This document shows positions 1-64,000 of a DNA stretch of 64,000 nt, in pieces. Position 1 is the first letter of the stretch. Each line of letters begins with the position of its first letter. Under the pieces are notes generated by a model that worked only from the letters and a program-made list of their open reading frames with translations, was not told the origin of the DNA and did not search any database. The translations under genes and the position numbers were made by a program. The stretch is from Solwaraspora sp. WMMA2065 (GTDB lineage Bacteria; Actinomycetota; Actinomycetes; Mycobacteriales; Micromonosporaceae): the NCBI RefSeq assembly GCF_030345075.1, contig NZ_CP128361.1:1426001-1490000 (forward strand), given 5' to 3'.

Positions 1-177
1 GCACGCAACAAGGCCGAGGAGCTCAAGGGCCAGGCGAAGGAGCGCTACGGCGCGGCGACCGACAACGAGCAGATGCGGGCCGAGGGCGCTGCCGAGGCGA
101 GCAAGGCCCGGACCAAGGACGCGGGGGAGCATGCGAAGGACGCCGGCCGCGACGTACGGGACGCGTTCGGCGGCTGA
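1..177 (+). CDS. CsbD family protein, 3' part
   Basis: The open frame enters from the left edge and ends at a TGA at 175-177, so only the last 58 residues are seen. The peptide is short, charged and Lys/Glu/Ala-rich (KAEELKGQAKERYG, then EGAAEASKARTKDAGEHAKDAG), which is the CsbD-like pattern. CsbD proteins are small general-stress proteins of unknown mechanism. The 5' end and promoter lie outside the window. Confidence 0.75.
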   Translation, partial: ARNKAEELKGQAKERYGAATDNEQMRAEGAAEASKARTKDAGEHAKDAGRDVRDAFGG

Positions 178-193
178 CGAGCAGCGGGCCGGA

Positions 194-1585
194 TCAGCCG
201 GTGGTGGTCGTCCGTTGCCGGGACCACCACCGCTGTCCGGACTCCGGCAGCGTGTCGATGGGGTCGTAGTACGGGTACCGCCGCCCCAGGTCGTCGTCGG
301 TGCCGTCGAGCGAGGTGCGGTAGTTCTTGGTCCAGTACGAGATGCCGTGCTCCCGGTCGTACTCGGTCAGCATGTGCACCCAGCGCTTGCCGACCAGCGG
401 CACATCGCACACGATCCGTGGGGTGGCGTAGCCGGGCAGGTAGCCCATCAGGTCGTGCTGCAACTGTTGCGCGGTCCAGACCGGGACCCGCCAGTGCTCG
501 GCGTTGGGGATCATGTCGCAGAGGTAGAAGTAGTACGGCAGGATGCCGGCTTCGCCCTGGAGCGCGAAGCACAGATCGAGCAGGCTGTGCAGGTCGGCGT
601 TGACGCCGCGCATCAGCACCCCCTGGTTGCGGACGTCGCGGATGCCAACGTCGAGCGCGGTCTGGGCGGCCCGGGCGACCAGCGGGGTGAGTGACTGCAC
701 GTGGTTGACGTGGGTGTGGATGGCGAGGTTGACGCCGCGGCTGGCGGCAGTGCGGGCAACGCGTTCCAGGCCGGCCACGACATCGGGCTGCAGCCAGTGC
801 TGGGGTAGGCCCATGAGTGCCTTGGTGGCCAGCCGGATGTCCCGGATGCTGTCTATCTCCAGCAGGCTCTGCAGGTAGCTTTCGAGGTGCCGCCAGGGGA
901 GGTTCGCCACGTCGCCGCCGGAGACGACGACGTCGCGAACTCCGGGGTGCCCGCACAGGTAGTCGAGGTGCGCCTGGTAGCGGTTGGTGGGCTTGAGGGT
1001 CAGGCGGAGTTTGTCGATGGTCGGGGTGGAGTTGCCGACCAGGTCCATCCGGGTGCAGTGGCCGCAGTACTGCGGGCAGGTGGCGAGGAGTTCGGCGAGG
1101 ACCTTGGTCGGGTAGCGGTGGGTCAGTCCTTCCGCCACCCACATGTCGTGTTCGTGCAGGGAGTCGCGGCTGGCGTACGGGTGGGACGGCCAGTCGGTCC
1201 GGCGGTCGCTGGCCAGCGGGAGCATGTAGCGCCGGATGGGGTCGGCCCGCAGGGAGTCGCCGTCGGGTGCGCCGCCCGGCACCATCGTGTTGATCATTTG
1301 CGGGGTGACCAGCATGGACATGGTGGCGTGACGGCTCTGATCGGCGCCGAGTTCGGCGTAGAAGTCGTCGTCGACGAGGTCGCCGAGGACGGCGTGCAGT
1401 TGGGCGACGGTCTTGACGCAGTGGGCCCGTTGCCACTGGGCGGACTGCCACTGTTCGGGGGTGACCTCGCGCCAGCCGGGTAGTCGGGTCCAGTCGGGTT
1501 CGACGAGTTCGCGGCGCTGGTATTCGTACGGCTGGGGCAGCGTCGGGGTGGTTCCGGGGCTGTTCGCCGAGGTGGGTTGCGGCAT
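194..1585 (-). CDS. KamA family radical SAM protein (lysine 2,3-aminomutase-like)
   Basis: This 463-residue protein has the radical SAM cluster motif CPQYCGHC at residues 170-177 (CX3CX2C), in the form typical of lysine 2,3-aminomutases (C..YC..C followed by TR). Near the C-terminus the PxxVxDxPxxGK-like segment (ATPRIVCDVPLVGK) carries the lysine that binds PLP in this family. The family uses SAM, a 4Fe-4S cluster and PLP to move amino groups on amino acids, but the substrate cannot be read here. An AGGAGG ribosome site sits just upstream of the ATG at 1585. The gene is divergent from the amidohydrolase. Confidence 0.85.
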   Translation of the reverse strand: MPQPTSANSPGTTPTLPQPYEYQRRELVEPDWTRLPGWREVTPEQWQSAQWQRAHCVKTVAQLHAVLGDLVDDDFYAELGADQSRHATMSMLVTPQMINTMVPGGAPDGDSLRADPIRRYMLPLASDRRTDWPSHPYASRDSLHEHDMWVAEGLTHRYPTKVLAELLATCPQYCGHCTRMDLVGNSTPTIDKLRLTLKPTNRYQAHLDYLCGHPGVRDVVVSGGDVANLPWRHLESYLQSLLEIDSIRDIRLATKALMGLPQHWLQPDVVAGLERVARTAASRGVNLAIHTHVNHVQSLTPLVARAAQTALDVGIRDVRNQGVLMRGVNADLHSLLDLCFALQGEAGILPYYFYLCDMIPNAEHWRVPVWTAQQLQHDLMGYLPGYATPRIVCDVPLVGKRWVHMLTEYDREHGISYWTKNYRTSLDGTDDDLGRRYPYYDPIDTLPESGQRWWSRQRTTTTG

Positions 1586-1767
1586 CGGTCCTCCTGGCTC
1601 GGTGCGTCCGGTGGGGCGTACCGCACTCCTGGATAATTTCCTGTGTGTTGACTAGTCTGCCGTAAGTCTTCCGGTCCTGCTAGGTGCTAGGTGGTGATTC
1701 GGTTGTCGATCGGTGGCTCCGGTGGGCAGCTGTCGTCTCCCGCGCAGGTGGGGAGCAGACTGAGCAG

Positions 1768-3390
1768 ATGACGACTCGTACGGTGAGTTCGGAGGCCGGT
1801 CTGCCCGTGGTCCTGTACCGGGGCGGCAGGTTGTACTGCCCGGCGGTGCCGGGAGCGACGGCGTTGCTGGTGCGCGACGGCCGGATCGGCTGGTTGGGCG
1901 CGGACGCGGACGCGCCCACGGCGGACGTCGTGGTCGACCTGGCCGGCGCGCTGGTGACTCCGGCCTTCGTCGACGCGCATGTGCACGCGACCGACACCGG
2001 CCTGGTGCTGTCCGGCCTGGATCTGTCGTCGGTGCGTTCCCCGGCCGAGCTGGTCGACCGGGTGGCCGGCTTCGCGGCGGGGCTGCCGGCTGACGCGGTG
2101 GTGCTGGGGCACGGGTGGGACGAGTCGACGTGGCAGCGGCCGGTGCCGCCGGACGCGCGGCAGTTGTCGGCGGCGTCGGGCGGTCGGCGGGTGTACCTGT
2201 CTCAGGCGTCGATCCATTCGGCGCTGGTGTCGTCGGAGATGCTGGCGGCGGTGCCGGGTCTGGCGGAACGCTCCGATCCGCCGGGGTGGGTGCGGGAGGA
2301 CGACCATCACGCGGTGCGGGCGGTGGCGTTCGGGTCGTTGACACCGGCGCAGCGTGCGGCGGCGCAGCGGGCCGCGTTGGCTGCGGCGGCCGGCGCGGGT
2401 ATCGCGGCGGTGCACGAGTGCGGCGGTCCGCAGACGTCGTCGGAGTCCGACTTCGTCTCCGTGCTGGCGATGTCGGGCGACGGCCTGCCGGAGGTGTACG
2501 GGTACTGGGGGGAGTTTCTGGGCGCGGCCCGGGCCCGGGAGTTGGGTGCGGTGGCCGCCGGTGGTGACCTGTACGCCGACGGCGCGTTGGGGTCGCGGAC
2601 GGCGTACCTGTCGCAGCCGTACGTCGACGGCGGCGGCTGTGGCAGTTGTTTCCTGGACGCCGATCAGGTCGCGGCGCATCTGGTGGATTGTGTCCGGTCG
2701 GGGGTGCAGGGCGGGTTCCACGCGATCGGTGACGCGGCGGTGGCGGCGGTCGTGGACGGTTTCGCGGTGGCGGCCGGCGAGGTCGGGATGGAGCGGCTGC
2801 GGGCCGGCCGGCACCGGGTGGAGCACGTCGAGTTGGTCGACAAGCGGGTGATCGGGGCGTTCGTCGAGTTCGGGGTGGTGGCCAGCGTGCAGCCGGCGTT
2901 CGACCGGTTGTGGGGTGGTGAGGGTCAGATGTACGCGGCGCGGCTGGGCGTGGACCGGGCGTTGGCGTCGAATCCGTTCGGGGCGTTGCACGGGGTGGGT
3001 GTCACGTTGGCATTCGGTTCGGACTCGCCGGTGACGCCGCTGGATCCGTGGGGTGGGGTGCGGGCTGCGGTTTCGCACTTCAATCCGGCGTCACGGTTGG
3101 CGGTTCGGTCGGCGTTCGCCGCGCACACCAGGGGCGGTTGGCGAGCGTTGCCGCCGGGTGTGGTGCAGACCGCGCAGGAGGGGGCGTTGGCGCTGGGGGC
3201 GGCGGCGACGTTCGCGGTGTGGGAGACGCCGGCGGGTGTGTCGGCGGACGGCCTGCCGGTCCTGGTGGCGGAGGATCCTGCGCTGCGCGGGCCGGCGGAT
3301 CCGACGCCGTTGCCGCGGTGTCTGCGGACGGTGCTGCGGGGGCGGGAGATCTTCGTGGCGGCGGATCGGGCGGCGGCCGGTGTGGGGTGA
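1768..3390 (+). CDS. Amidohydrolase family protein (YtcJ-like, Amidohydro_3)
   Basis: The predicted protein has 540 residues if the ATG at 1768 is used; an upstream GTG at 1684 is possible but would add an unconserved-looking leader. The motif FVDAHVHATD is the metal-binding HxH of the amidohydrolase fold, preceded by the usual beta-sandwich start (RDGRIGWLG) and followed late by FGSDSPVTPLDPW with the catalytic Asp. YtcJ-like proteins hydrolyse amide or related bonds of small molecules; the substrate is unknown. The 3' end precedes a separate promoter/terminator unit. Confidence 0.85.
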   Translation: MTTRTVSSEAGLPVVLYRGGRLYCPAVPGATALLVRDGRIGWLGADADAPTADVVVDLAGALVTPAFVDAHVHATDTGLVLSGLDLSSVRSPAELVDRVAGFAAGLPADAVVLGHGWDESTWQRPVPPDARQLSAASGGRRVYLSQASIHSALVSSEMLAAVPGLAERSDPPGWVREDDHHAVRAVAFGSLTPAQRAAAQRAALAAAAGAGIAAVHECGGPQTSSESDFVSVLAMSGDGLPEVYGYWGEFLGAARARELGAVAAGGDLYADGALGSRTAYLSQPYVDGGGCGSCFLDADQVAAHLVDCVRSGVQGGFHAIGDAAVAAVVDGFAVAAGEVGMERLRAGRHRVEHVELVDKRVIGAFVEFGVVASVQPAFDRLWGGEGQMYAARLGVDRALASNPFGALHGVGVTLAFGSDSPVTPLDPWGGVRAAVSHFNPASRLAVRSAFAAHTRGGWRALPPGVVQTAQEGALALGAAATFAVWETPAGVSADGLPVLVAEDPALRGPADPTPLPRCLRTVLRGREIFVAADRAAAGVG

Positions 3391-3457
3391 GCGGGGGCGG
3401 CCGGTGACACGCCGGTGATGACACGCCGGTGGCGGTGGTCGATGTTCCTGGGCCGGG

Positions 3458-3488
3458 TTGACAGCACCGGGGGTGGCCCGCGTACCGT
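3458..3488 (+). promoter_or_regulatory. Predicted housekeeping-type promoter
   Basis: TTGACA at 3458-3463 and TACCGT at 3483-3488 are separated by 19 bases. The first element is a perfect -35 and the second an acceptable actinobacterial -10. It lies 68 bases after the amidohydrolase stop and far upstream of lnt. Confidence 0.45.
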
Positions 3489-3795
3489 CTTTGAGTCCTA
3501 CCACGGGAAGCGGCTGTTGTTCGCTTCGTTTCTTCGTCCGCTGGCCGAGCGACTGTTGTCGCAGTGTGGTTGTGCCGCTCGTGGATTGCCACGGGTGGTG
3601 TCCGCATCGGCCAGGTCCAGTGGGCGAGGGTCGGCGAGGCGGCGCGAACCGGCCGCGACTTTCCGGTGTACGGGCAGGTGGTCGTGCGGGGCCAGTAGAC
3701 AACGGTCCGTCGGGGGCAGCCAGTTCCCGGTTGGCCGGTCCGAAGGTCGCCGTACGGTCGTCCTGCCGCATCGGCGGGGGAGGGGCCTGGGAGCG

Positions 3796-3824
3796 CGGGG
3801 CGCGGCCGGATCGGCCGCGCCCCG
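3796..3824 (+). terminator. Strong GC hairpin, probable terminator
   Basis: A perfect 13-bp stem (3796-3808 with 3812-3824) with a three-base loop is followed by ATTTCT. It ends the putative small transcription unit 80 bases before the lnt start. Confidence 0.65.
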
Positions 3825-3904
3825 ATTTCTCGTTCGGTGGGCGGTGCGTCGCCGGCTGTGGCTGTCGTCGTCGGTCGGGCGGGCTTGCCGGTAGCCTTCG
3901 TCGG

Positions 3905-5566
3905 ATGGATCGGTGGCTGCCGCGGGTGGTGGCCTGGCGGGTGGGGCTCGACGTGGCGATGGTGGATGCGGCGGTGACGCCGGTGCGGTCGGGGCCGGCG
4001 GCGGTCGCGGCGGCGGGTGGCCCGTTGGGGTTGCCGTGGGCGATCGGTCTGGCGGTGTTGTCGGGCGCGGCGCTGCTGGTGGCTTTTCCGCCGTACGGCT
4101 GGTGGTGGGCGGCCCCGGTGGGGGTGGCGGTGTTGTCGGTGGCGGTGCATCGGCGTCGGTTGCGGGCGGGTGCGGGTCTGGGGTTCGTGGCCGGGGTGGT
4201 GTTCTTCGCGCCGTTGCTGAGTTGGACGAATCTGCACACGGGCAGTTTGCCGTGGGTGTTGCTGTCGGGGTTGCAGGCCGGTTACCTGGCGTTGCTGGGT
4301 GCGGTGGCGGCGTTCGTGTCGCCGGTGGTGGATCGTCGCCGGGTGGTGCTGTGGCCGGTGGTGACCGGGTTGTTGTGGGTGGGGCAGGAGGCGTTGCGGG
4401 GTCGGACGCCGTTCGGTGGGTTCCCGTGGGGGCGGTTGGCGTTCAGTCAGGGTGATTCGCCGGTGTTGTCGTGGGCGGCGGTGGGTGGGGCGCCGTTGGT
4501 GACGTTCGTGGTGGCGGTGGCCGGTGGGGTGTTGGCTGCGGGGGTGTGGCGTTCCTGGCGTTCGTTGCGAGGTTTGGCGCCGGTGGCCGGGGGTGTCGGT
4601 GCGGCGGTGCTGGTGCTGCTGGTGGGTGGCTTGGTGCCGGTGGGGGGCGGATCGTCGGGTTCGGTGGTGGTAGCGCTCGTGCAGGGCAACGTGCCGCGGA
4701 TGGGGTTGGATTTCAACGCCCAGCGCCGGGCTGTGTTGGACAACCATGTGCAGGGCACGGTCCGGTTGGCGCGGCAGGTGGCGGCCGGTGAGGTGCCGGC
4801 GCCGGATCTGGTGGTGTGGCCGGAGAACGCCAGCGACGTGGATCCGACGCGTGACCCGCGGGCGGCGGCGAGTATCGATGAGGCGGCGGCGGCTATCGGG
4901 GTGCCGATCCTGGTGGGTGCGTTGGCGTACGGGCCCGGTGCCGGGGAGGTGCGCAACGTGAGCCTGGTGTGGGAGCCGGGTTCCGGTGGCGACGTGGAGC
5001 AGGTGTACGTGAAGCGGCATCCGGTGCCGTTCGCTGAGTATGTGCCGTTTCGGCGGTTGGCGCGGATGGTCACCGATCAGGTGGATCTGGTCCGGGCGGA
5101 TTTCGTGGCCGGCTCGCAGCCGGGTGTGCTGCGGGTGGGTCCGGTGGCGGTCAGCGGCATTATCTGTTTCGAGGTGGCCTACGACGGGTTGGTCCGTGAC
5201 ACGGTGACCGGTGGTGCACAGGTGTTGGCGGTGCAGACGAACAACGCGACGTTCAATGAGGCCGAGGCGGCGCAGCAGTTGGCGATGGTGCGGTTGCGGG
5301 CGGTGGAGCATGGTCGGGCCGGGTTGATGGCGTCGACCGTTGGCATATCAGCGTTTGTCGATCAGAATGGGCGGGTGTCGCAGCCGACCCGGTTCAACAC
5401 GGCGGCCGCCGTGGTGAGTGAGCTCGAGCTCGGGGCGACGCGTACTCTTGCGACTCGGATGGGTTTCTGGCCCGAGGCGGTGCTGGTGGTGTTCGCCGGC
5501 GCGGTGCTGGTCGCCGCGGTGTGGCTGCGGCGGCGGGTGGTCAGTTCGGATACGGAGGTACGGTGA
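3905..5566 (+). CDS. lnt: Apolipoprotein N-acyltransferase
   Basis: Lnt adds a third acyl chain to the N-terminal cysteine of lipoproteins on the outer face of the membrane. The 553-residue product from the ATG at 3905 has a block of hydrophobic helices in the first 230 residues. A C-N hydrolase (nitrilase-like) domain follows, with the catalytic Glu in VVWPENASD, Lys in VKRHPVPFAEY and Cys in GIICFEVAYDG, and then a last membrane helix at the C-terminus. The frame is open further upstream, but no similarity is expected there. Its TGA overlaps the GTG start of ppm1 (GTGA), so the two are probably coupled. In mycobacteria the two functions occur as one fused protein. Confidence 0.9.
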   Translation: MDRWLPRVVAWRVGLDVAMVDAAVTPVRSGPAAVAAAGGPLGLPWAIGLAVLSGAALLVAFPPYGWWWAAPVGVAVLSVAVHRRRLRAGAGLGFVAGVVFFAPLLSWTNLHTGSLPWVLLSGLQAGYLALLGAVAAFVSPVVDRRRVVLWPVVTGLLWVGQEALRGRTPFGGFPWGRLAFSQGDSPVLSWAAVGGAPLVTFVVAVAGGVLAAGVWRSWRSLRGLAPVAGGVGAAVLVLLVGGLVPVGGGSSGSVVVALVQGNVPRMGLDFNAQRRAVLDNHVQGTVRLARQVAAGEVPAPDLVVWPENASDVDPTRDPRAAASIDEAAAAIGVPILVGALAYGPGAGEVRNVSLVWEPGSGGDVEQVYVKRHPVPFAEYVPFRRLARMVTDQVDLVRADFVAGSQPGVLRVGPVAVSGIICFEVAYDGLVRDTVTGGAQVLAVQTNNATFNEAEAAQQLAMVRLRAVEHGRAGLMASTVGISAFVDQNGRVSQPTRFNTAAAVVSELELGATRTLATRMGFWPEAVLVVFAGAVLVAAVWLRRRVVSSDTEVR

Positions 5567-6366
5567 GCGAGGCGGTGTCGGCGGGCGGTGGCCCGGAGGG
5601 CTACCCGGGTGTCGGTCGGGTGCTGGTGGTCGTTCCCACCTACAACGAGGCGGAGAACGTACGTCTGATCACCGCCCGGATCCGCGACGCTGTGCCCCAG
5701 GTCGACGTGCTGATCGCCGACGACAACTCGCCGGACGGTACCGGGGCGGTCGCCGATGAGCTGGCTGCGGCCGACGGCCAGGTGCATGTGCTGCACCGGC
5801 CGGGGAAACAGGGTCTCGGCGCGGCCTACGTCGCCGGGTTCGGCTGGGCGCGGGAGCGTGGCTACGACGCGGTGGTCGAGATGGACGCTGACGGTTCGCA
5901 TGCTCCGGAGCAGTTGCCGCAGCTGCTGGACGCGGCGCGGGACGCCGACGTGGTGATCGGTTCCCGGTGGGTGCCGGGCGGTGAGGTGGTGAACTGGCCG
6001 CGGCACCGGTGGGTGCTGTCGCAGGGGGCGAACCTGTACACGCGGTTGGCGCTGGGTATGCCGGTGCGGGACGCGACCGGTGGTTACCGGGTGTACCGGA
6101 TCGCGGTGCTCGACAAGATCGACTACGCGAGTGTGTCGTCGCAGGGCTACTCGTTCCAGGTGGAGTTGACCTGGCGGGCGCACCGTGAGGGGTTCCGCAT
6201 CGTCGAGGTGCCGATCACGTTCGCGGAGCGGGAGCAGGGCGCGAGCAAGATGAGCGCGTCGATCGTGCGGGAGGCGTTGTGGCGGGTGACCGTCTGGGGG
6301 GTTCGGGCCCGCCGGGACGGGTTGACCGGCCGGCGTCGCGACACGGCGTCGGCGCGCTGGCCGTGA
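5563..6366 (+). CDS. ppm1: Polyprenol-phosphate mannosyltransferase (Ppm1/DPMS-like, GT2)
   Basis: This GT2 enzyme transfers mannose from GDP-mannose to polyprenol phosphate, giving the donor for lipomannan and protein O-mannosylation. The 267-residue protein has VVVPTYNEAENV near the N-terminus, the DDNSPDGTG and EMDADGSHAPEQ (DxD-like) motifs, and RDATGGYRVYR, as in dolichol-phosphate mannosyltransferases. There is no C-terminal membrane domain. The GTG start at 5563 has a GGAGG site five bases upstream and overlaps the lnt stop. Confidence 0.9.
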   Translation: MSEAVSAGGGPEGYPGVGRVLVVVPTYNEAENVRLITARIRDAVPQVDVLIADDNSPDGTGAVADELAAADGQVHVLHRPGKQGLGAAYVAGFGWARERGYDAVVEMDADGSHAPEQLPQLLDAARDADVVIGSRWVPGGEVVNWPRHRWVLSQGANLYTRLALGMPVRDATGGYRVYRIAVLDKIDYASVSSQGYSFQVELTWRAHREGFRIVEVPITFAEREQGASKMSASIVREALWRVTVWGVRARRDGLTGRRRDTASARWP

Positions 6367-6422
6367 CGACGGCGCGTGCCATGCTGGACAGGTGACGTGA
6401 CGCCACGTTCGCAGGAGGTGAC

Positions 6423-6968
6423 ATGCGCCGGGGAGTGCGGTTGATCCCGTTGGCGTTGGCGGCCGGTCTGGTGCTGGAGGTCGCCGTTTTCCTGCTGATC
6501 GCCCATCAGATCGGCTACGGGTGGGCGTTGCTGTTGGTGCTGGCCGCTTCCCTGGCAGGTATGGCGCTGCTGCGTCGGGAAGGGACGCGCGCCTGGCGGA
6601 GTTTCCGGGCGGCGGCGCAGTCCGGTCGCCCACCCGGCGAGCAGGTCAGTGATGGTCTGCTCGGGTTGGTCGCTGGTGTGTTGTTGGCGTCGCCGGGGCT
6701 GGTCAGTGGCGTGTTCGGTGGTGTGTTGGCGGTGCCGCAGGTGCGGCGGGTGGTGCGGCGGCGGGTTCAGGTCGCTGCGGAGCGGTGGATGTCGTCGGCG
6801 GCGGCGGGGGAGATGTTCGGGCCGCGCCGGGTGCGGGTGTATCCGCCGCCGCCGGCGTCGCCGTCGGCGTCCGGTTCGCCGCCGGCGGGGTCTGTGGACG
6901 GTTCCGCGCAGCAAACCGCCGCGGGTGGTCCGACGATCGAAGGGGAGATCGTCGACCCGCCGCGGTGA
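6423..6968 (+). CDS. fxsA: FxsA family membrane protein
   Basis: The 181-residue protein begins with hydrophobic helices (residues about 8-50) including the FxsA-typical region FLLIAHQIGYGWALLLVL, then a third hydrophobic stretch GLLGLVAGVLLASPGLVSG. The C-terminal tail is Pro/Ser-rich and cytoplasmic-like. FxsA is a membrane protein named for suppressing phage F exclusion; its cellular role is unclear. The ATG at 6423 has an AGGAGG site. The lnt-ppm1-fxsA-rbpA order is common in actinobacteria. Confidence 0.85.
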   Translation: MRRGVRLIPLALAAGLVLEVAVFLLIAHQIGYGWALLLVLAASLAGMALLRREGTRAWRSFRAAAQSGRPPGEQVSDGLLGLVAGVLLASPGLVSGVFGGVLAVPQVRRVVRRRVQVAAERWMSSAAAGEMFGPRRVRVYPPPPASPSASGSPPAGSVDGSAQQTAAGGPTIEGEIVDPPR

Positions 6969-6995
6969 GCGGGCAACGCGGGGCGGGAGCGTGAC

Positions 6996-7032
6996 GATGC
7001 CCCTGACGCCGGCGTACGGCATCAGGGGCGTC
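6996..7032. terminator. Bidirectional terminator between fxsA and rbpA
   Basis: GCCCCTGA at 6999-7006 pairs with TCAGGGGC at 7022-7029, and the stem continues inward (GCCG/CGGC) with one mismatch. It lies between convergent genes and can serve both. Confidence 0.6.
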
Positions 7033-7072
7033 GGGTGTCTGGTCTGCCCGCCGGTCGGCGGGGGCGGGTGGG

Positions 7073-7414
7073 TCAGACGCCGCCGCGCCGGTTGCGGACC
7101 TCCTGCAGACGTTCGGCCAGGATGTCTTCCAGTTCGGCGATCGACCGCCGTTCAAGGAGCATGTCCCAGTGGGTGCGTGGCGGCTTGGCCTTCTTCTGCT
7201 CCGGTTCGCTGCCGTCGACCAGCCGGGCGACGCTGCCGTCGAACTTGCATTCCCAGGTCACCGGCACCTCCGCGTCGACGGCGAACGGGACCTCGAACTG
7301 GTGGCCTTTGGCGCAGAGGTACTCGCGGGTCTGGCGCGGCGCGAGTTCCGTGTTGCGGTCGGACTCGTAGCTGACTGCTCCCAGACGGCTTCCGCGCAGC
7401 ATGCGCTCGCCCAT
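7073..7414 (-). CDS. rbpA: RNA polymerase-binding protein RbpA
   Basis: RbpA binds the primary sigma factor and RNA polymerase and stabilises open complexes in actinobacteria. The 113-residue product shows the whole family pattern. The N-terminal tail is followed by the core domain with its two Cys-containing segments (REYLCAKGHQFEVPF and TWECKFDG), then the basic linker and the sigma-interaction helix (HWDMLLERRSIAELEDILAERL). It is convergent with fxsA, and a sigma-R-like promoter lies upstream. Confidence 0.95.
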   Translation of the reverse strand: MGERMLRGSRLGAVSYESDRNTELAPRQTREYLCAKGHQFEVPFAVDAEVPVTWECKFDGSVARLVDGSEPEQKKAKPPRTHWDMLLERRSIAELEDILAERLQEVRNRRGGV

Positions 7415-7455
7415 GATCGGCTATCCCCTCGGTCGTGGTGCTGGTCTTCAGGTGT

Positions 7456-7482
7456 AACGATGTGCCCGGGGCGGGCGATTCC
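7456..7482 (-). promoter_or_regulatory. Sigma-R-like promoter of rbpA
   Basis: On the minus strand GGAAT (7482-7478) and GTT (7458-7456) are 19 bases apart, close to the GGAAT-N18-GTT pattern of disulfide-stress sigma factor R. The GTT lies 42 bases from the rbpA ATG. rbpA is in the sigma-R regulon of Streptomyces. The assignment here is by motif only. Confidence 0.4.
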
Positions 7483-7658
7483 CGCTGTCAGCGGACGCTG
7501 CCTGGTAGCGGCAGGGCCCGCGGCCCGGACGTGTGCGAGCGTATCCGGCCGATGCTCGTTGCTGCCGTGTCACTGGTGCGCGGACGCCGTCGCCGCCGGG
7601 GTGAAACACGGCGTTAACGAAGTCTGGCACATCGGTGACGATGTTGATGCGATGTAGG

Positions 7659-8798
7659 TCACTGTGCCGGCGCCGCCGGTGGCTTGTCGACCGGCCGCTG
7701 GGCGGTGCTGAGCGCTGCCAGCGCCGTGGCGAGGTCGCTGACCTGACGGGACAGTTCCGTGACCCGGTTCTGGGCGTTGTCACGTTCGGCCCGGGCGGTG
7801 TCGAGCGTGGCGGCGAGTTCCGTCGCGGTGTGTCGGGCCTGTTCGGCGCGGGCGACGGCGGCTGCGGTCTCCGCCCGGGCGGTGTCGGCGTCAACGCGGG
7901 CGGTGTCGGCATGGTGTCGCGCCGCATCGGCGCGCCGCTGCCACTGGTCGATGTCGGCGCGGGCCCGGTGCAGCTCTTCACCCGCGGCGGCGGCTTCTGT
8001 GCGCGCCTGAGCGGCGTCGGCCCGGGCAGCTTCGGCTTGCGCGCCCGCCCGGTCGGCGCGGATGTCGGCCTGCCGGCGGTGGTCGTCGGCGGTGCGTGCG
8101 GCTTCGCTGGCGTCGGCCGCTGCGGCGGTGGCGGCTGCCGCCTCCCGGGTGAGTTCGTCGATGACGCGCCGGTCGTCGTCGTGTTGCCGGGTCAGTTGTT
8201 GCAGTTGTTCACGGACGGTGTCGCGGTCGTGTTCGGCCTGCCGCAGCAGTGCGGCGGCGGCAGCAGCCCGCTGCTGCGCGGCGGCCTGTTCCGTCCGTGC
8301 CTGCGCGGCCTGCTGGCGGGCCGCCGCGGCTTCGACGGTCGCGGTTCCGGCGCGTGCCTCGGCGGTTTCGGCGCGGGCGGCGGCCTGCGCGGCGGCCTGT
8401 TGTGCCTGGGTGGCGGCTGTCGTGGCGGCTTCGGCGAGCTGCCGCGCGTCGTCGCGTTCGGCCTGGGCGGCGGCGAGGGTGGCGGCGGCTTCGGCCCGGA
8501 CTTCGGCGACGCGACGGTCGACGCCGGCTGGGGAGAGTTCGGCGTGCAGTGTCTCGGTGAGGGTGCCGACCATCTGGTCGAGGCGGTCGACGAGTTCCCA
8601 GCTGCGGGCGATCTGGCCGGCGAGACCAGGGGCGTCGCGGCGGCGCATCCGGTTGGCGCGGGAGGCGCGTTGGCAGGCTCCGTCGTTGTCGCGGCAGTAC
8701 CGGAAGGGGCGGCCGGCGGCTGCCCGTTGCGGTACGGGTGCGCCGCAGTGTGCGCAGGGCCGGGTTGCGGTATCGGTGTCCGGCGGCGGGGTGTCCAT
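7659..8798 (-). CDS. Long coiled-coil protein with N-terminal Cys cluster
   Basis: Function is not known. The start at 8798 gives 379 residues. Residues 15-42 hold a CX2C-X16-CX6C set (CAHCGAPVP and YCRDNDGAC) that could bind zinc. Most of the remainder (about 80-360) is an uninterrupted Ala/Glu/Arg/Gln-rich heptad region predicted to be a long coiled coil, ending in Pro/Ala. Similar actinobacterial proteins are annotated only as hypothetical, and a DNA-binding or scaffold role is conceivable. The frame is open upstream to 9041, but that part is not protein-like. Confidence 0.7.
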   Translation of the reverse strand: MDTPPPDTDTATRPCAHCGAPVPQRAAAGRPFRYCRDNDGACQRASRANRMRRRDAPGLAGQIARSWELVDRLDQMVGTLTETLHAELSPAGVDRRVAEVRAEAAATLAAAQAERDDARQLAEAATTAATQAQQAAAQAAARAETAEARAGTATVEAAAARQQAAQARTEQAAAQQRAAAAAALLRQAEHDRDTVREQLQQLTRQHDDDRRVIDELTREAAAATAAAADASEAARTADDHRRQADIRADRAGAQAEAARADAAQARTEAAAAGEELHRARADIDQWQRRADAARHHADTARVDADTARAETAAAVARAEQARHTATELAATLDTARAERDNAQNRVTELSRQVSDLATALAALSTAQRPVDKPPAAPAQ

Positions 8799-8937
8799 CG
8801 CCGCCGAAGTGTAGTTGCCGGTCTGACGCGTACCGCCGTCGTGGTGGCCGCAGGTCTGACTTCGGCTGCTTCGCGGGGTGTGTTCCGGCTGTGCGGCGTA
8901 CGGTCGGCTGGTGGGTTCTGGCGGTGTTGGGCGGTCG

Positions 8938-9507
8938 ATGCGGGAACGGATGGTCGCTGGTGACCTGTACCGTGCCGACGATCCGGAGCTGGTCGAGATG
9001 TCGCTGCGGGCGATGGATCTGACTGAGGAGTACAACCGCACGTCGGCGCGTGACGGTGAGCGGCGCCGGGCACTGCTCGTCGAACTGTTCGCCGAGGTGG
9101 GGGAGGATACCGAGGTACGGCCTCCGCTGTGGGTCGACTACGGCGTTCACATCAGCGTCGGGTCCCGTACCTTCGTCAACTTCGGGCTGGTGGCGTTGGA
9201 TGCGGCGGCCATCAGCGTCGGTGACGATGTGCAGATCGGCTGCAACGTGCAGGTGTTGACGCCGACTCATCCGCTCGCGGCCGGTGCACGCCGGGACAAG
9301 TGGGAGTCCGCGGAGCCGGTCCGGATCGGCGACAACGTGTGGCTGGGCGGCGGGGTGATCGTGCTGCCCGGGGTGGAGATCGGCAGGGACACGGTGGTCG
9401 GTGCGGGGTCGGTGGTGACCCGGAGCCTGCCGGCCGGGGTGCTCGCGGTCGGCAACCCGGCGCGGGTGGTGCGGGATCTGCCGGGCGACCGGACCGGCGG
9501 AGGGTGA
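8938..9507 (+). CDS. Sugar O-acetyltransferase (maltose/galactoside type)
   Basis: The 189-residue protein starts with the Mac domain (MVAGDLYRADDPELVEM) and continues with left-handed beta-helix hexapeptide repeats, including FVNFGLVALDAA, IGCNVQVLTPTHPL with the catalytic His, and IGDNVWLGGGVIVLPGVEIG. This is the maltose/galactoside O-acetyltransferase family, which uses acetyl-CoA. The ATG at 8938 or 8950 could be the start; neither has a strong ribosome site. Confidence 0.88.
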   Translation: MRERMVAGDLYRADDPELVEMSLRAMDLTEEYNRTSARDGERRRALLVELFAEVGEDTEVRPPLWVDYGVHISVGSRTFVNFGLVALDAAAISVGDDVQIGCNVQVLTPTHPLAAGARRDKWESAEPVRIGDNVWLGGGVIVLPGVEIGRDTVVGAGSVVTRSLPAGVLAVGNPARVVRDLPGDRTGGG

Positions 9508-9515
9508 CGCGGGCG

Positions 9516-10376
9516 TCAGTCGGCCTGCAGGGCGTCGACGAGACGCTCGAGCGCGGCCGGTGTGGTCTGGGGCAGGAACAGGGAGGGCTCCACCAGTTCC
9601 AGTTCCAGCACGCACGGCTGGCCGTGGTCGTCGCGGACGAGGTCGACCCGGGCGTAGAGCGGGACGCCGAACGAGTCGGTGACGGTGTCGACGGCTTTGC
9701 GCGCTACGGCGATCAGTTCCGGGTCGGCGACATGTGGCGTGCTGGTTTCCGGCGCGAACAGGTCGTCGATCGGGTCGGTGTGGGGCAACAGGACCCGTTT
9801 GTTCGCGGCGTGGCTGAACCTGCCGGTGAAGAAGACGAGGGGCCATTCTCCGTCGTCGGCCACCGAGGTGAGTCGTGGCTGGACCAGCACGCTGGTGCCG
9901 GCGGCGTGCAGTCTGCGGACGTGGGCGTACGCCTCGTCGTGCTGTGCCGGCCGGTACGAGGCGACGTGCCGGCTTCCCGCGCCGACGGCCGGTTTCACCA
10001 CGAAGTCGCCGGCGGGGAAGTGTGGACGGTGCCCCGGCTCCACGAACGTGGTCGGTGTGACGGGTACCCCGGCCCGGTCGAGGTCAGCGAGGTAGTGCTT
10101 GTCCAGGTTCCACCGCAGCATCGGTAGCGGATTACGCAGATCCGTCACCTGTTCGACGGTTTCCAGCCAGGTGAGGAACTGTCCGAGCCGTTGCGGGTAG
10201 TCCCAGGTCGAGCGCAGGACGGCCCGGTCGTAGTCGGCCCACCGCACCGCAGGGTCGTTCCACACCACCACGTCGACGGCGAGGCCGGCCTGCCGTAGCG
10301 CCGGCAGGGCCAGCGGTTCGTCCTCGTCGTGTCCGCGTGCCTCGTGGGCGGAGACCCATGCCAGCCGGGTGACCAT
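9516..10376 (-). CDS. ATP-grasp domain protein
   Basis: The start at 10376 gives 286 residues. The central region has FVVKPAVGAGSRHVASY (ATP-grasp lysine and Gly loop), VLVQPRLTSV, and near the end ARVDLVRDDHGQPCVLELELVEPSLF, where Asp and Glu bind metal. The fold resembles RimK or glutathione-synthetase-like carboxylate-amine ligases; the substrates are unknown. It converges on the acetyltransferase gene with eight bases between. Confidence 0.75.
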   Translation of the reverse strand: MVTRLAWVSAHEARGHDEDEPLALPALRQAGLAVDVVVWNDPAVRWADYDRAVLRSTWDYPQRLGQFLTWLETVEQVTDLRNPLPMLRWNLDKHYLADLDRAGVPVTPTTFVEPGHRPHFPAGDFVVKPAVGAGSRHVASYRPAQHDEAYAHVRRLHAAGTSVLVQPRLTSVADDGEWPLVFFTGRFSHAANKRVLLPHTDPIDDLFAPETSTPHVADPELIAVARKAVDTVTDSFGVPLYARVDLVRDDHGQPCVLELELVEPSLFLPQTTPAALERLVDALQAD

Positions 10377-10413
10377 GCGTTGATCGTACGGCCCGGACGG
10401 TGGACGGGCCGGG

Positions 10414-10743
10414 TCAGCGGTTGTCGCCGCTGCCACCGAGTACGCCACGGTTCTGGCGGCTGGCCAGCTTGGCCAGGTTGCCGGTCGCGATGTCGTTGAG
10501 TGACAGGTCGAGGTAGGCGGCGAGGGTCGCCACGTACCACAGGACGTCGCCGAGTTCCTTGGCGATGTCGGCCCGGTCGAGTCTGGACTCGTCGCTGTCG
10601 TGGTCTCGGACCCATTTCTTGAACTTCTCGGCGATTTCGCCGGACTCGCCGACGAGTCCGAGTACCAGGTGGAGCAGTTCGTTGTTCTTGTCGCGTGGCG
10701 TGGCGGTGCGCAGGGCGCCGCGCTGGTAGTCGTCCAGGTCCAT
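10414..10743 (-). CDS. MazG-like nucleotide pyrophosphohydrolase
   Basis: The 109-residue protein (ATG at 10743) has the all-alpha NTP pyrophosphohydrolase motifs GESGEIAEKFKKW and DIAKELGDVLWYVA, giving the ExxE...ExxD magnesium site. Such single-domain MazG-like enzymes remove non-canonical or excess nucleoside triphosphates. It lies 37 bases downstream of the ATP-grasp gene start and is read in the same direction. Confidence 0.85.
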   Translation of the reverse strand: MDLDDYQRGALRTATPRDKNNELLHLVLGLVGESGEIAEKFKKWVRDHDSDESRLDRADIAKELGDVLWYVATLAAYLDLSLNDIATGNLAKLASRQNRGVLGGSGDNR

Positions 10744-10797
10744 GGCGGACCAGTATGGCGGTTCACGCTCGCCCGCGCCGCTCCGCACCCTGTCGCC

Positions 10798-10835
10798 GGA
10801 TTATCGGATTATCGGAAACGGCTATCCAATAATCC
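10798..10835. repeat. AT-rich direct and inverted repeats in a 238-base gap
   Basis: GGATTATC occurs twice (10798 and 10806), and the second copy, GGATTATCGG, faces CCAATAATCC at 10826-10835 with one mismatch and a ten-base spacer. A second loose inverted repeat (CACCATAA and TTATGTGGTG) follows at about 10866-10890. The gap separates divergent genes, so an operator is plausible. No cognate regulator is adjacent. Confidence 0.4.
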
Positions 10836-10981
10836 AAGCGGAGCCTCGGGCGCCGACAAGCACTACACCATAATGACAGTTATGTGGTGCCCGGACGTTT
10901 CTGGTCTGGCGTCAGCTCGTGTGGCGGGCGCCCGTCGGTCAGAATCGGCACGTCGGCGACGGTCTCGGCGAGGGTGGTGCG

Positions 10982-11794
10982 GTGGCAGGCGCGGATCGAC
11001 GTGGCCTCGGTCAAGTGTTCAACGAGGTGCCGGAGCTGTACGACAGGGTCCGGCCGGGGTACCCCGCCCCGTTGTTCGCCGACCTCGTCACCATCACCGG
11101 CCTAGGTGAGAGGTCGCCTGTGCTTGAGGTGGGCTGCGGTACCGGTCAGGCGACGCGTTCGCTGGCGGCGCTCGGGTGTTCGGTGACCGCCATCGAGCCG
11201 GGCGCGGGTATGGCCGCGCTTGCTCGCCGACGGCTCGCTACCTTCGGCAACGTCACCGTCGAGTCGTCGACGTTCGAGGAGTGGGACGACCGCGGTCGAC
11301 GCTTCGACCTCCTCGTGGCAGCTTCAGCGTGGCACTGGGTCGATCCTGCGATCGGTTGGCGGCGAGCACGCGAGGTGCTCCACCCCGGGGGCTGGATGGC
11401 GCTGCTCGGCCACGTCGTCATCCGCCGGCCCGGCGAGCCGGAGGTGTACGCCGAGACCGCCGATCTCCACGAACTGTTCTCCCCCGGCAATCCCGACTGG
11501 GGCCGTCCGCCGATTGAGGGCGACGTGCGCAGCACCGACGAGGGCTGGGGACTGGTCGACGATCCCGGCAGCCTGTTCGGCCCCACGATCGTGCGCTGGT
11601 ACCCCACCGTCCAGTGGTTCGACGGCGACGGGTTCGCCGACCTCCTGCGCTCGCAGTCGCCGTACCGCAGGCTCGACCACGACGTCCGCGAGCCGCTGCT
11701 CGACGCCATCGCCGAGCGCATCCGTAGCCGCATGGGCGACCGAGCGGCACGCCGGTACCTGAGTGTCCTGCGTATCGGTCAGCGCGCGGAGTGA
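10982..11794 (+). CDS. Class I SAM-dependent methyltransferase
   Basis: The 270-residue protein has motif I VLEVGCGTG at residues 47-55, the acidic loop AIEPGAGM, and the WHWVDP segment common in small-molecule methyltransferases of the Methyltransf_11 group. The N-terminus FNEVPELYDRVRPGYP is also typical. I chose the GTG at 10982 because GAGGGTGG lies just upstream. The substrate is unknown. Confidence 0.8.
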   Translation: MAGADRRGLGQVFNEVPELYDRVRPGYPAPLFADLVTITGLGERSPVLEVGCGTGQATRSLAALGCSVTAIEPGAGMAALARRRLATFGNVTVESSTFEEWDDRGRRFDLLVAASAWHWVDPAIGWRRAREVLHPGGWMALLGHVVIRRPGEPEVYAETADLHELFSPGNPDWGRPPIEGDVRSTDEGWGLVDDPGSLFGPTIVRWYPTVQWFDGDGFADLLRSQSPYRRLDHDVREPLLDAIAERIRSRMGDRAARRYLSVLRIGQRAE

Positions 11795-11846
11795 TTTCAA
11801 CGGTAATCCGGTCACGTTCTTCGATGGCGTCCGTAAGCTGGTGCTC

Positions 11847-12296
11847 CTACCCGGACGCCAGCAGCTGCGTCAGCTGGTCCAGGCCGGCTCTGATCAGCCG
11901 GGCGTACTCGTCGTCACCCAGGGCGTCGACGCCCGCCTGCGCGTACCGCAGGTGTTCCCGGGCCCGGTCGAGGTCACCGAGCTTGCGGTGACACTCGCCG
12001 AGGTTGAGGTGCAGCGACGGGTACAGGCCGGCCACCCCGGCCTGCGCCACCCGGGTGTCGGTGAGCAGGTCGGCCGCAGCCAGGGCCCGCTGGTCCCAGC
12101 GCAGTTCCTGGTGCACGTCGTCCTGCACGTCGGCCATCGCGTGGGCGAGGACGCAGACGTGCAGCGGATCCCCGTCCTGCCCGCCGATCTCGTCCCAGAT
12201 CCGCGCGAACAGGTCACGGGCGGCGTCCCGTTGACTGCGCTGGTGGTGCAGCTGCACCCCGTCGTTGATGCGGGCGAGCGTGGCGTCGACGGTCAT
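11847..12296 (-). CDS. Small tetratricopeptide-like protein
   Basis: The 149-residue protein is helical and rich in Leu, Ala and Arg, with segments such as LHLNLGECHRKLGDLDRAREHL that look like TPR helices. No enzyme motif is visible. Its ATG overlaps the stop of the MerR-type gene upstream (ATGA), so the two are almost certainly co-translated, and it may act with that regulator. It is convergent with the methyltransferase. Confidence 0.65.
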   Translation of the reverse strand: MTVDATLARINDGVQLHHQRSQRDAARDLFARIWDEIGGQDGDPLHVCVLAHAMADVQDDVHQELRWDQRALAAADLLTDTRVAQAGVAGLYPSLHLNLGECHRKLGDLDRAREHLRYAQAGVDALGDDEYARLIRAGLDQLTQLLASG

Positions 12297-13078
12297 CGGC
12301 TGCTCCCGGAACGTGCATGTCGCGGCGACACCGATGGTAGTCGGCCGGCCGGACCCGACCGGTCGACCGACGGGGCGTGGTCCGGGGCGGCGGTGAGCGC
12401 GAGCACGGTGGCCAGTGCGGCGGCGGCGTCGAGCAGGGCCCGGGACCGGCCGGTGAGGTCGGCGTCGCGGACCGCCAACGCGGCGGTGATGTCGGCCGAC
12501 CGCCCGGCGGAGCGCAGTCGCGGCATCAGGGCCCGTAGCGGCGCGACCCGGTAGCCGGCCTGACGCAGCTGGTGCGCGACGCGGGCGTCGCGGACCTGGG
12601 CCGGAGTGTACCGGCGGGGTCCGCCCGCCCGGTCGCGGTCGGGCACGACGAGGCCTTCGGCGTGCCAGTGCCGCAGCGTCGACGGGCGTACGCCGAGCGC
12701 CGTGGCCAGCTCGGAGATGCTCATCGCGTCGCAGCCGCGTACGTCGTCGATGGGTTCGGCGGTGATGGCCCGGGCCGCCAGCTGGGCCTGTCGCAGGTCG
12801 GCGCGTTCGGTGTGCAGCCGGGAGTGGGCGGCGTCGAGCAGGGCGAGCATCCCGTCGGCCGGGCGGCGGTGGGCGGCCTGGACGATCCTGCGGGCCTCGG
12901 CCGGTCCGGTCGCCGCAGCCAGGGCCCGGTAGGCCAGCGCCGACTGCAGGTGCAGTTCCCCGAAGACCCGGTGTCCGGTGGCGGTACGGGCCGCCGGCGG
13001 CAGGATGCCGTCGCGTTCCAGGTTTCGGATCTGCTGAACGCCGTACCCGGCCCGCCGGGCGACGTCGACGGTGCGCAT
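12293..13078 (-). CDS. Double-HTH MerR-type regulator (TioE-like), copy 1
   Basis: The 261-residue protein carries two MerR-type winged helices in one chain. The first is at residues 1-40 (RTVDVARRAGYGVQQIRNLE then GHRVFG); the second is at about 119-165 (SISELATALGVRPSTLRHWH then RRYTP). The linker is helical. This is the TioE family architecture. The ATG at 13078 is the first in front of the HTH. It is divergent from the DUF6194 gene across an 86-base region with an inverted repeat, and coupled to the downstream TPR-like gene. Confidence 0.82.
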   Translation of the reverse strand: MRTVDVARRAGYGVQQIRNLERDGILPPAARTATGHRVFGELHLQSALAYRALAAATGPAEARRIVQAAHRRPADGMLALLDAAHSRLHTERADLRQAQLAARAITAEPIDDVRGCDAMSISELATALGVRPSTLRHWHAEGLVVPDRDRAGGPRRYTPAQVRDARVAHQLRQAGYRVAPLRALMPRLRSAGRSADITAALAVRDADLTGRSRALLDAAAALATVLALTAAPDHAPSVDRSGPAGRLPSVSPRHARSGSSR

Positions 13079-13089
13079 TCGAGTCGAGT

Positions 13090-13136
13090 GGAGACCTTCC
13101 GTTTCGGATACCTGTGCTCGGGATCGTGAAGTCTCC
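13090..13136. promoter_or_regulatory. Inverted repeat between MerR copy 1 and DUF6194
   Basis: GGAGACCTTC at 13090-13099 and GAAGTCTCC at 13128-13136 are inverted copies with one base inserted. They lie in the shared upstream region of divergent genes and are candidate regulatory sequence. Confidence 0.35.
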
Positions 13137-13164
13137 ATAAGCACTGCAATGTAACGCTTCAGGT

Positions 13165-13635
13165 ATGACCCAGGACGAGATCATCGCGTTCGTCGCCGGC
13201 CTCGGCGACGTACTGACCCTCAGACCGGCGTCCGGCGACGGGACACCGCCGATCAGCTGGGGCGACACGTTCTTCTACGTCTCGCCCGACGGCACGGTCC
13301 CGACCCGGCGGCAGCCGTTCGCCACGATCGTCACCAAGGACTACCCGGGCGACGCGACGTCGCGCCTGGACCGGCCGGGTGTGTTCCGGCTCAACGTCGC
13401 CGTCGGACGCGACGATTTTCTGCGGCACGCCGGGCACGAGGCTCGCGGGGCCGCCCCGGCCGGGGTCGATCCGGCCGCCGCCGACACCGTGTTCGCCCAT
13501 CCCGTGTACGGTGCCGGCGGCTGGCTGGCGGTGGTCGACCCCGGTCCACGCACCGACGCCGTGGTGCGTGACCTGCTGCGCGCGGCACACCGTCGCGCCG
13601 GCGCACACCACCGACGACGGGACGGCAGGAGTTAG
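13165..13635 (+). CDS. DUF6194 family protein
   Basis: The 156-residue protein matches the DUF6194 style: EIIAFVAGLGDVLTLRPASG, then WGDTFFYVSPDG, FATIVTKDYPGDATSRLDRPGVFRLN and a late HPVYGAGGWLAVV. Function is not known for this family. No signal peptide or membrane segment is present. The gene is divergent from the MerR-type regulator, which may control it, and ends at a strong hairpin. Confidence 0.8.
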   Translation: MTQDEIIAFVAGLGDVLTLRPASGDGTPPISWGDTFFYVSPDGTVPTRRQPFATIVTKDYPGDATSRLDRPGVFRLNVAVGRDDFLRHAGHEARGAAPAGVDPAAADTVFAHPVYGAGGWLAVVDPGPRTDAVVRDLLRAAHRRAGAHHRRRDGRS

Positions 13636-13659
13636 CGGGTGGGCGTGCGCCCACCCGCT
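13634..13659. terminator. Bidirectional terminator hairpin
   Basis: A perfect 12-bp stem (13634-13645 with 13648-13659) with a two-base loop lies between convergent genes. It overlaps the last bases of the DUF6194 stop codon and ends one base before the esterase stop. Confidence 0.7.
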
Positions 13660-13660
13660 G

Positions 13661-14827
13661 TCACCGCGGTGTGCCCGGTCGCGGGACGTGGTTGACGAAC
13701 ACGACGCTGTCGACCGTGTCGAGCTGCGCCGGGTCCAGCGGGAAGTAGGCGAAGTCGGGGCTGACCCGTGGGACGGCTGCGGTGAGGGTCCGGGCCAGTC
13801 GGCGGGCGTCGACGAGGCAAGTGTCCCACGGCAGCGTGGCGAGGGCACCTTCGACGGTGTCCGGCGGTGGTGTGTCGTCGCCGAGGGTGCCGAGGGCGGA
13901 GGCCAGGTAGGCGTACCGGTCGCCGAGGCGGGCCGCGGTGATCGCACCCGCGCTCCACATCCGCAGCTGCTGGTCGCCGAGCGACATGACGCTGCGGTTG
14001 CGCTGCAGGTGCAGGTTGTGGGCGAAGACCAGAGCGGGGCCGTGGTCGGCGACGGCCCGCAGGTTGGCGGCCATCATCGCGTCCCGTAGCGCCGACAGCC
14101 GGGCGATTCGGGCGGGGGACGGGTCGGCCATCGCGTGGTGGTAGCGGAGCAGGCCGACGGCGGTACGCCCGTACAGTTCGGCCCGTTCGCGGTCGGCGGG
14201 GTCCAGCTGCGGCGCCTGGGTGTCGAGCAGCGCCAGCAGGTCGTCGGTGATCAGCCGGAGCTGCTGGGCGTCGGCGGACCGGCCGATCGACCGGGACGGG
14301 TCGGTGACGGTGGCCGGGTCGGACCAGCGGTCGTCCGGGCCGAGCAGCGAGTCGAGGGTGTCGCGGGTGCCGGGCGGCGGGTCGTCGAGCAGGTCGTGCA
14401 GGCCGGTGAGTGCCTGGCGTGGGCTGGCCGCCCAGTACTCCAGGGGGCCGTCGAAGCCGTGGAACCGTAGTTTGTCGTCGTGGTCGGTGTTGTAGGCCCG
14501 CATCCAGCTGACCAGGTCTCGGTTGGCCGGTGAGGTGCCGAACTGGTGGCTGAAGCCGTGGCGCATGACGTCGTCGAGGGTGCCGGTGCCCGCCGTGACG
14601 TACTCGTCGACCACGAGGCCCATCAGGCAGTCGCTTTCGACGGCGATCGACCGGTAGCCCTCGTGTGCGACGAGGTGTCGGAAGATGTCGTTGCGCAGCT
14701 GGCCCAGTTCCTCCACGAAGTGCCGGGCCTCGCCGAGGCCGAGCAGCAGGGGTCGGGCGGGCAGCGACCGCAGGAATGCCGAGATGCCCGCAGCGTCGGC
14801 TGGACGGGCGGTGTCCGTGATATCCAT
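13661..14827 (-). CDS. Erythromycin esterase family protein
   Basis: Members of this family hydrolyse macrolide lactones, or have unknown substrates. The 388-residue product shows the EreA-like N-terminal signature GLGEARHFVEELGQLRNDIFRHLV with the catalytic-type Glu and His, then IAVESDCLMGL, and ALVFAHNLHLQR further on. The ATG at 14827 is preceded directly by GAAGGA, giving almost no leader. It is divergent from a double-HTH MerR-type regulator with a palindromic operator between, which suggests inducible resistance or detoxification. The true substrate cannot be read. Confidence 0.8.
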   Translation of the reverse strand: MDITDTARPADAAGISAFLRSLPARPLLLGLGEARHFVEELGQLRNDIFRHLVAHEGYRSIAVESDCLMGLVVDEYVTAGTGTLDDVMRHGFSHQFGTSPANRDLVSWMRAYNTDHDDKLRFHGFDGPLEYWAASPRQALTGLHDLLDDPPPGTRDTLDSLLGPDDRWSDPATVTDPSRSIGRSADAQQLRLITDDLLALLDTQAPQLDPADRERAELYGRTAVGLLRYHHAMADPSPARIARLSALRDAMMAANLRAVADHGPALVFAHNLHLQRNRSVMSLGDQQLRMWSAGAITAARLGDRYAYLASALGTLGDDTPPPDTVEGALATLPWDTCLVDARRLARTLTAAVPRVSPDFAYFPLDPAQLDTVDSVVFVNHVPRPGTPR

Positions 14828-14830
14828 TCC

Positions 14831-14854
14831 TTCAACGGTATCGTTGAAACAACG
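14831..14854. promoter_or_regulatory. Overlapping palindromes, probable MerR operator
   Basis: TTCAACG (14831-14837) and CGTTGAA (14842-14848) form a perfect palindrome around GTAT. The second half-site also pairs with CAACG at 14850-14854 around AAA. The three CAACG half-sites sit four bases from the esterase ATG and 31 bases from the regulator start. Confidence 0.6.
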
Positions 14855-14884
14855 GTGTAAGGTTTGTGTGCGTTTGGCGCTGGG

Positions 14885-15634
14885 ATGCCTCGTCAACTTT
14901 CAAACAGTGAGGTAGCTGTGCGGCCGGTGGACCTGGCGCGGGAGCATGGTCTGTCCCCTCAGGCGGTGCGCAACTACGAGCAGGCCGGTGTCCTGCCGGC
15001 GGCTGCGCGGACCGCCGCGGGTTACCGGGTCTACACGCCGGTGCACGCGCAGGCGCTGCGGGCGTTCCTCGCGTTGGTCGCCGGGCACGGTCACGCCACG
15101 GCGACATCGATCATGCGGGCGGTGAACCGGGGTGCCGTCGACGACGCGCTGCGGCTCGTCGACGACAGCCACTGCCAGTTGGTCGACGACCGGCGTACCG
15201 TGCAGGCGGTCGAGGCAGCGCTGCGTGATCTGGCGCCGGTCGCGCCCGAGCGTGGCGGGACGTTCATCGGCCCGTTGGCGGCCCGGCTCGGTCTGCGCCC
15301 GGCCACCCTACGCGCCTGGGAGGCCGCCAATCTGGTCCGGCCGGGCCGGGACCGGCGGACCGGGTACCGGGTCTACGACGCCGCCGACGTGCGCGACGTG
15401 ATGCTGATCCACCAGTTGCGCCGGGGTGGCCATCTGCTGGCGCAGATCGCGCCGTTGATCACACAGGTCCGTACCGCTGGTGGCGTCGCCCCGCTGGAGT
15501 CGACGCTGCGTGTCTGGCGGGACCGGTTGTCCGCGCGGGGTCGGGCGATGCTCGCCGGCGCCGCCGAACTGGACGCCTTTCTGCGTGTCCGGGCGGCGGC
15601 GTCAGCCGGGTCGGCTGCGGGTGGGCCGGACTGA
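14885..15634 (+). CDS. Double-HTH MerR-type regulator (TioE-like), copy 2
   Basis: Like the copy at 12293-13078, this 249-residue protein has two MerR-type DNA-binding units. One is at residues about 13-50 (RPVDLAREHGLSPQAVRNYE then YRVYTP) and one in the middle (GPLAARLGLRPATLRAWE then GYRVYDAADVRD). The two proteins are paralogues by layout. The ATG at 14885 was chosen; a ribosome site is weak, so a short leader is possible. It probably regulates the divergent esterase gene and itself. Confidence 0.8.
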   Translation: MPRQLSNSEVAVRPVDLAREHGLSPQAVRNYEQAGVLPAAARTAAGYRVYTPVHAQALRAFLALVAGHGHATATSIMRAVNRGAVDDALRLVDDSHCQLVDDRRTVQAVEAALRDLAPVAPERGGTFIGPLAARLGLRPATLRAWEAANLVRPGRDRRTGYRVYDAADVRDVMLIHQLRRGGHLLAQIAPLITQVRTAGGVAPLESTLRVWRDRLSARGRAMLAGAAELDAFLRVRAAASAGSAAGGPD

Positions 15635-15677
15635 TTCTCGGTGGCCCGGGTCGCCCGGTGCGGGTCAGACTCGTCCG

Positions 15678-15908
15678 GTGTCGACGTTCGACGAGCTGAT
15701 CGCCGAGGCTTCGGCGGTGCCGGTGGCGGGCTGGGACTTCTCCTGGTTCGCCGGCCGGGCCACCGAGCAGCGGCCGTCCTGGGGGTACGCGCGGTTGCTG
15801 GGCCGTCAGATGGCCATCGCCCGGCGGGCGGTGGATGTGCAGACCGGCGGCGGCGAGGTACTGGCCGAGGTTCCGACGCCGCCGCCGCTGCTGGTGGCGA
15901 CGGAGGCC
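15678..15908 (+). pseudogene. SAM methyltransferase, 5' fragment
   Basis: From a GTG at 15678 the frame encodes the first 77 residues of a methyltransferase family seen in actinobacteria (FDELIAEASAVPVAGWDFSW, then QRPSWGYARLLG, DVQTGGGEVLAEVP and LLVATEA). Similarity stops just where the SAM-binding domain should continue. The remaining frame, to 16004, is unrelated and runs into the insertion element. About 75 bases (15909-15983) between the break and the element tip are unassigned. The gene is truncated and non-functional. Confidence 0.7.
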
Positions 15909-15983
15909 GCAGTGGTGGGTGGTGCCGAACCAGGCGCCGGAGACACCCGCGTACGGGGCGACCACGGTGATGCCGGCACCGTA

Positions 15984-16130
15984 TTGACATCCTCGCCGCC
16001 CTAAACGGCGGCGATTCCAGCCACGCCGCGCGTGACACGCGCAGCGTTCTGGCGGGTTACCGTTTCACCGCGCGGTGCCGGGACGGGTCCCGGTCCTACC
16101 CGCGCTCCACGGTCGTTGACGTCCGCCTGC
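15984..16130 (-). ncRNA. Probable omega RNA (TnpB guide RNA) region
   Basis: In IS605 elements the RNA that guides TnpB comes from the 3' end of tnpB through the right end. Here the tnpB stop codon (16001-16003) lies in the loop of the right-end hairpin, so the scaffold overlaps the coding sequence. The guide would be the bases just beyond the tip, from 15983 leftward on the complement. The 5' limit of the RNA is a guess. Confidence 0.4.
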
Positions 16131-17242
16131 CCGGCGGCCGTGATGTTGATCGCCGCGTTGACGTCCCGGTCGTGGTGACCGCCACACGGACACACCCACG
16201 ACCGCACGTTCAACGCCATCCTGTCGTTGACGCGCCCGCAGTCCGAGCACATCCGGGTGGACGGGAGCCACCGGTCCACCCGGGCGAACGTACGCCCGTA
16301 TCTCGCCGCCTTGTACTCCAGCATGGCGACGAACGACGACCATCCGGCGTCGTGCACCGACTTCGCCAGCCGGGTCCGGCCGAGACCGACGACACACAGG
16401 TCCTCGACGTACACCGCTTGATTCTCGCGGATGATCGTCGTGGACAGCTTGTGCTGCCAGTCCCGCCGGGTGTCGGCCACCCGGGCGTGCGCCCTGGCGA
16501 CCTTCACGACAGCCTTCCCACGGCGGTTGCTGCCCCGCTGTTTACGCGACAGGGCCTGTTGCAGCCGTTTGAGCTTGCGGGCCGCGCGGCGCAGGAACCT
16601 CGGCGCGGCCACCTTCGTGCCGTCCGACATGACCGCGAAGTGCGTCAGCCCCAGATCGATCCCCACCTCGGCGTCCACCTCGGGCAGCGGCTCGTCCTCG
16701 CTGGTCCGCACGACGAACGAGGCGAAGTACCGCCCGGCGGCGTCCCGGATGACCGTCACGGACGACGGGTCCGACGGCAGTATCCGGGACCAGCGGACCG
16801 TGAGGTCGCCGATCCTCGGCAGCCGCAGACGACCGTTGTCCAGGACCGTGAACCGGGAGTTGCGGGTGAAACGGATCGCCTGCCGGTTGTCCTTACGGGA
16901 CCGGAACCTCGGCGGTGCCACCATGCTGCCTTTACGCCTGCCCGACACGGAGTGGAAGAAGTTGCGGTAGGCGGTGTTGAGGTCCGCGAGGGCCTGCTGC
17001 AACACCACGGCCGACACCTCACCCAGCCACGCCCGTTCCGGTGTCGCCTTGGCCCGCGTGATGACCCGCTTGGACAGTTCGGCGTCCGAGATGTACGGCA
17101 GGCCCTGCTCGTGGGCGGTCCGCCGGGCGCGCAGCCCGTCGTTGAACACCACCCGGGCGCATCCGAACGCCTTCGCCAGCGCGATCTGCTGGCCGGGTGT
17201 CGGGTAGACCCGGAACTGGTACCGGAGCTGCACGAACCACAC
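16001..17242 (-). CDS. tnpB: RNA-guided endonuclease TnpB
   Basis: TnpB is the Cas12 ancestor that cuts DNA at the element's donor or target site using omega RNA. The 413-residue protein keeps all three RuvC acidic residues: D196 in GIDLG, E280 in YVEDL and D360 in DRDVNAA. The zinc finger has C332 and C335 (MCSDCG), but the second pair is C351-P-C353, one residue closer than the usual CX2C. The GTG start at 17242 is 16 bases from the divergent tnpA start. The C-terminal codons overlap the right-end hairpin. Confidence 0.9.
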   Translation of the reverse strand: MWFVQLRYQFRVYPTPGQQIALAKAFGCARVVFNDGLRARRTAHEQGLPYISDAELSKRVITRAKATPERAWLGEVSAVVLQQALADLNTAYRNFFHSVSGRRKGSMVAPPRFRSRKDNRQAIRFTRNSRFTVLDNGRLRLPRIGDLTVRWSRILPSDPSSVTVIRDAAGRYFASFVVRTSEDEPLPEVDAEVGIDLGLTHFAVMSDGTKVAAPRFLRRAARKLKRLQQALSRKQRGSNRRGKAVVKVARAHARVADTRRDWQHKLSTTIIRENQAVYVEDLCVVGLGRTRLAKSVHDAGWSSFVAMLEYKAARYGRTFARVDRWLPSTRMCSDCGRVNDRMALNVRSWVCPCGGHHDRDVNAAINITAAGQADVNDRGARVGPGPVPAPRGETVTRQNAARVTRGVAGIAAV

Positions 17243-17258
17243 GATATCATGTTGGTCT

Positions 17259-17675
17259 ATGGCAGAAGGTGAGGGTATCCGTACCGGCAGGCACTGTGTC
17301 TTCGCGATGCATGTTCATTTGGTTCTCGTGACGAAGTTCCGGCACACGGTGTTCGCCGACCGGCACCTGACCCGGATGGAACAGATCATGCGGGACGTGT
17401 GCCGCGACTTCGAGGCCGAGCTGGTCGAGTTCAACGGCGAGGACAACCACGTCCACCTGCTGGTCGACCACCCACCCAAAGTCGCCGTTTCCCGCCTGGT
17501 CAACTCACTCAAGGGCGTCCCGTCGCGCCACCCGCGGCAGGAGTTCCCCGACCTCGCACGCCACTACCACCGGGCCAACAAGCTCTGGTCGGGCTCGTAC
17601 TTCGCCGGCTCCGTCGGCGGCGCGCCGCTGAGCATCGTGACGCAGTACATCGAGCAGCAGAACCGGCCAGGTTAG
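17259..17675 (+). CDS. tnpA: IS200/IS605 transposase TnpA (Y1 HUH)
   Basis: This single-strand transposase excises and inserts the element. The 138-residue protein has the family N-terminus (CVFAMHVHLVLVTKFRHTVF), the HUH metal site at H64-V-H66 (DNHVHLLV) and the catalytic Tyr130 in VTQYIEQQNRP, so it looks intact. The length is normal. It is divergent from tnpB with a 16-base shared region. Confidence 0.92.
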   Translation: MAEGEGIRTGRHCVFAMHVHLVLVTKFRHTVFADRHLTRMEQIMRDVCRDFEAELVEFNGEDNHVHLLVDHPPKVAVSRLVNSLKGVPSRHPRQEFPDLARHYHRANKLWSGSYFAGSVGGAPLSIVTQYIEQQNRPG

Positions 17676-17757
17676 AGCACTGCTCGGGCCCTGGCGGCCC
17701 TCCCAGCGCGGGCCTTCACCCCCGGCCTGAAGGCCGGAGCACTGGCCCGCATTCCGG

Positions 17758-18198
17758 TAGCCGGCGGGCGGCGTCGGGGCGCTGCCAGGCGGGGTCGGCG
17801 GTCAGCGGCACGAACGCCTTGGCCGCGTAGGCGAGGTCCCACAGCCGGGTGCCCGGCGCGGCGGTGTCCCAGTCGATGAAGGCCCAGCGGTCGCCGACGA
17901 CCAGGTTCCAGGGCGCGAGGTCGTGGTGGAGGACCAGATCGGTGCCGTCGGGTGGGATGAGCCGCCGCCAGACGGCACCCGGTGGTGGGGTGAAGCTGGC
18001 GGCCGCGTCGTGCAGGTCGCGTACGAGGCGGCCGACCCGGCGCAGGGCCGCGTCTGGGCCGAGCAGGTCGAACCGGTCCGGCCAGGGGACCGTTCCGGGC
18101 AGGTAGGTCAGCACCTCGCGGCCGGCGGCGTCGACGCCGAGCGGTCGGGGTGCGCCGCCGAACCCGGCGTCGTGCAGGTGGGCGAGGAAGGCGTGCAC
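17758..18198 (-). pseudogene. Aminoglycoside phosphotransferase-type kinase, both ends lost
   Basis: The fragment contains the centre of an APH fold kinase: LTYLPGTVPWP, the catalytic loop HHDLAPWNLVV and the metal motif FIDWDTAAPG. Similarity ends after PDAARRL at 17758, where the IS605 element begins. On the 5' side protein-like sequence continues a little past the GTG at 18198 (WTPAVHAFLAHL), but an in-frame stop stands at 18280-18282 and the N-lobe is missing. Full-length relatives have roughly 250-300 residues. It is broken and not expected to work. Confidence 0.75.
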
Positions 18199-18257
18199 AG
18201 CGGGGGTCCACGCGCCAGCGGGTCCGGTCGACCGGTTTGTCCCGCGTACGGGACGAC

Positions 18258-18286
18258 TTGACGCTCTCAGGGTTGCGCGCTATAGC
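18258..18286 (+). promoter_or_regulatory. hsp20 promoter
   Basis: TTGACG (18258-18263) and TATAGC (18281-18286) are separated by 17 bases, a good vegetative-type promoter. The HspR-like operator follows immediately. Confidence 0.6.
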
Positions 18287-18293
18287 TATAAGT

Positions 18294-18318
18294 AAGTTGA
18301 GTCTGCGGGGCTCAACTT
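18294..18318. promoter_or_regulatory. HAIR-like operator for HspR
   Basis: AAGTTGAG (18294-18301) and CTCAACTT (18311-18318) are perfect inverted arms around nine bases. The core resembles the HspR element CTTGAGT-N7-ACTCAAG with the same symmetry. It overlaps the expected transcription start, so HspR would block transcription until heat shock. Confidence 0.6.
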
Positions 18319-18357
18319 GAGGGAGTGAGAAGCCCGCACCCGTGAGGAGGTCCGACA

Positions 18358-18783
18358 ATGTTGATGCGCACCGACCCGTTCCGGGAGATCGACCGGATCG
18401 CCGAGCAGTTCTTCGGCACCACCACCCGTCCGGCCGTCATGCACCTGGACGCCTACCGTGACGGCGACTGGTTCTACGCCGCGTTCGACCTGCCCGGCGT
18501 CGACCCGGACAGCATCGAGTGCACCGTGGAACGCAACGTCCTGACGGTGCGTGCCCAGCGCCACCGCCCCACCGGCGACAAGATCGAACTCGTCGCCGCC
18601 GAGCGGCCGATGGGCACCTTCACCCGGCAACTGTTCCTCGGCGACACCCTCGACACCGACAAGCTGGAGGCCGGCTACGAGGCCGGCGTGCTGACCCTGC
18701 GGATCCCGGTGGCGGAGCGCGCCAAGCCGCGCCGGGTCTCGATCAGTGTCGGCGACGACGGCCGCCGGCAGCTCAGCAACTGA
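18358..18783 (+). CDS. Hsp20 family small heat-shock protein
   Basis: The 141-residue protein contains an alpha-crystallin domain from about residue 30 to 125 (YAAFDLPGVDPDSIECTVER, then NVLTVRAQRH and YEAGVLTLRIPVAERAKPRR), with the C-terminal extension of Hsp18-type proteins. It is an ATP-independent holdase chaperone that binds unfolding proteins. The ATG at 18358 has GAGGAGG upstream. Its promoter and HspR-like operator indicate heat-shock control. A strong terminator follows. Confidence 0.93.
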   Translation: MLMRTDPFREIDRIAEQFFGTTTRPAVMHLDAYRDGDWFYAAFDLPGVDPDSIECTVERNVLTVRAQRHRPTGDKIELVAAERPMGTFTRQLFLGDTLDTDKLEAGYEAGVLTLRIPVAERAKPRRVSISVGDDGRRQLSN

Positions 18784-18796
18784 AACCCACCACCGG

Positions 18797-18832
18797 GTCC
18801 CCGCCCGGCGCCGGAGCGCACCGGGCGGGGAC
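18797..18832 (+). terminator. hsp20 terminator
   Basis: A perfect 12-bp stem (18797-18808 with 18821-18832) with a 12-base loop begins 14 bases after the hsp20 stop. Confidence 0.65.
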
Positions 18833-18903
18833 TCGTCATGTCCGGCGGGGGACAAGCCGGCAAACGCCTCGCGCCGGTGTCGCCGGCCGGGCATCCTGGG
18901 AAG

Positions 18904-19728
18904 ATGATCGACCCCCGGTTGACCGGGCACGTCGCGATCGTGACCGGCGCGAACCAGGGCATCGGCGCGGCGATCGCGCTCGCCCTGGCCACCCAGGGCG
19001 CCGCGGTGCTCGCCGCGTACCTGCGGATGGACCCGTCCTCCTACGCCGACGATCCGTCGTTTCCCGCCCAGTACGGGCAGGTCCGTGCCCAGGACGCACG
19101 CAGCGTCGTCGACCGGATCGTCGCCGCCGGCGGCAAAGCGGTGGCCGTGGAGGCCGACCTGGCGGACCCGGCCACCCCGGCTCGGCTGTTCGACGAGGCG
19201 GCGGCCTCGTTCGGCCCGGTCGACATCCTGGTCAACAACGCCAGCGGCTGGCTCAGCGACACGTTCCGGCCGGACAGCCGGGACCGGTTCGGCCGGCCGT
19301 TGACCCACGTCGACGCCGGCACCTTCGACCGCCAGTTCGCCGTCGACGCCCGCGCCCCGGCGCTGCTGATCGCCGAGTTCGCCCGCCGGCACCTGGCCCG
19401 CAAGGCCAGCTGGGGGCGGATCGTCGGATTGACCTCCGGCGGCCCGCACGGCTTTCCCGAGGAGGTGTCGTACGGGGCGGCCAAGGCCGCACAGGAGAAC
19501 TACACCATGTCGGCCGCCGCCGAACTCGCCCCGTACGGAGTGACCGCGAACATTGTGCAGCCGCCGGTCACCGACACCGGCTGGGTGACGCCGGAGGTGG
19601 AGAAGCAGATCACCGGTTCGAGTCCGCTGAGCCGTATCGCCCGCCCGGAGGACGTCGCCGAGGTCGTCACCCTGCTGGCCTCGCACCAGGCCCGTTACGT
19701 GACCGGCCAGATCGTCCGGATGTCCTGA
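18904..19728 (+). CDS. Short-chain dehydrogenase/reductase
   Basis: The 274-residue protein has the SDR cofactor motif TGANQGIG near residue 15, the NNAS structural motif, and the catalytic Tyr-Lys in YGAAKAA, with Ser in LTSGG. The C-terminus VTGQIVRMS is typical. The acidic/neutral residue after the second strand cannot settle NAD or NADP use. The ATG at 18904 directly precedes the Rossmann strand. The substrate is unknown. Confidence 0.88.
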   Translation: MIDPRLTGHVAIVTGANQGIGAAIALALATQGAAVLAAYLRMDPSSYADDPSFPAQYGQVRAQDARSVVDRIVAAGGKAVAVEADLADPATPARLFDEAAASFGPVDILVNNASGWLSDTFRPDSRDRFGRPLTHVDAGTFDRQFAVDARAPALLIAEFARRHLARKASWGRIVGLTSGGPHGFPEEVSYGAAKAAQENYTMSAAAELAPYGVTANIVQPPVTDTGWVTPEVEKQITGSSPLSRIARPEDVAEVVTLLASHQARYVTGQIVRMS

Positions 19729-19849
19729 CCGCGCCGCACCGCAGGTCGCGGCCGCCGTTGGCCGGCCGGCCGAGGTCACGAACAGCGCGGAAAGATCACG
19801 TACGGCGTTTCGGCGTCGTCGGTGACGCCGGCTTTGGCATCCTGCTGCG

Positions 19850-20863
19850 ATGCGTCGCCCCACCACCCCCGGTCTCGTCCCCCGGCCGGCCGACCGCGGC
19901 CTGCCCGCCGCCACCGCCCCGGTCGACTTCACCGAGGCGTGGCTGCGTAACCGTCGGCTGTCCGAGCACACCCGGGCCGCCTACCGCCGGGACGTGACCG
20001 GCTGGTTGTCGTGGTGCACCGCCACCGGGCTCGACCCGCTGCAGGCGTCGTTCCTGGACGTCAACGCCTACGCCCGGACGTTGGAGGCCACCGTCGATCC
20101 GCGCAGCGGCCGGCTGCTGACCCCGGCGACGGTGGCCCGCAAACTGTCCGCCATGTCCAGCTGGTACGCGTTCCTGGTGCGGCTGCGGGCGGTACCGGCC
20201 AACCCGGTGACCGACGCGGACCGGCCGCGGATCGACCGGGACCATTCGGCGACCGTCGGGTTGAGCCCCGACCAGGTCGACGCGTTGTTCGCGGCGGCCC
20301 GCGCCGACACCGGGGCGAGCGGTGCGCGCAACCTCGCCGTGCTGGCGTTGCTGGCCGACCTGGGGCTGCGTGTCGGTGAACTGGTCAGCCTCGACGTCGC
20401 CGACGTCGGCGACGAGCGGGGGCACCGCAGCGTCCGGTTCGTCGGCAAGGGCGGCCGGGCCCGCCGCCGGGCGCTGGCGCCGGACACGGCGGCGGTGCTC
20501 GACGCGTACCTGGCAGTCCGGGCCCGCGCCGCCGGTGTCGCGGCCGATGCGCTCGACGGCCCGCTGCTGGCCACCGCCAGCGGCGCGCGGCTGGACCGGC
20601 ACGCCGTGTTCCGGCTGGTCCGGCGGCTGGCCCGGGCCGCCGGTCTGCCGGCGTGGGACCGGCTGTCGCCGCACTCGCTGCGGCATGCGTTCGCCACCAC
20701 CGCCCGCGCCGAAGGGGTGCCGCTGGAGGACGTGCAGGACGCGATGGGTCACGCCGATCCGCGGACCACCCGTCGGTACGACCGGGACCGGTACAACCTG
20801 GACCGGGACCCGGCGTACCGGATCGCGGCGGCGCGGGCGGCCCGCGTCGCCAGGTCCGGCTGA
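19850..20863 (+). CDS. Tyrosine recombinase/integrase
   Basis: The 337-residue protein has an N-terminal SAM-like core-binding domain (about 25-120) and a C-terminal catalytic domain. The usual residues are visible: Arg in LGLRVGELVSLD, Lys in VGKGGRARR, HSLRHAFATT (HxxR), GHADPRTT and the nucleophile in RRYDRDR. The length matches XerC-like or stand-alone integrases. No att site, excisionase or phage gene was seen nearby, so a resident chromosomal recombinase is as likely as a mobile integrase. Confidence 0.88.
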   Translation: MRRPTTPGLVPRPADRGLPAATAPVDFTEAWLRNRRLSEHTRAAYRRDVTGWLSWCTATGLDPLQASFLDVNAYARTLEATVDPRSGRLLTPATVARKLSAMSSWYAFLVRLRAVPANPVTDADRPRIDRDHSATVGLSPDQVDALFAAARADTGASGARNLAVLALLADLGLRVGELVSLDVADVGDERGHRSVRFVGKGGRARRRALAPDTAAVLDAYLAVRARAAGVAADALDGPLLATASGARLDRHAVFRLVRRLARAAGLPAWDRLSPHSLRHAFATTARAEGVPLEDVQDAMGHADPRTTRRYDRDRYNLDRDPAYRIAAARAARVARSG

Positions 20864-20885
20864 GCGTCTCACCGGATCCTGCAGG

Positions 20886-21890
20886 TCACCGTTGCCGCTG
20901 CTGGTCGTCGTGGCCGCGCAGCGAACCGGCGTGGGCGCGGGCGGTCGGGTCGCGGTGGACCTTGACCAGGCTGGCGACGACGGTGACGGTGAGGATCACC
21001 AGGATCAGCCCCAGCGACACCGGGGTCTGCACCTCGGGGACCCGGTCGTCGAGGGTGTGGCCCCAGTGCAGCACCAGCTTGACGCCGATCAGCGCCAGTA
21101 CCAGCGCCAACCCGGTGGACAGGTAGACCAGCCGGTCCAGCAGGCCTTTCACCAGGAAGAACAGGGCCCGCAGCCCGATCAGGGCGAAGGCGTTGGCGAC
21201 GAAGACGATGTACGGCTGCTGGGTGACACCGAACACGGCGGGGATCGAGTCGAGGGCGAACAGCAGGTCGGTGCTGCCGATCGCGACCAGCACGATGAAC
21301 AGTGGGGTGACGACACGGCGACCGTCGAGGCGGGTGACGAGCCGCCCGTCGACGTAGTCAGGTGTCACCGGCAGCACCCGGCGGGTGGCGCGGACCAGCA
21401 CGTTGTCGTCGACCTGCGGGTCCTCGTTGCGGTGCCGGAACAGCTGCACGGCGGTGAAGATCAGCAGCAGGCCGAAGACCAGGAACATGAAGGAAAACAG
21501 GTTCAGCAGGGTGGCGCCGGCGGCGATGAAGATCGCCCGCATGACCAGCGCGGCGATGATGCCGAAGGTGAGCACCTTGTGCTGGTGCTCCTCGGGAACG
21601 GCGAAGGTGCTGATGATGATGACGAAGACGAACAGGTTGTCGACGGACAGGCTCTTCTCCACCAGGTAGCCGGCGAAGTACTCGGTGCCGTAGTCGCCGC
21701 CGGCCCAGGCCATGAACACCAGGCCGAACACGACGGCGACCGCGACGTAGAACACCGACCAGGCGACCGCCTCTCCGAAGCCGACGGCGTGCGGTCGGAT
21801 CGCCGCTACCGCCAGGTCGAGGGCGAGCAACGCGATGATGACGACGAGCGTGACGGCCCACACGCCCGGGCCGATCTCCAGCGAACCCAT
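20886..21890 (-). CDS. TerC family integral membrane protein
   Basis: The 334-residue protein is strongly hydrophobic, with seven or more membrane helices. It has the TerC hallmark residues in EKSLSVDNLFVFVIII and the later GSTDLLFALDSIPAVFG, whose acidic residues are in membrane segments. TerC/Alx proteins are linked to tellurite resistance, manganese export and metalation of secreted proteins. The C-terminal tail is charged and cytoplasmic. I searched the upstream 120 bases for a yybP-ykoY manganese riboswitch and saw none. Confidence 0.9.
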   Translation of the reverse strand: MGSLEIGPGVWAVTLVVIIALLALDLAVAAIRPHAVGFGEAVAWSVFYVAVAVVFGLVFMAWAGGDYGTEYFAGYLVEKSLSVDNLFVFVIIISTFAVPEEHQHKVLTFGIIAALVMRAIFIAAGATLLNLFSFMFLVFGLLLIFTAVQLFRHRNEDPQVDDNVLVRATRRVLPVTPDYVDGRLVTRLDGRRVVTPLFIVLVAIGSTDLLFALDSIPAVFGVTQQPYIVFVANAFALIGLRALFFLVKGLLDRLVYLSTGLALVLALIGVKLVLHWGHTLDDRVPEVQTPVSLGLILVILTVTVVASLVKVHRDPTARAHAGSLRGHDDQQRQR

Positions 21891-22047
21891 GTCAGAGATC
21901 GTGCACCCTGTCGGCGGCGTCGCGCGCGCCGACACACGACATTGGTGGACAATCCGGGACGTTGCGCTACGATGCCCGGCCGCCGGGTGATGCGCGGACG
22001 CGCAGGCTCGGTTGCTCATGGCCGCCGGCCCGCCCGGGCGACGGGAC

Positions 22048-23847
22048 TCAGGTCCGGCTGAGCAGTTCCAGGTGCCGGTGGGCGTCGGCGGCGATGTCGG
22101 CACCGACCAGCCAGCGTCGGGCCCACAGCCGGGCCGCCACCTGGGCGGCGTCGGTCTCGTCGGAACCCGCCGCGTCAGTGCCGCGACCGGATCCCCCGAC
22201 ACCGGGCTCGTCGGCCAGGTCGACGAGCAGCGCGGCGGCCAACGTGTACGCCGTCCGCAGCGCCAGCGGGCGCGCGCCGGCTGCCGTGTCGGCCCCACCC
22301 GGGTCGGCCGCGACCCGGGCCAGGTCCGTACGCAGCCGCCCGGCGGCGTCGGTGAGCGCCGCGGCCACCTCGGGGTCGGCGGCGGTGGCGGCCGCCCGGT
22401 CGACCCGGGCCAGCAGCGGCCCGGCGGCCTTTTCGCGGGTCACCGCCCGCAGCGCGTCCAACGCCAACACCGTGGTGGTGCCCTCCCAGATCGGCAGCAC
22501 CTGGGCGTCACGCAGCAGCCGGGGCACGCCGGTGTCCTCGACGTAACCAGCGCCGCCGAAACATTCGACGTACTCGCTGGCGGCGGCGACCGCGAGCCGG
22601 CCGGTGGCGAGCTTCGCCAGCGGTGCGGCCAGCCGCAGTTCGGCCGCCGGGTCCACCTCGGCGGTGGCGTCCGGTCCGCCGGGTGTCGACCGGCCGGCGA
22701 CGCCGGCCTCGACCTGTCCGAGCAGGTCGAACACGTGGCCGGCGAGGACGAACGCGCCGGCGGCGTCGACGGCGAGGGTGCCGAGCAGGCCACGGTGCGC
22801 CGGGGAGTCGACCAGCCGGCCGCCGGCGACCCGGCGGGCGGTGGCGTAGGCGTGCGCGTACGCCAGACCGCGGCGCATCCCGCTGGCCGCAGCGGAGGCG
22901 TTGTGCAGCCGGGTCACCACCACCAGGGTCATCGCCCGGGCCAGGCCGGGCCGTGCGGGGTCGCCCAGCGGCAGCGCGTACGCGTCGCGCAGGCCGACCT
23001 CGGCGGTGGGCAGCGCCCGGGTGCCGAGCTTGTCCTTGAGCCGGTGCACCCGCACGCCGGGGGCGGGTGCGTGCGGGTCGGTGCCGGCGGCGGCCAGCGG
23101 CGAGTCGGCGGCGTAGCGGGGCACCAGGAACGGCACGAGCGTGCGGCTGCCGCCGACGGCGCCGACCGGGCGGGCCAGGGCGACCGCGACCGCCGAGTCG
23201 ATCGCGGAGCAGAACCACTTCTCGCCGGTCAGCCGCCAACCGTCGCCGCCGTCGTCGTCGGGGCGCGCCACGGTGGTCGACCCGGACAGGTCGGAGCCGC
23301 CCTGGGCTTCGGTCATCCACTGGCCGCTGGTGATCGCGGCGGCGGGGTCGGTGGCGGTGAGCCGGGGCAGCCAGGTGTCGCGGACCGCCGGGTCGACGTC
23401 GGGGTGGCGCAGCAGCGCGGCGGCCCCGTCGGCCATCGCCACCGGGCAGGAGAACGTCGCCGACTCCGGCGCGTACAGGTGCAGCAGGGCGTGCTGCACC
23501 ACCCGGGCGTCCGGGCCGAAGGCGGCGCGGGTGTCGGCGCGGTACGGCAGCGCGACCAGGGCGTGCCGGGCGGCGGCGGCCCGTAGCCGCTGCCAGCCGG
23601 CACAGGTGTCGACCCGGTCGACGCGCCGGCCCCACGGGTCGTAGCGGACCAGCCGGGGCGGGTGCTGCTCGGCGTCGGTGTGCGCGGCCCGCAGCGGGCC
23701 GGTGACGTCGGCGGCGAGGGCGGCCAGCCGGGGCCGGGCGGCGGTGTGCGCGGCCGGGTCGATCCGGCGGCGCAGCCACCGGTCGAGCAGCCAGTCGGTG
23801 CGGTACGGGTCGCCGGGGGCGGGCACAGGTTGGACGTACCGGTCCAC
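22048..23847 (-). CDS. AidB-like acyl-CoA dehydrogenase family protein
   Basis: The 599-residue protein has the acyl-CoA dehydrogenase core, with [35 protein letters not shown] and [20 protein letters not shown] followed by LPIWEGTT. The long N-terminal part and the QGGSD segment resemble AidB, a flavoprotein of the adaptive response to DNA alkylation. Its true substrate is uncertain even in E. coli. The GTG start at 23847 has GAGGAGG ten bases upstream. It is divergent from the epimerase gene. Confidence 0.85.
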
Positions 23848-23963
23848 GATGATCGATCCTCCTCGCCACGCACAGCCGTTACTACCCGACGGTAACCTGT
23901 GGTGGGTTTCGCTGGCAGCGTGACGGTCTTCCGCGTCGTCGGGCCGGACGGCACAGTGGTGGT

Positions 23964-24974
23964 ATGCGACTGCTGATGCTGGGCGGCACCGGGTTCGTCG
24001 GCCGGTGCGTCGTCGAGGACGCGCTGGCCCGCGGCTGGGCGGTCACCCTGCTGCACCGCGGCCACCGGCCGGCGCCGGCCGGCGCGCAGGTGCTCGTCGG
24101 CGACCGGACGGTCGCCGACGGTCTCGCCGCGCTGCGCACCGGTGACTGGGACCTGGCCGTCGACACCTGGGCCGGCGCGCCGTCGGTGGTCCGCGACGCG
24201 GCCCGGCTGCTACGCGACCGGGTCGGGCACTACACGTACGTGTCGAGCCGCTCGGTGTACGCGTACCCGCCGCCGGCCGGGCTCGACGAGACCGGGCCGC
24301 TGGTCGACGCCGACGCCGACGACGGCGGCGACGTCACCTACGCCCGCGCCAAACGCGGCGGTGAACTCGCCGCGGTCGCCGCCTTCGGTGACCGGACGCT
24401 GCTGGCCCGGGCCGGGCTGATCCTCGGCCCGTACGAGGACGTCGGTCGGCTGCCGTGGTGGCTGCACCGCGTCGCCCGGGGCGGCGACGTGCCCGCCCCC
24501 GGGCCGCCCGACCTGCCGCTGCAGTACGTCGACGCCCGGGACCTGGCGGCCTGGCTGCTCGACGCGGCCGCCGCCGGTGTCGGCGGGCCGGTCAACGTGG
24601 TCAGCCCGCGCGGCCACACCACGATGGGCGAGCTGCTGACCCACTGCGTCGACGTGACCGGGGCGTCCACCCGGCTACGCTGGGTCGACCCGGCGGTGGT
24701 GGCCGCCGCCGGTGTCGCGCCCTGGACGGAGCTGCCGATCTGGCTGCCCCCGGGTGAGCTGCACGACGCGCTGCACCACGGCGACGTGTCCCGGGCACTG
24801 GCCACCGGGCTGCGCTGCCGGCCGGCGGCCGAGACGGTGGCCGACACCTGGGCCTGGCTGGCCGGCGTGGACCATCGTCCGGCGCTGCGGACCGACCTGC
24901 CGCCGCTGGGGCTCGACACAGGTCAGGAGGCCGCGCTGCTCGCCGCCGCCGAACCGGATCCGTCCGCCAGTTGA
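23964..24974 (+). CDS. NAD-dependent epimerase/dehydratase family protein
   Basis: This extended SDR of 336 residues begins [14 protein letters not shown] (cofactor loop GGTGFVG), has [12 protein letters not shown], and a catalytic-type Tyr/Lys pair in [11 protein letters not shown]. It resembles NAD-dependent epimerases and reductases of nucleotide sugars or isoprenoids, but the substrate is not evident. The ATG at 23964 is the first in the frame. It converges on the thymidine kinase gene with nine bases between. Confidence 0.82.
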
Positions 24975-24983
24975 CGGGGTCGG

Positions 24984-25685
24984 CTAGCCGGGGCCGAGGT
25001 CGCCGGTGCGGTGGTGCCGCCGGCACAGCACCTGGTACCGCACCTCGGAGTGGTCGACGGTGTCACCGATCACCACCTGCTCGCCGTGGCGGGCCACCAC
25101 ACCGTCGACCACGCGGGCGTTGAGCAGGCCCTGCCGGCCGCACCAGCAGAGCACCTCGACCTGGATACGGCACACCTCGTCGGCGATCTCGAACAGCCGC
25201 TGCGCGGCCGGGAACAGCACCGACCGGAAGTCACTGGCCAGCCCGAAAGCGAACACGTCGACGTCGTAGCCGTCGACCAGGTCGGCCATCTGCCCGACCT
25301 GGTCGACGGTGTAGAAACACGCCTCGTCGCAGATCAGATAGTCGACCCGGGTGCCGTCCGCCCACCGGCCGCGCACCAGCGCCACCAGGTCCAGGTCGTC
25401 GGTGACCTCGATCGCCGAGTGGGCCAACCCGATCCGGGTGGTCACCTGCGGCCCCATCGACCGGTCGTTGCGGGTCAGCACCAGACCCCGGCGGCCCTGC
25501 CGGGCGTGGTTGTGGTCCATCTGCAGGGCCAGCGTCGACTTGCCGCAGTCCATCGGACCCCAGAAGAACTTCAACGCCGCCCCGTGCCGCAGCCGTCCGT
25601 CACCGGCGGCCAGGCAGGCGGTCGCCAACGCGGACTGGTCGCCGCCGGCCGGCCCGGCCGTCCTCGGCTGACTGTCGTCGGTCAC
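24984..25685 (-). CDS. tdk: Thymidine kinase
   Basis: Thymidine kinase phosphorylates thymidine to dTMP with ATP in the salvage pathway. The 233-residue protein has a Walker A GPMDCGKST, Walker B-like YLICDEACFYT, and the late zinc ribbon cysteines VLCWCG and VLCRRHH, which fit the type II thymidine kinase fold. The GTG start at 25685 leaves a 35-residue extension before the P-loop, somewhat longer than usual. Confidence 0.93.
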   Translation of the reverse strand: MTDDSQPRTAGPAGGDQSALATACLAAGDGRLRHGAALKFFWGPMDCGKSTLALQMDHNHARQGRRGLVLTRNDRSMGPQVTTRIGLAHSAIEVTDDLDLVALVRGRWADGTRVDYLICDEACFYTVDQVGQMADLVDGYDVDVFAFGLASDFRSVLFPAAQRLFEIADEVCRIQVEVLCWCGRQGLLNARVVDGVVARHGEQVVIGDTVDHSEVRYQVLCRRHHRTGDLGPG

Positions 25686-25813
25686 GACCGGGCAGCTTAC
25701 TAGCCGTTACCGCCGGCACCGGCGGCCCGGGTCGCGATGTCGGGTCAGGCGGTGTTGCCGGGTCGACCCGGGCCGGGCGGCGATGTCGGACCACTGTGGC
25801 AGGATCTGCCGCC

Positions 25814-26224
25814 ATGTTCCCCCGCACCTGGACCCTCACCCACATCGAACGTGTCATCCGTACCGCATGGTCCGCCGACACCTGCGATCCGGTCGACCTG
25901 GCGGACTGGCACGCCGGCAACCCGGCCCGCGGCCAGTGCGGCGTCACCGCGCTGGTGCTGCACGACCTGCTCGGCGGTGAGCTGCTGGTCGGGGAGGTCA
26001 GCACCGGTGGGCGGCGGACCGGCCGGCACTGGTGGAACCGGCTCGGCGTGGTCGAGATCGACCTGACCCGCGACCAGTTCGGCCCGCACGAGCGGATCAG
26101 CAGCGGTACGGTCGTCGACCGGCCGGACGGTCCGCCGCGCCGCTGCCGCGAACAGTACGAGACGCTGCGTACCCGGGTGTTGAAGCAGCTCGGCGCCGAC
26201 ACGACGGTGGCGGCCGGCCGATAG
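25814..26224 (+). CDS. YunG-like protein
   Basis: The 136-residue protein has the YunG pattern: AWSADTCDP, PARGQCGVTALVLHDLLGGELL, then HWWNRLGVVEIDLTRDQFG. The conserved Cys/His residues resemble a papain-like cysteine peptidase core (QCGVTA, HWWN), but no activity is established. The ATG at 25814 was chosen over 25796. It lies 57 bases before the Hsp70-like gene and could be co-transcribed with it. Confidence 0.75.
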   Translation: MFPRTWTLTHIERVIRTAWSADTCDPVDLADWHAGNPARGQCGVTALVLHDLLGGELLVGEVSTGGRRTGRHWWNRLGVVEIDLTRDQFGPHERISSGTVVDRPDGPPRRCREQYETLRTRVLKQLGADTTVAAGR

Positions 26225-26281
26225 CATCCCCGCCGGCGGCGTACGCACGCCGGCGCAATCCCGGGAGAGGACATCAGGACC

Positions 26282-29005
26282 GTGAACGGACCGGTACGGC
26301 TCGCCGTCGACCTGGGCACCACACACACCGTCGCGGTGGTCCGCCGTGGCGACGAGCCACCCCGGCCGCTGCTGTTCGACGGCACTCCGCTGCTGGCCTC
26401 CGGGGTCTGTATCGACGCCGCCGGTGGCGTCCACAGCGGACGTGACGCGCAGCGGTTGGCCGCCGGGGAGCCGCACCGGTTCGAGCCGCACCCGAAACGG
26501 CGCGTCGACGACGGCTCGGTGCTGCTGGGTGACCGGGAGCTGCCGGTCACCCAGCTGCTGGCGGTGACCCTGCGCCGGGTCGCCGCCGAGGCCGCGACCG
26601 CCGGTGTGCATCCGGCCTGCGGCACCGTGCTGACCTGCCCCGCCGACTGGGGCGCCCCGCGTCGGGACCTGCTGCGCGCGGCCGCCACGGCGGCAGGGCT
26701 GGGCCCGGTGCGGCTGCTCGACGAGCCGATCGCGGCCGCCACCTACTGTGTCCGGGTGCTGGGCCGGCAGGTACCGCCGGGTGGCACGCTGGCCGTGTTC
26801 GACTTCGGCGGCGGCACCCTCGACGTGGCGGTGGTCCGCAACGAGCCTGCGGTAGGTGGAGCCGGCGGGCTGCGGGTGCTGGCCACCGGCGGGCTTGACG
26901 ACCTCGGCGGGCTCGACATCGACGAGGCGCTGGTCGCCCACCTTGGCCACCTGGTCGCGGTCCGCGACCCGCAGCTGTGGCAGCGGCTCAGCCGGCCGGT
27001 GACCGGCGCCGACCGCCGTGACCGGCTCGCTTTCTGGTCCGAGGTGCGGGCCGCGAAGGAGATGCTGTCGCGGGCCTCGGCGGCGCCGGTGGCGGTGCCC
27101 GGGCGCGACGATCCGATGCATCTGACCCGGGAGGAGCTGGACCGCGTCGCCGGGCCGCTGGTCGACCGGGCGGTCGACGAGACCCGCCGGGTGCTGCAGC
27201 TGGCCGGGGTCGACCCGGCGCGGCTGGCCGCGCTGCTGCTGGTCGGTGGGGCCAGCCGGATGCCGCTGGTCGCCAGCCGGTTGCACGCCCGACTCGGGGT
27301 CGCCCCGTCGGTGCCGGAGCAGCCGGAGCTGCCGGTGGCGTACGGTGCGCTGCACCACACGCCGTCGACGGATGTCGCGGCGCCGTCGACCGCCGCTCCG
27401 ACCGGGCCGGGCCCGACCGCGCCGTACCTTGCGCAGCCAGGCCCACCGGTGCCCGGACCCACCACACCGGCGGCTGGCGGCGATCTGCCGTCGCCGCCAG
27501 CACGTCGGCGGCGTCGCGGCCGGGTGGTCGCGGCGGTCGCCGGCGCCGTGGCGGTGACGCTGGCCGCCGGGATCGGCCTGACCAACGGTTGGCTGCTCGA
27601 CCAGTTCACCGGCGACGGTAGCGGGCCCCGTGACACCAACCTGTTCGGTGGCCTGCTCGGCGACGACGACGACGGCGGCGGGACGGGGGACACCGCGGGC
27701 GGCCTGACCGAGATCCACCAGGTGACGTTGCCCGCCGGCACCGGCGGGTCGACGGTCACCGTCGCCGGTGACCTCGCCGTGTACGCGGCGGTCGCCGTCG
27801 GCGGCACCACCGTCACCGCGGTACCGGCCGGCGGCGGCGACCCGGCCTGGACCGCCACGGTGGACGTCGAACCGACGCAGGTGCGGCTCACCGCCGCCGG
27901 TGGGCTGCTCATCGTCGACGCCGCAGACTCGGCGACCGACGGCGGCGACGACATGCGGGTCGTGCTCGACGCCGCCGACGGCACGGTGCGGTGGAAACGC
28001 AGCTGGCAGGACCTTACCGACGTGGTCCGGCTGGGCACCGACGTGATCGTCGAGATCAAGGACGGCATTTTTGACAACGCGGTCGCCCGGATCGACCTGA
28101 CCACTGGGGAGCAGCGGTGGCGACGCGAGGCCCCCGACGATGACCTGCTGGTCCTCGACGCGTCCCGGATCCGGGCGGCGACCCGGTGGACCGGCACGGA
28201 AGGTGTCGAGGACGCCGGGGTGCTGCCGCCCGCCGGGTACGGGCTGCGGGACAACCGGTACGCCGAGCCGGGCCGTTTCGTCGAGCTGAGTGAGGGCAGC
28301 GGCCGGGGGTTCGTGCTGGACACCGGCGACGGCGACCCGATCGCCAGCGGCGACCTGCCGCTGGACCACGACGCGTGGACCGTCTACGAAGGACTCGCGA
28401 TCGGCCGGCTGTCCGACGGCGCGTCGCCGGGACGGGCTGTGCTGGCCGCGTACGACCTCGACGGTTTCACCCGCGCGTGGGAGGTGCCGCTGCCGGCCGG
28501 TGACACCATCGAACTGGTCAAACCGTGCGGGGAGCGACTGGTGTGCGCGGCGGTCGACGGCGGCACGTACCGCACGATCGCCGTCGACATCGGCACCGGC
28601 GACGAGAAGTGGAACCGCACAAGTGAGTTCGGATTCGAGGACAACTGGTACGCGGCGCCGGCCGGGCTCGTCTTCGGTGACCAGACGTTCGACACAGTTG
28701 ACGACTTCTGCCTGCTCGACGAGGACGGCGGGGAGATCACCGCCGCCGACGACACCCGGTCGGCGGCGGCGGTGGCCGACGGCTGGGTGGTGGTGCTGGG
28801 CCACCGCATCGACACGGCGTCGAGGACCGCCGTGCCGCAGGTGTCCGTGTGGGACGCGGCGACCGGTCGACGGACCGCACCGGTCGACGTCGGCACTGAC
28901 CTGGTGGACAACCGGGTGACACACGCGATGGTCAGCGGCGACACCGTCGCGGTGGTCACCGCCGACCATCAGGTGCGGGTGCTGTCCGTGACCGGGCTCG
29001 GCTGA
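26282..29005 (+). CDS. Membrane-anchored Hsp70-family protein with C-terminal propeller
   Basis: The 907-residue protein has a complete Hsp70/actin-type ATPase at about 5-355 (LAVDLGTTHTVAVV, VFDFGGGTLDVAVV, LLVGGASRMPLV) but no recognisable substrate-binding domain. It is followed by a Pro/Thr/Ala-rich linker, an Arg-rich stop (RRRRRGR) and one membrane helix at about 412-432. The outer part, about 465-907, has repeated strands with WT/W residues (GTVRWKRSW, GEQRWRREA, GDEKWNRTS), as in PQQ-like beta-propellers. The ATPase would be inside the cell and the propeller outside. GTG start at 26282; a strong terminator follows. Confidence 0.88.
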   Translation: MNGPVRLAVDLGTTHTVAVVRRGDEPPRPLLFDGTPLLASGVCIDAAGGVHSGRDAQRLAAGEPHRFEPHPKRRVDDGSVLLGDRELPVTQLLAVTLRRVAAEAATAGVHPACGTVLTCPADWGAPRRDLLRAAATAAGLGPVRLLDEPIAAATYCVRVLGRQVPPGGTLAVFDFGGGTLDVAVVRNEPAVGGAGGLRVLATGGLDDLGGLDIDEALVAHLGHLVAVRDPQLWQRLSRPVTGADRRDRLAFWSEVRAAKEMLSRASAAPVAVPGRDDPMHLTREELDRVAGPLVDRAVDETRRVLQLAGVDPARLAALLLVGGASRMPLVASRLHARLGVAPSVPEQPELPVAYGALHHTPSTDVAAPSTAAPTGPGPTAPYLAQPGPPVPGPTTPAAGGDLPSPPARRRRRGRVVAAVAGAVAVTLAAGIGLTNGWLLDQFTGDGSGPRDTNLFGGLLGDDDDGGGTGDTAGGLTEIHQVTLPAGTGGSTVTVAGDLAVYAAVAVGGTTVTAVPAGGGDPAWTATVDVEPTQVRLTAAGGLLIVDAADSATDGGDDMRVVLDAADGTVRWKRSWQDLTDVVRLGTDVIVEIKDGIFDNAVARIDLTTGEQRWRREAPDDDLLVLDASRIRAATRWTGTEGVEDAGVLPPAGYGLRDNRYAEPGRFVELSEGSGRGFVLDTGDGDPIASGDLPLDHDAWTVYEGLAIGRLSDGASPGRAVLAAYDLDGFTRAWEVPLPAGDTIELVKPCGERLVCAAVDGGTYRTIAVDIGTGDEKWNRTSEFGFEDNWYAAPAGLVFGDQTFDTVDDFCLLDEDGGEITAADDTRSAAAVADGWVVVLGHRIDTASRTAVPQVSVWDAATGRRTAPVDVGTDLVDNRVTHAMVSGDTVAVVTADHQVRVLSVTGLG

Positions 29006-29032
29006 GTGGGCGGCCGTCGGGCCGCCCACTCA
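29003..29032. terminator. Strong bidirectional terminator
   Basis: A perfect 13-bp stem (29003-29015 with 29020-29032) with loop GTCG lies between the Hsp70-like gene and the convergent protease gene. Confidence 0.75.
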
Positions 29033-29040
29033 GGCCACGG

Positions 29041-30087
29041 TCAGTAGACGTTGACCCCGTACGCCGACAGCGCCTCGGCCACCGGCTGGTGGTAGGCCCG
29101 GCACTCGGCCCGGTTGCTGCCCGAGTGCAGACCCAGTGCGGTGCTGCCGGCGAACACCGCGCCGCCGCTGTCGCCCTTGTCCGCGCACAGGCTGGTCTGG
29201 AACAGCCCGGTCACCGGACCCGCCGAGTAGTTGACGGTGACGTTGATTGCGACGACCGGGCCGGTGGTGACCCCGGTGGTACTGCCGCTCTTGCTGACCG
29301 TCTGCCCCACATACGGGTTCCCGGCGCCGGTGATGTCCCGCAGCGTCCCGTCGTACAGATTGACCGCCCCGGGCCGGTTGACGGTGGTGTCGACCCAGCG
29401 GACCAGGCCGAAGTCGTCACCGGGGAAGCTACTGGCGACCGTGGTGCCGGCGTTGGTGACCCCGTCGACCATCCACTGCGTACGCGACTCGGTGCAGTGC
29501 CCGGCGGTGAGGAATCCCGGCCGGCCGGCGCTGTCGTACACGTTGAACCCGAGCGAGCAGCGGCCGTTGGAGTAGACCGGGTCGCCGCCGGCGGCGGTGG
29601 TCTCCACCGTGCCGGCGACGCGTTCGACGCGGACCGCGTCGCCGAAGCGGGCCGCGACCGCCTCGACCAGCGCCAGCCGGGTACCGGTGACGGTCGCGTC
29701 GACGGACACCACGACCTGGTTGCTGACCGGGTCGGCGTACCAACTGCTCCCCGGCACAGCCGCCGACCGAGACAGGGCACCAGTGACCCGGGCCAGATCA
29801 TCGGCACCACGCTCGACGGTCCGGGCCACCCCACCCGCGGCGCGCACCACCCGGGCGGCCGTCTCATCGGTCACGGTCACCACCAGGTCACCGGTGACCT
29901 CGTCCCGGTACGCCCCGGCGGACCGGTCACCCAGCCGGTCGGCCAGCGCCAGGGCGGCCTCACCGCCGAGTTCGGGGGCGGGCCCGGCGGCAGCGGCCGC
30001 CGGACTCGCCAGCAGACCACCGACCAGTACGGCGGTGGCGGCCAGCGCGGAGCCGATCTGTCTGATCGGCGTGGATAGATCCCTCAC
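29041..30087 (-). CDS. Secreted S1 (streptogrisin-like) serine protease
   Basis: The 348-residue precursor starts at a GTG with AGGAGG five bases upstream. A signal peptide (residues 1 to about 32, ending in ASPAAAAA) and an alpha-lytic-protease-type pro-region to about 150 precede the mature chymotrypsin fold. The triad is visible as His in FLTAGHC, Asp in FPGDDFGLVRW and Ser in KGDSGGAVF. Two Cys pairs (GRCSLGF with AGHC; SLCADKG with AEC) fit disulfides. It should be secreted and self-processed. A shortened paralogue lies at 31665-32363. Confidence 0.9.
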   Translation of the reverse strand: MRDLSTPIRQIGSALAATAVLVGGLLASPAAAAAGPAPELGGEAALALADRLGDRSAGAYRDEVTGDLVVTVTDETAARVVRAAGGVARTVERGADDLARVTGALSRSAAVPGSSWYADPVSNQVVVSVDATVTGTRLALVEAVAARFGDAVRVERVAGTVETTAAGGDPVYSNGRCSLGFNVYDSAGRPGFLTAGHCTESRTQWMVDGVTNAGTTVASSFPGDDFGLVRWVDTTVNRPGAVNLYDGTLRDITGAGNPYVGQTVSKSGSTTGVTTGPVVAINVTVNYSAGPVTGLFQTSLCADKGDSGGAVFAGSTALGLHSGSNRAECRAYHQPVAEALSAYGVNVY

Positions 30088-30269
30088 ACAGTCCTCCTGC
30101 GATCTGGTGAACGTGAGATGTCCGGTCAGGACGGCGATCATCATCGCCGCTGGCGGCGGCGCTGCACACCGTGCCATTGCCCATTTGTGGGCGACTTCCG
30201 GCCACGTGCCCGACGCTGACCGGTGCCGCCTCCCCGGGCCGTGGCGAGTGGACCTGCCACAATGGCGAC

Positions 30270-30590
30270 ATGGCGCGACCGGACCGGGACTCGTTGTTCG
30301 CCGCCGGGGCGGCCGTGGTCGTGGCCGTCGCGGTCGGACTCACCGTGTTCGCCGTCGCGCGGCAGTTGAACATGGGACAGCGGTGGACCGCGCTGGTGGT
30401 CATGGGGCTGGGCGCCACCTCGATCGCTGTGGTGCTGTGGGGGGCGTTGTCGACGCCGCAACGGCGTCGCCGGGAGGCGGACGACGGTGGTGACATCCGG
30501 TCCCGCCTGGCCGGGCATGTCCCGTTGCTCGGCTCGACGGCGCTGTTGACCGCCGCCGTGGTGCTGAACGAGGTGGCCCGGCGCGGGTGA
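30270..30590 (+). CDS. Small membrane protein of unknown function
   Basis: I do not recognise a family. The 106-residue protein has three hydrophobic stretches (FAAGAAVVVAVAVGLTVFAV; TALVVMGLGATSIAVVLWGA; LLGSTALLTAAVVLNEV) joined by a charged loop rich in Arg and Asp, so it is probably an integral membrane protein with three helices. The ATG at 30270 follows a weak ribosome site. It sits between the divergent protease and the dehydratase gene. Confidence 0.6.
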   Translation: MARPDRDSLFAAGAAVVVAVAVGLTVFAVARQLNMGQRWTALVVMGLGATSIAVVLWGALSTPQRRRREADDGGDIRSRLAGHVPLLGSTALLTAAVVLNEVARRG

Positions 30591-30652
30591 ACGGGTCGCC
30601 GTACCGGTGGGCATACTGGTAGCGCTGCTGACCAGTGCACCCGGAGGGCATG

Positions 30653-31633
30653 ATGATCATTGACGTCGCGCAGATCGAGGCGGCGGCGCGGCGGATCGCC
30701 GACCATGTGGTGCGGACGCCGACGGTGCCCAGCCCCGGCCTGTCCGGGCTGCTCGGCGTACCGGTGACGGCGAAGCTGGAGCTGCTGCAGCGTACCGGGT
30801 CGTTCAAGGCGCGGGGCGCGGCGGCGAAGCTGCTGACCCTCGACGACGGGCAGCGGGCGGCCGGCGTGGTGGCGGTCAGCGGCGGCAACCACGGCATCGC
30901 GGTGGCGGTGATGGCGCAGGCCCTGGACGTGAAGGCGACGGTGGTGATGCCGCGTTCCGCGCCGGAGCGGGCGGTGGAGGTCGCCACCGCCGCCGGGGCG
31001 ACGGTGCGGGTGGTCGACACCATGGACGAGGCGTTCGACCTGACGTCGCGGTTGCGGGCCGAAGGGCTGGCCATGGTGCATCCCTTTGACGACCCCGTGG
31101 TGGTCGCCGGGCAGGGCACCGTCGGTCTGGAGTTCGCCGCTGACGCGTTCGCCGACGACCGGACGGCACCGACGGACGTGCTGGTCAGCGTCGGCGGCGG
31201 CGCGTTGATCTCCGGGGTGGCGGCCGCGCTGCGCGCCCGCCGGCCCGGCGTCCGTGTCTGGGGGGTGGAGACCGACGGCGCGTCGGCGATGGCGCAGGCC
31301 TGCGGGCACGGCGGCCCCGTGCCGGTGGAACTGTCGTCGATCGTGTCGACGTTGAGCGCGCCGACGGTGTCGCAGCTGACCTACGACCACGTCACCGAGC
31401 TGGTCAGCGACGTGCTGGTGGTGTCGGACGCGGAGGCGGTGCGCGGCAGCCTGGACCTGGCCGAGCACGCCAAGGTGTGGGCAGAGCCGGCGGCCGGGTG
31501 TCTGCTGCCGGCCGCGCGCCGGGTGGTCGACCAGGTTGGCCCGGACGTCCGGCTCGGCCTGGTGGTCTGCGGCGGCAACGTCACCGTCGCCGATCTGACC
31601 GGTTGGGCCCGTCGGTTCAACCTGACCGGCTGA
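30653..31633 (+). CDS. PLP-dependent threonine/serine dehydratase family protein
   Basis: The 326-residue protein has the fold-type II PLP motif LLQRTGSFKARGA with the Schiff-base Lys, SGGNHGIAVA (phosphate/substrate loop) and SVGGGALISGVAAAL (PLP phosphate glycine loop). It would deaminate threonine or serine, or act on a related hydroxy amino acid. No ACT regulatory domain is present, which suggests a catabolic form. Of two adjacent ATGs, the second (30653) has better spacing from GGAGG. Confidence 0.88.
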   Translation: MIIDVAQIEAAARRIADHVVRTPTVPSPGLSGLLGVPVTAKLELLQRTGSFKARGAAAKLLTLDDGQRAAGVVAVSGGNHGIAVAVMAQALDVKATVVMPRSAPERAVEVATAAGATVRVVDTMDEAFDLTSRLRAEGLAMVHPFDDPVVVAGQGTVGLEFAADAFADDRTAPTDVLVSVGGGALISGVAAALRARRPGVRVWGVETDGASAMAQACGHGGPVPVELSSIVSTLSAPTVSQLTYDHVTELVSDVLVVSDAEAVRGSLDLAEHAKVWAEPAAGCLLPAARRVVDQVGPDVRLGLVVCGGNVTVADLTGWARRFNLTG

Positions 31634-31636
31634 TCC

Positions 31637-31653
31637 GACGGGCCGGGCCCGTC
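31637..31653. terminator. Short perfect hairpin between convergent genes
   Basis: GACGGGCC (31637-31644) and GGCCCGTC (31646-31653) are perfect inverted copies. The site lies between the dehydratase stop and the convergent protease paralogue. Confidence 0.45.
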
Positions 31654-31664
31654 ACCGGTGCCGG

Positions 31665-32363
31665 TCAGTACACCCGGGCGTTGTACGCCGCGAGCACCTC
31701 GGTCACCGGCTGGTGGAAGGAGATGCACGCGCCGACAACTCCGCCGGAGTGCAGGCCCAGGGCTGTGTTGTGGGCGAACACCGCGCCGCCGCTGTCACCA
31801 CCGGCGGTGCACAGGTTGGTCCGGAACAGCCCGTTCACCGCGCCGGCCGAGTAGTTCGCCGTGACGTTCACAGCGTTCACCGACCCCCGGGTCAGCCCGG
31901 TGGTACTGCCGCTGGCACCGACCGCCTGCCCGACGTACGGGTTGCCGGCCCGACTGATGTCACGGGTGCTGCCGTTGTACATGTTGACCGCGCCGGGCCG
32001 GTTGGCGTTGGGGTTGTCCCAGCGGACCATGCCGTAGTCGTTGCCGGGGAAGCTGCTGGCCACCGTGGTGCCGGCGTTGGCGACTCCGTCGACGGTCCGG
32101 GGCACCCGACCCGCGGCCCGGACCACCCGGGCGGCCGTCTCATCGGTCACGGTCACCACCAGGTCACCCGTGACCTCGTCCCGGTACGCCCCGGCGGACC
32201 GGTCACCCAGCCGGTCGGCCAGCGCCAGGGCGGCCTCACCGCCGAGCTCGGGGGCGGGCCCGGCGGCAGCGGCCGCCGGACTCGCCAGCAGACCACCGAC
32301 CAGTACGGTGCCGGCCGCGAACGCCGCGCCGATCCGGCGGATCGACAGGGGTGGCACGATCAT
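31665..32363 (-). CDS. S1 protease paralogue lacking the catalytic His block
   Basis: This 232-residue protein is colinear with the protease at 29041-30087, but it lacks exactly 116 residues, running from the middle of the pro-region through the FLTAGHC segment. The signal peptide, first part of the pro-region, catalytic-type Asp (NDYGMVRW) and Ser (GGDSGGAVF) remain, while the catalytic His and one disulfide are gone. Start and ribosome site (AGGAGG, ATG at 32363) are good, and the frame is intact. It is probably secreted but inactive as a protease, either a decoy or binding protein or a recent loss. Confidence 0.8.
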   Translation of the reverse strand: MIVPPLSIRRIGAAFAAGTVLVGGLLASPAAAAAGPAPELGGEAALALADRLGDRSAGAYRDEVTGDLVVTVTDETAARVVRAAGRVPRTVDGVANAGTTVASSFPGNDYGMVRWDNPNANRPGAVNMYNGSTRDISRAGNPYVGQAVGASGSTTGLTRGSVNAVNVTANYSAGAVNGLFRTNLCTAGGDSGGAVFAHNTALGLHSGGVVGACISFHQPVTEVLAAYNARVY

Positions 32364-32447
32364 GCGTCCTCCTGCGGGAATCGATTCGTCCGATCTGGAT
32401 GGATCGATCCTCGTGTCAGCCGGGTTGCTAATACACCAGGCGGTTGC

Positions 32448-33035
32448 CTACACATCGACATCCGTCGGCGCGCCGGGCCAGTGGCGCAGCGACGCGTCGA
32501 GTGCGTCCAGGATGCGGGGCCAGCTGTCCTGCGGGTCTGGGTCGCTGTGGCTGAACCCGCCGGCGGCCGCCAGGTCGAGGTAGCCGTGGATGGTGGCGCC
32601 GATCAGCCGTACCGCGTGGGTCTGTTCCTGTTCGGGCATCCGGTAGCCGTGCAGCACGGCGCGCAGCAGCCGGGTGTGCCGGCCGCCGGCGCTGGCTGCG
32701 GCGGTGGCCGGGTCGAGCCGCAGCCGGGCGGCGGCGTAGCGGCCGGGGTGCTCGCGGGCGTAGTCGCGGTAGGCGTCGGCGAGCCCGGCCAGCGCGTCCC
32801 TGCCGGACCGGCCGGCGACGGCGTCGGCGGCCCGGTCGGCGAGCTCGGCCAGGGCGAGCAGGGCGATCCGGGTCCTCAGGTCGTCGGAGCCGCGGACGTG
32901 CGCGTACAGGCTGGCCACGGCGACGCCGACGCGGCGGGCCAGCGCGGAGACGGTCACCTGGTCGAAGCCGATCTCGTCGGCCAGCTCCGCGCCGGCCGTG
33001 GTCAACCGCTGCGCGTTCAGTCCGGCCCGCGCCAT
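32448..33035 (-). CDS. TetR/AcrR family transcriptional regulator
   Basis: The 195-residue protein has an N-terminal TetR HTH (GFDQVTVSALARRVGVAVAS then LYAHVRGSDDLRTRI). Its C-terminal helical domain resembles the WHG/TetR_C_33 type (HGYRMPEQEQTHAVRLIGA then DLAAAGGFSHS). I chose the ATG at 33035 because GAGGAGG lies eight bases upstream; the ATG at 33053 is also in frame. A perfect palindrome lies in the divergent region shared with the FBP gene, so it probably represses itself and that gene. Confidence 0.85.
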   Translation of the reverse strand: MARAGLNAQRLTTAGAELADEIGFDQVTVSALARRVGVAVASLYAHVRGSDDLRTRIALLALAELADRAADAVAGRSGRDALAGLADAYRDYAREHPGRYAAARLRLDPATAAASAGGRHTRLLRAVLHGYRMPEQEQTHAVRLIGATIHGYLDLAAAGGFSHSDPDPQDSWPRILDALDASLRHWPGAPTDVDV

Positions 33036-33075
33036 CCGTATCGCCTCCTCCATCGAACCGACACTGATTATGCGT

Positions 33076-33096
33076 TTGCCTAATACCTTTAGGCAA
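33076..33096. promoter_or_regulatory. Palindromic operator for the adjacent TetR regulator
   Basis: TTGCCTAA (33076-33083) and TTAGGCAA (33089-33096) are perfect inverted arms around five bases. The site lies between divergent starts. Related half-sites (TTGCTAA, TTGCCTA) occur at 32425-32450, upstream of the shortened protease gene. Confidence 0.6.
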
Positions 33097-33110
33097 CTAG
33101 CCTGGCCGGT

Positions 33111-33601
33111 ATGACACCACTGACCGAGCAGGAGATCCGCGCCGCGTTCGTCAACTGCACAAGGGGGAGACGAAACGCCTGTACGTGCCGCGTGACCTCG
33201 CCGGCCGGCCGTGGGACGACCTGGACTTCCTCGGCTGGCGCGACCCGCAGTCGCCGGCCCGTGCCTACCTGGTCACCGAGCTGGCGGGCCGTCCGGCGGC
33301 GGTCGCGTTGCGCTGCCCCGATCCGGCCGCCCGCCACCTGCGGCGCTCCATGTGCTCGATCTGCCTGACCGCGCCGCAGGCCGGGGTGTCGTTCATGGTC
33401 GCGCCGAAGGCGGGCCGGGCCGGCCAGCAGGGCAACTCGGTCGGCACCTACCTGTGCGGCGACCTCGCCTGCTCGCTGTACGTGCGCGGCAGGAAGGACC
33501 CGGGGCCGGGCGCCAGGCTGCCGGAATCACTGACCCTGCAAGAAAAGACCGCCCGGACCCGGGCCGCCGTCGCCGCGTTCGTCGCCAAGGTGACCGGCTG
33601 A
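33111..33601 (+). pseudogene. FBP domain protein gene with a one-base frameshift
   Basis: FBP-domain proteins resemble fibronectin/EF-G-binding proteins and carry a Cys zinc site. The first 17 codons from the ATG at 33111 (TPLTEQEIRAAFVNC) and the second frame from about 33160 (KGETKRLYVPRDLAGRPWDD, RRSMCSICLTAP, NSVGTYLCGDLACSLYVRG) together make one complete family protein of about 163 residues. They are joined by a single missing base near TGCACAAGGGGG (33156-33167). It is either a real mutation or a sequencing error at the G run. All later family motifs are intact. Confidence 0.75.
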
Positions 33602-33607
33602 CAGCTT

Positions 33608-34663
33608 CTACCGCAGCGTCGCGGCCCGGCGGCGGTGCGACAACGTGACGTGGTGGTGCGCCCCGGCGTGCCCGGCCGGGTCGGTGTGCACGGTCGCCGA
33701 CACCAGCCGGGGTACGGCGTGGGTGAGCTGGTGTTCGGCGTCGGCGGCCACCTCGTGCGCGGCGAGCAGGCTCAGGTCGGCGTCGACGACGAGGTCGGCT
33801 TCGGCGTGCAGCCGGTGGCCGATCCAGCGCAGCCGTACCGCTGTCACGTCGCGGACGCCGGGCACCGCGCGCAGGGTCGTTTCGGCGATGTCGACCAGGG
33901 CCGGGTCGACGGCGTCCATCAGCCGCCGGTACACCTCGCGGGCGGCGTCACGCAGCACGTACCCGATCGCGACGGTGATCGCGAGGCCGACCAGCGGGTC
34001 GGCCCACTGCCAGCCGGCCGCCGCGCCCCCGGCTGCGGCGACGACGGCCAGTGAGGTGAATCCGTCGGTACGGGCGTGCAGCCCGTCGGCGACCAGCGCG
34101 GCCGAGCCGATGCGCCGGCCGACCCGGATCCGGTAGCGGGCGACGATCTCGTTGCCGGCGAAGCCGACGACCCCGGCGGCGGCCACCCACGGCACGTGGG
34201 TCATCGACGTCGGGTGGATCAGCCGGTCGACGGCGGTCCAGCCTGCGGCGATCGCCGAGCCGGCGATGACGACCACGATGACGACGCCGGCGAGGTCCTC
34301 GGCGCGGCCGAACCCGTACGTGTAGGCGCGGGTGGCGGCGCGCCGGCCGATCAGGAACGCGATCGCCAGGGGTACGGCGGTCAGCGCGTCGGTGACGTTG
34401 TGCAGGGTGTCGCCGAGCAGCGCAACCGAGCCGGAGGCGGCGACGATGACCGCCTGGGCGGCGGCGGTGGCGGCGAGGACCGCCAGGGAGATCCACAGGG
34501 CGCGGAGTCCGTCGCGGGACGCTTCGAGGGAGTCGTCGACCTTGGCGGCGGTGTCGTGGGTGTGCGGGGTGAGCCGGTGCAGCGCCCGTCGCCACCAGGC
34601 CCGCCGCACCGGATGCCGGTGACCGTGCGGGTGGTGGTCGTGACGGTGGTGGTCGTGGTCCAT
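33608..34663 (-). CDS. Cation diffusion facilitator (CDF) metal exporter
   Basis: The 351-residue protein begins with a His-rich tail (DHDHHRHDHHPHGHRH), followed by six predicted helices with the CDF metal-site motifs LLGDTLHNVTDAL (HxxxD) and ADGLHARTDGFTSL (HxxxD), and a C-terminal cytoplasmic domain. It should exchange protons for Zn2+, Co2+ or similar ions. Its ATG at 34663 is 22 bases from the divergent ArsR gene start, a standard metal-resistance pair. It converges on the FBP gene. Confidence 0.92.
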   Translation of the reverse strand: MDHDHHRHDHHPHGHRHPVRRAWWRRALHRLTPHTHDTAAKVDDSLEASRDGLRALWISLAVLAATAAAQAVIVAASGSVALLGDTLHNVTDALTAVPLAIAFLIGRRAATRAYTYGFGRAEDLAGVVIVVVIAGSAIAAGWTAVDRLIHPTSMTHVPWVAAAGVVGFAGNEIVARYRIRVGRRIGSAALVADGLHARTDGFTSLAVVAAAGGAAAGWQWADPLVGLAITVAIGYVLRDAAREVYRRLMDAVDPALVDIAETTLRAVPGVRDVTAVRLRWIGHRLHAEADLVVDADLSLLAAHEVAADAEHQLTHAVPRLVSATVHTDPAGHAGAHHHVTLSHRRRAATLR

Positions 34664-34685
34664 GGCGATGGCAGAATACGTGCTC

Positions 34686-35042
34686 ATGTACGCACGCGAC
34701 AACGCTGCAGGTGCCACGGATGGGCAGCAGCAACCGACCGGCGCGCAGGTCGACACGGCGGTGACCGCGTTGAAGATGCTGGCCGACCCGACCCGGCTAC
34801 GCCTGCTGTGGCAGCTGCGCGACGGCGAACACGACGTCGGCACCCTCGCGGCGGCGGTCGGCGCCGCGAGGCCCGCCGTGTCGCAGCACCTGGCGAAACT
34901 GCTGCTCGCCGGCCTGGTCGCCAGCCGCCGTGACGGCCGCCGGGTGCTCTACCGGGCACGCGGCGGCCACGTCCGCCGCCTGGTCACCGAGGCCCTGTAC
35001 GCCGCCGACCATTACCTGACCGGAACCCCCGACCACGACTGA
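34686..35042 (+). CDS. ArsR/SmtB family metal-responsive repressor
   Basis: The 118-residue protein has the winged HTH ALKMLADPTRLRLLWQLRDG, then VGTLAAAVGAARPAVSQHLA, and the wing RRDGRRVLYRARGGHVRRLV. The C-terminal DHYLTGTPDHD, together with His in the wing helix, could form the alpha-5 metal site of SmtB/CzrA-like zinc sensors. It likely represses itself and the divergent CDF exporter. An upstream in-frame ATG at 34662 would overlap the CDF start. Confidence 0.88.
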   Translation: MYARDNAAGATDGQQQPTGAQVDTAVTALKMLADPTRLRLLWQLRDGEHDVGTLAAAVGAARPAVSQHLAKLLLAGLVASRRDGRRVLYRARGGHVRRLVTEALYAADHYLTGTPDHD

Positions 35043-35117
35043 TCCCACATTGCCGGCTGGCCCGGCCGGCTAGAACGAGTGTCGGCCGACGTCGACGGCT
35101 GACTAGCATCACCGGCC

Positions 35118-35732
35118 GTGGATGACAGACGGTGGCGGGATCCGCAGTGGTTGGCCTGGGTGCGGGACTGGATCGACGGCCGGCTCGCCGCGGTGCAGCT
35201 CGACCTGGCCGACGACGTCGACGACCTGCTCGCCCTCGGCGTGCCCGACCGGCGGCTGGCCACCCTGCCGCAGGCGTACGCACGGATCATCGACGTCGTC
35301 GGCGCCGAGCGACGGTTCCGCGACGCGGCACCGATGGTGGCCGACCTGTGCGCCGAGCTCGCGCAGTACGGGCTGCCGGAGCTGCTGCAGCACGACGACC
35401 TGCACGACGCGCAGGTCTTCGTCCGCGACGGCCGCCACCTCATCATGGACTGGGGCGACGCCTGCGTGTCGCACCCGTTCCTCACCCTGTCGGTCACCCT
35501 CGACGGTGGGCTGGCGTGGGGGCTCGACGACGTGCGGGACTCGGTCGACACCTCGCCGTTCCGGGACGCCTACCTGGCGCCGTACGCCGAACGGTTCACC
35601 GGCGACCTGGTGGCCGCGACCCGGGTGGCATCGCGCCTGGGCTGGGTGTGCCGCGCGGTCAACGGGCACCTGCCCGGCGACGACAAGCAGACCCTGACCC
35701 GACTGCGGATGTTCCTCGACGGCCGACCGTAG
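35118..35732 (+). CDS. Phosphotransferase (APH fold) with a missing N-lobe
   Basis: The 204-residue product has the APH catalytic loop LLQHDDLHDAQVFV and the metal motif IMDWGDACVSHP, but the ATP-binding N-lobe of this roughly 330-residue family is not there. The first 25 residues (RRWRDPQWLAWVRDWIDGRLAA) look like the normal N-terminus. They run directly into VQLDLADDVDDLLALGVPDR, which normally comes after the N-lobe. This suggests an internal in-frame deletion. It may be inactive. GTG start at 35118. Confidence 0.65.
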   Translation: MDDRRWRDPQWLAWVRDWIDGRLAAVQLDLADDVDDLLALGVPDRRLATLPQAYARIIDVVGAERRFRDAAPMVADLCAELAQYGLPELLQHDDLHDAQVFVRDGRHLIMDWGDACVSHPFLTLSVTLDGGLAWGLDDVRDSVDTSPFRDAYLAPYAERFTGDLVAATRVASRLGWVCRAVNGHLPGDDKQTLTRLRMFLDGRP

Positions 35733-35758
35733 CCCTCCGTACGACACGCGAGGCCGAC

Positions 35759-35797
35759 TGAATACGGCAAGGAAGCAACCGTTCCTCGCCGTATTCA
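35759..35797. repeat. Long inverted repeat upstream of the rifampicin monooxygenase
   Basis: TGAATACGGC (35759-35768) and GCCGTATTCA (35788-35797) are perfect inverted arms, and the inner bases AGGAA/TTCCT extend the stem with one mismatch. It may terminate the upstream kinase gene or bind a regulator of rox. Confidence 0.5.
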
Positions 35798-35813
35798 ACG
35801 TATATCGCATAGG

Positions 35814-35832
35814 GGGCCTTGCGGCAAGACCC
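35814..35832. promoter_or_regulatory. Rifamycin-associated element (RAE)
   Basis: GGGCCTTGCGGCAAGACCC matches the 19-bp inverted-repeat RAE (GGG-x-CTTGC-G-GCAAG-x-CCC) found upstream of rifampicin-inactivating genes in actinomycetes. It sits 119 bases before the rox start and implies induction by rifamycins. Confidence 0.7.
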
Positions 35833-35929
35833 GGGTCGCGGCGCAGAATGTGCGACCGAAGCCGTCAGCTGCGAAAACGCGCGGATTCACGTACGTGTGT
35901 CCGCTGATCGACGCTGCCCGGATGGCTGA

Positions 35930-37432
<1,503 letters not shown>

Positions 37433-37471
37433 GGCCAGCTCGCGACGGGATCGCCCGCTACCCTGTATGAC

Positions 37472-37831
37472 GTGAGACGCAGCGAAGCCGAGGGTGGCAT
37501 CGTGCCGTACCTGGCTCGGCCGGGTCGTCGCGCGGCAGTCGTTGCTGACCTCGCGCAGCTGCGCGGACCAGTCAGTGGCGTCGTCGAGTTGCCGCATCGG
37601 CTGCACTGGCAGCCCGACCGCCGGGTCAACCTCGACAACCCCGCACTGCTGCGGTGGATGTACGAAACCGTCCTGGTCGAGGCGGTCACCCCGGTCGAGC
37701 TGGTCACCTGGCTGCACGGCCCGACGCTGGTCCGGCTCTGGCCGGACCTGTGGGTTCCACGTGGCGTCAGACAGGCCTGGGAGCAACGGCACCCGCAGCT
37801 GCGCAGCGCCCACCAGCCCGCCGCCGCGTGA
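37472..37831 (+). CDS. Putative antitoxin partner of the nucleotidyltransferase
   Basis: The 119-residue protein is not recognised by motif. It is Arg/Leu/Trp-rich (VPYLARPGRRAAVVADLAQL, then NPALLRWMYETVLVEA and LWPDLWVPRGVRQAWEQRHP) and recurs next to AbiEii-type nucleotidyltransferases in actinomycetes. Its stop overlaps the GTG of the downstream gene (GTGA), the coupling expected for antitoxin-toxin pairs. A later GTG at 37502 could be the real start. Confidence 0.6.
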   Translation: MRRSEAEGGIVPYLARPGRRAAVVADLAQLRGPVSGVVELPHRLHWQPDRRVNLDNPALLRWMYETVLVEAVTPVELVTWLHGPTLVRLWPDLWVPRGVRQAWEQRHPQLRSAHQPAAA

Positions 37832-38490
37832 CATCAGAGGAGTTCCAGGCCGAGGTGGCACGGCTGGCGCTCGCCGTGGCCCAGCGACACGGCTTCGCGT
37901 TAGCAGGCGGACACGCGCTGATCGCATACGGCGTGGTGGACCGGCCGACCGAAGACGTCGACCTGTTCACGGACCAGTCCGGTGGGGTCACCGCGGCTGC
38001 CGACCTGGTGATGTCGACCCTGAGTCGTGCTGGACTGCACGTCGAGGCGGTCACGGATTCAGCCGACCTCGGCGACGTCTTCGACGGTTTCGAGCATGAT
38101 CTCGTCGAGTGCGAGGTGCGTCGCGGGGACCAGACGGTGCGGCTGCAGATGGTGCGGTTCGACCGGCACCACCAGCCGGTCATGATGCAGATCGGGCCGG
38201 TGCTGCACCTTGATGACGTGGTTGCCTCAAAGGTGGTGGCACTCGCTACCCGGGCTGCCCCTCGCGATTACATCGATACTGCCGCCGCCCTAGCCCGCTA
38301 CTCCAGAAATCGGCTGATCCAGCTCGCCCGGCAGGCGGATTCTGGTCTGACCGAGGAGGACTTCACCGATGCCATGCAGCGGCTGGACCGGATGGACGAC
38401 GCCGTCTTCCGCGAGATCTATGGGCTGACCGCGACACAGGTCAACGAGATTCGCCACTGCTTCTCCACCTGGCCGAGGTTTGCGCCCTGA
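37828..38490 (+). CDS. AbiEii-like nucleotidyltransferase (probable toxin)
   Basis: The 220-residue protein has the nucleotidyltransferase site FALAGGHALIAYG then RPTEDVDLFTD (GG...DxD) near residues 20-50 and a helical C-terminal part (ARYSRNRLIQLARQAD, EEDFTDAMQRLDRMDD). It fits the AbiEii/AbiGii or MenT-type group, whose members block growth by modifying tRNA or other targets with nucleotides. With the upstream 119-residue protein it forms a likely type IV-like toxin-antitoxin or phage-exclusion pair. Confidence 0.75.
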   Translation: MTSEEFQAEVARLALAVAQRHGFALAGGHALIAYGVVDRPTEDVDLFTDQSGGVTAAADLVMSTLSRAGLHVEAVTDSADLGDVFDGFEHDLVECEVRRGDQTVRLQMVRFDRHHQPVMMQIGPVLHLDDVVASKVVALATRAAPRDYIDTAAALARYSRNRLIQLARQADSGLTEEDFTDAMQRLDRMDDAVFREIYGLTATQVNEIRHCFSTWPRFAP

Positions 38491-38602
38491 CCCAAGCGGG
38501 CAGGCGGCCCGGTAGGTTGGGGCTGTCTCGGTGAGCGGCCACGTACGCATGGTCAGGTGGCCGGTCCACCGTGGCGCTGAGCGGACAGGGGAGGCCCCTC
38601 GG

Positions 38603-39262
38603 GTGAAGATCATCGCGTTGTCCTGCACACAGAAGCGTCTGCCGTCGCTGACCGACGCGCTGCTCGAGGCGGCGATCAGCGGTGTCGTCCGGGAGGTCAG
38701 CGACGCGCGGATCCAGCGGATCCGGTTGATCGACCATCGCATCGCGATGTGCGAGGGCGAGGACACCTGCCTGGACCCCGAGGTGGGTCGGTGCACACTC
38801 GACGACGACTTCGCGCAGGTCGTCGACCTGGCCGAGGGCGCGCAGGCGATGCTGCTCGCCATGCCCGTGTACGCGGGCAACGTACCGGCGGTGTTGAAGA
38901 TCTTCCAGGAGCGGTTGAAGAGTTTCATGAACGCCGGGCAGCGCCCGTTCGGCAACCTGCTGGTGGGGACGATCGTGCATTCGCGCACGATGCTGACCGA
39001 GCCCGCGCTGGGTTCGTTGTTCCCGTGGTACCTGCGGCTACGGAACAGGAACGTGGCGTCGGCGTGCGTCGCCCAGGGCGAGCATCAGGACCTGACCCGT
39101 ACCGCGGCGGTCGACCTGTGTGTGGCGGTGGGCCGGCAGCTCGCCATGACACTCGACGTCAGCCGGTCACCGGCGGACGCGCGGACGGCGTTGCCGGTGG
39201 TTCAACCGCCGGTCCGGCCCCGCTGCGGCGACCCGGCCGCGTCGTCGCCTTCCGGCGGGTGA
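38603..39262 (+). CDS. Flavodoxin-like NAD(P)H-dependent FMN reductase family protein
   Basis: The 219-residue protein starts IIALSCTQKRLPSLTDALLE, where the strand and phosphate loop bind FMN. It has a Cys-containing loop (AMCEGEDTCLDPEVGRC) and LLAMPVYAGNVPAVLKIFQERL, typical of flavodoxin-fold multimeric reductases. The electron partner and substrate are unknown. The GTG at 38603 lies behind GGGGAGG. Its 3' end overlaps the convergent gene at 39202-39741 by 61 bases. Confidence 0.75.
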   Translation: MKIIALSCTQKRLPSLTDALLEAAISGVVREVSDARIQRIRLIDHRIAMCEGEDTCLDPEVGRCTLDDDFAQVVDLAEGAQAMLLAMPVYAGNVPAVLKIFQERLKSFMNAGQRPFGNLLVGTIVHSRTMLTEPALGSLFPWYLRLRNRNVASACVAQGEHQDLTRTAAVDLCVAVGRQLAMTLDVSRSPADARTALPVVQPPVRPRCGDPAASSPSGG

Positions 39263-39741
39263 GCGGACTCCGCGCGCCAGGTGCACCCGTCGCCGGCCTG
39301 GTCGCACGACACCGTGACGTCCGGTTCCACGTAGCGGGCGGCGATCGCCGTGTTGAGTTTCTGGCAGTACGGGCACGGCGACGAGAACGTCAGCACGACG
39401 CCGGCGCGGGCGGCCCGTCTGCGGTACCGAAGGATCCCGCAGTCGGCGTTGCGCAGGACGGTGCCCGAGGGTTGTGGCTCGCGGGTCACCGCCGAGTCGT
39501 ACAGCAACAGTTGACGCTGCAGCCGGGTCATGAAGTGGTCGGTGGCGGACACTCCGGCGGGCCGTTGCGCCCGCAGCAGTTCCGCGGTGATGCGCGAGTT
39601 TGCCTGGATCCACGCGGCCAGGCCTTCCTCGCCGTGTTCTCCCAGGATGAACTCCTCTGCGGCCGCCTGGGCCTCGAAGAACCGTTGGCGCCACAGGTCG
39701 ACCTTCTCGGCCGGGTCGAGTGCGGACGGTTCACTGGTCAT
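39202..39741 (-). CDS. Cys-rich protein of unknown function in tailoring operon
   Basis: I do not recognise it securely. The 179-residue protein has a helical first part (EKVDLWRQRFFEAQAAAEEF, LGEHGEEGLAAWIQAN), then a Cys-containing part, with RNADCGILRY, SPCPYCQKLN and SCDQAGDGCTW spaced as if binding metal. It vaguely resembles ATC-hydrolase-type small proteins of natural-product clusters. Its start overlaps the CMD gene by 11 bases, so it is the last gene of the six-gene operon. Confidence 0.55.
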   Translation of the reverse strand: MTSEPSALDPAEKVDLWRQRFFEAQAAAEEFILGEHGEEGLAAWIQANSRITAELLRAQRPAGVSATDHFMTRLQRQLLLYDSAVTREPQPSGTVLRNADCGILRYRRRAARAGVVLTFSSPCPYCQKLNTAIAARYVEPDVTVSCDQAGDGCTWRAESAHPPEGDDAAGSPQRGRTGG

Positions 39742-40123
39742 CGTCCGGGTCCTTCCCGGTGACGCCGTCCAGCTCGGCGAAGACCTCCTGGGCGACGCGC
39801 AACCCGTTGTTGGCGACCGGCCAGCCACCGTAGTAGGCGAGCTGAATAATGACTTCGACGATTTTCTCCCGCGACATCCCGAGGTGCATGGCGGCACCGA
39901 TGTGGCCGCGCAGCTCCCAGTCGGTGCGCGCCAGCGTGACCGCGGTCAACGCGACCAGTTCGCGTTCCTCGACGCTCAGGTGCGGGCGGGTCCAGATCTC
40001 GCCGAACAGGTGGTCGACGGTGATCTGCAGGAACTCCGGGTAGGAACCGGGGCGCGGTTCGCGGCCGAAGACCTGCTGGAACATGGCCTCGCCCCGGTCA
40101 CGTCGGGCAGCCGGCCGGTCCAT
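39731..40123 (-). CDS. Carboxymuconolactone decarboxylase (CMD) family protein
   Basis: The 130-residue helical protein has the CMD pattern LSVEERELVALTAVTLARTD, then ELRGHIGAAMHLGMSREKIVEV and QLAYYGGWPVANNGLRVA. It lacks the CxxC of AhpD, so it is more like CmdC/4-carboxymuconolactone decarboxylases, which act on lactones from aromatic breakdown. It lies between the MFS and Cys-rich genes with tiny gaps, in the same operon as a ring-hydroxylating dioxygenase. Confidence 0.85.
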   Translation of the reverse strand: MDRPAARRDRGEAMFQQVFGREPRPGSYPEFLQITVDHLFGEIWTRPHLSVEERELVALTAVTLARTDWELRGHIGAAMHLGMSREKIVEVIIQLAYYGGWPVANNGLRVAQEVFAELDGVTGKDPDDDQ

Positions 40124-40127
40124 GTGA

Positions 40128-41357
40128 TCAACTCCTTCGGGTCGGTGGGACAGCGGTCGTCGGTCGAACCGTGGTCAACGTCCACGCCGCCGCGAAGGCG
40201 ACGACCAGCAGCGCGGCGCCGCTGCCGAAGGCGGCCGCAGCGCCCGCCTGCTCGGCGACGAGCCCGACGACGACCGGGCCGACGACGGCGCCGACGTCGG
40301 TGCACATCGAGAAGACGGCGACGCCGCTGCCGGCCCGGCCGGCGACGACGTCACCGATCAGCGCGGCCGGCGCGGCGTTGAGCAGAGCTGATCCCGCCGC
40401 GTACGCGCAGAGTCCGACGACGAGCCAGGGGTAGGTGTCCACGAACACCAGGGCGGTGATCGCCGTCGCGGCCACCCCGGTGCCGGCGATCATGGCGGGG
40501 CGCCGCCCGGCCCGGTCGACGACCCGGCCGGCCGGGACGATCAGCAACGCCTGGACGACGGCGGAGATGGTGAACGCCCACCCGACCCAGGCCACGTCGT
40601 GTCCCCACGCGACGACCACCGTGGGCACCAGCGCGCTGCGTAGTCCGAAAAGGACCCAGCCCTGCGCCAGCGCCGCCGTACAGGCCACCAGGTAGCGCCG
40701 GTCCCGCAGCAGGACCGGCAGCCGGACTGCGGCACGGCCCGGGTCCGTGCCGTGGCGCGCGTCGGTCCGCAGCACCGCCAGGGTCAGCACCGTGGCGGCC
40801 AGCAGCAGCGCGGCGTACACCAGGAACGGCGCGGACAGGGCGATGAGCGCGAGCAGCCCGCCGAGCGCGGGCCCGCAGATGCCGCCGAGCAGGAAGCCGG
40901 CCTCGAACACGGCGCTGGCCCGGCCCCGCTGGTCGGCGGGGGCGACCGCCAGCAGTGTCGCCAGCGCGGACACCGAGAACAGCACCGAGCCGACGCCGCC
41001 GAGGCCGCGGAACACGAGCAGCTGCCCGTACGATCCGGCGAACGCCGCCAGGGCCGAGCAGACCGCGCACAGCAGCAGGCCGGCGACCAGGACCCGCCGT
41101 TCGCCGAACCAAGCTGCGAGCCGGCCGCAGAACGGGCTGGTGGCCAGCCGCATCAACGCGAACAGGGCGACGAGCGCGCCGATCTGGGCGGGCCCGGCCC
41201 CGAACGTCGCCGCGTACACCGGGAGCACCGGCAGCACCAGTCCCAGGCCCAGCATGACGCAGCCACCGACGACGCTGAGGACGTACACCTCGCGGGGCAG
41301 ACCCGGCGGCCCGAAGGCGGCGACGGGTGGGGCGCCGCCCGGGGTGGCCGCCGTCAC
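40128..41357 (-). CDS. MFS transporter
   Basis: The 409-residue protein has 12 predicted membrane helices and the MFS motif A-like loop RLATSPFCGRLAAWFGERRV between helices 2 and 3, repeated as GRVVDRAGRRPAM in the second half. This suggests a proton-driven drug/metabolite exporter. GTG start at 41357, seven bases after the dioxygenase beta stop. It probably exports the product of the operon. Confidence 0.85.
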   Translation of the reverse strand: MTAATPGGAPPVAAFGPPGLPREVYVLSVVGGCVMLGLGLVLPVLPVYAATFGAGPAQIGALVALFALMRLATSPFCGRLAAWFGERRVLVAGLLLCAVCSALAAFAGSYGQLLVFRGLGGVGSVLFSVSALATLLAVAPADQRGRASAVFEAGFLLGGICGPALGGLLALIALSAPFLVYAALLLAATVLTLAVLRTDARHGTDPGRAAVRLPVLLRDRRYLVACTAALAQGWVLFGLRSALVPTVVVAWGHDVAWVGWAFTISAVVQALLIVPAGRVVDRAGRRPAMIAGTGVAATAITALVFVDTYPWLVVGLCAYAAGSALLNAAPAALIGDVVAGRAGSGVAVFSMCTDVGAVVGPVVVGLVAEQAGAAAAFGSGAALLVVAFAAAWTLTTVRPTTAVPPTRRS

Positions 41358-41364
41358 TGGCCGG

Positions 41365-41877
41365 TCACAGGATGATGCTGAGCTTGCCGTGCTCGTACAG
41401 CGTCTCGTGGTCGAGCACGACGAGCCGGCGGCGGACCCGGAACATCCCGCCGTCGACGACGAGTTCGAACCGGTACTTGCCGACGTACGCGTCGGAGCGT
41501 CCGTGCCCGAACCGGTGCACGACGACGTTCGCCGCCACGTCGAGGTGGGTGCCCCGGTCGGCCAGGATCTCCACGTTTGTGATCATCCGGTTGGTCCGCG
41601 ACCGGGGGTTCTCGCACCACACCTCGCCGTTGAGTAGCTGTTCGATGCGCTGGCGCAGCCGGGCGGCGTCGTCGTCGATGAGCCCGAGCGCGTCGGCCGT
41701 GTCGCCCCGCACGTCGGTGGCCGGCACCGAGTAGCGGATGTCGGCGGTCAGTATCTCGTCGTACCACTGGCGCAGCCGCCACTCGTCGAGCAGCCGCGCC
41801 TCCCGGAAGAGGAACTGGCTCACCCGGTGCCACAGCCGCACCTGGGCCTCGTCGTCGACCGTCAGCTCGGTGATCAT
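41365..41877 (-). CDS. Aromatic-ring-hydroxylating dioxygenase, beta subunit
   Basis: The 170-residue NTF2-like protein has the beta-subunit pattern FLFREARLLDEWRLRQWYDE, then DIRYSVPATD, NPRSRTNRMITNVEI and VGKYRFELVVDGGMFRVRRR. It would pair with the Rieske alpha subunit as an alpha3beta3 oxygenase. The ATG at 41877 is 11 bases from AAGGGG; the GTG at 41886 overlaps the alpha stop (GTGA) and is the alternative start. Confidence 0.9.
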   Translation of the reverse strand: MITELTVDDEAQVRLWHRVSQFLFREARLLDEWRLRQWYDEILTADIRYSVPATDVRGDTADALGLIDDDAARLRQRIEQLLNGEVWCENPRSRTNRMITNVEILADRGTHLDVAANVVVHRFGHGRSDAYVGKYRFELVVDGGMFRVRRRLVVLDHETLYEHGKLSIIL

Positions 41878-41882
41878 CGTCG

Positions 41883-43148
41883 TCACGCCCCTTGCATCAG
41901 CCGGTCCCACTGCCGCCAGAACTCGCGGGCGGGAAGCTCGTCGGTGGTCTCCGGGACCGCCTTGTTCATGCCGCGCGACAGGTCCGAGTAGCGGACCGCG
42001 CGGTTGAGGTACCCCCGCTGGCACGACTCGATGATCTCGATGTCGTCGGGGGTGGCGAAGCCGGCGGGACCGAGGAACGTCAGATAGTGGCTCTTGCGCA
42101 GTTCCCGGATGTCGGGGTCCTCGTCTCGGGGGGCCAGGGCGACCGAGGTGATCGCCATCTGGTCCGCGCCGACCGGGTCGATCTTGCGGATGGTGATCGC
42201 GATCGCGTCGATGATCATGAGGTTGGGGAAGATCAGCAACGCGCGGTTGGTGCCGGTGATCCGTTCGGCGCGTTGCGCACCGAACCGGTCGACGAACCGG
42301 GCGGCCGTCGCCTCGATCCGGGGCCGCACCTCGGCGCCGAACATCGGCGTCCAGTAGGCGAGCGGGCGGGCCGCCGCCGGTGGCAGCTCGTTGGCCCCGT
42401 GCCCCAGCCCGAGGGCGCGGCCGAAGCCGCCCCGGCGTCGCGGTGGCACCGACCCCAGCGACTCCATGTAGCTGACGTACCGCTTGTGCAGGGCCCGGAA
42501 GTGGTAGATGTCGACGCTGTTCTCCATCATCAGCTTCCAGTTGGCCCGGGCGCCGTGCAGCTGCGCACCCTGGATCACCTCCATCCCGACCTCCGACTGG
42601 TCGTCGATCAGGTCGAGGTACTCCGTGGCACCCGCCAGGTACTCGGTCAGGGTGCGCGGCTGCTCCGGGTTGAAGGTGACGAACACGAAACCCCGGTAAC
42701 TGTCGCTGCGGTGCCGCGCCAGGCCGAAGTCCGCCTTACGGAAACCTGGCCCGTACCCGTCCGGGATCGGCACGCCGACCAGGTCGCCCTGAGTGGAGAA
42801 CGTCCAGTCGTGGTAAGGACACCGGAACGACCGGGCCTGCCCGGCCGGCTGTGAGCAGATCAGCGCCCCGCGGTGGGTGCAGCTGTTCGCGAACACCCGG
42901 ACCACTCCGTCGGAGCCGCGTGTCATCACGACTGGGCGCCCGCCGACGTCGCGTGCCACGTACGAGCCCGGCCCGGGCACCTCCGACTCGTGCCCGACGT
43001 ACAACCAGCAGCGATCGAAGATCCTGGTCGTCTCCTGCGCTGCCAGGTCGTCGTCGGTGTAGGCGCGACGGTCCACCTGGAACGAGAGCCGTTCGAGATC
43101 GTCCACCACGATCGGGTCGACCACCGGCCGCTGCAGTTCGATCGTCAC
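41883..43148 (-). CDS. Rieske aromatic-ring-hydroxylating dioxygenase, alpha subunit
   Basis: The 421-residue protein has a Rieske 2Fe-2S site, CTHRGALIC and CPYHDWTF (CxH...CxxH), at about 90-125. The mononuclear iron site lies in ENSVDIYHFRALHKR (DxxHxxxxH), with a late Asp expected near IEIIES. It adds dioxygen to an aromatic substrate using electrons from a reductase that is not seen in the window. GTG start at 43148 overlaps the glycosyltransferase stop (GTGA) and has GGGAGGGG six bases upstream. Confidence 0.92.
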   Translation of the reverse strand: MTIELQRPVVDPIVVDDLERLSFQVDRRAYTDDDLAAQETTRIFDRCWLYVGHESEVPGPGSYVARDVGGRPVVMTRGSDGVVRVFANSCTHRGALICSQPAGQARSFRCPYHDWTFSTQGDLVGVPIPDGYGPGFRKADFGLARHRSDSYRGFVFVTFNPEQPRTLTEYLAGATEYLDLIDDQSEVGMEVIQGAQLHGARANWKLMMENSVDIYHFRALHKRYVSYMESLGSVPPRRRGGFGRALGLGHGANELPPAAARPLAYWTPMFGAEVRPRIEATAARFVDRFGAQRAERITGTNRALLIFPNLMIIDAIAITIRKIDPVGADQMAITSVALAPRDEDPDIRELRKSHYLTFLGPAGFATPDDIEIIESCQRGYLNRAVRYSDLSRGMNKAVPETTDELPAREFWRQWDRLMQGA

Positions 43149-44311
43149 CGTTGCCCCTCCCGTTGAAGCGTCTCGATCGTGCCGATGACCAGCTCGGCGG
43201 TGCGCGCGGCGGAGTCGCCGCACTGCGGCCGCGCCGCGCGCAGCCGGGCCCGGTAGTCCCGGGCGGGGTCGAGCAGATCAGTGACCGCGTCAGTGACCGC
43301 CTGCTCGGTGACGCCCGCCGGCTCCAACGCCGTGCCGAAGCCCGCGCTGTCCACGAAGTACGCCTGGATGGGCTGGTCAACGGCCAGCGGGATCACCAGC
43401 ATCGGGGTCTGCGCACGGATCGACTCCGCCACCGAGTTGTATCCGCCGTGGGTGATGAACACGTCGGCGCGTTCGAGCACCTCGCGTTGCGGCAGGTACG
43501 GGGCGGTGAGCACGTCGTCGGGCAGCGCCAGCTCCTCGGTGAGGTCGCCGACCGACGCGATCACCTGCGCCCCGGTCGCCGCCGCTCCGGTGATCACCGT
43601 ACGCAGCAGGTCCGGCCGTCGGTAGAAGATCGTGCCGAAGGAGACGTACACCAGCGGACGGTCGGGGTCGATCCGGTCCAGGCGGGGGAAGGTGACCTCG
43701 TCGCCGCGGGCGCCCGCCGCACCGGGCAGGCCGACCAGCTGCACCCCGTCGTCGGTGACCGCGTCGTCGCCGACCAGGGCGGGGATCGTCGGCATCAGAT
43801 TGAGAATCGGTGAACGCGCCGAATGGGTACGCATCGACCACATCACCCCGTGCCTGGTCAGATAGTTACCGACTTGTTCGTCGTACAGCCAGCGACCGCG
43901 CCGATGGGCAGCGGGGCACACCCCACCCAGATTGGCCCAGATCATCCCGTACGGCACGCCGGACGCATGTGTGCCGACCATGGCCGACGCGGTGACCGGC
44001 AGCGAGTCGACGAGCACGAAATCCGGTGCCGTCGCGCGCAGTACGTCGGCTGTCTGCTCGGCCACCGGCGACAACTGCAGCATCGGGCCGATCTTCGCCG
44101 GATCGTCGCTCCACGGTGCCATCTCGACCTGCCCGACCGCGTGCACCTCCGCCTTGCCCAGGGCCTGGCCGCGCTGCTCGTCGAGCACGCCACCGTCGGC
44201 CGACAACAGCAGCAACGCGACGTCACTGCCGGCGGACTGAAGCGCATTGACCACGGGAATGTACGGATTCAGGTGGCCGTGTTGAGTGGTGGTGAGCAGG
44301 GCGACACGCAT
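43145..44311 (-). CDS. MGT/GT1 family glycosyltransferase
   Basis: The 388-residue GT-B enzyme starts RVALLTTTQHGHLNPYIPVV (acceptor His) and has the donor signature VFITHGGYNSVAESIRAQTP then IPLAVDQPIQ. It resembles macrolide or polyketide glycosyltransferases using UDP- or dTDP-sugars. It is the first gene of the minus-strand operon, followed by the Rieske oxygenase with an overlapping stop and start. ATG at 44326 is another possible start. Confidence 0.88.
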   Translation of the reverse strand: MRVALLTTTQHGHLNPYIPVVNALQSAGSDVALLLLSADGGVLDEQRGQALGKAEVHAVGQVEMAPWSDDPAKIGPMLQLSPVAEQTADVLRATAPDFVLVDSLPVTASAMVGTHASGVPYGMIWANLGGVCPAAHRRGRWLYDEQVGNYLTRHGVMWSMRTHSARSPILNLMPTIPALVGDDAVTDDGVQLVGLPGAAGARGDEVTFPRLDRIDPDRPLVYVSFGTIFYRRPDLLRTVITGAAATGAQVIASVGDLTEELALPDDVLTAPYLPQREVLERADVFITHGGYNSVAESIRAQTPMLVIPLAVDQPIQAYFVDSAGFGTALEPAGVTEQAVTDAVTDLLDPARDYRARLRAARPQCGDSAARTAELVIGTIETLQREGQR

Positions 44312-44957
44312 CGAATCTCTACGCATTTCCACCATCGCTGAGGAGGAATATCGACTGCCATCAGGCGGTTTCGCAAAGCCTGCCGCGATGCGCGATCGAT
44401 GTCAATACCTAGCAACCGGTCGCCATCGACGGCAGCCCGCCGGGGAGACTCTCATAGCCGCGCAGCACGTCCTCGTGACGAGGCGTCCCTCCGTCGCCCC
44501 GTCCCTTGCCTGGTCAACGCCTTCATGCGGGACCGACCTGCCGGGATCCTGGGCCGCGACCAGGCACAGCAGAGGCGCAAGGTCGGAGCGAAAGGCGAGA
44601 TAGACGCCGGAACGGACAACCGCCGGCCTGGTCGGAAAACCGCCGATCTCGACCGGATCCACATGCAGGGTGACGGTCACCCAAAAATCGCGGAATGCGT
44701 CGAAAACGCCGGCCATCCGTTTAGTCGAGCAGGCGGGCGGGATAGTCGACAGGTCACTGATCGCCGCCATCACCGCGTATGTTCCGGCCACGATGCGATC
44801 GGGAGAAATCGGCAGCGGCCGAGCGGCGCCGGTCATGGGTCCCTCGATGACGGGTGATGAGCCGTCCCGATCGGCTTGGCGTCGTTGCCGTCGACCGGCG
44901 GAAGATCCACGCGGGACAGGGCTGGACCTGCTTAGTCGATATATGTAGAGTTTGGCC
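44312..44957. other. Upstream region of two divergent operons; doubtful ORF
   Basis: This 646-base gap holds the promoters of the glycosyltransferase operon and PadR. On the minus strand a frame from an ATG at 44837 to 44402 encodes 145 residues (VAGTYAVMAAISDLSTIPPA; DFWVTVTLHVDPVEIGGF). It looks partly protein-like, but its end is poor in codon bias and I recognise no family. It could be a decayed gene. No other feature is clear. Confidence 0.3.
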
Positions 44958-45317
44958 ATGCCGCGCCGACCGAACAGCTCACCGCAGACCCTGCGGATCT
45001 TCGCCTGCTTCCTGGCCGCGCCCGACGACTGGCGCTACGGCTACCAGCTCAGTAAGGAAACCGGCCTGGCCAGCGGGTCGCTCTATCCGATCCTGATGCG
45101 CCTGACCGAGCAGCACCTGCTGGAGGCGCAGTGGCGGGAACCAGCCAGCCCTGGCCGGCCACCCCGGCACGTGTACCGGCTCACCACCGACGGCGCGGCT
45201 CTCGCGCGGACCCGGCTGGCTGAAGCCCAGCACAACGAAGCCGCCAACGCCCAGTCCCGCCGCCGCGCCACCGGCCACGCCGCGCCCGCGCCCCGCCCGA
45301 CCATCCAGGAGGCTTGA
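44958..45317 (+). CDS. PadR family transcriptional regulator
   Basis: The 119-residue protein has the PadR winged helix: TLRIFACFLAAPDDWRYGYQ, LSKETGLASGSLYPILMRLT, and the wing RPPRHVYRLTTDGAALART. The C-terminal helix is short. The bases TCGATATATG just upstream are a plausible core of a self-binding site. It is followed by a signal-peptidase-like gene with two bases between, so the two form an operon. Confidence 0.88.
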   Translation: MPRRPNSSPQTLRIFACFLAAPDDWRYGYQLSKETGLASGSLYPILMRLTEQHLLEAQWREPASPGRPPRHVYRLTTDGAALARTRLAEAQHNEAANAQSRRRATGHAAPAPRPTIQEA

Positions 45318-45319
45318 CG

Positions 45320-45874
45320 ATGCCCAGCTCCAAGCCGGCCCCGCCGCTGACCCCGACGGCCGCCGGCCACAACCCCGTTCGACGGGCCGCTCGGGCAGTT
45401 CTGCGCTGGGCGGTACGGCGCGCCACGGCCGGCGTGCTCGTCGTGGCATTGCTCGCCGCCGTGGCACAACAGTGGGTGCTGACCGTCGTGTACGTACCGT
45501 CGTGGTCGATGTCGCCGACGATCGATGCGGGGCAGCGGATGCTGGTCGACCGGGTGGCGTACCGGGTCACCGGCGTGGACGTCGGCGACGTCGTCGTGCT
45601 CGACCCGGTCGACCGGGCCCGGACCATGCGGGTGATCGGCCTACCCGGCGACGAGCTGACCTGCCGCGACGGCCTGGTGTACCGCAACGGTGCCGCGCTG
45701 GACGAGCCGTACCTGCCGGCCGGCACCTACACCGAATGCACGCCGGTGACCGTGCCCGCCGGCCAGGTGTTCCTGCTCGGCGACCACCGAGACGGCGCAT
45801 TTGATTCGCGGCACGATGGACCGTGGCGCCTCGACGACGTCACCGGCCGGATGGTGGCCCGGCTACCGAACTGA
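45320..45874 (+). CDS. Signal peptidase I-like protein with Met at the Lys position
   Basis: The 184-residue protein has one N-terminal membrane helix (about 36-56) and the S26 motifs. The nucleophile Ser63 is in VPSWSMSPTI, followed by RMLVDRVAYR and VIGLPGDEL and, near the end, VFLLGDHRDGAFDSRHDG. In the canonical peptidase the residue before RVIGLPGD is the general-base Lys. Here it is Met103 (ARTMRVIGLPGD). The protein may be inactive or use another residue. ATG 45320 with AGGAGG, two bases after PadR. Confidence 0.8.
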   Translation: MPSSKPAPPLTPTAAGHNPVRRAARAVLRWAVRRATAGVLVVALLAAVAQQWVLTVVYVPSWSMSPTIDAGQRMLVDRVAYRVTGVDVGDVVVLDPVDRARTMRVIGLPGDELTCRDGLVYRNGAALDEPYLPAGTYTECTPVTVPAGQVFLLGDHRDGAFDSRHDGPWRLDDVTGRMVARLPN

Positions 45875-45930
45875 GGACCTGCGCCACTGGTCGGCTGGGC
45901 GAGAGCGCCGGGGCCAGGCGTCGGCCGCCG

Positions 45931-46875
45931 TCACGGGCGAGTCTCGGTGACAACGTTGGCCGTGAATTCGGAGCAGATTCCGGCGAGGATACGGTGCGCG
46001 TTCGCGAGTTCTTCTGCCTTCTCGGGATCTGCCGAGGCATTGGAGCAGCTGGCGAGGGTTTTCCAGAGTGCCCAGCCTCGTCCGCGTGCCCACGTCGCGT
46101 CATCCACCGCCAGCCGCGCGCGGAATGCGTGCCGGCTGTCGCTGGTCAGCAAGGTCCAGGCAATCGCCAGGTCGCAGGCCGGGTCGCCGACGCCGCAGGT
46201 GCCGAAGTCGATGACGGCCGCCAACTGTCCGTCAACAAGGAGGAGGTTTCCCGGGGCGATGTCTCCGTGGAACCAACGGTCGACACCGTCCCAGCGGGCG
46301 TCGATCGCCGCTGCCCAGACCTCGCGCACCAGTTCAGCGTCGACGTGGTCGCCCAACTCGGCGAGCGCGTGCTCAACCTCCTGGTCGTACGTGCGTAGGG
46401 TGCCGCCCCGGAACCAGTTGTGGAGACCCGGCTGCGGGCCGCCAGCGGCGTCGACGCCCTGCAAGGCTGCCAGGAACTCGGCCAGGTCGTTCGCGAATCG
46501 CGTCGGGTCGGCGATGCGGTCCGCCCTCGCCGACTCGCCGTCGAGCCACCGGTAGATCGACCACGGGTACGGATAGCCCGCAGTTGGCTCGCCCTTCGCC
46601 ATTGGGGTGGGAACGGGCAGCGGCAGCCGAGCGGCGAGGTCCGGCAGCCACCGATGTTCCTTGTCGACCGCCAGGGCGTACTCGGCGGCGCTGGGCAGCC
46701 GTACCAGCAGGTCGGGGCCGAGGTGGAAGGTCCAGTTGTCCCAGCCGCCGTTGGCCACAGGCTCAATCGGGAGGTTCGCCAGGTGCGGAAACTGGTCGGT
46801 GATGAGCTGACGTACCTGCTCCGCGTCGACGGTGATGCGCTGCGGCAGGGGCCCGAGGTCTGGAACGTCATTCAC
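45931..46875 (-). CDS. Aminoglycoside phosphotransferase family protein
   Basis: The 314-residue kinase fold has NGGWDNWTFHLGPDLLVRLP (ATP-site strands), FHGDIAPGNLLLVDGQLAAV (catalytic loop HxDxxxxN) and IDFGTCGVGDPACDLAIAW (metal Asp). It would transfer phosphate from ATP to a small molecule or protein; the true substrate is not evident. The GTG start at 46875 overlaps the end of the aminopeptidase gene by eight bases, so they are co-transcribed. Confidence 0.85.
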   Translation of the reverse strand: MNDVPDLGPLPQRITVDAEQVRQLITDQFPHLANLPIEPVANGGWDNWTFHLGPDLLVRLPSAAEYALAVDKEHRWLPDLAARLPLPVPTPMAKGEPTAGYPYPWSIYRWLDGESARADRIADPTRFANDLAEFLAALQGVDAAGGPQPGLHNWFRGGTLRTYDQEVEHALAELGDHVDAELVREVWAAAIDARWDGVDRWFHGDIAPGNLLLVDGQLAAVIDFGTCGVGDPACDLAIAWTLLTSDSRHAFRARLAVDDATWARGRGWALWKTLASCSNASADPEKAEELANAHRILAGICSEFTANVVTETRP

Positions 46876-47890
46876 TGAACCGCCCCGTCCGACCATCGAG
46901 ATCGAGCGCGATGTGGCATGGCCGCGTGCGGGCCATCGTGTCGGCGGCGTCGGCCAGGACGCGCCGCATCGTGGCGGTGCCGGTGTGGCCGGCGTCGCCG
47001 ATGATGTGCAGCCGCGCGTCGGGCCAGACCTGCGCGATCTCCCACGGGGTGATCGCCGGACCGCTGACATCGGTGCGCCCGTGGATCAGCACCCCCGGGA
47101 TCCCGGCCAGTCTCGGCACGTTGCGCAGGATTTCGCCGTCGGCGAGGAACGCGCCGTTGCCGAAGTAGTGCGCGCAGATCCGGGTCATCGTGAGCCGCTG
47201 CCGCAGCTCCCGGTCGGAGTACGCGCCCGGGTTGCCGTTGTGCTCCTCGGAGATCAGCGCGTCCTCCCAGGCGCACCACTCGTCGGCGGCCCGCTGGCGT
47301 ACCGCCGGGTCGGGGTGGGCGAGCACTTGGCCGTAGCGCAGCAGCACCGGCTCGATCGGCGGCTCGGTGTCGGTCGGCAGCCGGTAGCCGGGCAGGCCGG
47401 CGTGGGCGATGAACCGCTGCCACGCTTCGGGGAAGAAGCGGCCGGCACCCCGGTACAGCCAGTCGACCTCGCAGCGGCGGGTCATGGTGACCGCGACGAG
47501 GATCATGCCGCGTACCCGGTCGGGGTGGTTCGTCGCGTACGCCAGGGCCAGCGTCGCGCCCCAGGAGTCGCCGTACACGACCCAGCGGTCGATGCCGAGG
47601 TGCTCACGCAGCCGTTCGATGTCGGCGACGAGGTGGGCGGTGGTGTTGGTGCTCAGATCGGTGGCGGGGTCGGCGGCCGACGGGGTGCTGCGTCCGCAGT
47701 TGCGCTGGTCGAACACTACGAGCCGGAACCGTTCGGGGTCGAGCGTCCGGCGGTGCCGGGGCGTGCATCCGCTGCCCGGCCCGCCGTGCAACACGACGAC
47801 GGGTACGCCGTCGGGGTTGCCGCAGACCTCCCAGTAGAGCTGGTGGCCGTCGCCGACGTCGAGCACCCCGGTGTCGTACGGCTCGGTCAT
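46868..47890 (-). CDS. pip: Proline iminopeptidase (prolyl aminopeptidase)
   Basis: This alpha/beta hydrolase releases N-terminal proline from peptides. The 340-residue protein has LHGGPGSGCTPRHRRT (oxyanion HGGPG), FDQRNCGRSTPSA, the nucleophile elbow GDSWGATLALAYA, a late acidic residue in HGRTDVSGP, and the catalytic His in GDAGHTGT. These match the S33 family pattern. The ATG at 47890 is used because the upstream Pro-rich frame is not conserved-looking. Confidence 0.9.
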   Translation of the reverse strand: MTEPYDTGVLDVGDGHQLYWEVCGNPDGVPVVVLHGGPGSGCTPRHRRTLDPERFRLVVFDQRNCGRSTPSAADPATDLSTNTTAHLVADIERLREHLGIDRWVVYGDSWGATLALAYATNHPDRVRGMILVAVTMTRRCEVDWLYRGAGRFFPEAWQRFIAHAGLPGYRLPTDTEPPIEPVLLRYGQVLAHPDPAVRQRAADEWCAWEDALISEEHNGNPGAYSDRELRQRLTMTRICAHYFGNGAFLADGEILRNVPRLAGIPGVLIHGRTDVSGPAITPWEIAQVWPDARLHIIGDAGHTGTATMRRVLADAADTMARTRPCHIALDLDGRTGRFSE

Positions 47891-47900
47891 TGCGTGCTCC

Positions 47901-48515
47901 TCAGCGGGTGCTGGCAGCGGTGCCGGTGGAGGCACCGGCGGGGGTGACGGCGGCGACGACGAGGTCGACGATGCTGTCGGCGTACTCGTCGGTCAGCGGG
48001 CCGGTGCGCAGCAGCCAACGATGGTAGAGCGGGCCGAACAACAGCTCCACGACCTGGTCCAGGGGGGCGTCGGGGCGGACCTGGCCGGCGTCGCGGGCGG
48101 CCTCCAGCCGAGTGCGGACCATGTCCAGTTGGGGGCGGAGCAGCCGGTCGCGCGCCTGGTCGGCCAGTTCCTCGTCGGCGAGTGTCTCGATGGTGATGGC
48201 GCGGGTGGTGGCGGACAGTCGTGGATCGGCGAACTCGGCGACGGTGGCCCGGAGCACCTGACGCAGGTCGGCCCGCAGGTCGCCGGTGTCGGGCAGGGCG
48301 AGGACCTCCGGCAGGTTGTCGGCGAGCGCGTCCAGGATGACCGCCCCCTTGCCGCGCCACCAGCGGTAGATGGTCTGCTTGCCGACCCCGGCCCGGGCGG
48401 CGATGGCCTCGACGGTGACGGCGGGGTAGCCCTGCTCGGTCAGTAGCGCCAGGGCGGCGGCGAGGATCGCGCGGCGGGACTGCTCGCTGCGACGGGCGGG
48501 CTGTGGGGTCACCAC
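47901..48515 (-). CDS. TetR family regulator, likely controlling the macrolide glycosyltransferase
   Basis: The 204-residue protein has the TetR HTH RRAILAAALALLTEQGYPAV, VEAIAARAGVGKQTIYRWW and a helical ligand domain. It is divergent from the glycosyltransferase at 48620. Two copies of the same palindrome, GAGACG-N3-CGTCTC, lie between them, one close to each start, as expected for a repressor of both. GTG start at 48515 (a second GTG follows at 48512). It lies 10 bases after the pip start, in the same direction. Confidence 0.88.
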   Translation of the reverse strand: MVTPQPARRSEQSRRAILAAALALLTEQGYPAVTVEAIAARAGVGKQTIYRWWRGKGAVILDALADNLPEVLALPDTGDLRADLRQVLRATVAEFADPRLSATTRAITIETLADEELADQARDRLLRPQLDMVRTRLEAARDAGQVRPDAPLDQVVELLFGPLYHRWLLRTGPLTDEYADSIVDLVVAAVTPAGASTGTAASTR

Positions 48516-48527
48516 GACAGCCTACTG

Positions 48528-48544
48528 CGAGACGGTACGTCTCG
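48528..48544. promoter_or_regulatory. TetR operator, regulator side
   Basis: CGAGACG (48528-48534) and CGTCTCG (48538-48544) are perfect inverted arms around GTA, 12 bases upstream of the regulator start. Confidence 0.65.
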
Positions 48545-48578
48545 TCTTGACGCGCTCGGGACACCATGCTTCGCTGTT

Positions 48579-48599
48579 GACGAGACGAAACGTCTCGTC
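48579..48599. promoter_or_regulatory. TetR operator, glycosyltransferase side
   Basis: GACGAGACG (48579-48587) and CGTCTCGTC (48591-48599) are perfect inverted arms around AAA. The inner GAGACG-N3-CGTCTC is the same as at 48529-48543. It starts two bases after a TTG that could be part of a -35 box. Confidence 0.65.
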
Positions 48600-48619
48600 T
48601 CCAAGCTCCGGAGGTCCCC

Positions 48620-49882
48620 GTGCCGCACATCGCCATGGTCAGCATCCCGTTCCACGGCCACGTCAACCCGAGCCTGGAGATCATCCGTACCCTCGTGCAG
48701 CGCGGCCACCGGGTCACCTACGCCAACGACCCCGCCTTCGCCGACGTCATCGAGCGCACCGGTGCCGAGCTGAAGCCGTACGAAACGACGCTGCCCGGCG
48801 ACGGTGGATCCGGGACCGAGGACCCGATCGAGCAGCTCACGCTCTTCCTCGACGACGCCATCGCCATGCTGCCGCAACTGCGGGCCGCCTACGCCGACGA
48901 CCGGCCGGACCTGTTCCTCTACGACATCGCCGGCGCACCGGCCCGGCTGCTCGGCGAGCAGTGGGGCATTCCGGCCGTCCAGCTGTCGTCGACGTTCGTG
49001 GCCTGGGACGGCTACGAACAGGAGATGGCGTCGGTCGTCGAGGCGATGCGGGCCGATCCGCGCGGCGCCGACTACTACCGGCGGTTCGAGCAGTGGCTGG
49101 CCTCGGAGGGTTCGTCGGTCACCGACAGCATGGCGTTCCAGGGCCGGCCGATGCGCAGCCTCGTGCTGCCCCCGGAGGCGCTCCAGCCGCACGCCGACCG
49201 GGTGGACCGGTCCGTCTACAGTTTCGTCGGCCCGGTCCTGGGTGACCGCTCCCACCAGGGGACCTGGGTCCGACCGGACGGCGTCGACAACGTACTGCTG
49301 GTCTCCCTCGGCTCCGCCTTCACCCGGCAGGCCGAGTTCTACCGCCGGTGCGTCGCCGCCTTCGGTGACCTGCCCGGCTGGCACACCGTGCTGCAGATCG
49401 GCAGCCACGTCGACCCCGCCGAGCTCGGTCCTGTTCCGGACAGCGTCGAGGTCCACCCGTGGGTGCCGCAGCTCGCCGTACTGGAGCAGGCCGACGGCTT
49501 CGTCACTCACGCCGGCATGGGCGGCAGCAGCGAAGGCCTCTACTGCGGGACCCCGATGATCGCCGTACCGCAGGCGGCCGACCAGTTCGCGAACGCCGAG
49601 CAGCTGGCCAGCCTGGGCGTCGCCCGGATCGTCGACTCGGCCACCGTCACCGCGGCGGAGCTACGTGGGACGCTGCTCGCCCTCACAGCGGACCCCGACG
49701 TGGCGGCCCGTAGCGCCGACCTGAAGCGGCAGGCCCGGTCGGCGGGCGGCGCCGACCGGGCCGCTGATCTGATCGAGGCCGAACTCGCCGCTGCTGGCGG
49801 ACATCACGCCACCGGACCAGGCGCTGCTTCCATTTTGGGTCAGTGCGGTGTGGCCGACGTTGAACTGTGGGGGCGTCGGTGA
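48620..49882 (+). CDS. Macrolide-family glycosyltransferase (OleD/MgtA-like)
   Basis: The 420-residue GT1 enzyme has the acceptor-side start [20 protein letters not shown] with the catalytic His, and the donor signature [19 protein letters not shown] then [15 protein letters not shown]. These match the macrolide-inactivating UDP-glucosyltransferases OleD and MgtA. It probably glycosylates and detoxifies macrolides or other phenolic/polyketide acceptors. The GTG at 48620 is preceded by CGGAGG. Two TetR operators upstream suggest induction by the toxic acceptor. Confidence 0.88.
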
Positions 49883-49892
49883 TGCTGTGGGC

Positions 49893-50732
49893 ATGGAGTA
49901 CGTGTCGAGAGTGCCGCGACCACCGCTGGACGGGCTAATCGACGACCTCTACTACCTGGAAGGTACGCCGCCGTACGCCCGGTTGACGCTGCTGCCGACG
50001 CCGGCGGCGTTGCTCATCGTCAACCTCGGGGCACCGTTTCGCATCCGCGCCGGCACCGACATCGAGACGGCCGAATACGCCGACGGCTGCGTGGTCACCA
50101 CGCCCACCCGCGCGTACGACTTCAGCTACCCGGTCCGGACCCGGTCGGTTGGCGTGCACGTCAAACCGTGGGGGCTGGCCCCGTTCCTGCCGATGCCGGC
50201 CGCCGAGCTGTGTGACCGGCCGGTGACGATCGAACAGGTGTGGGGTCGGGCCGCCGTCGCCGAGCTGCGAGACCGGCTGGCTGCGGCGGACACGCCGCAG
50301 CAGATGCTGACGCTGCTTGAGGAGGAGCTGACGCGACGGCTGCGCGCGACCGCCGGTCTGGGACTGGTCCGCCACACGAGCGGCGTCATCACGGCGACCC
50401 GGGGGGCGGTCGCGATCGGCGACCTGGGCACGGCGGCCGGTGTCAGCAGCACCCATCTGGCGCGGCGGTTCAAGGAGCTCGTCGGCGTCACGCCGAAGCG
50501 GCTGGCCCGCACGTACCGCTTCGCCGCCACCGTGTTCGCGATCGACCCGGCCGGACCGGTCGACTGGGCCGAGCTCGCCAGCGGCGCGGGTTACTTCGAC
50601 CAGGCGCATTTCGGCCACGAGTTCCGGGCGTTCACCGGGCTCACGCCGACCCGGTACGTCGAGGTCCGGCGGCGGTTCCTACGTGAGCATCCCGGCCATG
50701 TGCTGGACCGCTGGCCGCTAGCGGCGGATTGA
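49893..50732 (+). CDS. AraC family transcriptional regulator
   Basis: The 279-residue protein has a beta-rich N-terminal sensor half (about 1-140; LPTPAALLIVNLGAPFRI, VHVKPWGLAPFLPMPAAE) and a C-terminal AraC HTH pair (IGDLGTAAGVSSTHLARRFK, then SGAGYFDQAHFGHEFRAFTG with LTPTRYVEVRR). The target is unknown. It may control the DHFR-like gene downstream. Confidence 0.85.
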   Translation: MEYVSRVPRPPLDGLIDDLYYLEGTPPYARLTLLPTPAALLIVNLGAPFRIRAGTDIETAEYADGCVVTTPTRAYDFSYPVRTRSVGVHVKPWGLAPFLPMPAAELCDRPVTIEQVWGRAAVAELRDRLAAADTPQQMLTLLEEELTRRLRATAGLGLVRHTSGVITATRGAVAIGDLGTAAGVSSTHLARRFKELVGVTPKRLARTYRFAATVFAIDPAGPVDWAELASGAGYFDQAHFGHEFRAFTGLTPTRYVEVRRRFLREHPGHVLDRWPLAAD

Positions 50733-50796
50733 TTCTCTACAAGAACACCAGCTCACGGCACGCTAACTTGAGGCATCCGGACGCAGAGGAGAGCCC

Positions 50797-51387
50797 GTGG
50801 GCACGGTGGTCATGTACAGCTCGGTGTCGGTGGACGGCTTCATCGCCGACGTCAAGGACCAGCCCGGACCGCTGTTCGACTGGCTGTCCAGCGGTGACGT
50901 CCCGTTGGACGACAGCGGCGGCCTGACGGTGTCGCAGATCTCCTACGACTACATCCGGCCGTACTGGGACCAGATCGGGGTGACGATCGTCGGCCGGCAC
51001 GTCTTCGACATGACGGACGGCTGGGGCGGCACGCCTCCGGCCGGGGTCGAGCATGTGGTCGTCGTGACACACCGGCCGGCCCCGGAGGGCTGGGACCCGG
51101 AGGCGCCGTTCCACTTCGTCGACGGCGTCGAGGCGGCCGTTGCCACGGCGCAGGAGCTCGCCGGCGACCGTCTGGTCGAGGTCGCCGCAGGCGACGTCGG
51201 CGGCCAGGCGCTCGCCGCAGGCCTGGTCGACGAGGTACGCATGGACGTCGTACCCGTCGTGTTCGGGTCCGGCAAACGCTTCTTCGGGTCGGTCGACACA
51301 CAGCACCTCCTGGACGATCCTGACGTGATCATTCAGGGCAACCGGGTCCTTCACCTGCGCTATCGGCTGCGCCGCCCGTCAGCCTGA
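50797..51387 (+). CDS. Dihydrofolate reductase family (RibD C-terminal) protein
   Basis: The 196-residue protein begins VVMYSSVSVDGFIADVKDQP, continues with VTIVGRHVFDMTDGWGG and VEVAAGDVGGQALAAGLVDE, and then VVPVVFGSGKRFFG. This is the RibD_C/DHFR-like reductase pattern, but it is not a true FolA. It should bind NADPH; the substrate is unknown. The GTG at 50797 has AGAGGAG upstream. Confidence 0.85.
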   Translation: MGTVVMYSSVSVDGFIADVKDQPGPLFDWLSSGDVPLDDSGGLTVSQISYDYIRPYWDQIGVTIVGRHVFDMTDGWGGTPPAGVEHVVVVTHRPAPEGWDPEAPFHFVDGVEAAVATAQELAGDRLVEVAAGDVGGQALAAGLVDEVRMDVVPVVFGSGKRFFGSVDTQHLLDDPDVIIQGNRVLHLRYRLRRPSA

Positions 51388-51400
51388 GTGGCAGTAGAAG

Positions 51401-52099
51401 TCACGGCGGCAGGTGGGCGGTGGTGGCGAACTCGACCAGTTCGAGGCCGTCACCGGTGGCGACGTAGCGGGTGATCGACGCGTTGGCGACCGGCGTGGTC
51501 GCGATGATCGCGTCAAGTTCGGTGAACGGCAGGCCGTCGAGGATGTGCCGGGCCGCGATGACCACCGCGTCGTGGGCGACGACCAGGACACGCCGGCCGG
51601 CGTGATCACGCTCCAGCCCGGCCAGGACGGCCTTGACGCGCGCGACGACGTCGCCGAACGTCTCACCGCCGGGCGGGCGGTAGGCGTACGGCCCGTCTGC
51701 GGCGAGCCGGGCGGCCTCGGCCGGAAACCGCTGGGTGATCATCAGCGGGGTGAACAGTTCGAGGTCACCCATCAGCCGGTCGCACAACCGCGCGTCGACG
51801 ACCGCCTCCGGGCACGGTACGCCGAGCGCGGCGGCGGTGCCGGCCACGCGGGTCCAGGTCTGACGGGCCCGCAGGTACGGGGAGCAGACAACCACGTCGG
51901 GCCGCTGGTCGGCGGGTCGGGTGGCGAGCCAGCGACCGAGGTGGGTGGCCTGCTGCCAGCCGAGCGCGGTCAGCTCGATGTCGGCGTCGCGGCCGGTGAG
52001 GCCGTGGTCGGCCAGACCTCGGGCGTGGGCGTCGGCGAAGGCCGCGTTCGCGGTGCTCTGCCCGTGGCGGACGATGGTCAGCTGCGCGACGGTGTCCAT
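51401..52099 (-). CDS. Histidine phosphatase family protein
   Basis: The 232-residue protein starts with the phosphohistidine motif LTIVRHGQSTANAAF (RHG), has the second Arg in VVCSPYLRARQTW, and the second catalytic His in VLVVAHDAVVIAARHIL. It belongs to the phosphoglycerate-mutase-like histidine phosphatases; the substrate is unknown. ATG at 52099. It is convergent with the DHFR-like gene. Confidence 0.9.
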   Translation of the reverse strand: MDTVAQLTIVRHGQSTANAAFADAHARGLADHGLTGRDADIELTALGWQQATHLGRWLATRPADQRPDVVVCSPYLRARQTWTRVAGTAAALGVPCPEAVVDARLCDRLMGDLELFTPLMITQRFPAEAARLAADGPYAYRPPGGETFGDVVARVKAVLAGLERDHAGRRVLVVAHDAVVIAARHILDGLPFTELDAIIATTPVANASITRYVATGDGLELVEFATTAHLPP

Positions 52100-52175
52100 C
52101 TGTTCATTGTGTCCGGTAGGCGCGTGATCCAGGGTCCCGGCACCGGGTGGCCGGCCCTGACCGCCGGTGATCCCC

Positions 52176-52889
52176 TCAGATGCCGCAGCTCGACGCGGAC
52201 CAGGACCGGCTCGGCGTGGCGCCCAGGTGGGTGTGGTCGCTGTGGCCGGGGTAGCCGGGGCCGAGAATGTTGCTGAAGCCGTGGTAGCGGGCCTGCTGGG
52301 CGATCCGACAGAACGAGGGCGAGCCGACCAGGTCAACGCCGTCGCCGTACAGGTGCCGGCTGTTGGAGGCGCCGCCGACCGCGCTGTTGCAGGAGTAGCT
52401 GCGGAAGCCGCTGCTGACATAGAGCGGTACGTTGCCGAGCGCACGCCGCATGGCCTGCAGTTTCCACATCGACACGAGGGCGTTGAACTTGGCGGTGCTG
52501 GCGGACACCGCGCCACCGGACCAGCTGCTGTTGCAGTTGTTCAGCTCGGCGTAGCTGAAGTTGGCCGGCGTGCAGTCGTTGTCCTGGAGCTGGTAGATCT
52601 TGTTGAAGGTCCGCGGGCCGGCGACGCCGTCGGCGGCGAGGCCGTCGGCCTGCTGGAAGCGGATCACCGCAGACCGGGTGGCCGGGCCGTACGCCCCGTC
52701 GAGGGCGAGCACCGCGCCGTAGCCCGGGTAGCCCGAGACGCGGATCTGCAGCTGCTTGACGTCATTACCGGACATCCCCTGGGAGAGGGTGCGTCCCCAC
52801 GTGTAGCAGCCGTCTGCGTGGGCCGCGCCACCTGTTACGACAACGCCCGCGAGGGCGGTGGCGGCGACGAGGGCGCAGGCGGCGAGCAT
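52176..52889 (-). CDS. Secreted M15 peptidase with peptidoglycan-binding domain
   Basis: The 237-residue protein has a signal peptide (LAACALVAATALAGVVV, cut after AAHA) and a PG_binding_1 domain at about 35-100 (GMSGNDVKQLQIRVSGYPGY, then LDGAYGPATRSAVIRFQ). The zinc D-Ala-D-Ala carboxypeptidase domain has SRHLYGDGVDL (SxHxxGxxxD) and HSDHTHLG. It should trim peptidoglycan stem peptides outside the cell. The signal lacks a positive start from the ATG at 52889, and in-frame Arg-rich codons upstream (VIRRLGR) have no standard start codon. Confidence 0.85.
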   Translation of the reverse strand: MLAACALVAATALAGVVVTGGAAHADGCYTWGRTLSQGMSGNDVKQLQIRVSGYPGYGAVLALDGAYGPATRSAVIRFQQADGLAADGVAGPRTFNKIYQLQDNDCTPANFSYAELNNCNSSWSGGAVSASTAKFNALVSMWKLQAMRRALGNVPLYVSSGFRSYSCNSAVGGASNSRHLYGDGVDLVGSPSFCRIAQQARYHGFSNILGPGYPGHSDHTHLGATPSRSWSASSCGI

Positions 52890-52985
52890 CCGGCCAAGCC
52901 GGCGGATAACAGTCCCCAGGGTCTTCTCATCGACATATGACGATCGGCCGGCATGGGTAGATCATTCCGGTCGATCACCTGATGA

Positions 52986-53507
52986 TCAAGACTCACTACT
53001 CTCTGTCATTCGCAACTTGGCGCGGTGGTGTGCTTCCCATGCCAGGGCAGCCTTGGCCATACCGTTCTTCCAGGGGTTCGGGTCGGCGGCGGCGATCTGC
53101 GCCCACATCCGGGCGAGGGCGGACGCGAAGACATCGACAGTCCGGGTCGGGGCACTGGTCCAGGCCGAAGCTGGGCTCATGCACGCTTCGGCCTGCTCCG
53201 GGCTGTGGCCGGCAAAGATCAGGCGCACGATCAGACAGCTCGGGTCGATGAACCCAGCGCCGAGCGTCGGCCATGCCCAGTCGATCAGGCGGGCCGCGTC
53301 CCCGTCGATGAGCACGTTGTCCGGGCTGCAGTCGGTGTGCAGGAGGGTGTCACCGCGCAGCAGGGGCAGATCGGCCGGCTCGACGTACGCCGCCCATCGC
53401 CGCTCGGCCCGTTTGAGCTGAGGCAGTTCGGGACACCAGAGCAGCGCCAGGCGCTGCATCGTGTCGACGACCTTGGGCAGGTCGGCGTACGCGTGAGTGC
53501 ACAGGTC
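52986..53507 (-). pseudogene. APH-type kinase, 3' fragment cut by IS remnants
   Basis: The frame encodes the C-terminal half (about 173 residues) of an aminoglycoside phosphotransferase-like kinase: LLRGDTLLHTDCSPDNVLID (catalytic loop), AARLIDWAWPTLGAGF (metal motif) and a helical tail. The N-lobe is missing; upstream of about 53507 the sequence is transposase remnant. The merged open frame from 53996 is a chimera and not a real protein. Confidence 0.75.
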
Positions 53508-53723
53508 GATCGCGAGTTGGCCCTTCGTGCGGAACTCCGCGTGCGGGGCAGCCCGGTCCGCGCGGCGGTATCCGGGTCGGTGACTTGCTCGGCGGGGATC
53601 CACTGCCGGGCGGTGATCCGGGCGTGGCCGGTCCGTTCCCGCGCGTAGGCCAGGTAGACCGTGTTGATGCCTTTTGGAGACCCGACCGGCGCAGCCCATG
53701 TACTGCCGTTTCACCCCGGACAT
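53508..53723 (-). pseudogene. IS701-like DDE transposase remnant
   Basis: On the minus strand SGVKRQYMGCAGRVSK and, in another frame, INTVYLAYARERTGHARITA then RQWIPAEQVTDPDT, plus PHAEFRTKGQLAI, are pieces of an IS701-family DDE transposase core (normally QYTGTAGR.. and VYLAYA..). At least two frameshifts break it. It abuts the kinase fragment at about 53507, so its insertion or deletion removed the kinase 5' end. Confidence 0.6.
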
Positions 53724-53786
53724 CGCCGTACCCTGCGGGGCCGGCCCGAGTCGTTGCCGGGCCTGCCGTAACGCGCTGCCACTGGG

Positions 53787-53996
53787 GCCGGCGTCGCCGC
53801 TGGTGGTGCCCGGCCGCCCTCCGGTGTCGGTCTCGGCCTGCTTCACCCAGACCCGCAACGCCTCGGGATGGGCCCCGAGCTGGTCAGCGATCCGCCGGAT
53901 CGCGCCCACCGCGGACGCCGGGTCCCGGCGGGCCTCGACCGCCAACCGGGTCGCGCGCTCACGCAGCTCGTCGGAGTACTTCTTCGGTGCGGGCAT
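53787..53996 (-). pseudogene. IS3 family OrfA transposase remnant
   Basis: The first 70 residues from the ATG at 53996 are an IS3-type OrfA HTH: PAPKKYSDELRERATRLAVE, then GAIRRIADQLGAHPEALRVW and VKQAETDTGGRPGTTSGDA. The leucine-zipper part and OrfB are absent. A GGAGC site and leader precede it. Confidence 0.75.
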
Positions 53997-54082
53997 CGCT
54001 GGTGCTCCTTCCAGGTTTCGATGTCTCCATCAAACCCGGTGCGTGACACCCTGTTCACACGTTCGTTAGCAACGCCCCTACC

Positions 54083-54658
54083 TCAGCGGTTGGCGCCCGG
54101 CTTCCACAGGATGTCGCCCTGGTCCCGGTTGGCGTGGCGAGCCAGGATGAACAGCAGGTCCGAAAGCCGGTTAAGGTACTGGGCCGTGTCGCGGTTCATT
54201 GTGCCGGGGTACTCGGACAGGGCCTGCCAGGTGGAGCGTTCGGCGCGGCGGGCCACGGTACGGGCCTGGTGCAGGAACGCGGCGCCAGGTGTCCCGCCGG
54301 GCAGAACGAAGCTGCGCAGCTTGGTCAGGGCCTCGTTGTAGTGATCACACTGCCCTTCGAGGAAGGTAACGTACCCGACGTTGACGCGCAGCTGTGGCAT
54401 CGCGGGGTCGGGCGGGGAGGTCGGCGTGCACAGGTCGGCACCGACGTCGAACAGGTCGTTCTGGATGCGTTCCAGGAGGGTCCGCACGTCGGCGTCGAGG
54501 CCACCGACGGCGATCGCTACGCCGATGACCGAGTTCGTCTCGTCCACGTCGGCGTAGGCCTGCAAGCGGCTGTCGGTCTTGCCGACCCGGCTCATGTCGC
54601 CGAGAGCGGTCGTACCGGTGTCACCGGTCTTGGTGTAGATGCGGGTCAGGTTGACCAT
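54083..54658 (-). CDS. PduO-type cob(I)alamin adenosyltransferase
   Basis: This enzyme makes adenosylcobalamin from cob(I)alamin and ATP. The 191-residue helical protein has the N-terminal TRIYTKTGDTGTTALGDMSR (ATP-binding), AYADVDETNSVIGVA, LPGGTPGAAFLHQARTVARR and NRLSDLLFILARHAN, all PduO landmarks. It is the last gene of the long minus-strand operon, and its start overlaps the kinase stop by 13 bases. This may tie cobalamin supply to the radical SAM enzyme upstream. Confidence 0.93.
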   Translation of the reverse strand: MVNLTRIYTKTGDTGTTALGDMSRVGKTDSRLQAYADVDETNSVIGVAIAVGGLDADVRTLLERIQNDLFDVGADLCTPTSPPDPAMPQLRVNVGYVTFLEGQCDHYNEALTKLRSFVLPGGTPGAAFLHQARTVARRAERSTWQALSEYPGTMNRDTAQYLNRLSDLLFILARHANRDQGDILWKPGANR

Positions 54659-55578
54659 GGGTGCTCCTGTAGGGAGAGAGAGGCGGCGAACCGTTCGCCG
54701 AGTTCGCGGGCGTGGTCGGCGGCGGCCGGGCCACGCAGCGGATCCGGCGCTTCGGAGAGGAAGACCAGGGCGAGCATCAGGGCGGCGTCGAGGCGGCAGG
54801 CCAGCGTCGCCGGGTCGTCGTCGGGCGGGAGTGGGCTGGTGCGGACGTAGCCGTCGCGGATGTCGGCCAGGTCGAGTTCGTTTTCCGGGTAGCGGGCGTA
54901 CTCGATGAGCCGGCCGAACTCCACGGTGGCGTCGCCCAGCAGGGTGTTGGACCAGTCCAGCAGCGCCTCGACGCGGCCGTTGCACCGCCGGACGTTGGCG
55001 CTGCGCACGTCGAGGTGGACCAGCCCGGCCGTGCCGATCCGGTCGAGTGCCGCGCTCAGCGCGGACGCGGCCGGCGGTGCGGGCCAGTCACTGATCAGGC
55101 ATCCTACCTCGGCCCAGCGGCGCAGGACACGGGCGGTGAGCACCTGGGGAGTGCCGGTTTCCTCCGCTGCCACCGGAGTCAGCGGCGGTGGCGGGAGACG
55201 GTGCAGCCGGGCCAGGGTAGATCCGAGCAGGCGACCGTCGAGTCGGCTGCCGTCGTCGGGGACGTACCGCGCCATGAGCATGTCGGGTTCACCGTCGTGG
55301 TCGGACAGGTGCAACTCGATCGGCTCGGCCACCGCGAACCCGGCTGCGGCCAGATGCCGAGTGATCCGGTACTCCTGGATCAGCAAGTTCCGGACGTCCA
55401 CGTGCGGATCGTTGACGTTCGAGGAGAAGCGCTGCCCGGCCAGCCGCAGAGCGACCGGGCAGCCGTCGGGCGCCACTGCTCGGAAGACGGTGAACTCCAG
55501 GCCCTGGCCGACCAGTTGCAGATCGTCGAGCTTCCAGCGGGAGGTGAGGTGAGCGCGCAGGACATCGTGTTCGGTCAT
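54646..55578 (-). CDS. APH-fold phosphotransferase in the LanB operon
   Basis: The 310-residue protein is a kinase-fold phosphotransferase: QGLEFTVFRAVAPDGCPVAL (ATP site), LIQEYRITRHLAAAG, then GLVHLDVRSANVRRCNGRVE (catalytic loop HLDVRSANV) and ALLDWSNTLLGDATVEFGRL. The substrate is unknown. It could phosphorylate the pathway product (self-resistance) or an intermediate. It is eight bases from the MFS stop and overlaps the adenosyltransferase start. Confidence 0.82.
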   Translation of the reverse strand: MTEHDVLRAHLTSRWKLDDLQLVGQGLEFTVFRAVAPDGCPVALRLAGQRFSSNVNDPHVDVRNLLIQEYRITRHLAAAGFAVAEPIELHLSDHDGEPDMLMARYVPDDGSRLDGRLLGSTLARLHRLPPPPLTPVAAEETGTPQVLTARVLRRWAEVGCLISDWPAPPAASALSAALDRIGTAGLVHLDVRSANVRRCNGRVEALLDWSNTLLGDATVEFGRLIEYARYPENELDLADIRDGYVRTSPLPPDDDPATLACRLDAALMLALVFLSEAPDPLRGPAAADHARELGERFAASLSLQEHPWST

Positions 55579-55586
55579 CGGTTTCC

Positions 55587-56798
55587 TCAGCGGGTACGGG
55601 GGTCGCGCCGTAGCACGGGAACGACGGCCAGGCAGAGCACCAGTAGCAGCGCCCCGCCGGTAAGGAAGGCCGCGCGCGGGCCGGCGGCGTCACCGATCGC
55701 GCCCAGTGCGAGCGCGCCCACCGGCATCATGCCCCACGCGACCAGCCGGTATGCGCCCGTGGTGCGGCCTAACAGGTGGTCGGGGATCACGCCCTGGCGC
55801 AACGACACAGCTATGACATTCCACATCATAACCCCCATACCCGATGCGGCGTACGCCAGCGCCACCACGATCACCTCACGGGTGGCCGCCACTCCAACCC
55901 CGGCGAGGCCGATCAGTGCCAGGCTGGCGCCGAGTGTTGACGCACGGCCGAACCGCCGGGCGGCCCGCGCCGCGACCACACCGCCGAGTACCCCACCGAG
56001 CGCGCCGCCGGCCACCAGCGCGCCGTACGCCGCCGACGGCAGGTCCAGAACGTCGCGGACGAGTAAGACAAACACCGCGACTTGGCCGAGGTAAACCGCG
56101 TTGATGAGTCCGGCGGACACCGTGATCAGGCGCAGCAGCCGATCCCGGAGCAGAAATTCGATGCCCTGGCGGATCTCGGCCACCAGATCGGGCTTCGTCC
56201 TAGAGCCCGGATCCGGCCGGGCGTCCGGCAGCCCGCGCAGCACCAGCGCGGACCCGGCAAACGACACCGCGTCCAGTACGAAGGGCACCGTCCGGCCGAC
56301 CGCGAACAGCACCCCACCGAGTAGATGGCCCAGCAGGTCGCGGCCGATCGTCTGCACAGCGAACAGCCGGCCGTTGGCCGTCTCCAGATCCTCGGCAGCC
56401 ACCACTCGCGGCAGGTAGGCGAACGAGGCGCAGTCAAAGACCACCTCACCGATACCGAGCAGCAGCGCCACCCCCACCAGCGGCCAGAACGACATCCATC
56501 CCGCGATCAGCAGCAGCACCGCGGCGCTCATCGTCGCCATGCGCAGCACGTCGGCCAGTACCATCAGCCGGCGTCGCTCGACACGGTCGGCGTACACGCC
56601 CGCCGGCAGTCCGAACAGCAGCCAGGGAACGGTGGTGGCCGCAGTGACCACGGCCACCTGGAATCCGTCGTCGAGCACCGCAGCGGCCAGCAGCGGCAGC
56701 GCAGCGAACCGGACGCCGTCACCGACCCCGGAGACGCCAACCGCGGCCACCAGTCGCCGGTACGCCGTCCGCGACCTCATCGGGGCACCGGTCGTCAC
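55587..56798 (-). CDS. MFS exporter in the LanB operon
   Basis: The 403-residue protein has 12 predicted helices, motif A-like GLPAGVYADRVERRRLMVLA and the second-half ARAARRFGRASTLGASL, as in MFS_3 (enterobactin-exporter-like) carriers. The GTG start at 56798 overlaps the LanB-like stop (GTGA). It most likely exports the product of the operon. Confidence 0.87.
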   Translation of the reverse strand: MTTGAPMRSRTAYRRLVAAVGVSGVGDGVRFAALPLLAAAVLDDGFQVAVVTAATTVPWLLFGLPAGVYADRVERRRLMVLADVLRMATMSAAVLLLIAGWMSFWPLVGVALLLGIGEVVFDCASFAYLPRVVAAEDLETANGRLFAVQTIGRDLLGHLLGGVLFAVGRTVPFVLDAVSFAGSALVLRGLPDARPDPGSRTKPDLVAEIRQGIEFLLRDRLLRLITVSAGLINAVYLGQVAVFVLLVRDVLDLPSAAYGALVAGGALGGVLGGVVAARAARRFGRASTLGASLALIGLAGVGVAATREVIVVALAYAASGMGVMMWNVIAVSLRQGVIPDHLLGRTTGAYRLVAWGMMPVGALALGAIGDAAGPRAAFLTGGALLLVLCLAVVPVLRRDPRTR

Positions 56799-59347
56799 CC
56801 GTGCCACCCGGCCGAAAACAGCGCGCACCGAAGCTCGGTCGTGTACCGGACGCCGCCGGTCTCGAACCACCGCTCGTCCGGGGACGGCAGCATCTCGGAC
56901 ACCTCCAAAAGCCCCGCGCCGCGACGGGCGATCCGGCACAGCTGGCGTACCAGCAGCGGCGCCTCCCAGTCGACGTAGACGGGTTTGGGCTCACCGGGCG
57001 CCTTGACGAAGACGTGACGCGGCAGGCCCAACTCGGCGCGCAGCCGGCACGCCGCGAGATATTCCGCAGCGTCATCGGCGGCGATCCGGTCGCCGGAGAG
57101 GGTCACACCACGCAGCCGCTCGGACGGCACCCGCCAGGTCTCCCGTTGCAGGATCACCCGCCCGCACCGGATACGGGGCACGTGCGTCAGGGAGGCGGCC
57201 CGCAATGCCACGCCGCCGAAATGGCGCGGAAAGGCGAACGGTGACAGCGGATCCTGAAGGATGCTTGGGCCTCCGGCTGGCGGCGCCATCAGCCGCAACC
57301 GTCCCTCGACGTGGTGGGCCCGCAGTTCCAGGCGCCCGCCATTGATGATCAGGTACAGCTGGGTGGGCTGCAGAACCAGGTCGCGATCCTGCGCCGAACG
57401 CCCGAACACTTCGAGATCGTGGCAGGGGTAGACCAGCTGGGTGGAGGACTTGTCCGGGTGCCCGCGGGACAGGTTGACCAGGATCTCGTCGCCGTCGAGC
57501 AGCGACTGGTACCCCCGGTACACCTCCGGCAGCAGGCGCGGGTCGAGCTCCTGCACCAGGGGACCGAAGCTGGTGTGCGTGATTACTTCACGGACCGCAT
57601 GGCAGTCGCCGATCACGGCGGTGAACGCGCCGCGCGCCAACGCGGCCTGGCTCGGGGCGGCGAACAGGACATCGGGGTTGCACAACGCGGGCGGGTCGGC
57701 CGGGTGCGCCGCGATGATCCCCTCCAGTACGTCCCGGGGAACCACCACCTCCGGGCGGTCGGTGTCCGGCCCGATCAGCGCGTGCAGGATCACCTCGTCC
57801 AGCTCGACCAGTTCCGCCTCGATCGGCGCGCAGTCGCGGGCCAGCCGATCCAGGTCGGCGAACGAGCAGGCGTACAGGCGGTCAAGTGGCACCTCCACGC
57901 CGGTGCCGAACGTGTCGCGCACCCACCGGGTGAGCACCTCGCGTTCACGCCGCATCCGCAGGCGCGGCCCAGCCAGCACGAGCTCATAGACGACGGCGAG
58001 CTCGGTGGTGAGAAAGTCGGCCACGTCGGGTCCGATGGTCAGCCCGCGCAGCCGGCTGTGCGCCTCCTCGAACAGGATGCTGCGGTCGGCGTAGTGCAGG
58101 CCACTGTTGCGGTTGCCGGGCACCCCGGTCAGCTCCTCGAAACGCCGCTTGGCTGCGGTTAGCACGGCGGGGCGCTGGGCCGGGGGCGCGGCCGAGAAAT
58201 GCAGCAGGTCCTGTTCGAACGCGTCGACGGCGGCCAGCATCGGCGCGGCGTGCGCGGCGTCGTGAGGCAGCAGCTCCCGCAGGCGGCGCAGCGGCGCGGC
58301 GTCGCCGACCGGCACCTCGAACTCGGCCGTGAGCCACTTATCGTCCACGGCACGCCGCAAGACCTCCTCGAAAGGTTCCGGGAATGGCCATTCCGCGCGC
58401 AGGTCGGCGACGGTACGAGCGCCCACGGCGCGTTCCCACAGCCACTGTTCACCGGGTGTCACGTCCCAGTCGCCTTGCTGTCGAAAGTGCCACTCGGCGT
58501 CCAGACCGTCGCGGGTAGTGAAGGCGTACGCCTCGATGCGACCGTCACGTAGGAACGTGAGTGGTCGCCGGCGGGGCCGGACGTGGTCGAGCATGCCGGG
58601 CATCTCCCCGGCGGCGAGCGCGAGCCGTTCGGCCGCCCAGTGGGTGAAGAACGCTGTGCGCCGCAGCGGCCCTTCCCCCGTCCAGGTGATGCCGGGCGTC
58701 GTGCCGACCCGGCCCACCGTGAACGGGCCGAAATGCGAGTGTGTCTCGTTCTTGGTGGTGATCCGTTGCAGATACATGGTGAGTAGGTCGGTCATCTTGC
58801 GGGTGTGCCGTCCCGGCTCGCCGTGGTAGCCGTCCAGCCAGGCCGCAAGAGTGGGATAGGCGGCGTCGTTGGACAGCAGCAGCACCTGGCGCAGAGAGTC
58901 CTCGATGAAGGCCCGCGCCACCGCGTCGCCGGCGGCGTCAAGCCGTTCCCGGTGCTGGTCGCGGAACACCTGCCAGTCGGTGTGCAGCGCGGCGGCCGCG
59001 TCCCGGTACGCGCGTAACGGACCGCTCTCGGTGTCGGGCAGGGCGTCGAGTACCGGGGCGAGGTCCTCGGTGGTGATCGGGCGGAGCTGCCCGATCTCGG
59101 AGGCGAGTCGCTGCGTGCCAGCCTTACGGTGCCGGCGGAGCACCGCCTTGGCGGTGGCGGCCAGTTCGGCCAGACGCTCACGGCGTTCGGTCAGCGAGAC
59201 CGCCCGAGACGCCTGTTCGGCGTCGACAAGCGGATCGAGCATCTCCAGCGGATATCCCGCCTGCCGCAGCACGACGGTCGGCACCAGATGCCAGGCGTGG
59301 TCGGGCGCGTTCATCTCGACGCTTGCCGGATGTGTGTCAGTGGTCAT
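56795..59347 (-). CDS. LanB-like protein 1 (lantibiotic dehydratase N-terminal domain; PEARL-like)
   Basis: LanB proteins use glutamyl-tRNA or other aminoacyl-tRNA to modify peptides. This 850-residue protein has the LanB N-domain only and ends without a SpaB_C elimination domain. Landmarks are ITTKNETHSHFGPFTVGRVG (about 195-214), NRNSGLHYADRSILFEEAHS, and the C-terminal HVFVKAPGEPKPVYVDWEAP, LLVRQL and YTTELRCALFSAG. Size and motifs fit small LanBs such as peptide aminoacyl-tRNA ligases (PEARLs) or split glutamylating LanBs. The ATG overlaps the PHP stop (ATGA). A paralogue lies at the window edge. Confidence 0.82.
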   Translation of the reverse strand: MTTDTHPASVEMNAPDHAWHLVPTVVLRQAGYPLEMLDPLVDAEQASRAVSLTERRERLAELAATAKAVLRRHRKAGTQRLASEIGQLRPITTEDLAPVLDALPDTESGPLRAYRDAAAALHTDWQVFRDQHRERLDAAGDAVARAFIEDSLRQVLLLSNDAAYPTLAAWLDGYHGEPGRHTRKMTDLLTMYLQRITTKNETHSHFGPFTVGRVGTTPGITWTGEGPLRRTAFFTHWAAERLALAAGEMPGMLDHVRPRRRPLTFLRDGRIEAYAFTTRDGLDAEWHFRQQGDWDVTPGEQWLWERAVGARTVADLRAEWPFPEPFEEVLRRAVDDKWLTAEFEVPVGDAAPLRRLRELLPHDAAHAAPMLAAVDAFEQDLLHFSAAPPAQRPAVLTAAKRRFEELTGVPGNRNSGLHYADRSILFEEAHSRLRGLTIGPDVADFLTTELAVVYELVLAGPRLRMRREREVLTRWVRDTFGTGVEVPLDRLYACSFADLDRLARDCAPIEAELVELDEVILHALIGPDTDRPEVVVPRDVLEGIIAAHPADPPALCNPDVLFAAPSQAALARGAFTAVIGDCHAVREVITHTSFGPLVQELDPRLLPEVYRGYQSLLDGDEILVNLSRGHPDKSSTQLVYPCHDLEVFGRSAQDRDLVLQPTQLYLIINGGRLELRAHHVEGRLRLMAPPAGGPSILQDPLSPFAFPRHFGGVALRAASLTHVPRIRCGRVILQRETWRVPSERLRGVTLSGDRIAADDAAEYLAACRLRAELGLPRHVFVKAPGEPKPVYVDWEAPLLVRQLCRIARRGAGLLEVSEMLPSPDERWFETGGVRYTTELRCALFSAGWHG

Positions 59348-60279
59348 GTGCCTGCCTTGGTCACGCGGGCGGTCCGGCGCTCGTGCAGGGCGTCAACGAT
59401 CGCCATTGGGTCGGGGCCCACGACCGGGACCCGACCCGGCGTGGGCACCCAGGGTTTGAGCCGTGGGCCGTGATAGTCGGAGCCGGTCGTGGCGAGCAGG
59501 CCCACGGCCGCGCTGAGCTGTGCCAGCCGGGCACTGTCGGCCGGCCGGTGCCAGCTGGTCCACACTTCGATTCCGGCCAGGCCGGCGTCGGCCCAGGTGT
59601 CCAGCAGGACACGGCACGCGGCGTCGTCGCGTGCGGACAGCAGGGCCGCCGGGTGGGCCAGGACCGCCACGGCGCCGGCTTCGCCGATCCACGACAGGAC
59701 CTCGGTCAGTGCGGGCCGCCAGGGCGCGGGCACGTGCAGTGGCTGGCCCGGGCGGCACCAGTCCCGCGCGATGGCGCCGTACGTGCCGGGCCCGTAGATG
59801 GCGAACCGCGGGTCGTCGCCAGCGGTGCGGGCCAGCAGCGCCAGGTAGTCGCCCACGTAGGCGACCCGGTCGTCGCCGAGTGCGGCGTCGACGTCTTCCT
59901 CGGTGAGCGGCACCCCGATCGCCTGCACCCGCTCAATCCAGGCTCGCCACCAGGTGGCCTCGGCGTCGTGTACCGAGCGCACCCGCCGGGCGAAGGCGGC
60001 GTCGGCGGGGTCGACGAAGTATGCGAGGCAGTGCACCTCCTCACCCTCCCAATCGGCGGTGATCTCGCAGCCGGCCACGACGGTCGCCGCGCCACCCACC
60101 GCCGCGCTGAACGGCGCGATGCCGCTCATCGTGTTGTGGTCGGCCACCGCCACCACACGCAGGTCGGCAGCCAGGCAGTACGCCGCAGCCTGTGCTGGTG
60201 CGTCGTCACCGTCGGAACGCGAGGTGTGCACGTGCAGGTCGACCGGAGTGGCGACGGCCGACGGGACGCCACGGGTCAC
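59344..60279 (-). CDS. PHP domain hydrolase
   Basis: The 311-residue protein has PHP metal motifs VDLHVHTSRSDGDD (HxH), VVAVADHNTMSGI (DH), AGCEITADWEGEEVHCLAYF, AVLAHPAAL and a late TTGSDYHGP (DxH). It resembles RNase AM (YciV)-like or phosphoesterase PHP proteins that hydrolyse phosphoesters. In this operon it may remove a phosphate or nucleotide from an intermediate. GTG at 60279 overlaps the upstream stop (GTGA). Confidence 0.85.
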   Translation of the reverse strand: MTRGVPSAVATPVDLHVHTSRSDGDDAPAQAAAYCLAADLRVVAVADHNTMSGIAPFSAAVGGAATVVAGCEITADWEGEEVHCLAYFVDPADAAFARRVRSVHDAEATWWRAWIERVQAIGVPLTEEDVDAALGDDRVAYVGDYLALLARTAGDDPRFAIYGPGTYGAIARDWCRPGQPLHVPAPWRPALTEVLSWIGEAGAVAVLAHPAALLSARDDAACRVLLDTWADAGLAGIEVWTSWHRPADSARLAQLSAAVGLLATTGSDYHGPRLKPWVPTPGRVPVVGPDPMAIVDALHERRTARVTKAGT

Positions 60280-61325
60280 GACGGCATCGGTAGCGAACGC
60301 CGCCAGGCCGCGGACAGCCAGCGCTCGTACTCGGTACCCTCGGGCTTGTCGACCACCATGCACAGTGGTTCGAGGACGCGACCGGGCCCGCCCCGCAACC
60401 CACCGTGAATCATGGTTAGGTTGTGGCCGATCAGCAGGTCACAGTGTTCACCGGGGGCGGCGACCTCCCAGCGCTCGCGCAGCTCGCTCCACGTCGAACC
60501 GGTCGCCGACAGCATCATGTGGCAGAACAGGCGCGCGGCGTCGCCCTCGCATCGCCCGCACGCACAGCGCCGTGACAGCGGCACGGCGGCCGGGAAGCGC
60601 TCGGCGTCCGCCGAACTCAGCGGGCTCTCGCTATGGTGGAAGGACAGGCCGTGCCACATCGTCTCGCCCAACCCCAGCATCGCGCCATAGGAGGGGTAGG
60701 GGCAGCCGTGCTCCGGCTGGCGCAGCACGGCCGTACGCAGGTTCTCCCCCAGCCACCGGGCGGCCGTGACCGTGTCGTCGGCGTCCTTGATGCCCCGTGC
60801 GCCCAGCACCTCGTGCACGATCGAGATCCAGTCGTAGTACGTGGTGACGCTCAAGCCCTCGCCGGGGTCGGCCAGGAAGATCCCCTGGTACATCTTGTGC
60901 GCCGGGGTCGTGGTGTATCCGGTGGTCCCGAACTCACGCATGGCCGGGTCCCACTCGGGCATGTCCAGCCGGCTGGGCGTCAGGTAGGAGCAGTGCTGGC
61001 CGTCGTGGTGGGGTAGCAGGGTGCGGGTGAAGAATCCGGCCGGCACGTAGGTGCTCTGGGGCTTATCCACCTCCAGCCGCATGTCTGCGGGAGCACCGCG
61101 GAAAATCAGTGTCCGGCGGATCCGCTGTGCCAGATCCAGGGCGATCCGTCGGCTCTCATCGACGCCCAGCCGCAGCCGTCCGATCCGGAACACCGCGAAC
61201 CCGATGTCGTGCAGCAGGTCGACGGCCCGGCCGCTGAGCCGGTCGGCGAGGTCCGGACGTTCCCGCTCGGCGGCCGACGGCAGGTCGGAGCAGTCGATGA
61301 ATGCGGCGGCGGGGGCGAATCTCAT
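60276..61325 (-). CDS. Putative Fe(II)/2-oxoglutarate oxygenase
   Basis: I assign this by motif only. The 349-residue protein has H106-H-D108 in LLPHHDGQHCSYL (HxD), a distal H307 in NLTMIHGGLRGGPGR with R316 placed to hold 2-oxoglutarate, and a TauD/jelly-roll-like layout. It also has a Cys set at C254, C256 and C259 (RRCACGRC), unusual for the family and possibly a metal site. It lies between arginase and PHP genes with ATGA and GTGA overlaps, so it is surely part of the pathway. Hydroxylation or desaturation of an amino acid side chain is the likely role. Confidence 0.55.
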   Translation of the reverse strand: MRFAPAAAFIDCSDLPSAAERERPDLADRLSGRAVDLLHDIGFAVFRIGRLRLGVDESRRIALDLAQRIRRTLIFRGAPADMRLEVDKPQSTYVPAGFFTRTLLPHHDGQHCSYLTPSRLDMPEWDPAMREFGTTGYTTTPAHKMYQGIFLADPGEGLSVTTYYDWISIVHEVLGARGIKDADDTVTAARWLGENLRTAVLRQPEHGCPYPSYGAMLGLGETMWHGLSFHHSESPLSSADAERFPAAVPLSRRCACGRCEGDAARLFCHMMLSATGSTWSELRERWEVAAPGEHCDLLIGHNLTMIHGGLRGGPGRVLEPLCMVVDKPEGTEYERWLSAAWRRSLPMPS

Positions 61326-62407
61326 CGTTGCTCCTGAGTACTGCCGGGGGTCCAGGGTGCAAGTCCGGAGGGTTGCGAGTCGGTGCGGAACAGGAAGTTG
61401 AACAGCAGGTGCGCGGCGATCTGGGCGGTGCTGCCCGACGGGTCGTAGCGGGGGGAGACCTCGGCGATGTCGAGCGCGACGACGGGCAATGCGCGCAGTT
61501 CCTCGTACACGTCTAGCAGTTCGCCGACGCTGATGCCGCCCATGGTCACGTGCCCGGTGCCGGTGGCCGACGCGCTGTCGAGCACGTCGATGTCGAGCGA
61601 GATGTACACGGTATCGCATTGTTCTCCGAGCCGCGCGATCACCGGGGCAAGCGCGGCCGCCGCGCCGTCGCGGCGGATCTGGGCGCCGGGCACCACGTGG
61701 AAGCCCCGGTCGAGCAGGCTGCGGAACTGGTCGTACTTGGTGACATCACCGACGCCGACGAATGCGATGTCTTCGGGCCGGATGCCGGGAATCTCGCTGA
61801 TCCGGCGGGAGTTCGACCCGTGGTAGAGCGGCCCGTGCAGCACATTTACGTTGCCGAAGTCGAAGTGGTGGTCGATGTTGATGAATCCGAACCGCTTCGG
61901 GCCGTTGTCGAGCCGGCCGGCCCGGAACCCGGCGAACGTCGGGAACGTGCAGGAATGGTCGCCGTTGAGGAAGATAACGTGCGGGGCGGCGGCGCTGACC
62001 CGGCGTGCCTCGGCGGCGACCGCCTGGAACGTCTTGACCGTGTTGGTGGGGTAGGTGTGCAGGTCGCCCACGTCGGCGATCCGGGGTGCCCGGTAGCGAA
62101 AGGTGTCGCCGCGGCGGGTGTCCAGCATCTGCCACTCGCCGAGGCTGTTCAGGTAGCTGGCGAAGACCAGGCTTGCCTGGCGGATTGCCCGGGGGCCCTC
62201 GGCCGCGCCGGGTCGGGAGCTGGCCGTGCCGTCGAACGGTATGCCGGCCACGGCCCAGCCTTCCCCGCCGAGATCGGGGGTGGCGCCACGGGCGTCGGGC
62301 GCGCCGAACAGCGTACCCAGTCCCGCCCAGCCGGGCAGCGGGTCCTGTTCGAAGTCGTCAGGTTTGACGCTGTTCTGTAGGGCCTCAAAATCTGGTAGCT
62401 CGCTCAT
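61322..62407 (-). CDS. Arginase/agmatinase family hydrolase
   Basis: Ureohydrolases split guanidino groups to amine and urea with two Mn2+. The 361-residue protein has FLNGDHS (H151), FINIDHHFDFG (D179, H181, D183) and YISLDIDVLD (D272, D274), so both metal sites are intact. The N-terminus (about 45 residues) is longer than usual. Substrate choice cannot be read. In a peptide-modifying operon a peptide arginase (Arg to Orn) or an agmatine-like guanidino substrate is possible. The ATG overlaps the radical SAM stop (ATGA). Confidence 0.88.
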   Translation of the reverse strand: MSELPDFEALQNSVKPDDFEQDPLPGWAGLGTLFGAPDARGATPDLGGEGWAVAGIPFDGTASSRPGAAEGPRAIRQASLVFASYLNSLGEWQMLDTRRGDTFRYRAPRIADVGDLHTYPTNTVKTFQAVAAEARRVSAAAPHVIFLNGDHSCTFPTFAGFRAGRLDNGPKRFGFINIDHHFDFGNVNVLHGPLYHGSNSRRISEIPGIRPEDIAFVGVGDVTKYDQFRSLLDRGFHVVPGAQIRRDGAAAALAPVIARLGEQCDTVYISLDIDVLDSASATGTGHVTMGGISVGELLDVYEELRALPVVALDIAEVSPRYDPSGSTAQIAAHLLFNFLFRTDSQPSGLAPWTPGSTQEQR

Positions 62408-63750
62408 CGCGCCTCCGAATCGCTGGTTGCGGCGAGGGCACCTGCCAACCCGCCGCGGACGATGCGGTGGGCGGTGGCGACCTTTTCGTGGAACAGTTCC
62501 CAGCTGCGCTGCGGGGTCAGGTACGCCGGGCGGTAGACGACCGGCGCGTCTTCGCGCCAGTTGGCGAAGTCCCAGTCGAAGATCCGGCCGCGCAGCCGGG
62601 GGAAGTCCGGTACCAGGGGGTACGGGACGAAGTTGTAAAGGTTGAACAGCCACAGCCGGTCGCGGTTCTCGTCGAGCCAGTCCAGCGTCACCCGGTGCGA
62701 CTCCTCGGTCTCCTCGTCGAGGCCGCCCATCAGATTAAGCACCACTTTGAAGCCCGCGTCGCTGAGCTCGCGGATCCGGCCGGTGTAGTGGTCGAGTCCG
62801 CGCGACAGCTTGCCCAGCCGCTTGAGCATCCCCGAGTCCGCCGATTCGAAGCCGAGTTCCACCGCCACCACGCCCAGTTCCTGCATCTGGTCGAGGACCT
62901 GCTGCTTCACCTGCAGGACATGGGTCTGCACGATGAACCGGTAGCCGGGTCGGTCACAGAACACGTCGATGAGGTTGCGCACTGCCTCACGGGACTGGCC
63001 GAACGTCTTGTCGCCGATGTAGATCAGCCGGGTATCCGGGAATCGGGTGGCGAGATCGTCGACCTCGGCCTCCAGGGCCTTGCGATCCACCAAGGTAAGG
63101 CTCTTACTCCACGCGTCACCGCAGAAAGCGCACTCGTATAGGCAGCCGTGGCTGGCGTTGAGGCGCAGCAGCGGCACCTGGCCCCGATAGCCGCCGAGGT
63201 GCCGGTAGTCGGGCATCCAGGTGATGCGCTCCTCCGACAGGCCCTTGACGAAGGGTTTCTCGCTGGCCCTGCGGCTGTAGTCGAGGGCAACGAGCCGCCG
63301 GACGAACCTGGTGTCGAGCTGTCCTCGGTGCACCAGGTGTACCGAGCCTTCCGGAGCCAGCGGGGCCATGTTTCCGCCGAGGACCACCCGGCGGCCGGCG
63401 GCCTCCAGGTGGCCGGCGACCTCTAGGGCGAGCCGGAAATTCTGCGCCAGCGGGGAGCACAGCACCAGGTCGCCGGGTTTGGTCGCGGCCATCAGTGGCT
63501 CGGTGCAGGCGGCGGCGTCGGCGGGGATCCGCGACAGGTCCTGAAACGTGGAGTCGATGCCGGCGGTGTCCAGTAGAGCCGTCAGGTGGGCGACCCAGAG
63601 TGGCATCTCCCACAAGCCGTCGGCTGGGATGAAGTACTCGGGAAGGAACGACCGGAACGCCTGGTCGTAGGCGAGGTAGTAGTCGGACAGGCGGCTGTCG
63701 GGCGCCGCGGTGGATGGGAAGGGCAGTTGGACCACACAGCCGCGCAGCAA
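62404..63750 (-). CDS. Radical SAM enzyme with N-terminal B12-binding-like domain
   Basis: The 448-residue protein has a Rossmann-like N-terminal domain (about 50-150; GDLVLCSPLAQNFRLALEVA then AGRRVVLGGNMAP), without the DxHxxG cobalamin motif. The radical SAM core has C203, C207 and C210 in HGCLYECAFCGDAW, followed by LIYIGDKTFG and VELGFESADSGMLKRLGK. It belongs to the B12-binding-domain radical SAM group, whose members methylate, rearrange or cyclise unactivated carbons. TTG start at 63750 with GGAGG four bases upstream. It lies 21 bases after LanB-like protein 2. Confidence 0.85.
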   Translation of the reverse strand: MLRGCVVQLPFPSTAAPDSRLSDYYLAYDQAFRSFLPEYFIPADGLWEMPLWVAHLTALLDTAGIDSTFQDLSRIPADAAACTEPLMAATKPGDLVLCSPLAQNFRLALEVAGHLEAAGRRVVLGGNMAPLAPEGSVHLVHRGQLDTRFVRRLVALDYSRRASEKPFVKGLSEERITWMPDYRHLGGYRGQVPLLRLNASHGCLYECAFCGDAWSKSLTLVDRKALEAEVDDLATRFPDTRLIYIGDKTFGQSREAVRNLIDVFCDRPGYRFIVQTHVLQVKQQVLDQMQELGVVAVELGFESADSGMLKRLGKLSRGLDHYTGRIRELSDAGFKVVLNLMGGLDEETEESHRVTLDWLDENRDRLWLFNLYNFVPYPLVPDFPRLRGRIFDWDFANWREDAPVVYRPAYLTPQRSWELFHEKVATAHRIVRGGLAGALAATSDSEAR

Positions 63751-63771
63751 AGTTCCTCCAGTGGGTGCGTG

Positions 63772-64000
63772 TCAGGGGAGCTGCGCGCCGGTACCCCGGG
63801 AGAAGAGAGCACAGCGCAGCTCGCTCGTGTATCGCTTGCCGTCGAGGTCGAGCCAGAGGTCCGTACGGGCGGGGAACATCTCGCTGAAGTCCACGGGGCG
63901 TCCGGTTCGACGCGCCAGCCGGCACACCTGCCGCACCAATAGCGGCGACCTCCAGTCGACGAAGATGGGTTTGGGCTCCCCGGGGATCTTCACGAAGCCG
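63772..64000 (-). CDS. LanB-like protein 2, C-terminal part
   Basis: The frame runs off the right edge; 76 residues are seen. GFVKIPGEPKPIFVDWRSP, LLVRQVCRLARR, DFSEMFPARTDLWLDLDGKR and YTSELRCALFSRG match position by position the last 75 residues of LanB-like protein 1. This is a clear paralogue, also ending without an elimination domain. It is the first visible gene of the operon, and the precursor peptide gene may lie beyond the edge. Confidence 0.85.
   Translation of the reverse strand, partial: GFVKIPGEPKPIFVDWRSPLLVRQVCRLARRTGRPVDFSEMFPARTDLWLDLDGKRYTSELRCALFSRGTGAQLP

Follow-up and report, generated by a model that had tools for sequence, protein, structure and literature searches.

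A radical SAM, ureohydrolase and Oxy gene triad with exchanged ligase genes, including twin PEARL-type LanB candidates, in Solwaraspora and related loci

A nine-gene operon in the Solwaraspora sp. WMMA2065 genome joins two LanB proteins to a triad composed of a radical SAM protein, an arginase-family ureohydrolase and an orphan protein, here called Oxy, and the ligase and phosphatase genes around this triad have been exchanged between lineages. We slightly favor the view that the operon directs synthesis and export of a small aminoacylated metabolite, the core of which would be capped by the LanB proteins without a ribosomal carrier. The chances seem to us evenly balanced for a wider reading, in which the triad, with Oxy representing a new oxygenase-like family, is a portable cassette leading to a free small pharmacophore that would be capped by unrelated, interchangeable amide ligases: twin PEARL-type proteins in eight lineages, a FemAB-type protein in Catenulispora, and an ATP-grasp ligase with two FemAB-type proteins in genome G1094. 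The twin LanB proteins would then be PEARLs that operate with neither a ribosomal carrier nor a nonribosomal peptide synthetase (NRPS).

Results

Operon organization

The window, that is, the whole 64,000-nucleotide stretch that was analyzed (C1:1426001-1490000), contains nine consecutive minus-strand genes running from LanB1 to a cobalamin adenosyltransferase. Its right edge cuts LanB1, the start of which lies 2.3 kb past the edge. The genes are as follows, in window positions unless stated otherwise.

63772..64000, minus strand: LanB1, 3' end only (full gene C1:1489772-1492306, L004:1773-4307); 844 aa; PF04738 at 101.8 bits, no PF14028; PEARL-type ligase candidate
62404..63750, minus strand: radical SAM protein; 448 aa; PF04055; probably cobalamin-dependent
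61322..62407, minus strand: arginase-family ureohydrolase; 361 aa; PF00491 at 203.8 bits
60276..61325, minus strand: Oxy; 349 aa; orphan protein without a sequence match in Pfam, NCBIfam or the PDB; possible Fe(II)/2-oxoglutarate-type oxygenase
59344..60279, minus strand: PHP phosphoesterase; 311 aa; PF02811 at 31 bits
56795..59347, minus strand: LanB2; 850 aa; PF04738 at 100.2 bits, no PF14028; PEARL-type ligase candidate
55587..56798, minus strand: predicted MFS exporter; 403 aa; PF05977/PF07690
54646..55578, minus strand: APH-fold kinase; 310 aa; PF01636; proposed self-protection kinase
54083..54658, minus strand: cob(I)alamin adenosyltransferase; 191 aa; PF01923, TIGR00636 above cut-off; accessory

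This nine-gene operon is real. An initial annotation of the window had described nine overlapping genes; the nine are indeed consecutive, but two junctions are gapped, by 21 nt between LanB1 and the radical SAM gene and by 8 nt between the MFS and kinase genes. All five successive ATGA/GTGA overlaps that it placed from radical SAM through MFS are present, each of 4 nt (radical SAM/arginase, arginase/Oxy, Oxy/PHP, PHP/LanB2 and LanB2/MFS), and the kinase and adenosyltransferase genes overlap by 13 nt. Its family assignments (LanB N-domain twice, radical SAM, arginase, PHP, MFS, APH and cobalamin adenosyltransferase) are each supported by Pfam. Because 7 of 10 related loci, which came from one scan of genome contigs, show the eight genes from LanB1 to the kinase in unchanged order, the operon represents more than a chance arrangement. 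No tRNA genes were found in the window, in L004 or in nine of the ten related loci, the tenth (L018) having one tRNA-Pro.

LanB1 and LanB2 as candidate PEARL-type ligases

The two LanB proteins are 48% identical, and a Pfam scan detected the elimination domain PF14028 in neither. For BhaBC-Trp, the available part of the published description lists Y205, R208 and R429, together with R34, as tRNA-CCA residues, and D558, E575, H577, F755, K763, E813 and R815 as ATP-site residues (PMC11962472). Twelve residues mapped from characterized PEARLs are invariant in all 16 LanB sequences of these operons, the mapping having been made by motif and spacing from published residue positions. In LanB2, the counterparts are Y192, R195, R422 and R28 at the tRNA-CCA site and D559, D581 (Asp for Glu), H583, F780, K788, E838 and R840 at the ATP site (16/16 for both sets), and the F-K spacing of 8 and K-E spacing of 50 equal those of BhaBC-Trp. 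The absence of PF14028 and the presence of both residue sets support an assignment of LanB1 and LanB2 as PEARL-type ligases, an idea already put forward in the initial annotation. As a control, the full PEARL set was found in 2 of 12 other LanB-N rows of these genomes, a sample that includes L034 and L025 (partial) and L039 (evidently misread); both positives adjoin NRPS/PKS genes, a setting shared by SnaE, a PEARL without precursor.

The PF04738 annotation would also suit a lanthipeptide or thiopeptide cluster relying on Glu-tRNA-dependent dehydration. Against this, the LanB proteins carry PEARL ATP-site residues that are absent from most other LanBs of these genomes, and the nearest PF14028 in the same genome lies more than 1.3 Mb from the operon. 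The initial annotation had named as a refuting case a SpaB_C gene and a lanthipeptide or thiopeptide precursor close to the window edge; this was not found. PF14028 was likewise not found in the genomes of S. naganishii and S. hiroshimensis, both of which have the full LanB operon, and the short precursor gene that rightward extension might have revealed was not seen beside LanB1 past the window edge. Dehydration of this kind thus has next to no probability, and a class I lanthipeptide or thiopeptide cluster was discarded as a candidate with no PF14028 within 1.3 Mb.

Small open reading frames and proteases around the operon

The initial annotation favored a scaffold-peptide or RiPP pathway, a reading that the comparison of loci does not support. 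In the 3.5 kb upstream and the 3 kb downstream of the operon, no small open reading frame (ORF) is conserved among loci other than close sisters. The filtered comparison, which left the sister pairs L018/L019 and L020/L021 out of its output and excluded ORFs inside operon genes, gave 13 pairwise matches: 7 fall within L015-L017, every one of them in the region where LanB1 starts, and the remaining 6 link two loci each, with none in three unrelated loci. An unfiltered comparison was swamped by composition noise. Neither Pfam nor NCBIfam identified a protease among the nine operon proteins, and the triad also occurs without LanB genes (see below).

A carrier could nevertheless be encoded elsewhere in the genome, in which case the LanB proteins would extend its C terminus, the triad would modify the added residues and a distant protease would release the product. 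The full PEARL residue set in both LanB proteins would fit such an arrangement, and in the tmo pearlin cluster, according to the available part of its description, a PEARL occurs together with a B12 radical SAM enzyme (PMC9303977). However, the tmo cluster includes a protease, whereas the nine genes here do not, no small ORF is conserved beyond sister loci in the flanks searched, and the triad is found in genomes without a detected LanB; we regard this arrangement as unlikely.

The radical SAM, ureohydrolase and Oxy triad

The CxxxCxxC motif of the radical SAM protein is invariant in all 11 sequences. Its nearest PDB sequence is AprD4, and its NCBIfam relatives (PhpK, AprD4 and BchE) all score under cut-off. 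A B12-binding Pfam domain matches weakly in 8 of the 11 (best E 3.7e-4), the window's own member giving no match. The enzyme is probably cobalamin-dependent.

Six positions in the ureohydrolase, the presumed Mn ligands of the arginase motif, are invariant in 11 of 11 sequences. Agmatinase, guanidinobutyrase and proclavaminate amidinohydrolase are among its PDB relatives, with PDB 1gq6 standing seventh of 13 arginase relatives.

Because none of Pfam, NCBIfam and the PDB gave a sequence match for Oxy, the label of putative Fe/2OG oxygenase in the initial annotation was a guess. A match to the TauD profile is weak (score 23.9; 1 of 60 shuffles scored higher) and falls at the distal-His motif. H106, D108 and H307 are candidates for the HxD...H triad of such an oxygenase, and R316 for its 2-oxoglutarate-binding Arg. 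H106, H107, D108, H307, R316 and four cysteines are invariant in 9 of 9 sequences, including a 27% homolog, the only one found among 354 family genomes, whose cluster contains thymidylate-synthase-like, nucleoside-phosphorylase, deaminase, HAD and radical SAM genes. Searches of 394 class genomes (E <0.005) and, with a wider profile, of 396 phylum genomes returned only the protein's own genome and a remnant in G369. An AlphaFold2 model built from 11 sequences was unusable (pLDDT 56.6), and a PDB fold search with it gave nothing at E 0.001 or better. An oxygenase of the Fe(II)/2-oxoglutarate type is one possible identity for Oxy.

Different ligase and phosphatase genes around the triad

In the neighborhood comparison proposed in the initial annotation, the trio of LanB, radical SAM and arginase recurs in 7 of 10 loci; the other three, and two further family genomes, have the radical SAM-ureohydrolase-Oxy triad without LanB genes. 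A genome-wide search for PF04738 found no match in the triad-bearing M. mirobrigensis, G996 and G1094. Two Catenulispora genomes have a FemAB-type protein and an S9 peptidase in place of the LanB pair and PHP, and both place within the LanB-bearing clade. In G1094 (L088), the LanB and PHP genes are replaced by those for an ATP-grasp ligase, two FemAB-type proteins and a HAD phosphatase. At the PF04339 (FemAB-type) cut-off of 27 bits, the assignment holds for L019 (29.3 bits) and L088 (39.9 and 62.7 bits), while the L018 protein, which has no PDB match, falls just under it at 26.0 bits. Ligase and phosphatase genes have therefore been exchanged between lineages around one triad.

A search of plasmids with LanB2 returned 16 records, none with 80% coverage, and the radical SAM profile at E 1e-25 recovered 1 of 394 class genomes, namely, its own.

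Kinase, PHP protein and adenosyltransferase

Residues H188, D190, N195 and D208 of the APH kinase are invariant in 10 of 10 sequences, and in G1031 the kinase is intact next to an Oxy stump. Full-length adenosyltransferase matches occur in three of seven LanB loci and a partial match in one, with none seen in three.

In the PHP protein, nine presumed metal ligands are invariant (8/8). One possible role is to free tRNA from an ester-linked intermediate of LanB2, in which case it would not act as phosphatase on the kinase product. All 8 LanB loci contain PHP, which was not detected in L018, L019, L023, L088 or L091, RNase RNM and nucleoside bisphosphate phosphatase are among its NCBIfam relatives, and in S. 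hiroshimensis it shares one open frame with LanB2. That frame, however, retains an internal ATG where LanB2 normally begins, which makes a genuine fusion no more than a possibility; the HAD phosphatase in the LanB-less L088 operon suggests a phosphatase role instead; and published PEARLs, in the account available, need no partner to remove tRNA (PMC12945691). We consider tRNA release by PHP improbable.

Discussion

Proposed pathway

In the capping pathway that we prefer, the radical SAM protein, ureohydrolase and Oxy would assemble or modify a small core that resembles an amino acid and may be guanidine-derived. Each of the two LanB proteins would use ATP to activate a carboxylate and link it to an aminoacyl-tRNA through the latter's amino group, with the small core itself, and no ribosomal carrier peptide, as substrate. 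The APH kinase may add a phosphate mask that PHP would remove, the MFS protein would export the product, and the adenosyltransferase would supply the cobalamin enzyme. The gene set, its conservation, the active-site residues and the gene exchange are observed; we infer the substrates, the order of steps, the product, protection by the kinase and the phosphatase role of PHP.

Several observations favor capping: the PEARL residues in 16 of 16 LanB sequences and their lack of PF14028, the triad without LanB, the ligase swaps, and the absence of a carrier ORF at the loci and of a protease among the nine proteins. Other observations count against it. PEARLs extend carboxylates and FemAB enzymes acylate amines, and the swapped ligases therefore cannot form an identical bond, so that the products would differ. 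The product of triad-only loci may be a different one, PHP may instead be a hydrolase of the nuclease type (RNase RNM being a relative), the L018 FemAB call is under cut-off, and the window's radical SAM protein has no B12-domain match.

The LanB proteins could alternatively act as nitrogen or ester donors, adding residues that are later trimmed and leave no amino-acid cap in the product. In ammosamide biosynthesis, PEARLs use glycyl-tRNA as a nitrogen donor, as described in the available part of the report (PMC9303977). The nine genes include no ammosamide-type oxidase, however, and the FemAB-type and ATP-grasp replacements elsewhere fit ordinary amide capping better, leaving the donor role little probability.

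PEARLs have been described as extending ribosomal scaffold peptides, and with SnaE one was placed in an NRPS pathway; in this operon they appear with neither. If capping is correct, these loci amount to a natural experiment in swapping amide-bond machinery around a conserved triad, and would both point to a metabolite that a kinase protects and supply PEARL-type ligases that act on small molecules. They also counsel caution, since a "lantibiotic dehydratase" without PF14028 need not be a RiPP gene.

Comparison with known systems

We found no description of this gene set in the published literature searched, in agreement with the initial annotation, which did not recognize a known cluster. The clavulanic acid pathway pairs proclavaminate amidinohydrolase with clavaminate synthase and resembles the operon in that an arginase-family enzyme accompanies what, in the operon, may be an Fe/2OG enzyme; unlike that pathway, the nine genes include no beta-lactam-forming family, and Oxy matches no known Fe/2OG family. 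An arginase-containing RiPP cluster was rejected as a match on the available part of its description (PMC12026744).

The following comparisons draw on the available parts of the cited reports. SnaE, a PEARL-like ligase of the sna NRPS-PKS cluster in Stackebrandtia nassauensis, similarly has a LanB N-domain without elimination domain and a small nonribosomal substrate, with no carrier gene in its cluster (PMC11212132). SnaE, however, extends an NRPS product (PMC11212132), whereas Pfam detected no NRPS/PKS assembly line among the nine proteins here, and this operon has two LanBs together with the triad. The tmo pearlin cluster of Tistrella mobilis resembles the operon in combining a PEARL with a transporter and with a radical SAM enzyme, which is cobalamin-dependent in tmo and probably so here, but it has a single PEARL, with no arginase mentioned, and includes the carrier TmoA, a DUF692 enzyme and the metalloprotease TmoG, none of which was seen in this operon (PMC9303977). 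The ammosamide and Bha pyrroloquinone clusters (AmmB and BhaB) also contain several PEARLs, each adding one residue, but act on the carriers AmmA and BhaA, and no carrier was seen here (PMC12945691, PMC11962472). Finally, the FemABX-like proteins PacB, VlmA, DhpH-C and BD-12 Orf11 catalyze aminoacyl-tRNA-dependent amide formation on small molecules (PMC12945691); the window operon differs in having two LanB-fold proteins and none of FemAB type among its nine genes, whereas FemAB-type genes stand beside the same triad in Catenulispora and G1094.

Organization of the operon

The 6.74-Mb genome of Solwaraspora sp. WMMA2065 is a single contig (C1), with the window at C1:1426001-1490000. The operon comprises nine minus-strand genes in the order LanB1, radical SAM, arginase, Oxy, PHP, LanB2, MFS, kinase, and cobalamin adenosyltransferase, and those from radical SAM to MFS are joined by five successive 4-nt overlaps. 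LanB1 is truncated by the window edge; its full length, read from the region containing the whole gene (L004), is 844 aa. Eight of the nine proteins have a Pfam match, Oxy being the exception. Upstream of LanB1 lie what we take, from reading the sequence, to be a DUF6879-like fragment, a DUF397-like ORF, and an XRE-like regulator. Immediately downstream of the operon, a chimeric ORF (window 52986-53996, minus strand) fuses a transposase HTH start to a weak, sub-cut-off APH kinase match and is perhaps an insertion remnant. Over window positions 1-10000, GC skew is strong (0.16 to 0.30) and AT skew is negative, reaching -0.37; two minus-strand ORFs from this stretch gave no Pfam match.

LanB1 and LanB2 resemble peptide aminoacyl-tRNA ligases

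LanB1 and LanB2 are 48% identical to each other, and both contain the LanB N-domain (PF04738) and lack the elimination domain (PF14028). Residues reported for peptide aminoacyl-tRNA ligases (PEARLs) in PMC11962472 and PMC12945691 were mapped by motif and spacing rather than with reference sequences, giving an inferred correspondence that was helped by equal spacings (F-K 8, K-E 50). The LanB2 equivalents are R28, Y192, R195, Y419, R422, D559, D581, H583, F780, K788, E838, and R840, with D581 corresponding to Glu in the characterised PEARL BhaBC-Trp. All 12 are invariant in 16/16 operon LanB sequences. Among 12 control LanB-N rows of the same alignment (one misread, two partial), the set occurs in two, L036 and L041, and is absent from the other 10, including a canonical LanB from the Solwaraspora genome (L006). 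Judged by sequence, LanB1 and LanB2 are PEARL-like proteins and candidate ligases.

PF14028 was found in the Solwaraspora genome at about 0.17, 4.52, and 5.25 Mb, and the operon lies at 1.48 Mb. It was not found in three of the 11 genomes searched, S. naganishii (G759), S. hiroshimensis (G401), and M. mirobrigensis (G398), the first two of which carry the full LanB operon. The Solwaraspora genome also holds three more LanB regions, each with PF14028 nearby (C1:157116-166761, 4523985-4529196, and 5248432-5251525); these probably encode conventional class I lanthipeptides or thiopeptides.

Conserved residues of the accompanying enzymes

The radical SAM protein retains CxxxCxxC in 11/11 members, eight of which give a weak B12-binding Pfam match; its closest PDB sequence is AprD4. 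The arginase keeps six presumed Mn ligands in 11/11. Its best PDB sequence matches are to agmatinase 2, guanidinobutyrase, and 3-guanidinopropionase; proclavaminate amidinohydrolase ranks seventh among 13. PHP has nine presumed ligands in 8/8; the PHP and LanB2 of S. hiroshimensis lie in a single frame, with an ATG still at the usual LanB2 start. The kinase keeps H-x-D, N, and D in 10/10.

Oxy gave no match in Pfam or NCBIfam, nor in a sequence-profile search of the PDB (E up to 10). Residues surviving in a 27% identical homologue include H106, H107, D108, H307, R316, Cys 254, 256, 259, and 268, K144, Y164, and N302; H111, H225, H230, H231, and H301 are not retained. A TauD profile aligned to Oxy at the distal-His motif with a score of 23.9, compared with a mean of 13.0 for 60 column shuffles (1/60 above 23.9) and 12.5-17.3 for unrelated operon alignments, a match that is suggestive but not proof. 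The 27% homologue (L089, G1076:C244, 2270-16100) sits amid thymidylate-synthase-like, HAD, TENA, radical SAM, nucleoside-phosphorylase, deaminase, and epimerase genes, in what looks like a nucleoside-type pathway.

A triad with exchanged ligases

Oxy is rare, occurring in 2/396 phylum genomes (one a remnant) and 7/354 family genomes (including one stump and one distant homologue). One scan of the genome contig collection with Oxy as query yielded 10 loci. LanB1 through kinase appear in identical order in seven (L014, L015, L016, L017, L020, L021, and L022), with a full adenosyltransferase match in L014-L016, one of 42 aa in L017, and none in L020-L022. In the other three (L018, L019, and L023), the triad of radical SAM, arginase, and Oxy is present, and neither LanB nor PHP gave a match.

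Two decayed operon copies were also seen: L044 (G369:C1, about 8186-9223), with Oxy, LanB2, and MFS fragments, and L090 (G1031:C1, about 9763-10823), where an intact kinase adjoins a C-terminal stump of Oxy, as expected for a protection gene.

Downstream of the triad, the Catenulispora loci L018 and L019 carry an MFS protein, a FemAB-like protein (26.0 bits, below the cut-off of 27, and 29.3 bits, respectively), a kinase 34-35% identical to that of the window, an S9 peptidase, and a LuxR-type regulator. In L088 (G1094), the genes after the triad encode first a kinase (50% identity) and an ATP-grasp protein with the C-terminal domain of L-amino acid ligases (L088:11089-12342); next comes a HAD phosphatase flanked by two FemAB-like proteins, the first scoring 39.9 bits and the second 62.7 bits, and then an MFS protein. 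L023 and L091 have the triad, with no detected match for ligase, kinase, or exporter. In a tree of the concatenated triad proteins, rooted for drawing only and with L023 as a long branch, Catenulispora falls among LanB-bearing loci; support is 98/100 for a seven-row clade including five LanB-bearing rows, and five rows group at 90/95, under the starred level. On the simplest reading, Catenulispora would have lost both LanBs as well as PHP and acquired the FemAB-type gene.

Proposed pathway and comparison with known systems

The initial annotation had favored a scaffold-peptide or RiPP pathway. A scaffold peptide is unlikely for this operon, because a filtered comparison around 11 loci revealed no small ORF common to three unrelated loci, Pfam and NCBIfam identified no protease among the nine proteins, and the triad occurs in genomes without a PF04738 match. 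These are M. mirobrigensis, G996, and G1094; for the latter two, the search's own controls gave no match, and the same family search matches in other genomes. A carrier peptide encoded in trans is conceivable.

From the observed gene content, residues, and swaps, we infer substrates, an order of steps, and a product without a scaffold peptide: the triad would build a small core, the two PEARL-type ligases would add aminoacyl-tRNA-derived residues to core carboxylates, the kinase would mask the product, a phosphatase would unmask it, and MFS would export it. The model contains a tension: the new bond is made to a carboxylate by PEARLs and to an amine by FemAB enzymes, so products of the swapped clusters should be related, not identical.

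Searches of an open-licence library, which lacks most subscription papers, did not turn up the gene set of the operon. The pearlin cluster tmo of Tistrella mobilis has a protease (PMC9303977), whereas none was identified among the nine operon proteins. A second LanB-N pair with the PEARL set in M. okii (L036 and L041, within L095, G399:C21:58000-77900) adjoins NRPS/PKS genes and a TauD-family gene, and probably belongs to a SnaE-like cluster with two PEARLs; SnaE, a PEARL-like ligase, is described in a like NRPS/PKS setting (PMC11212132).
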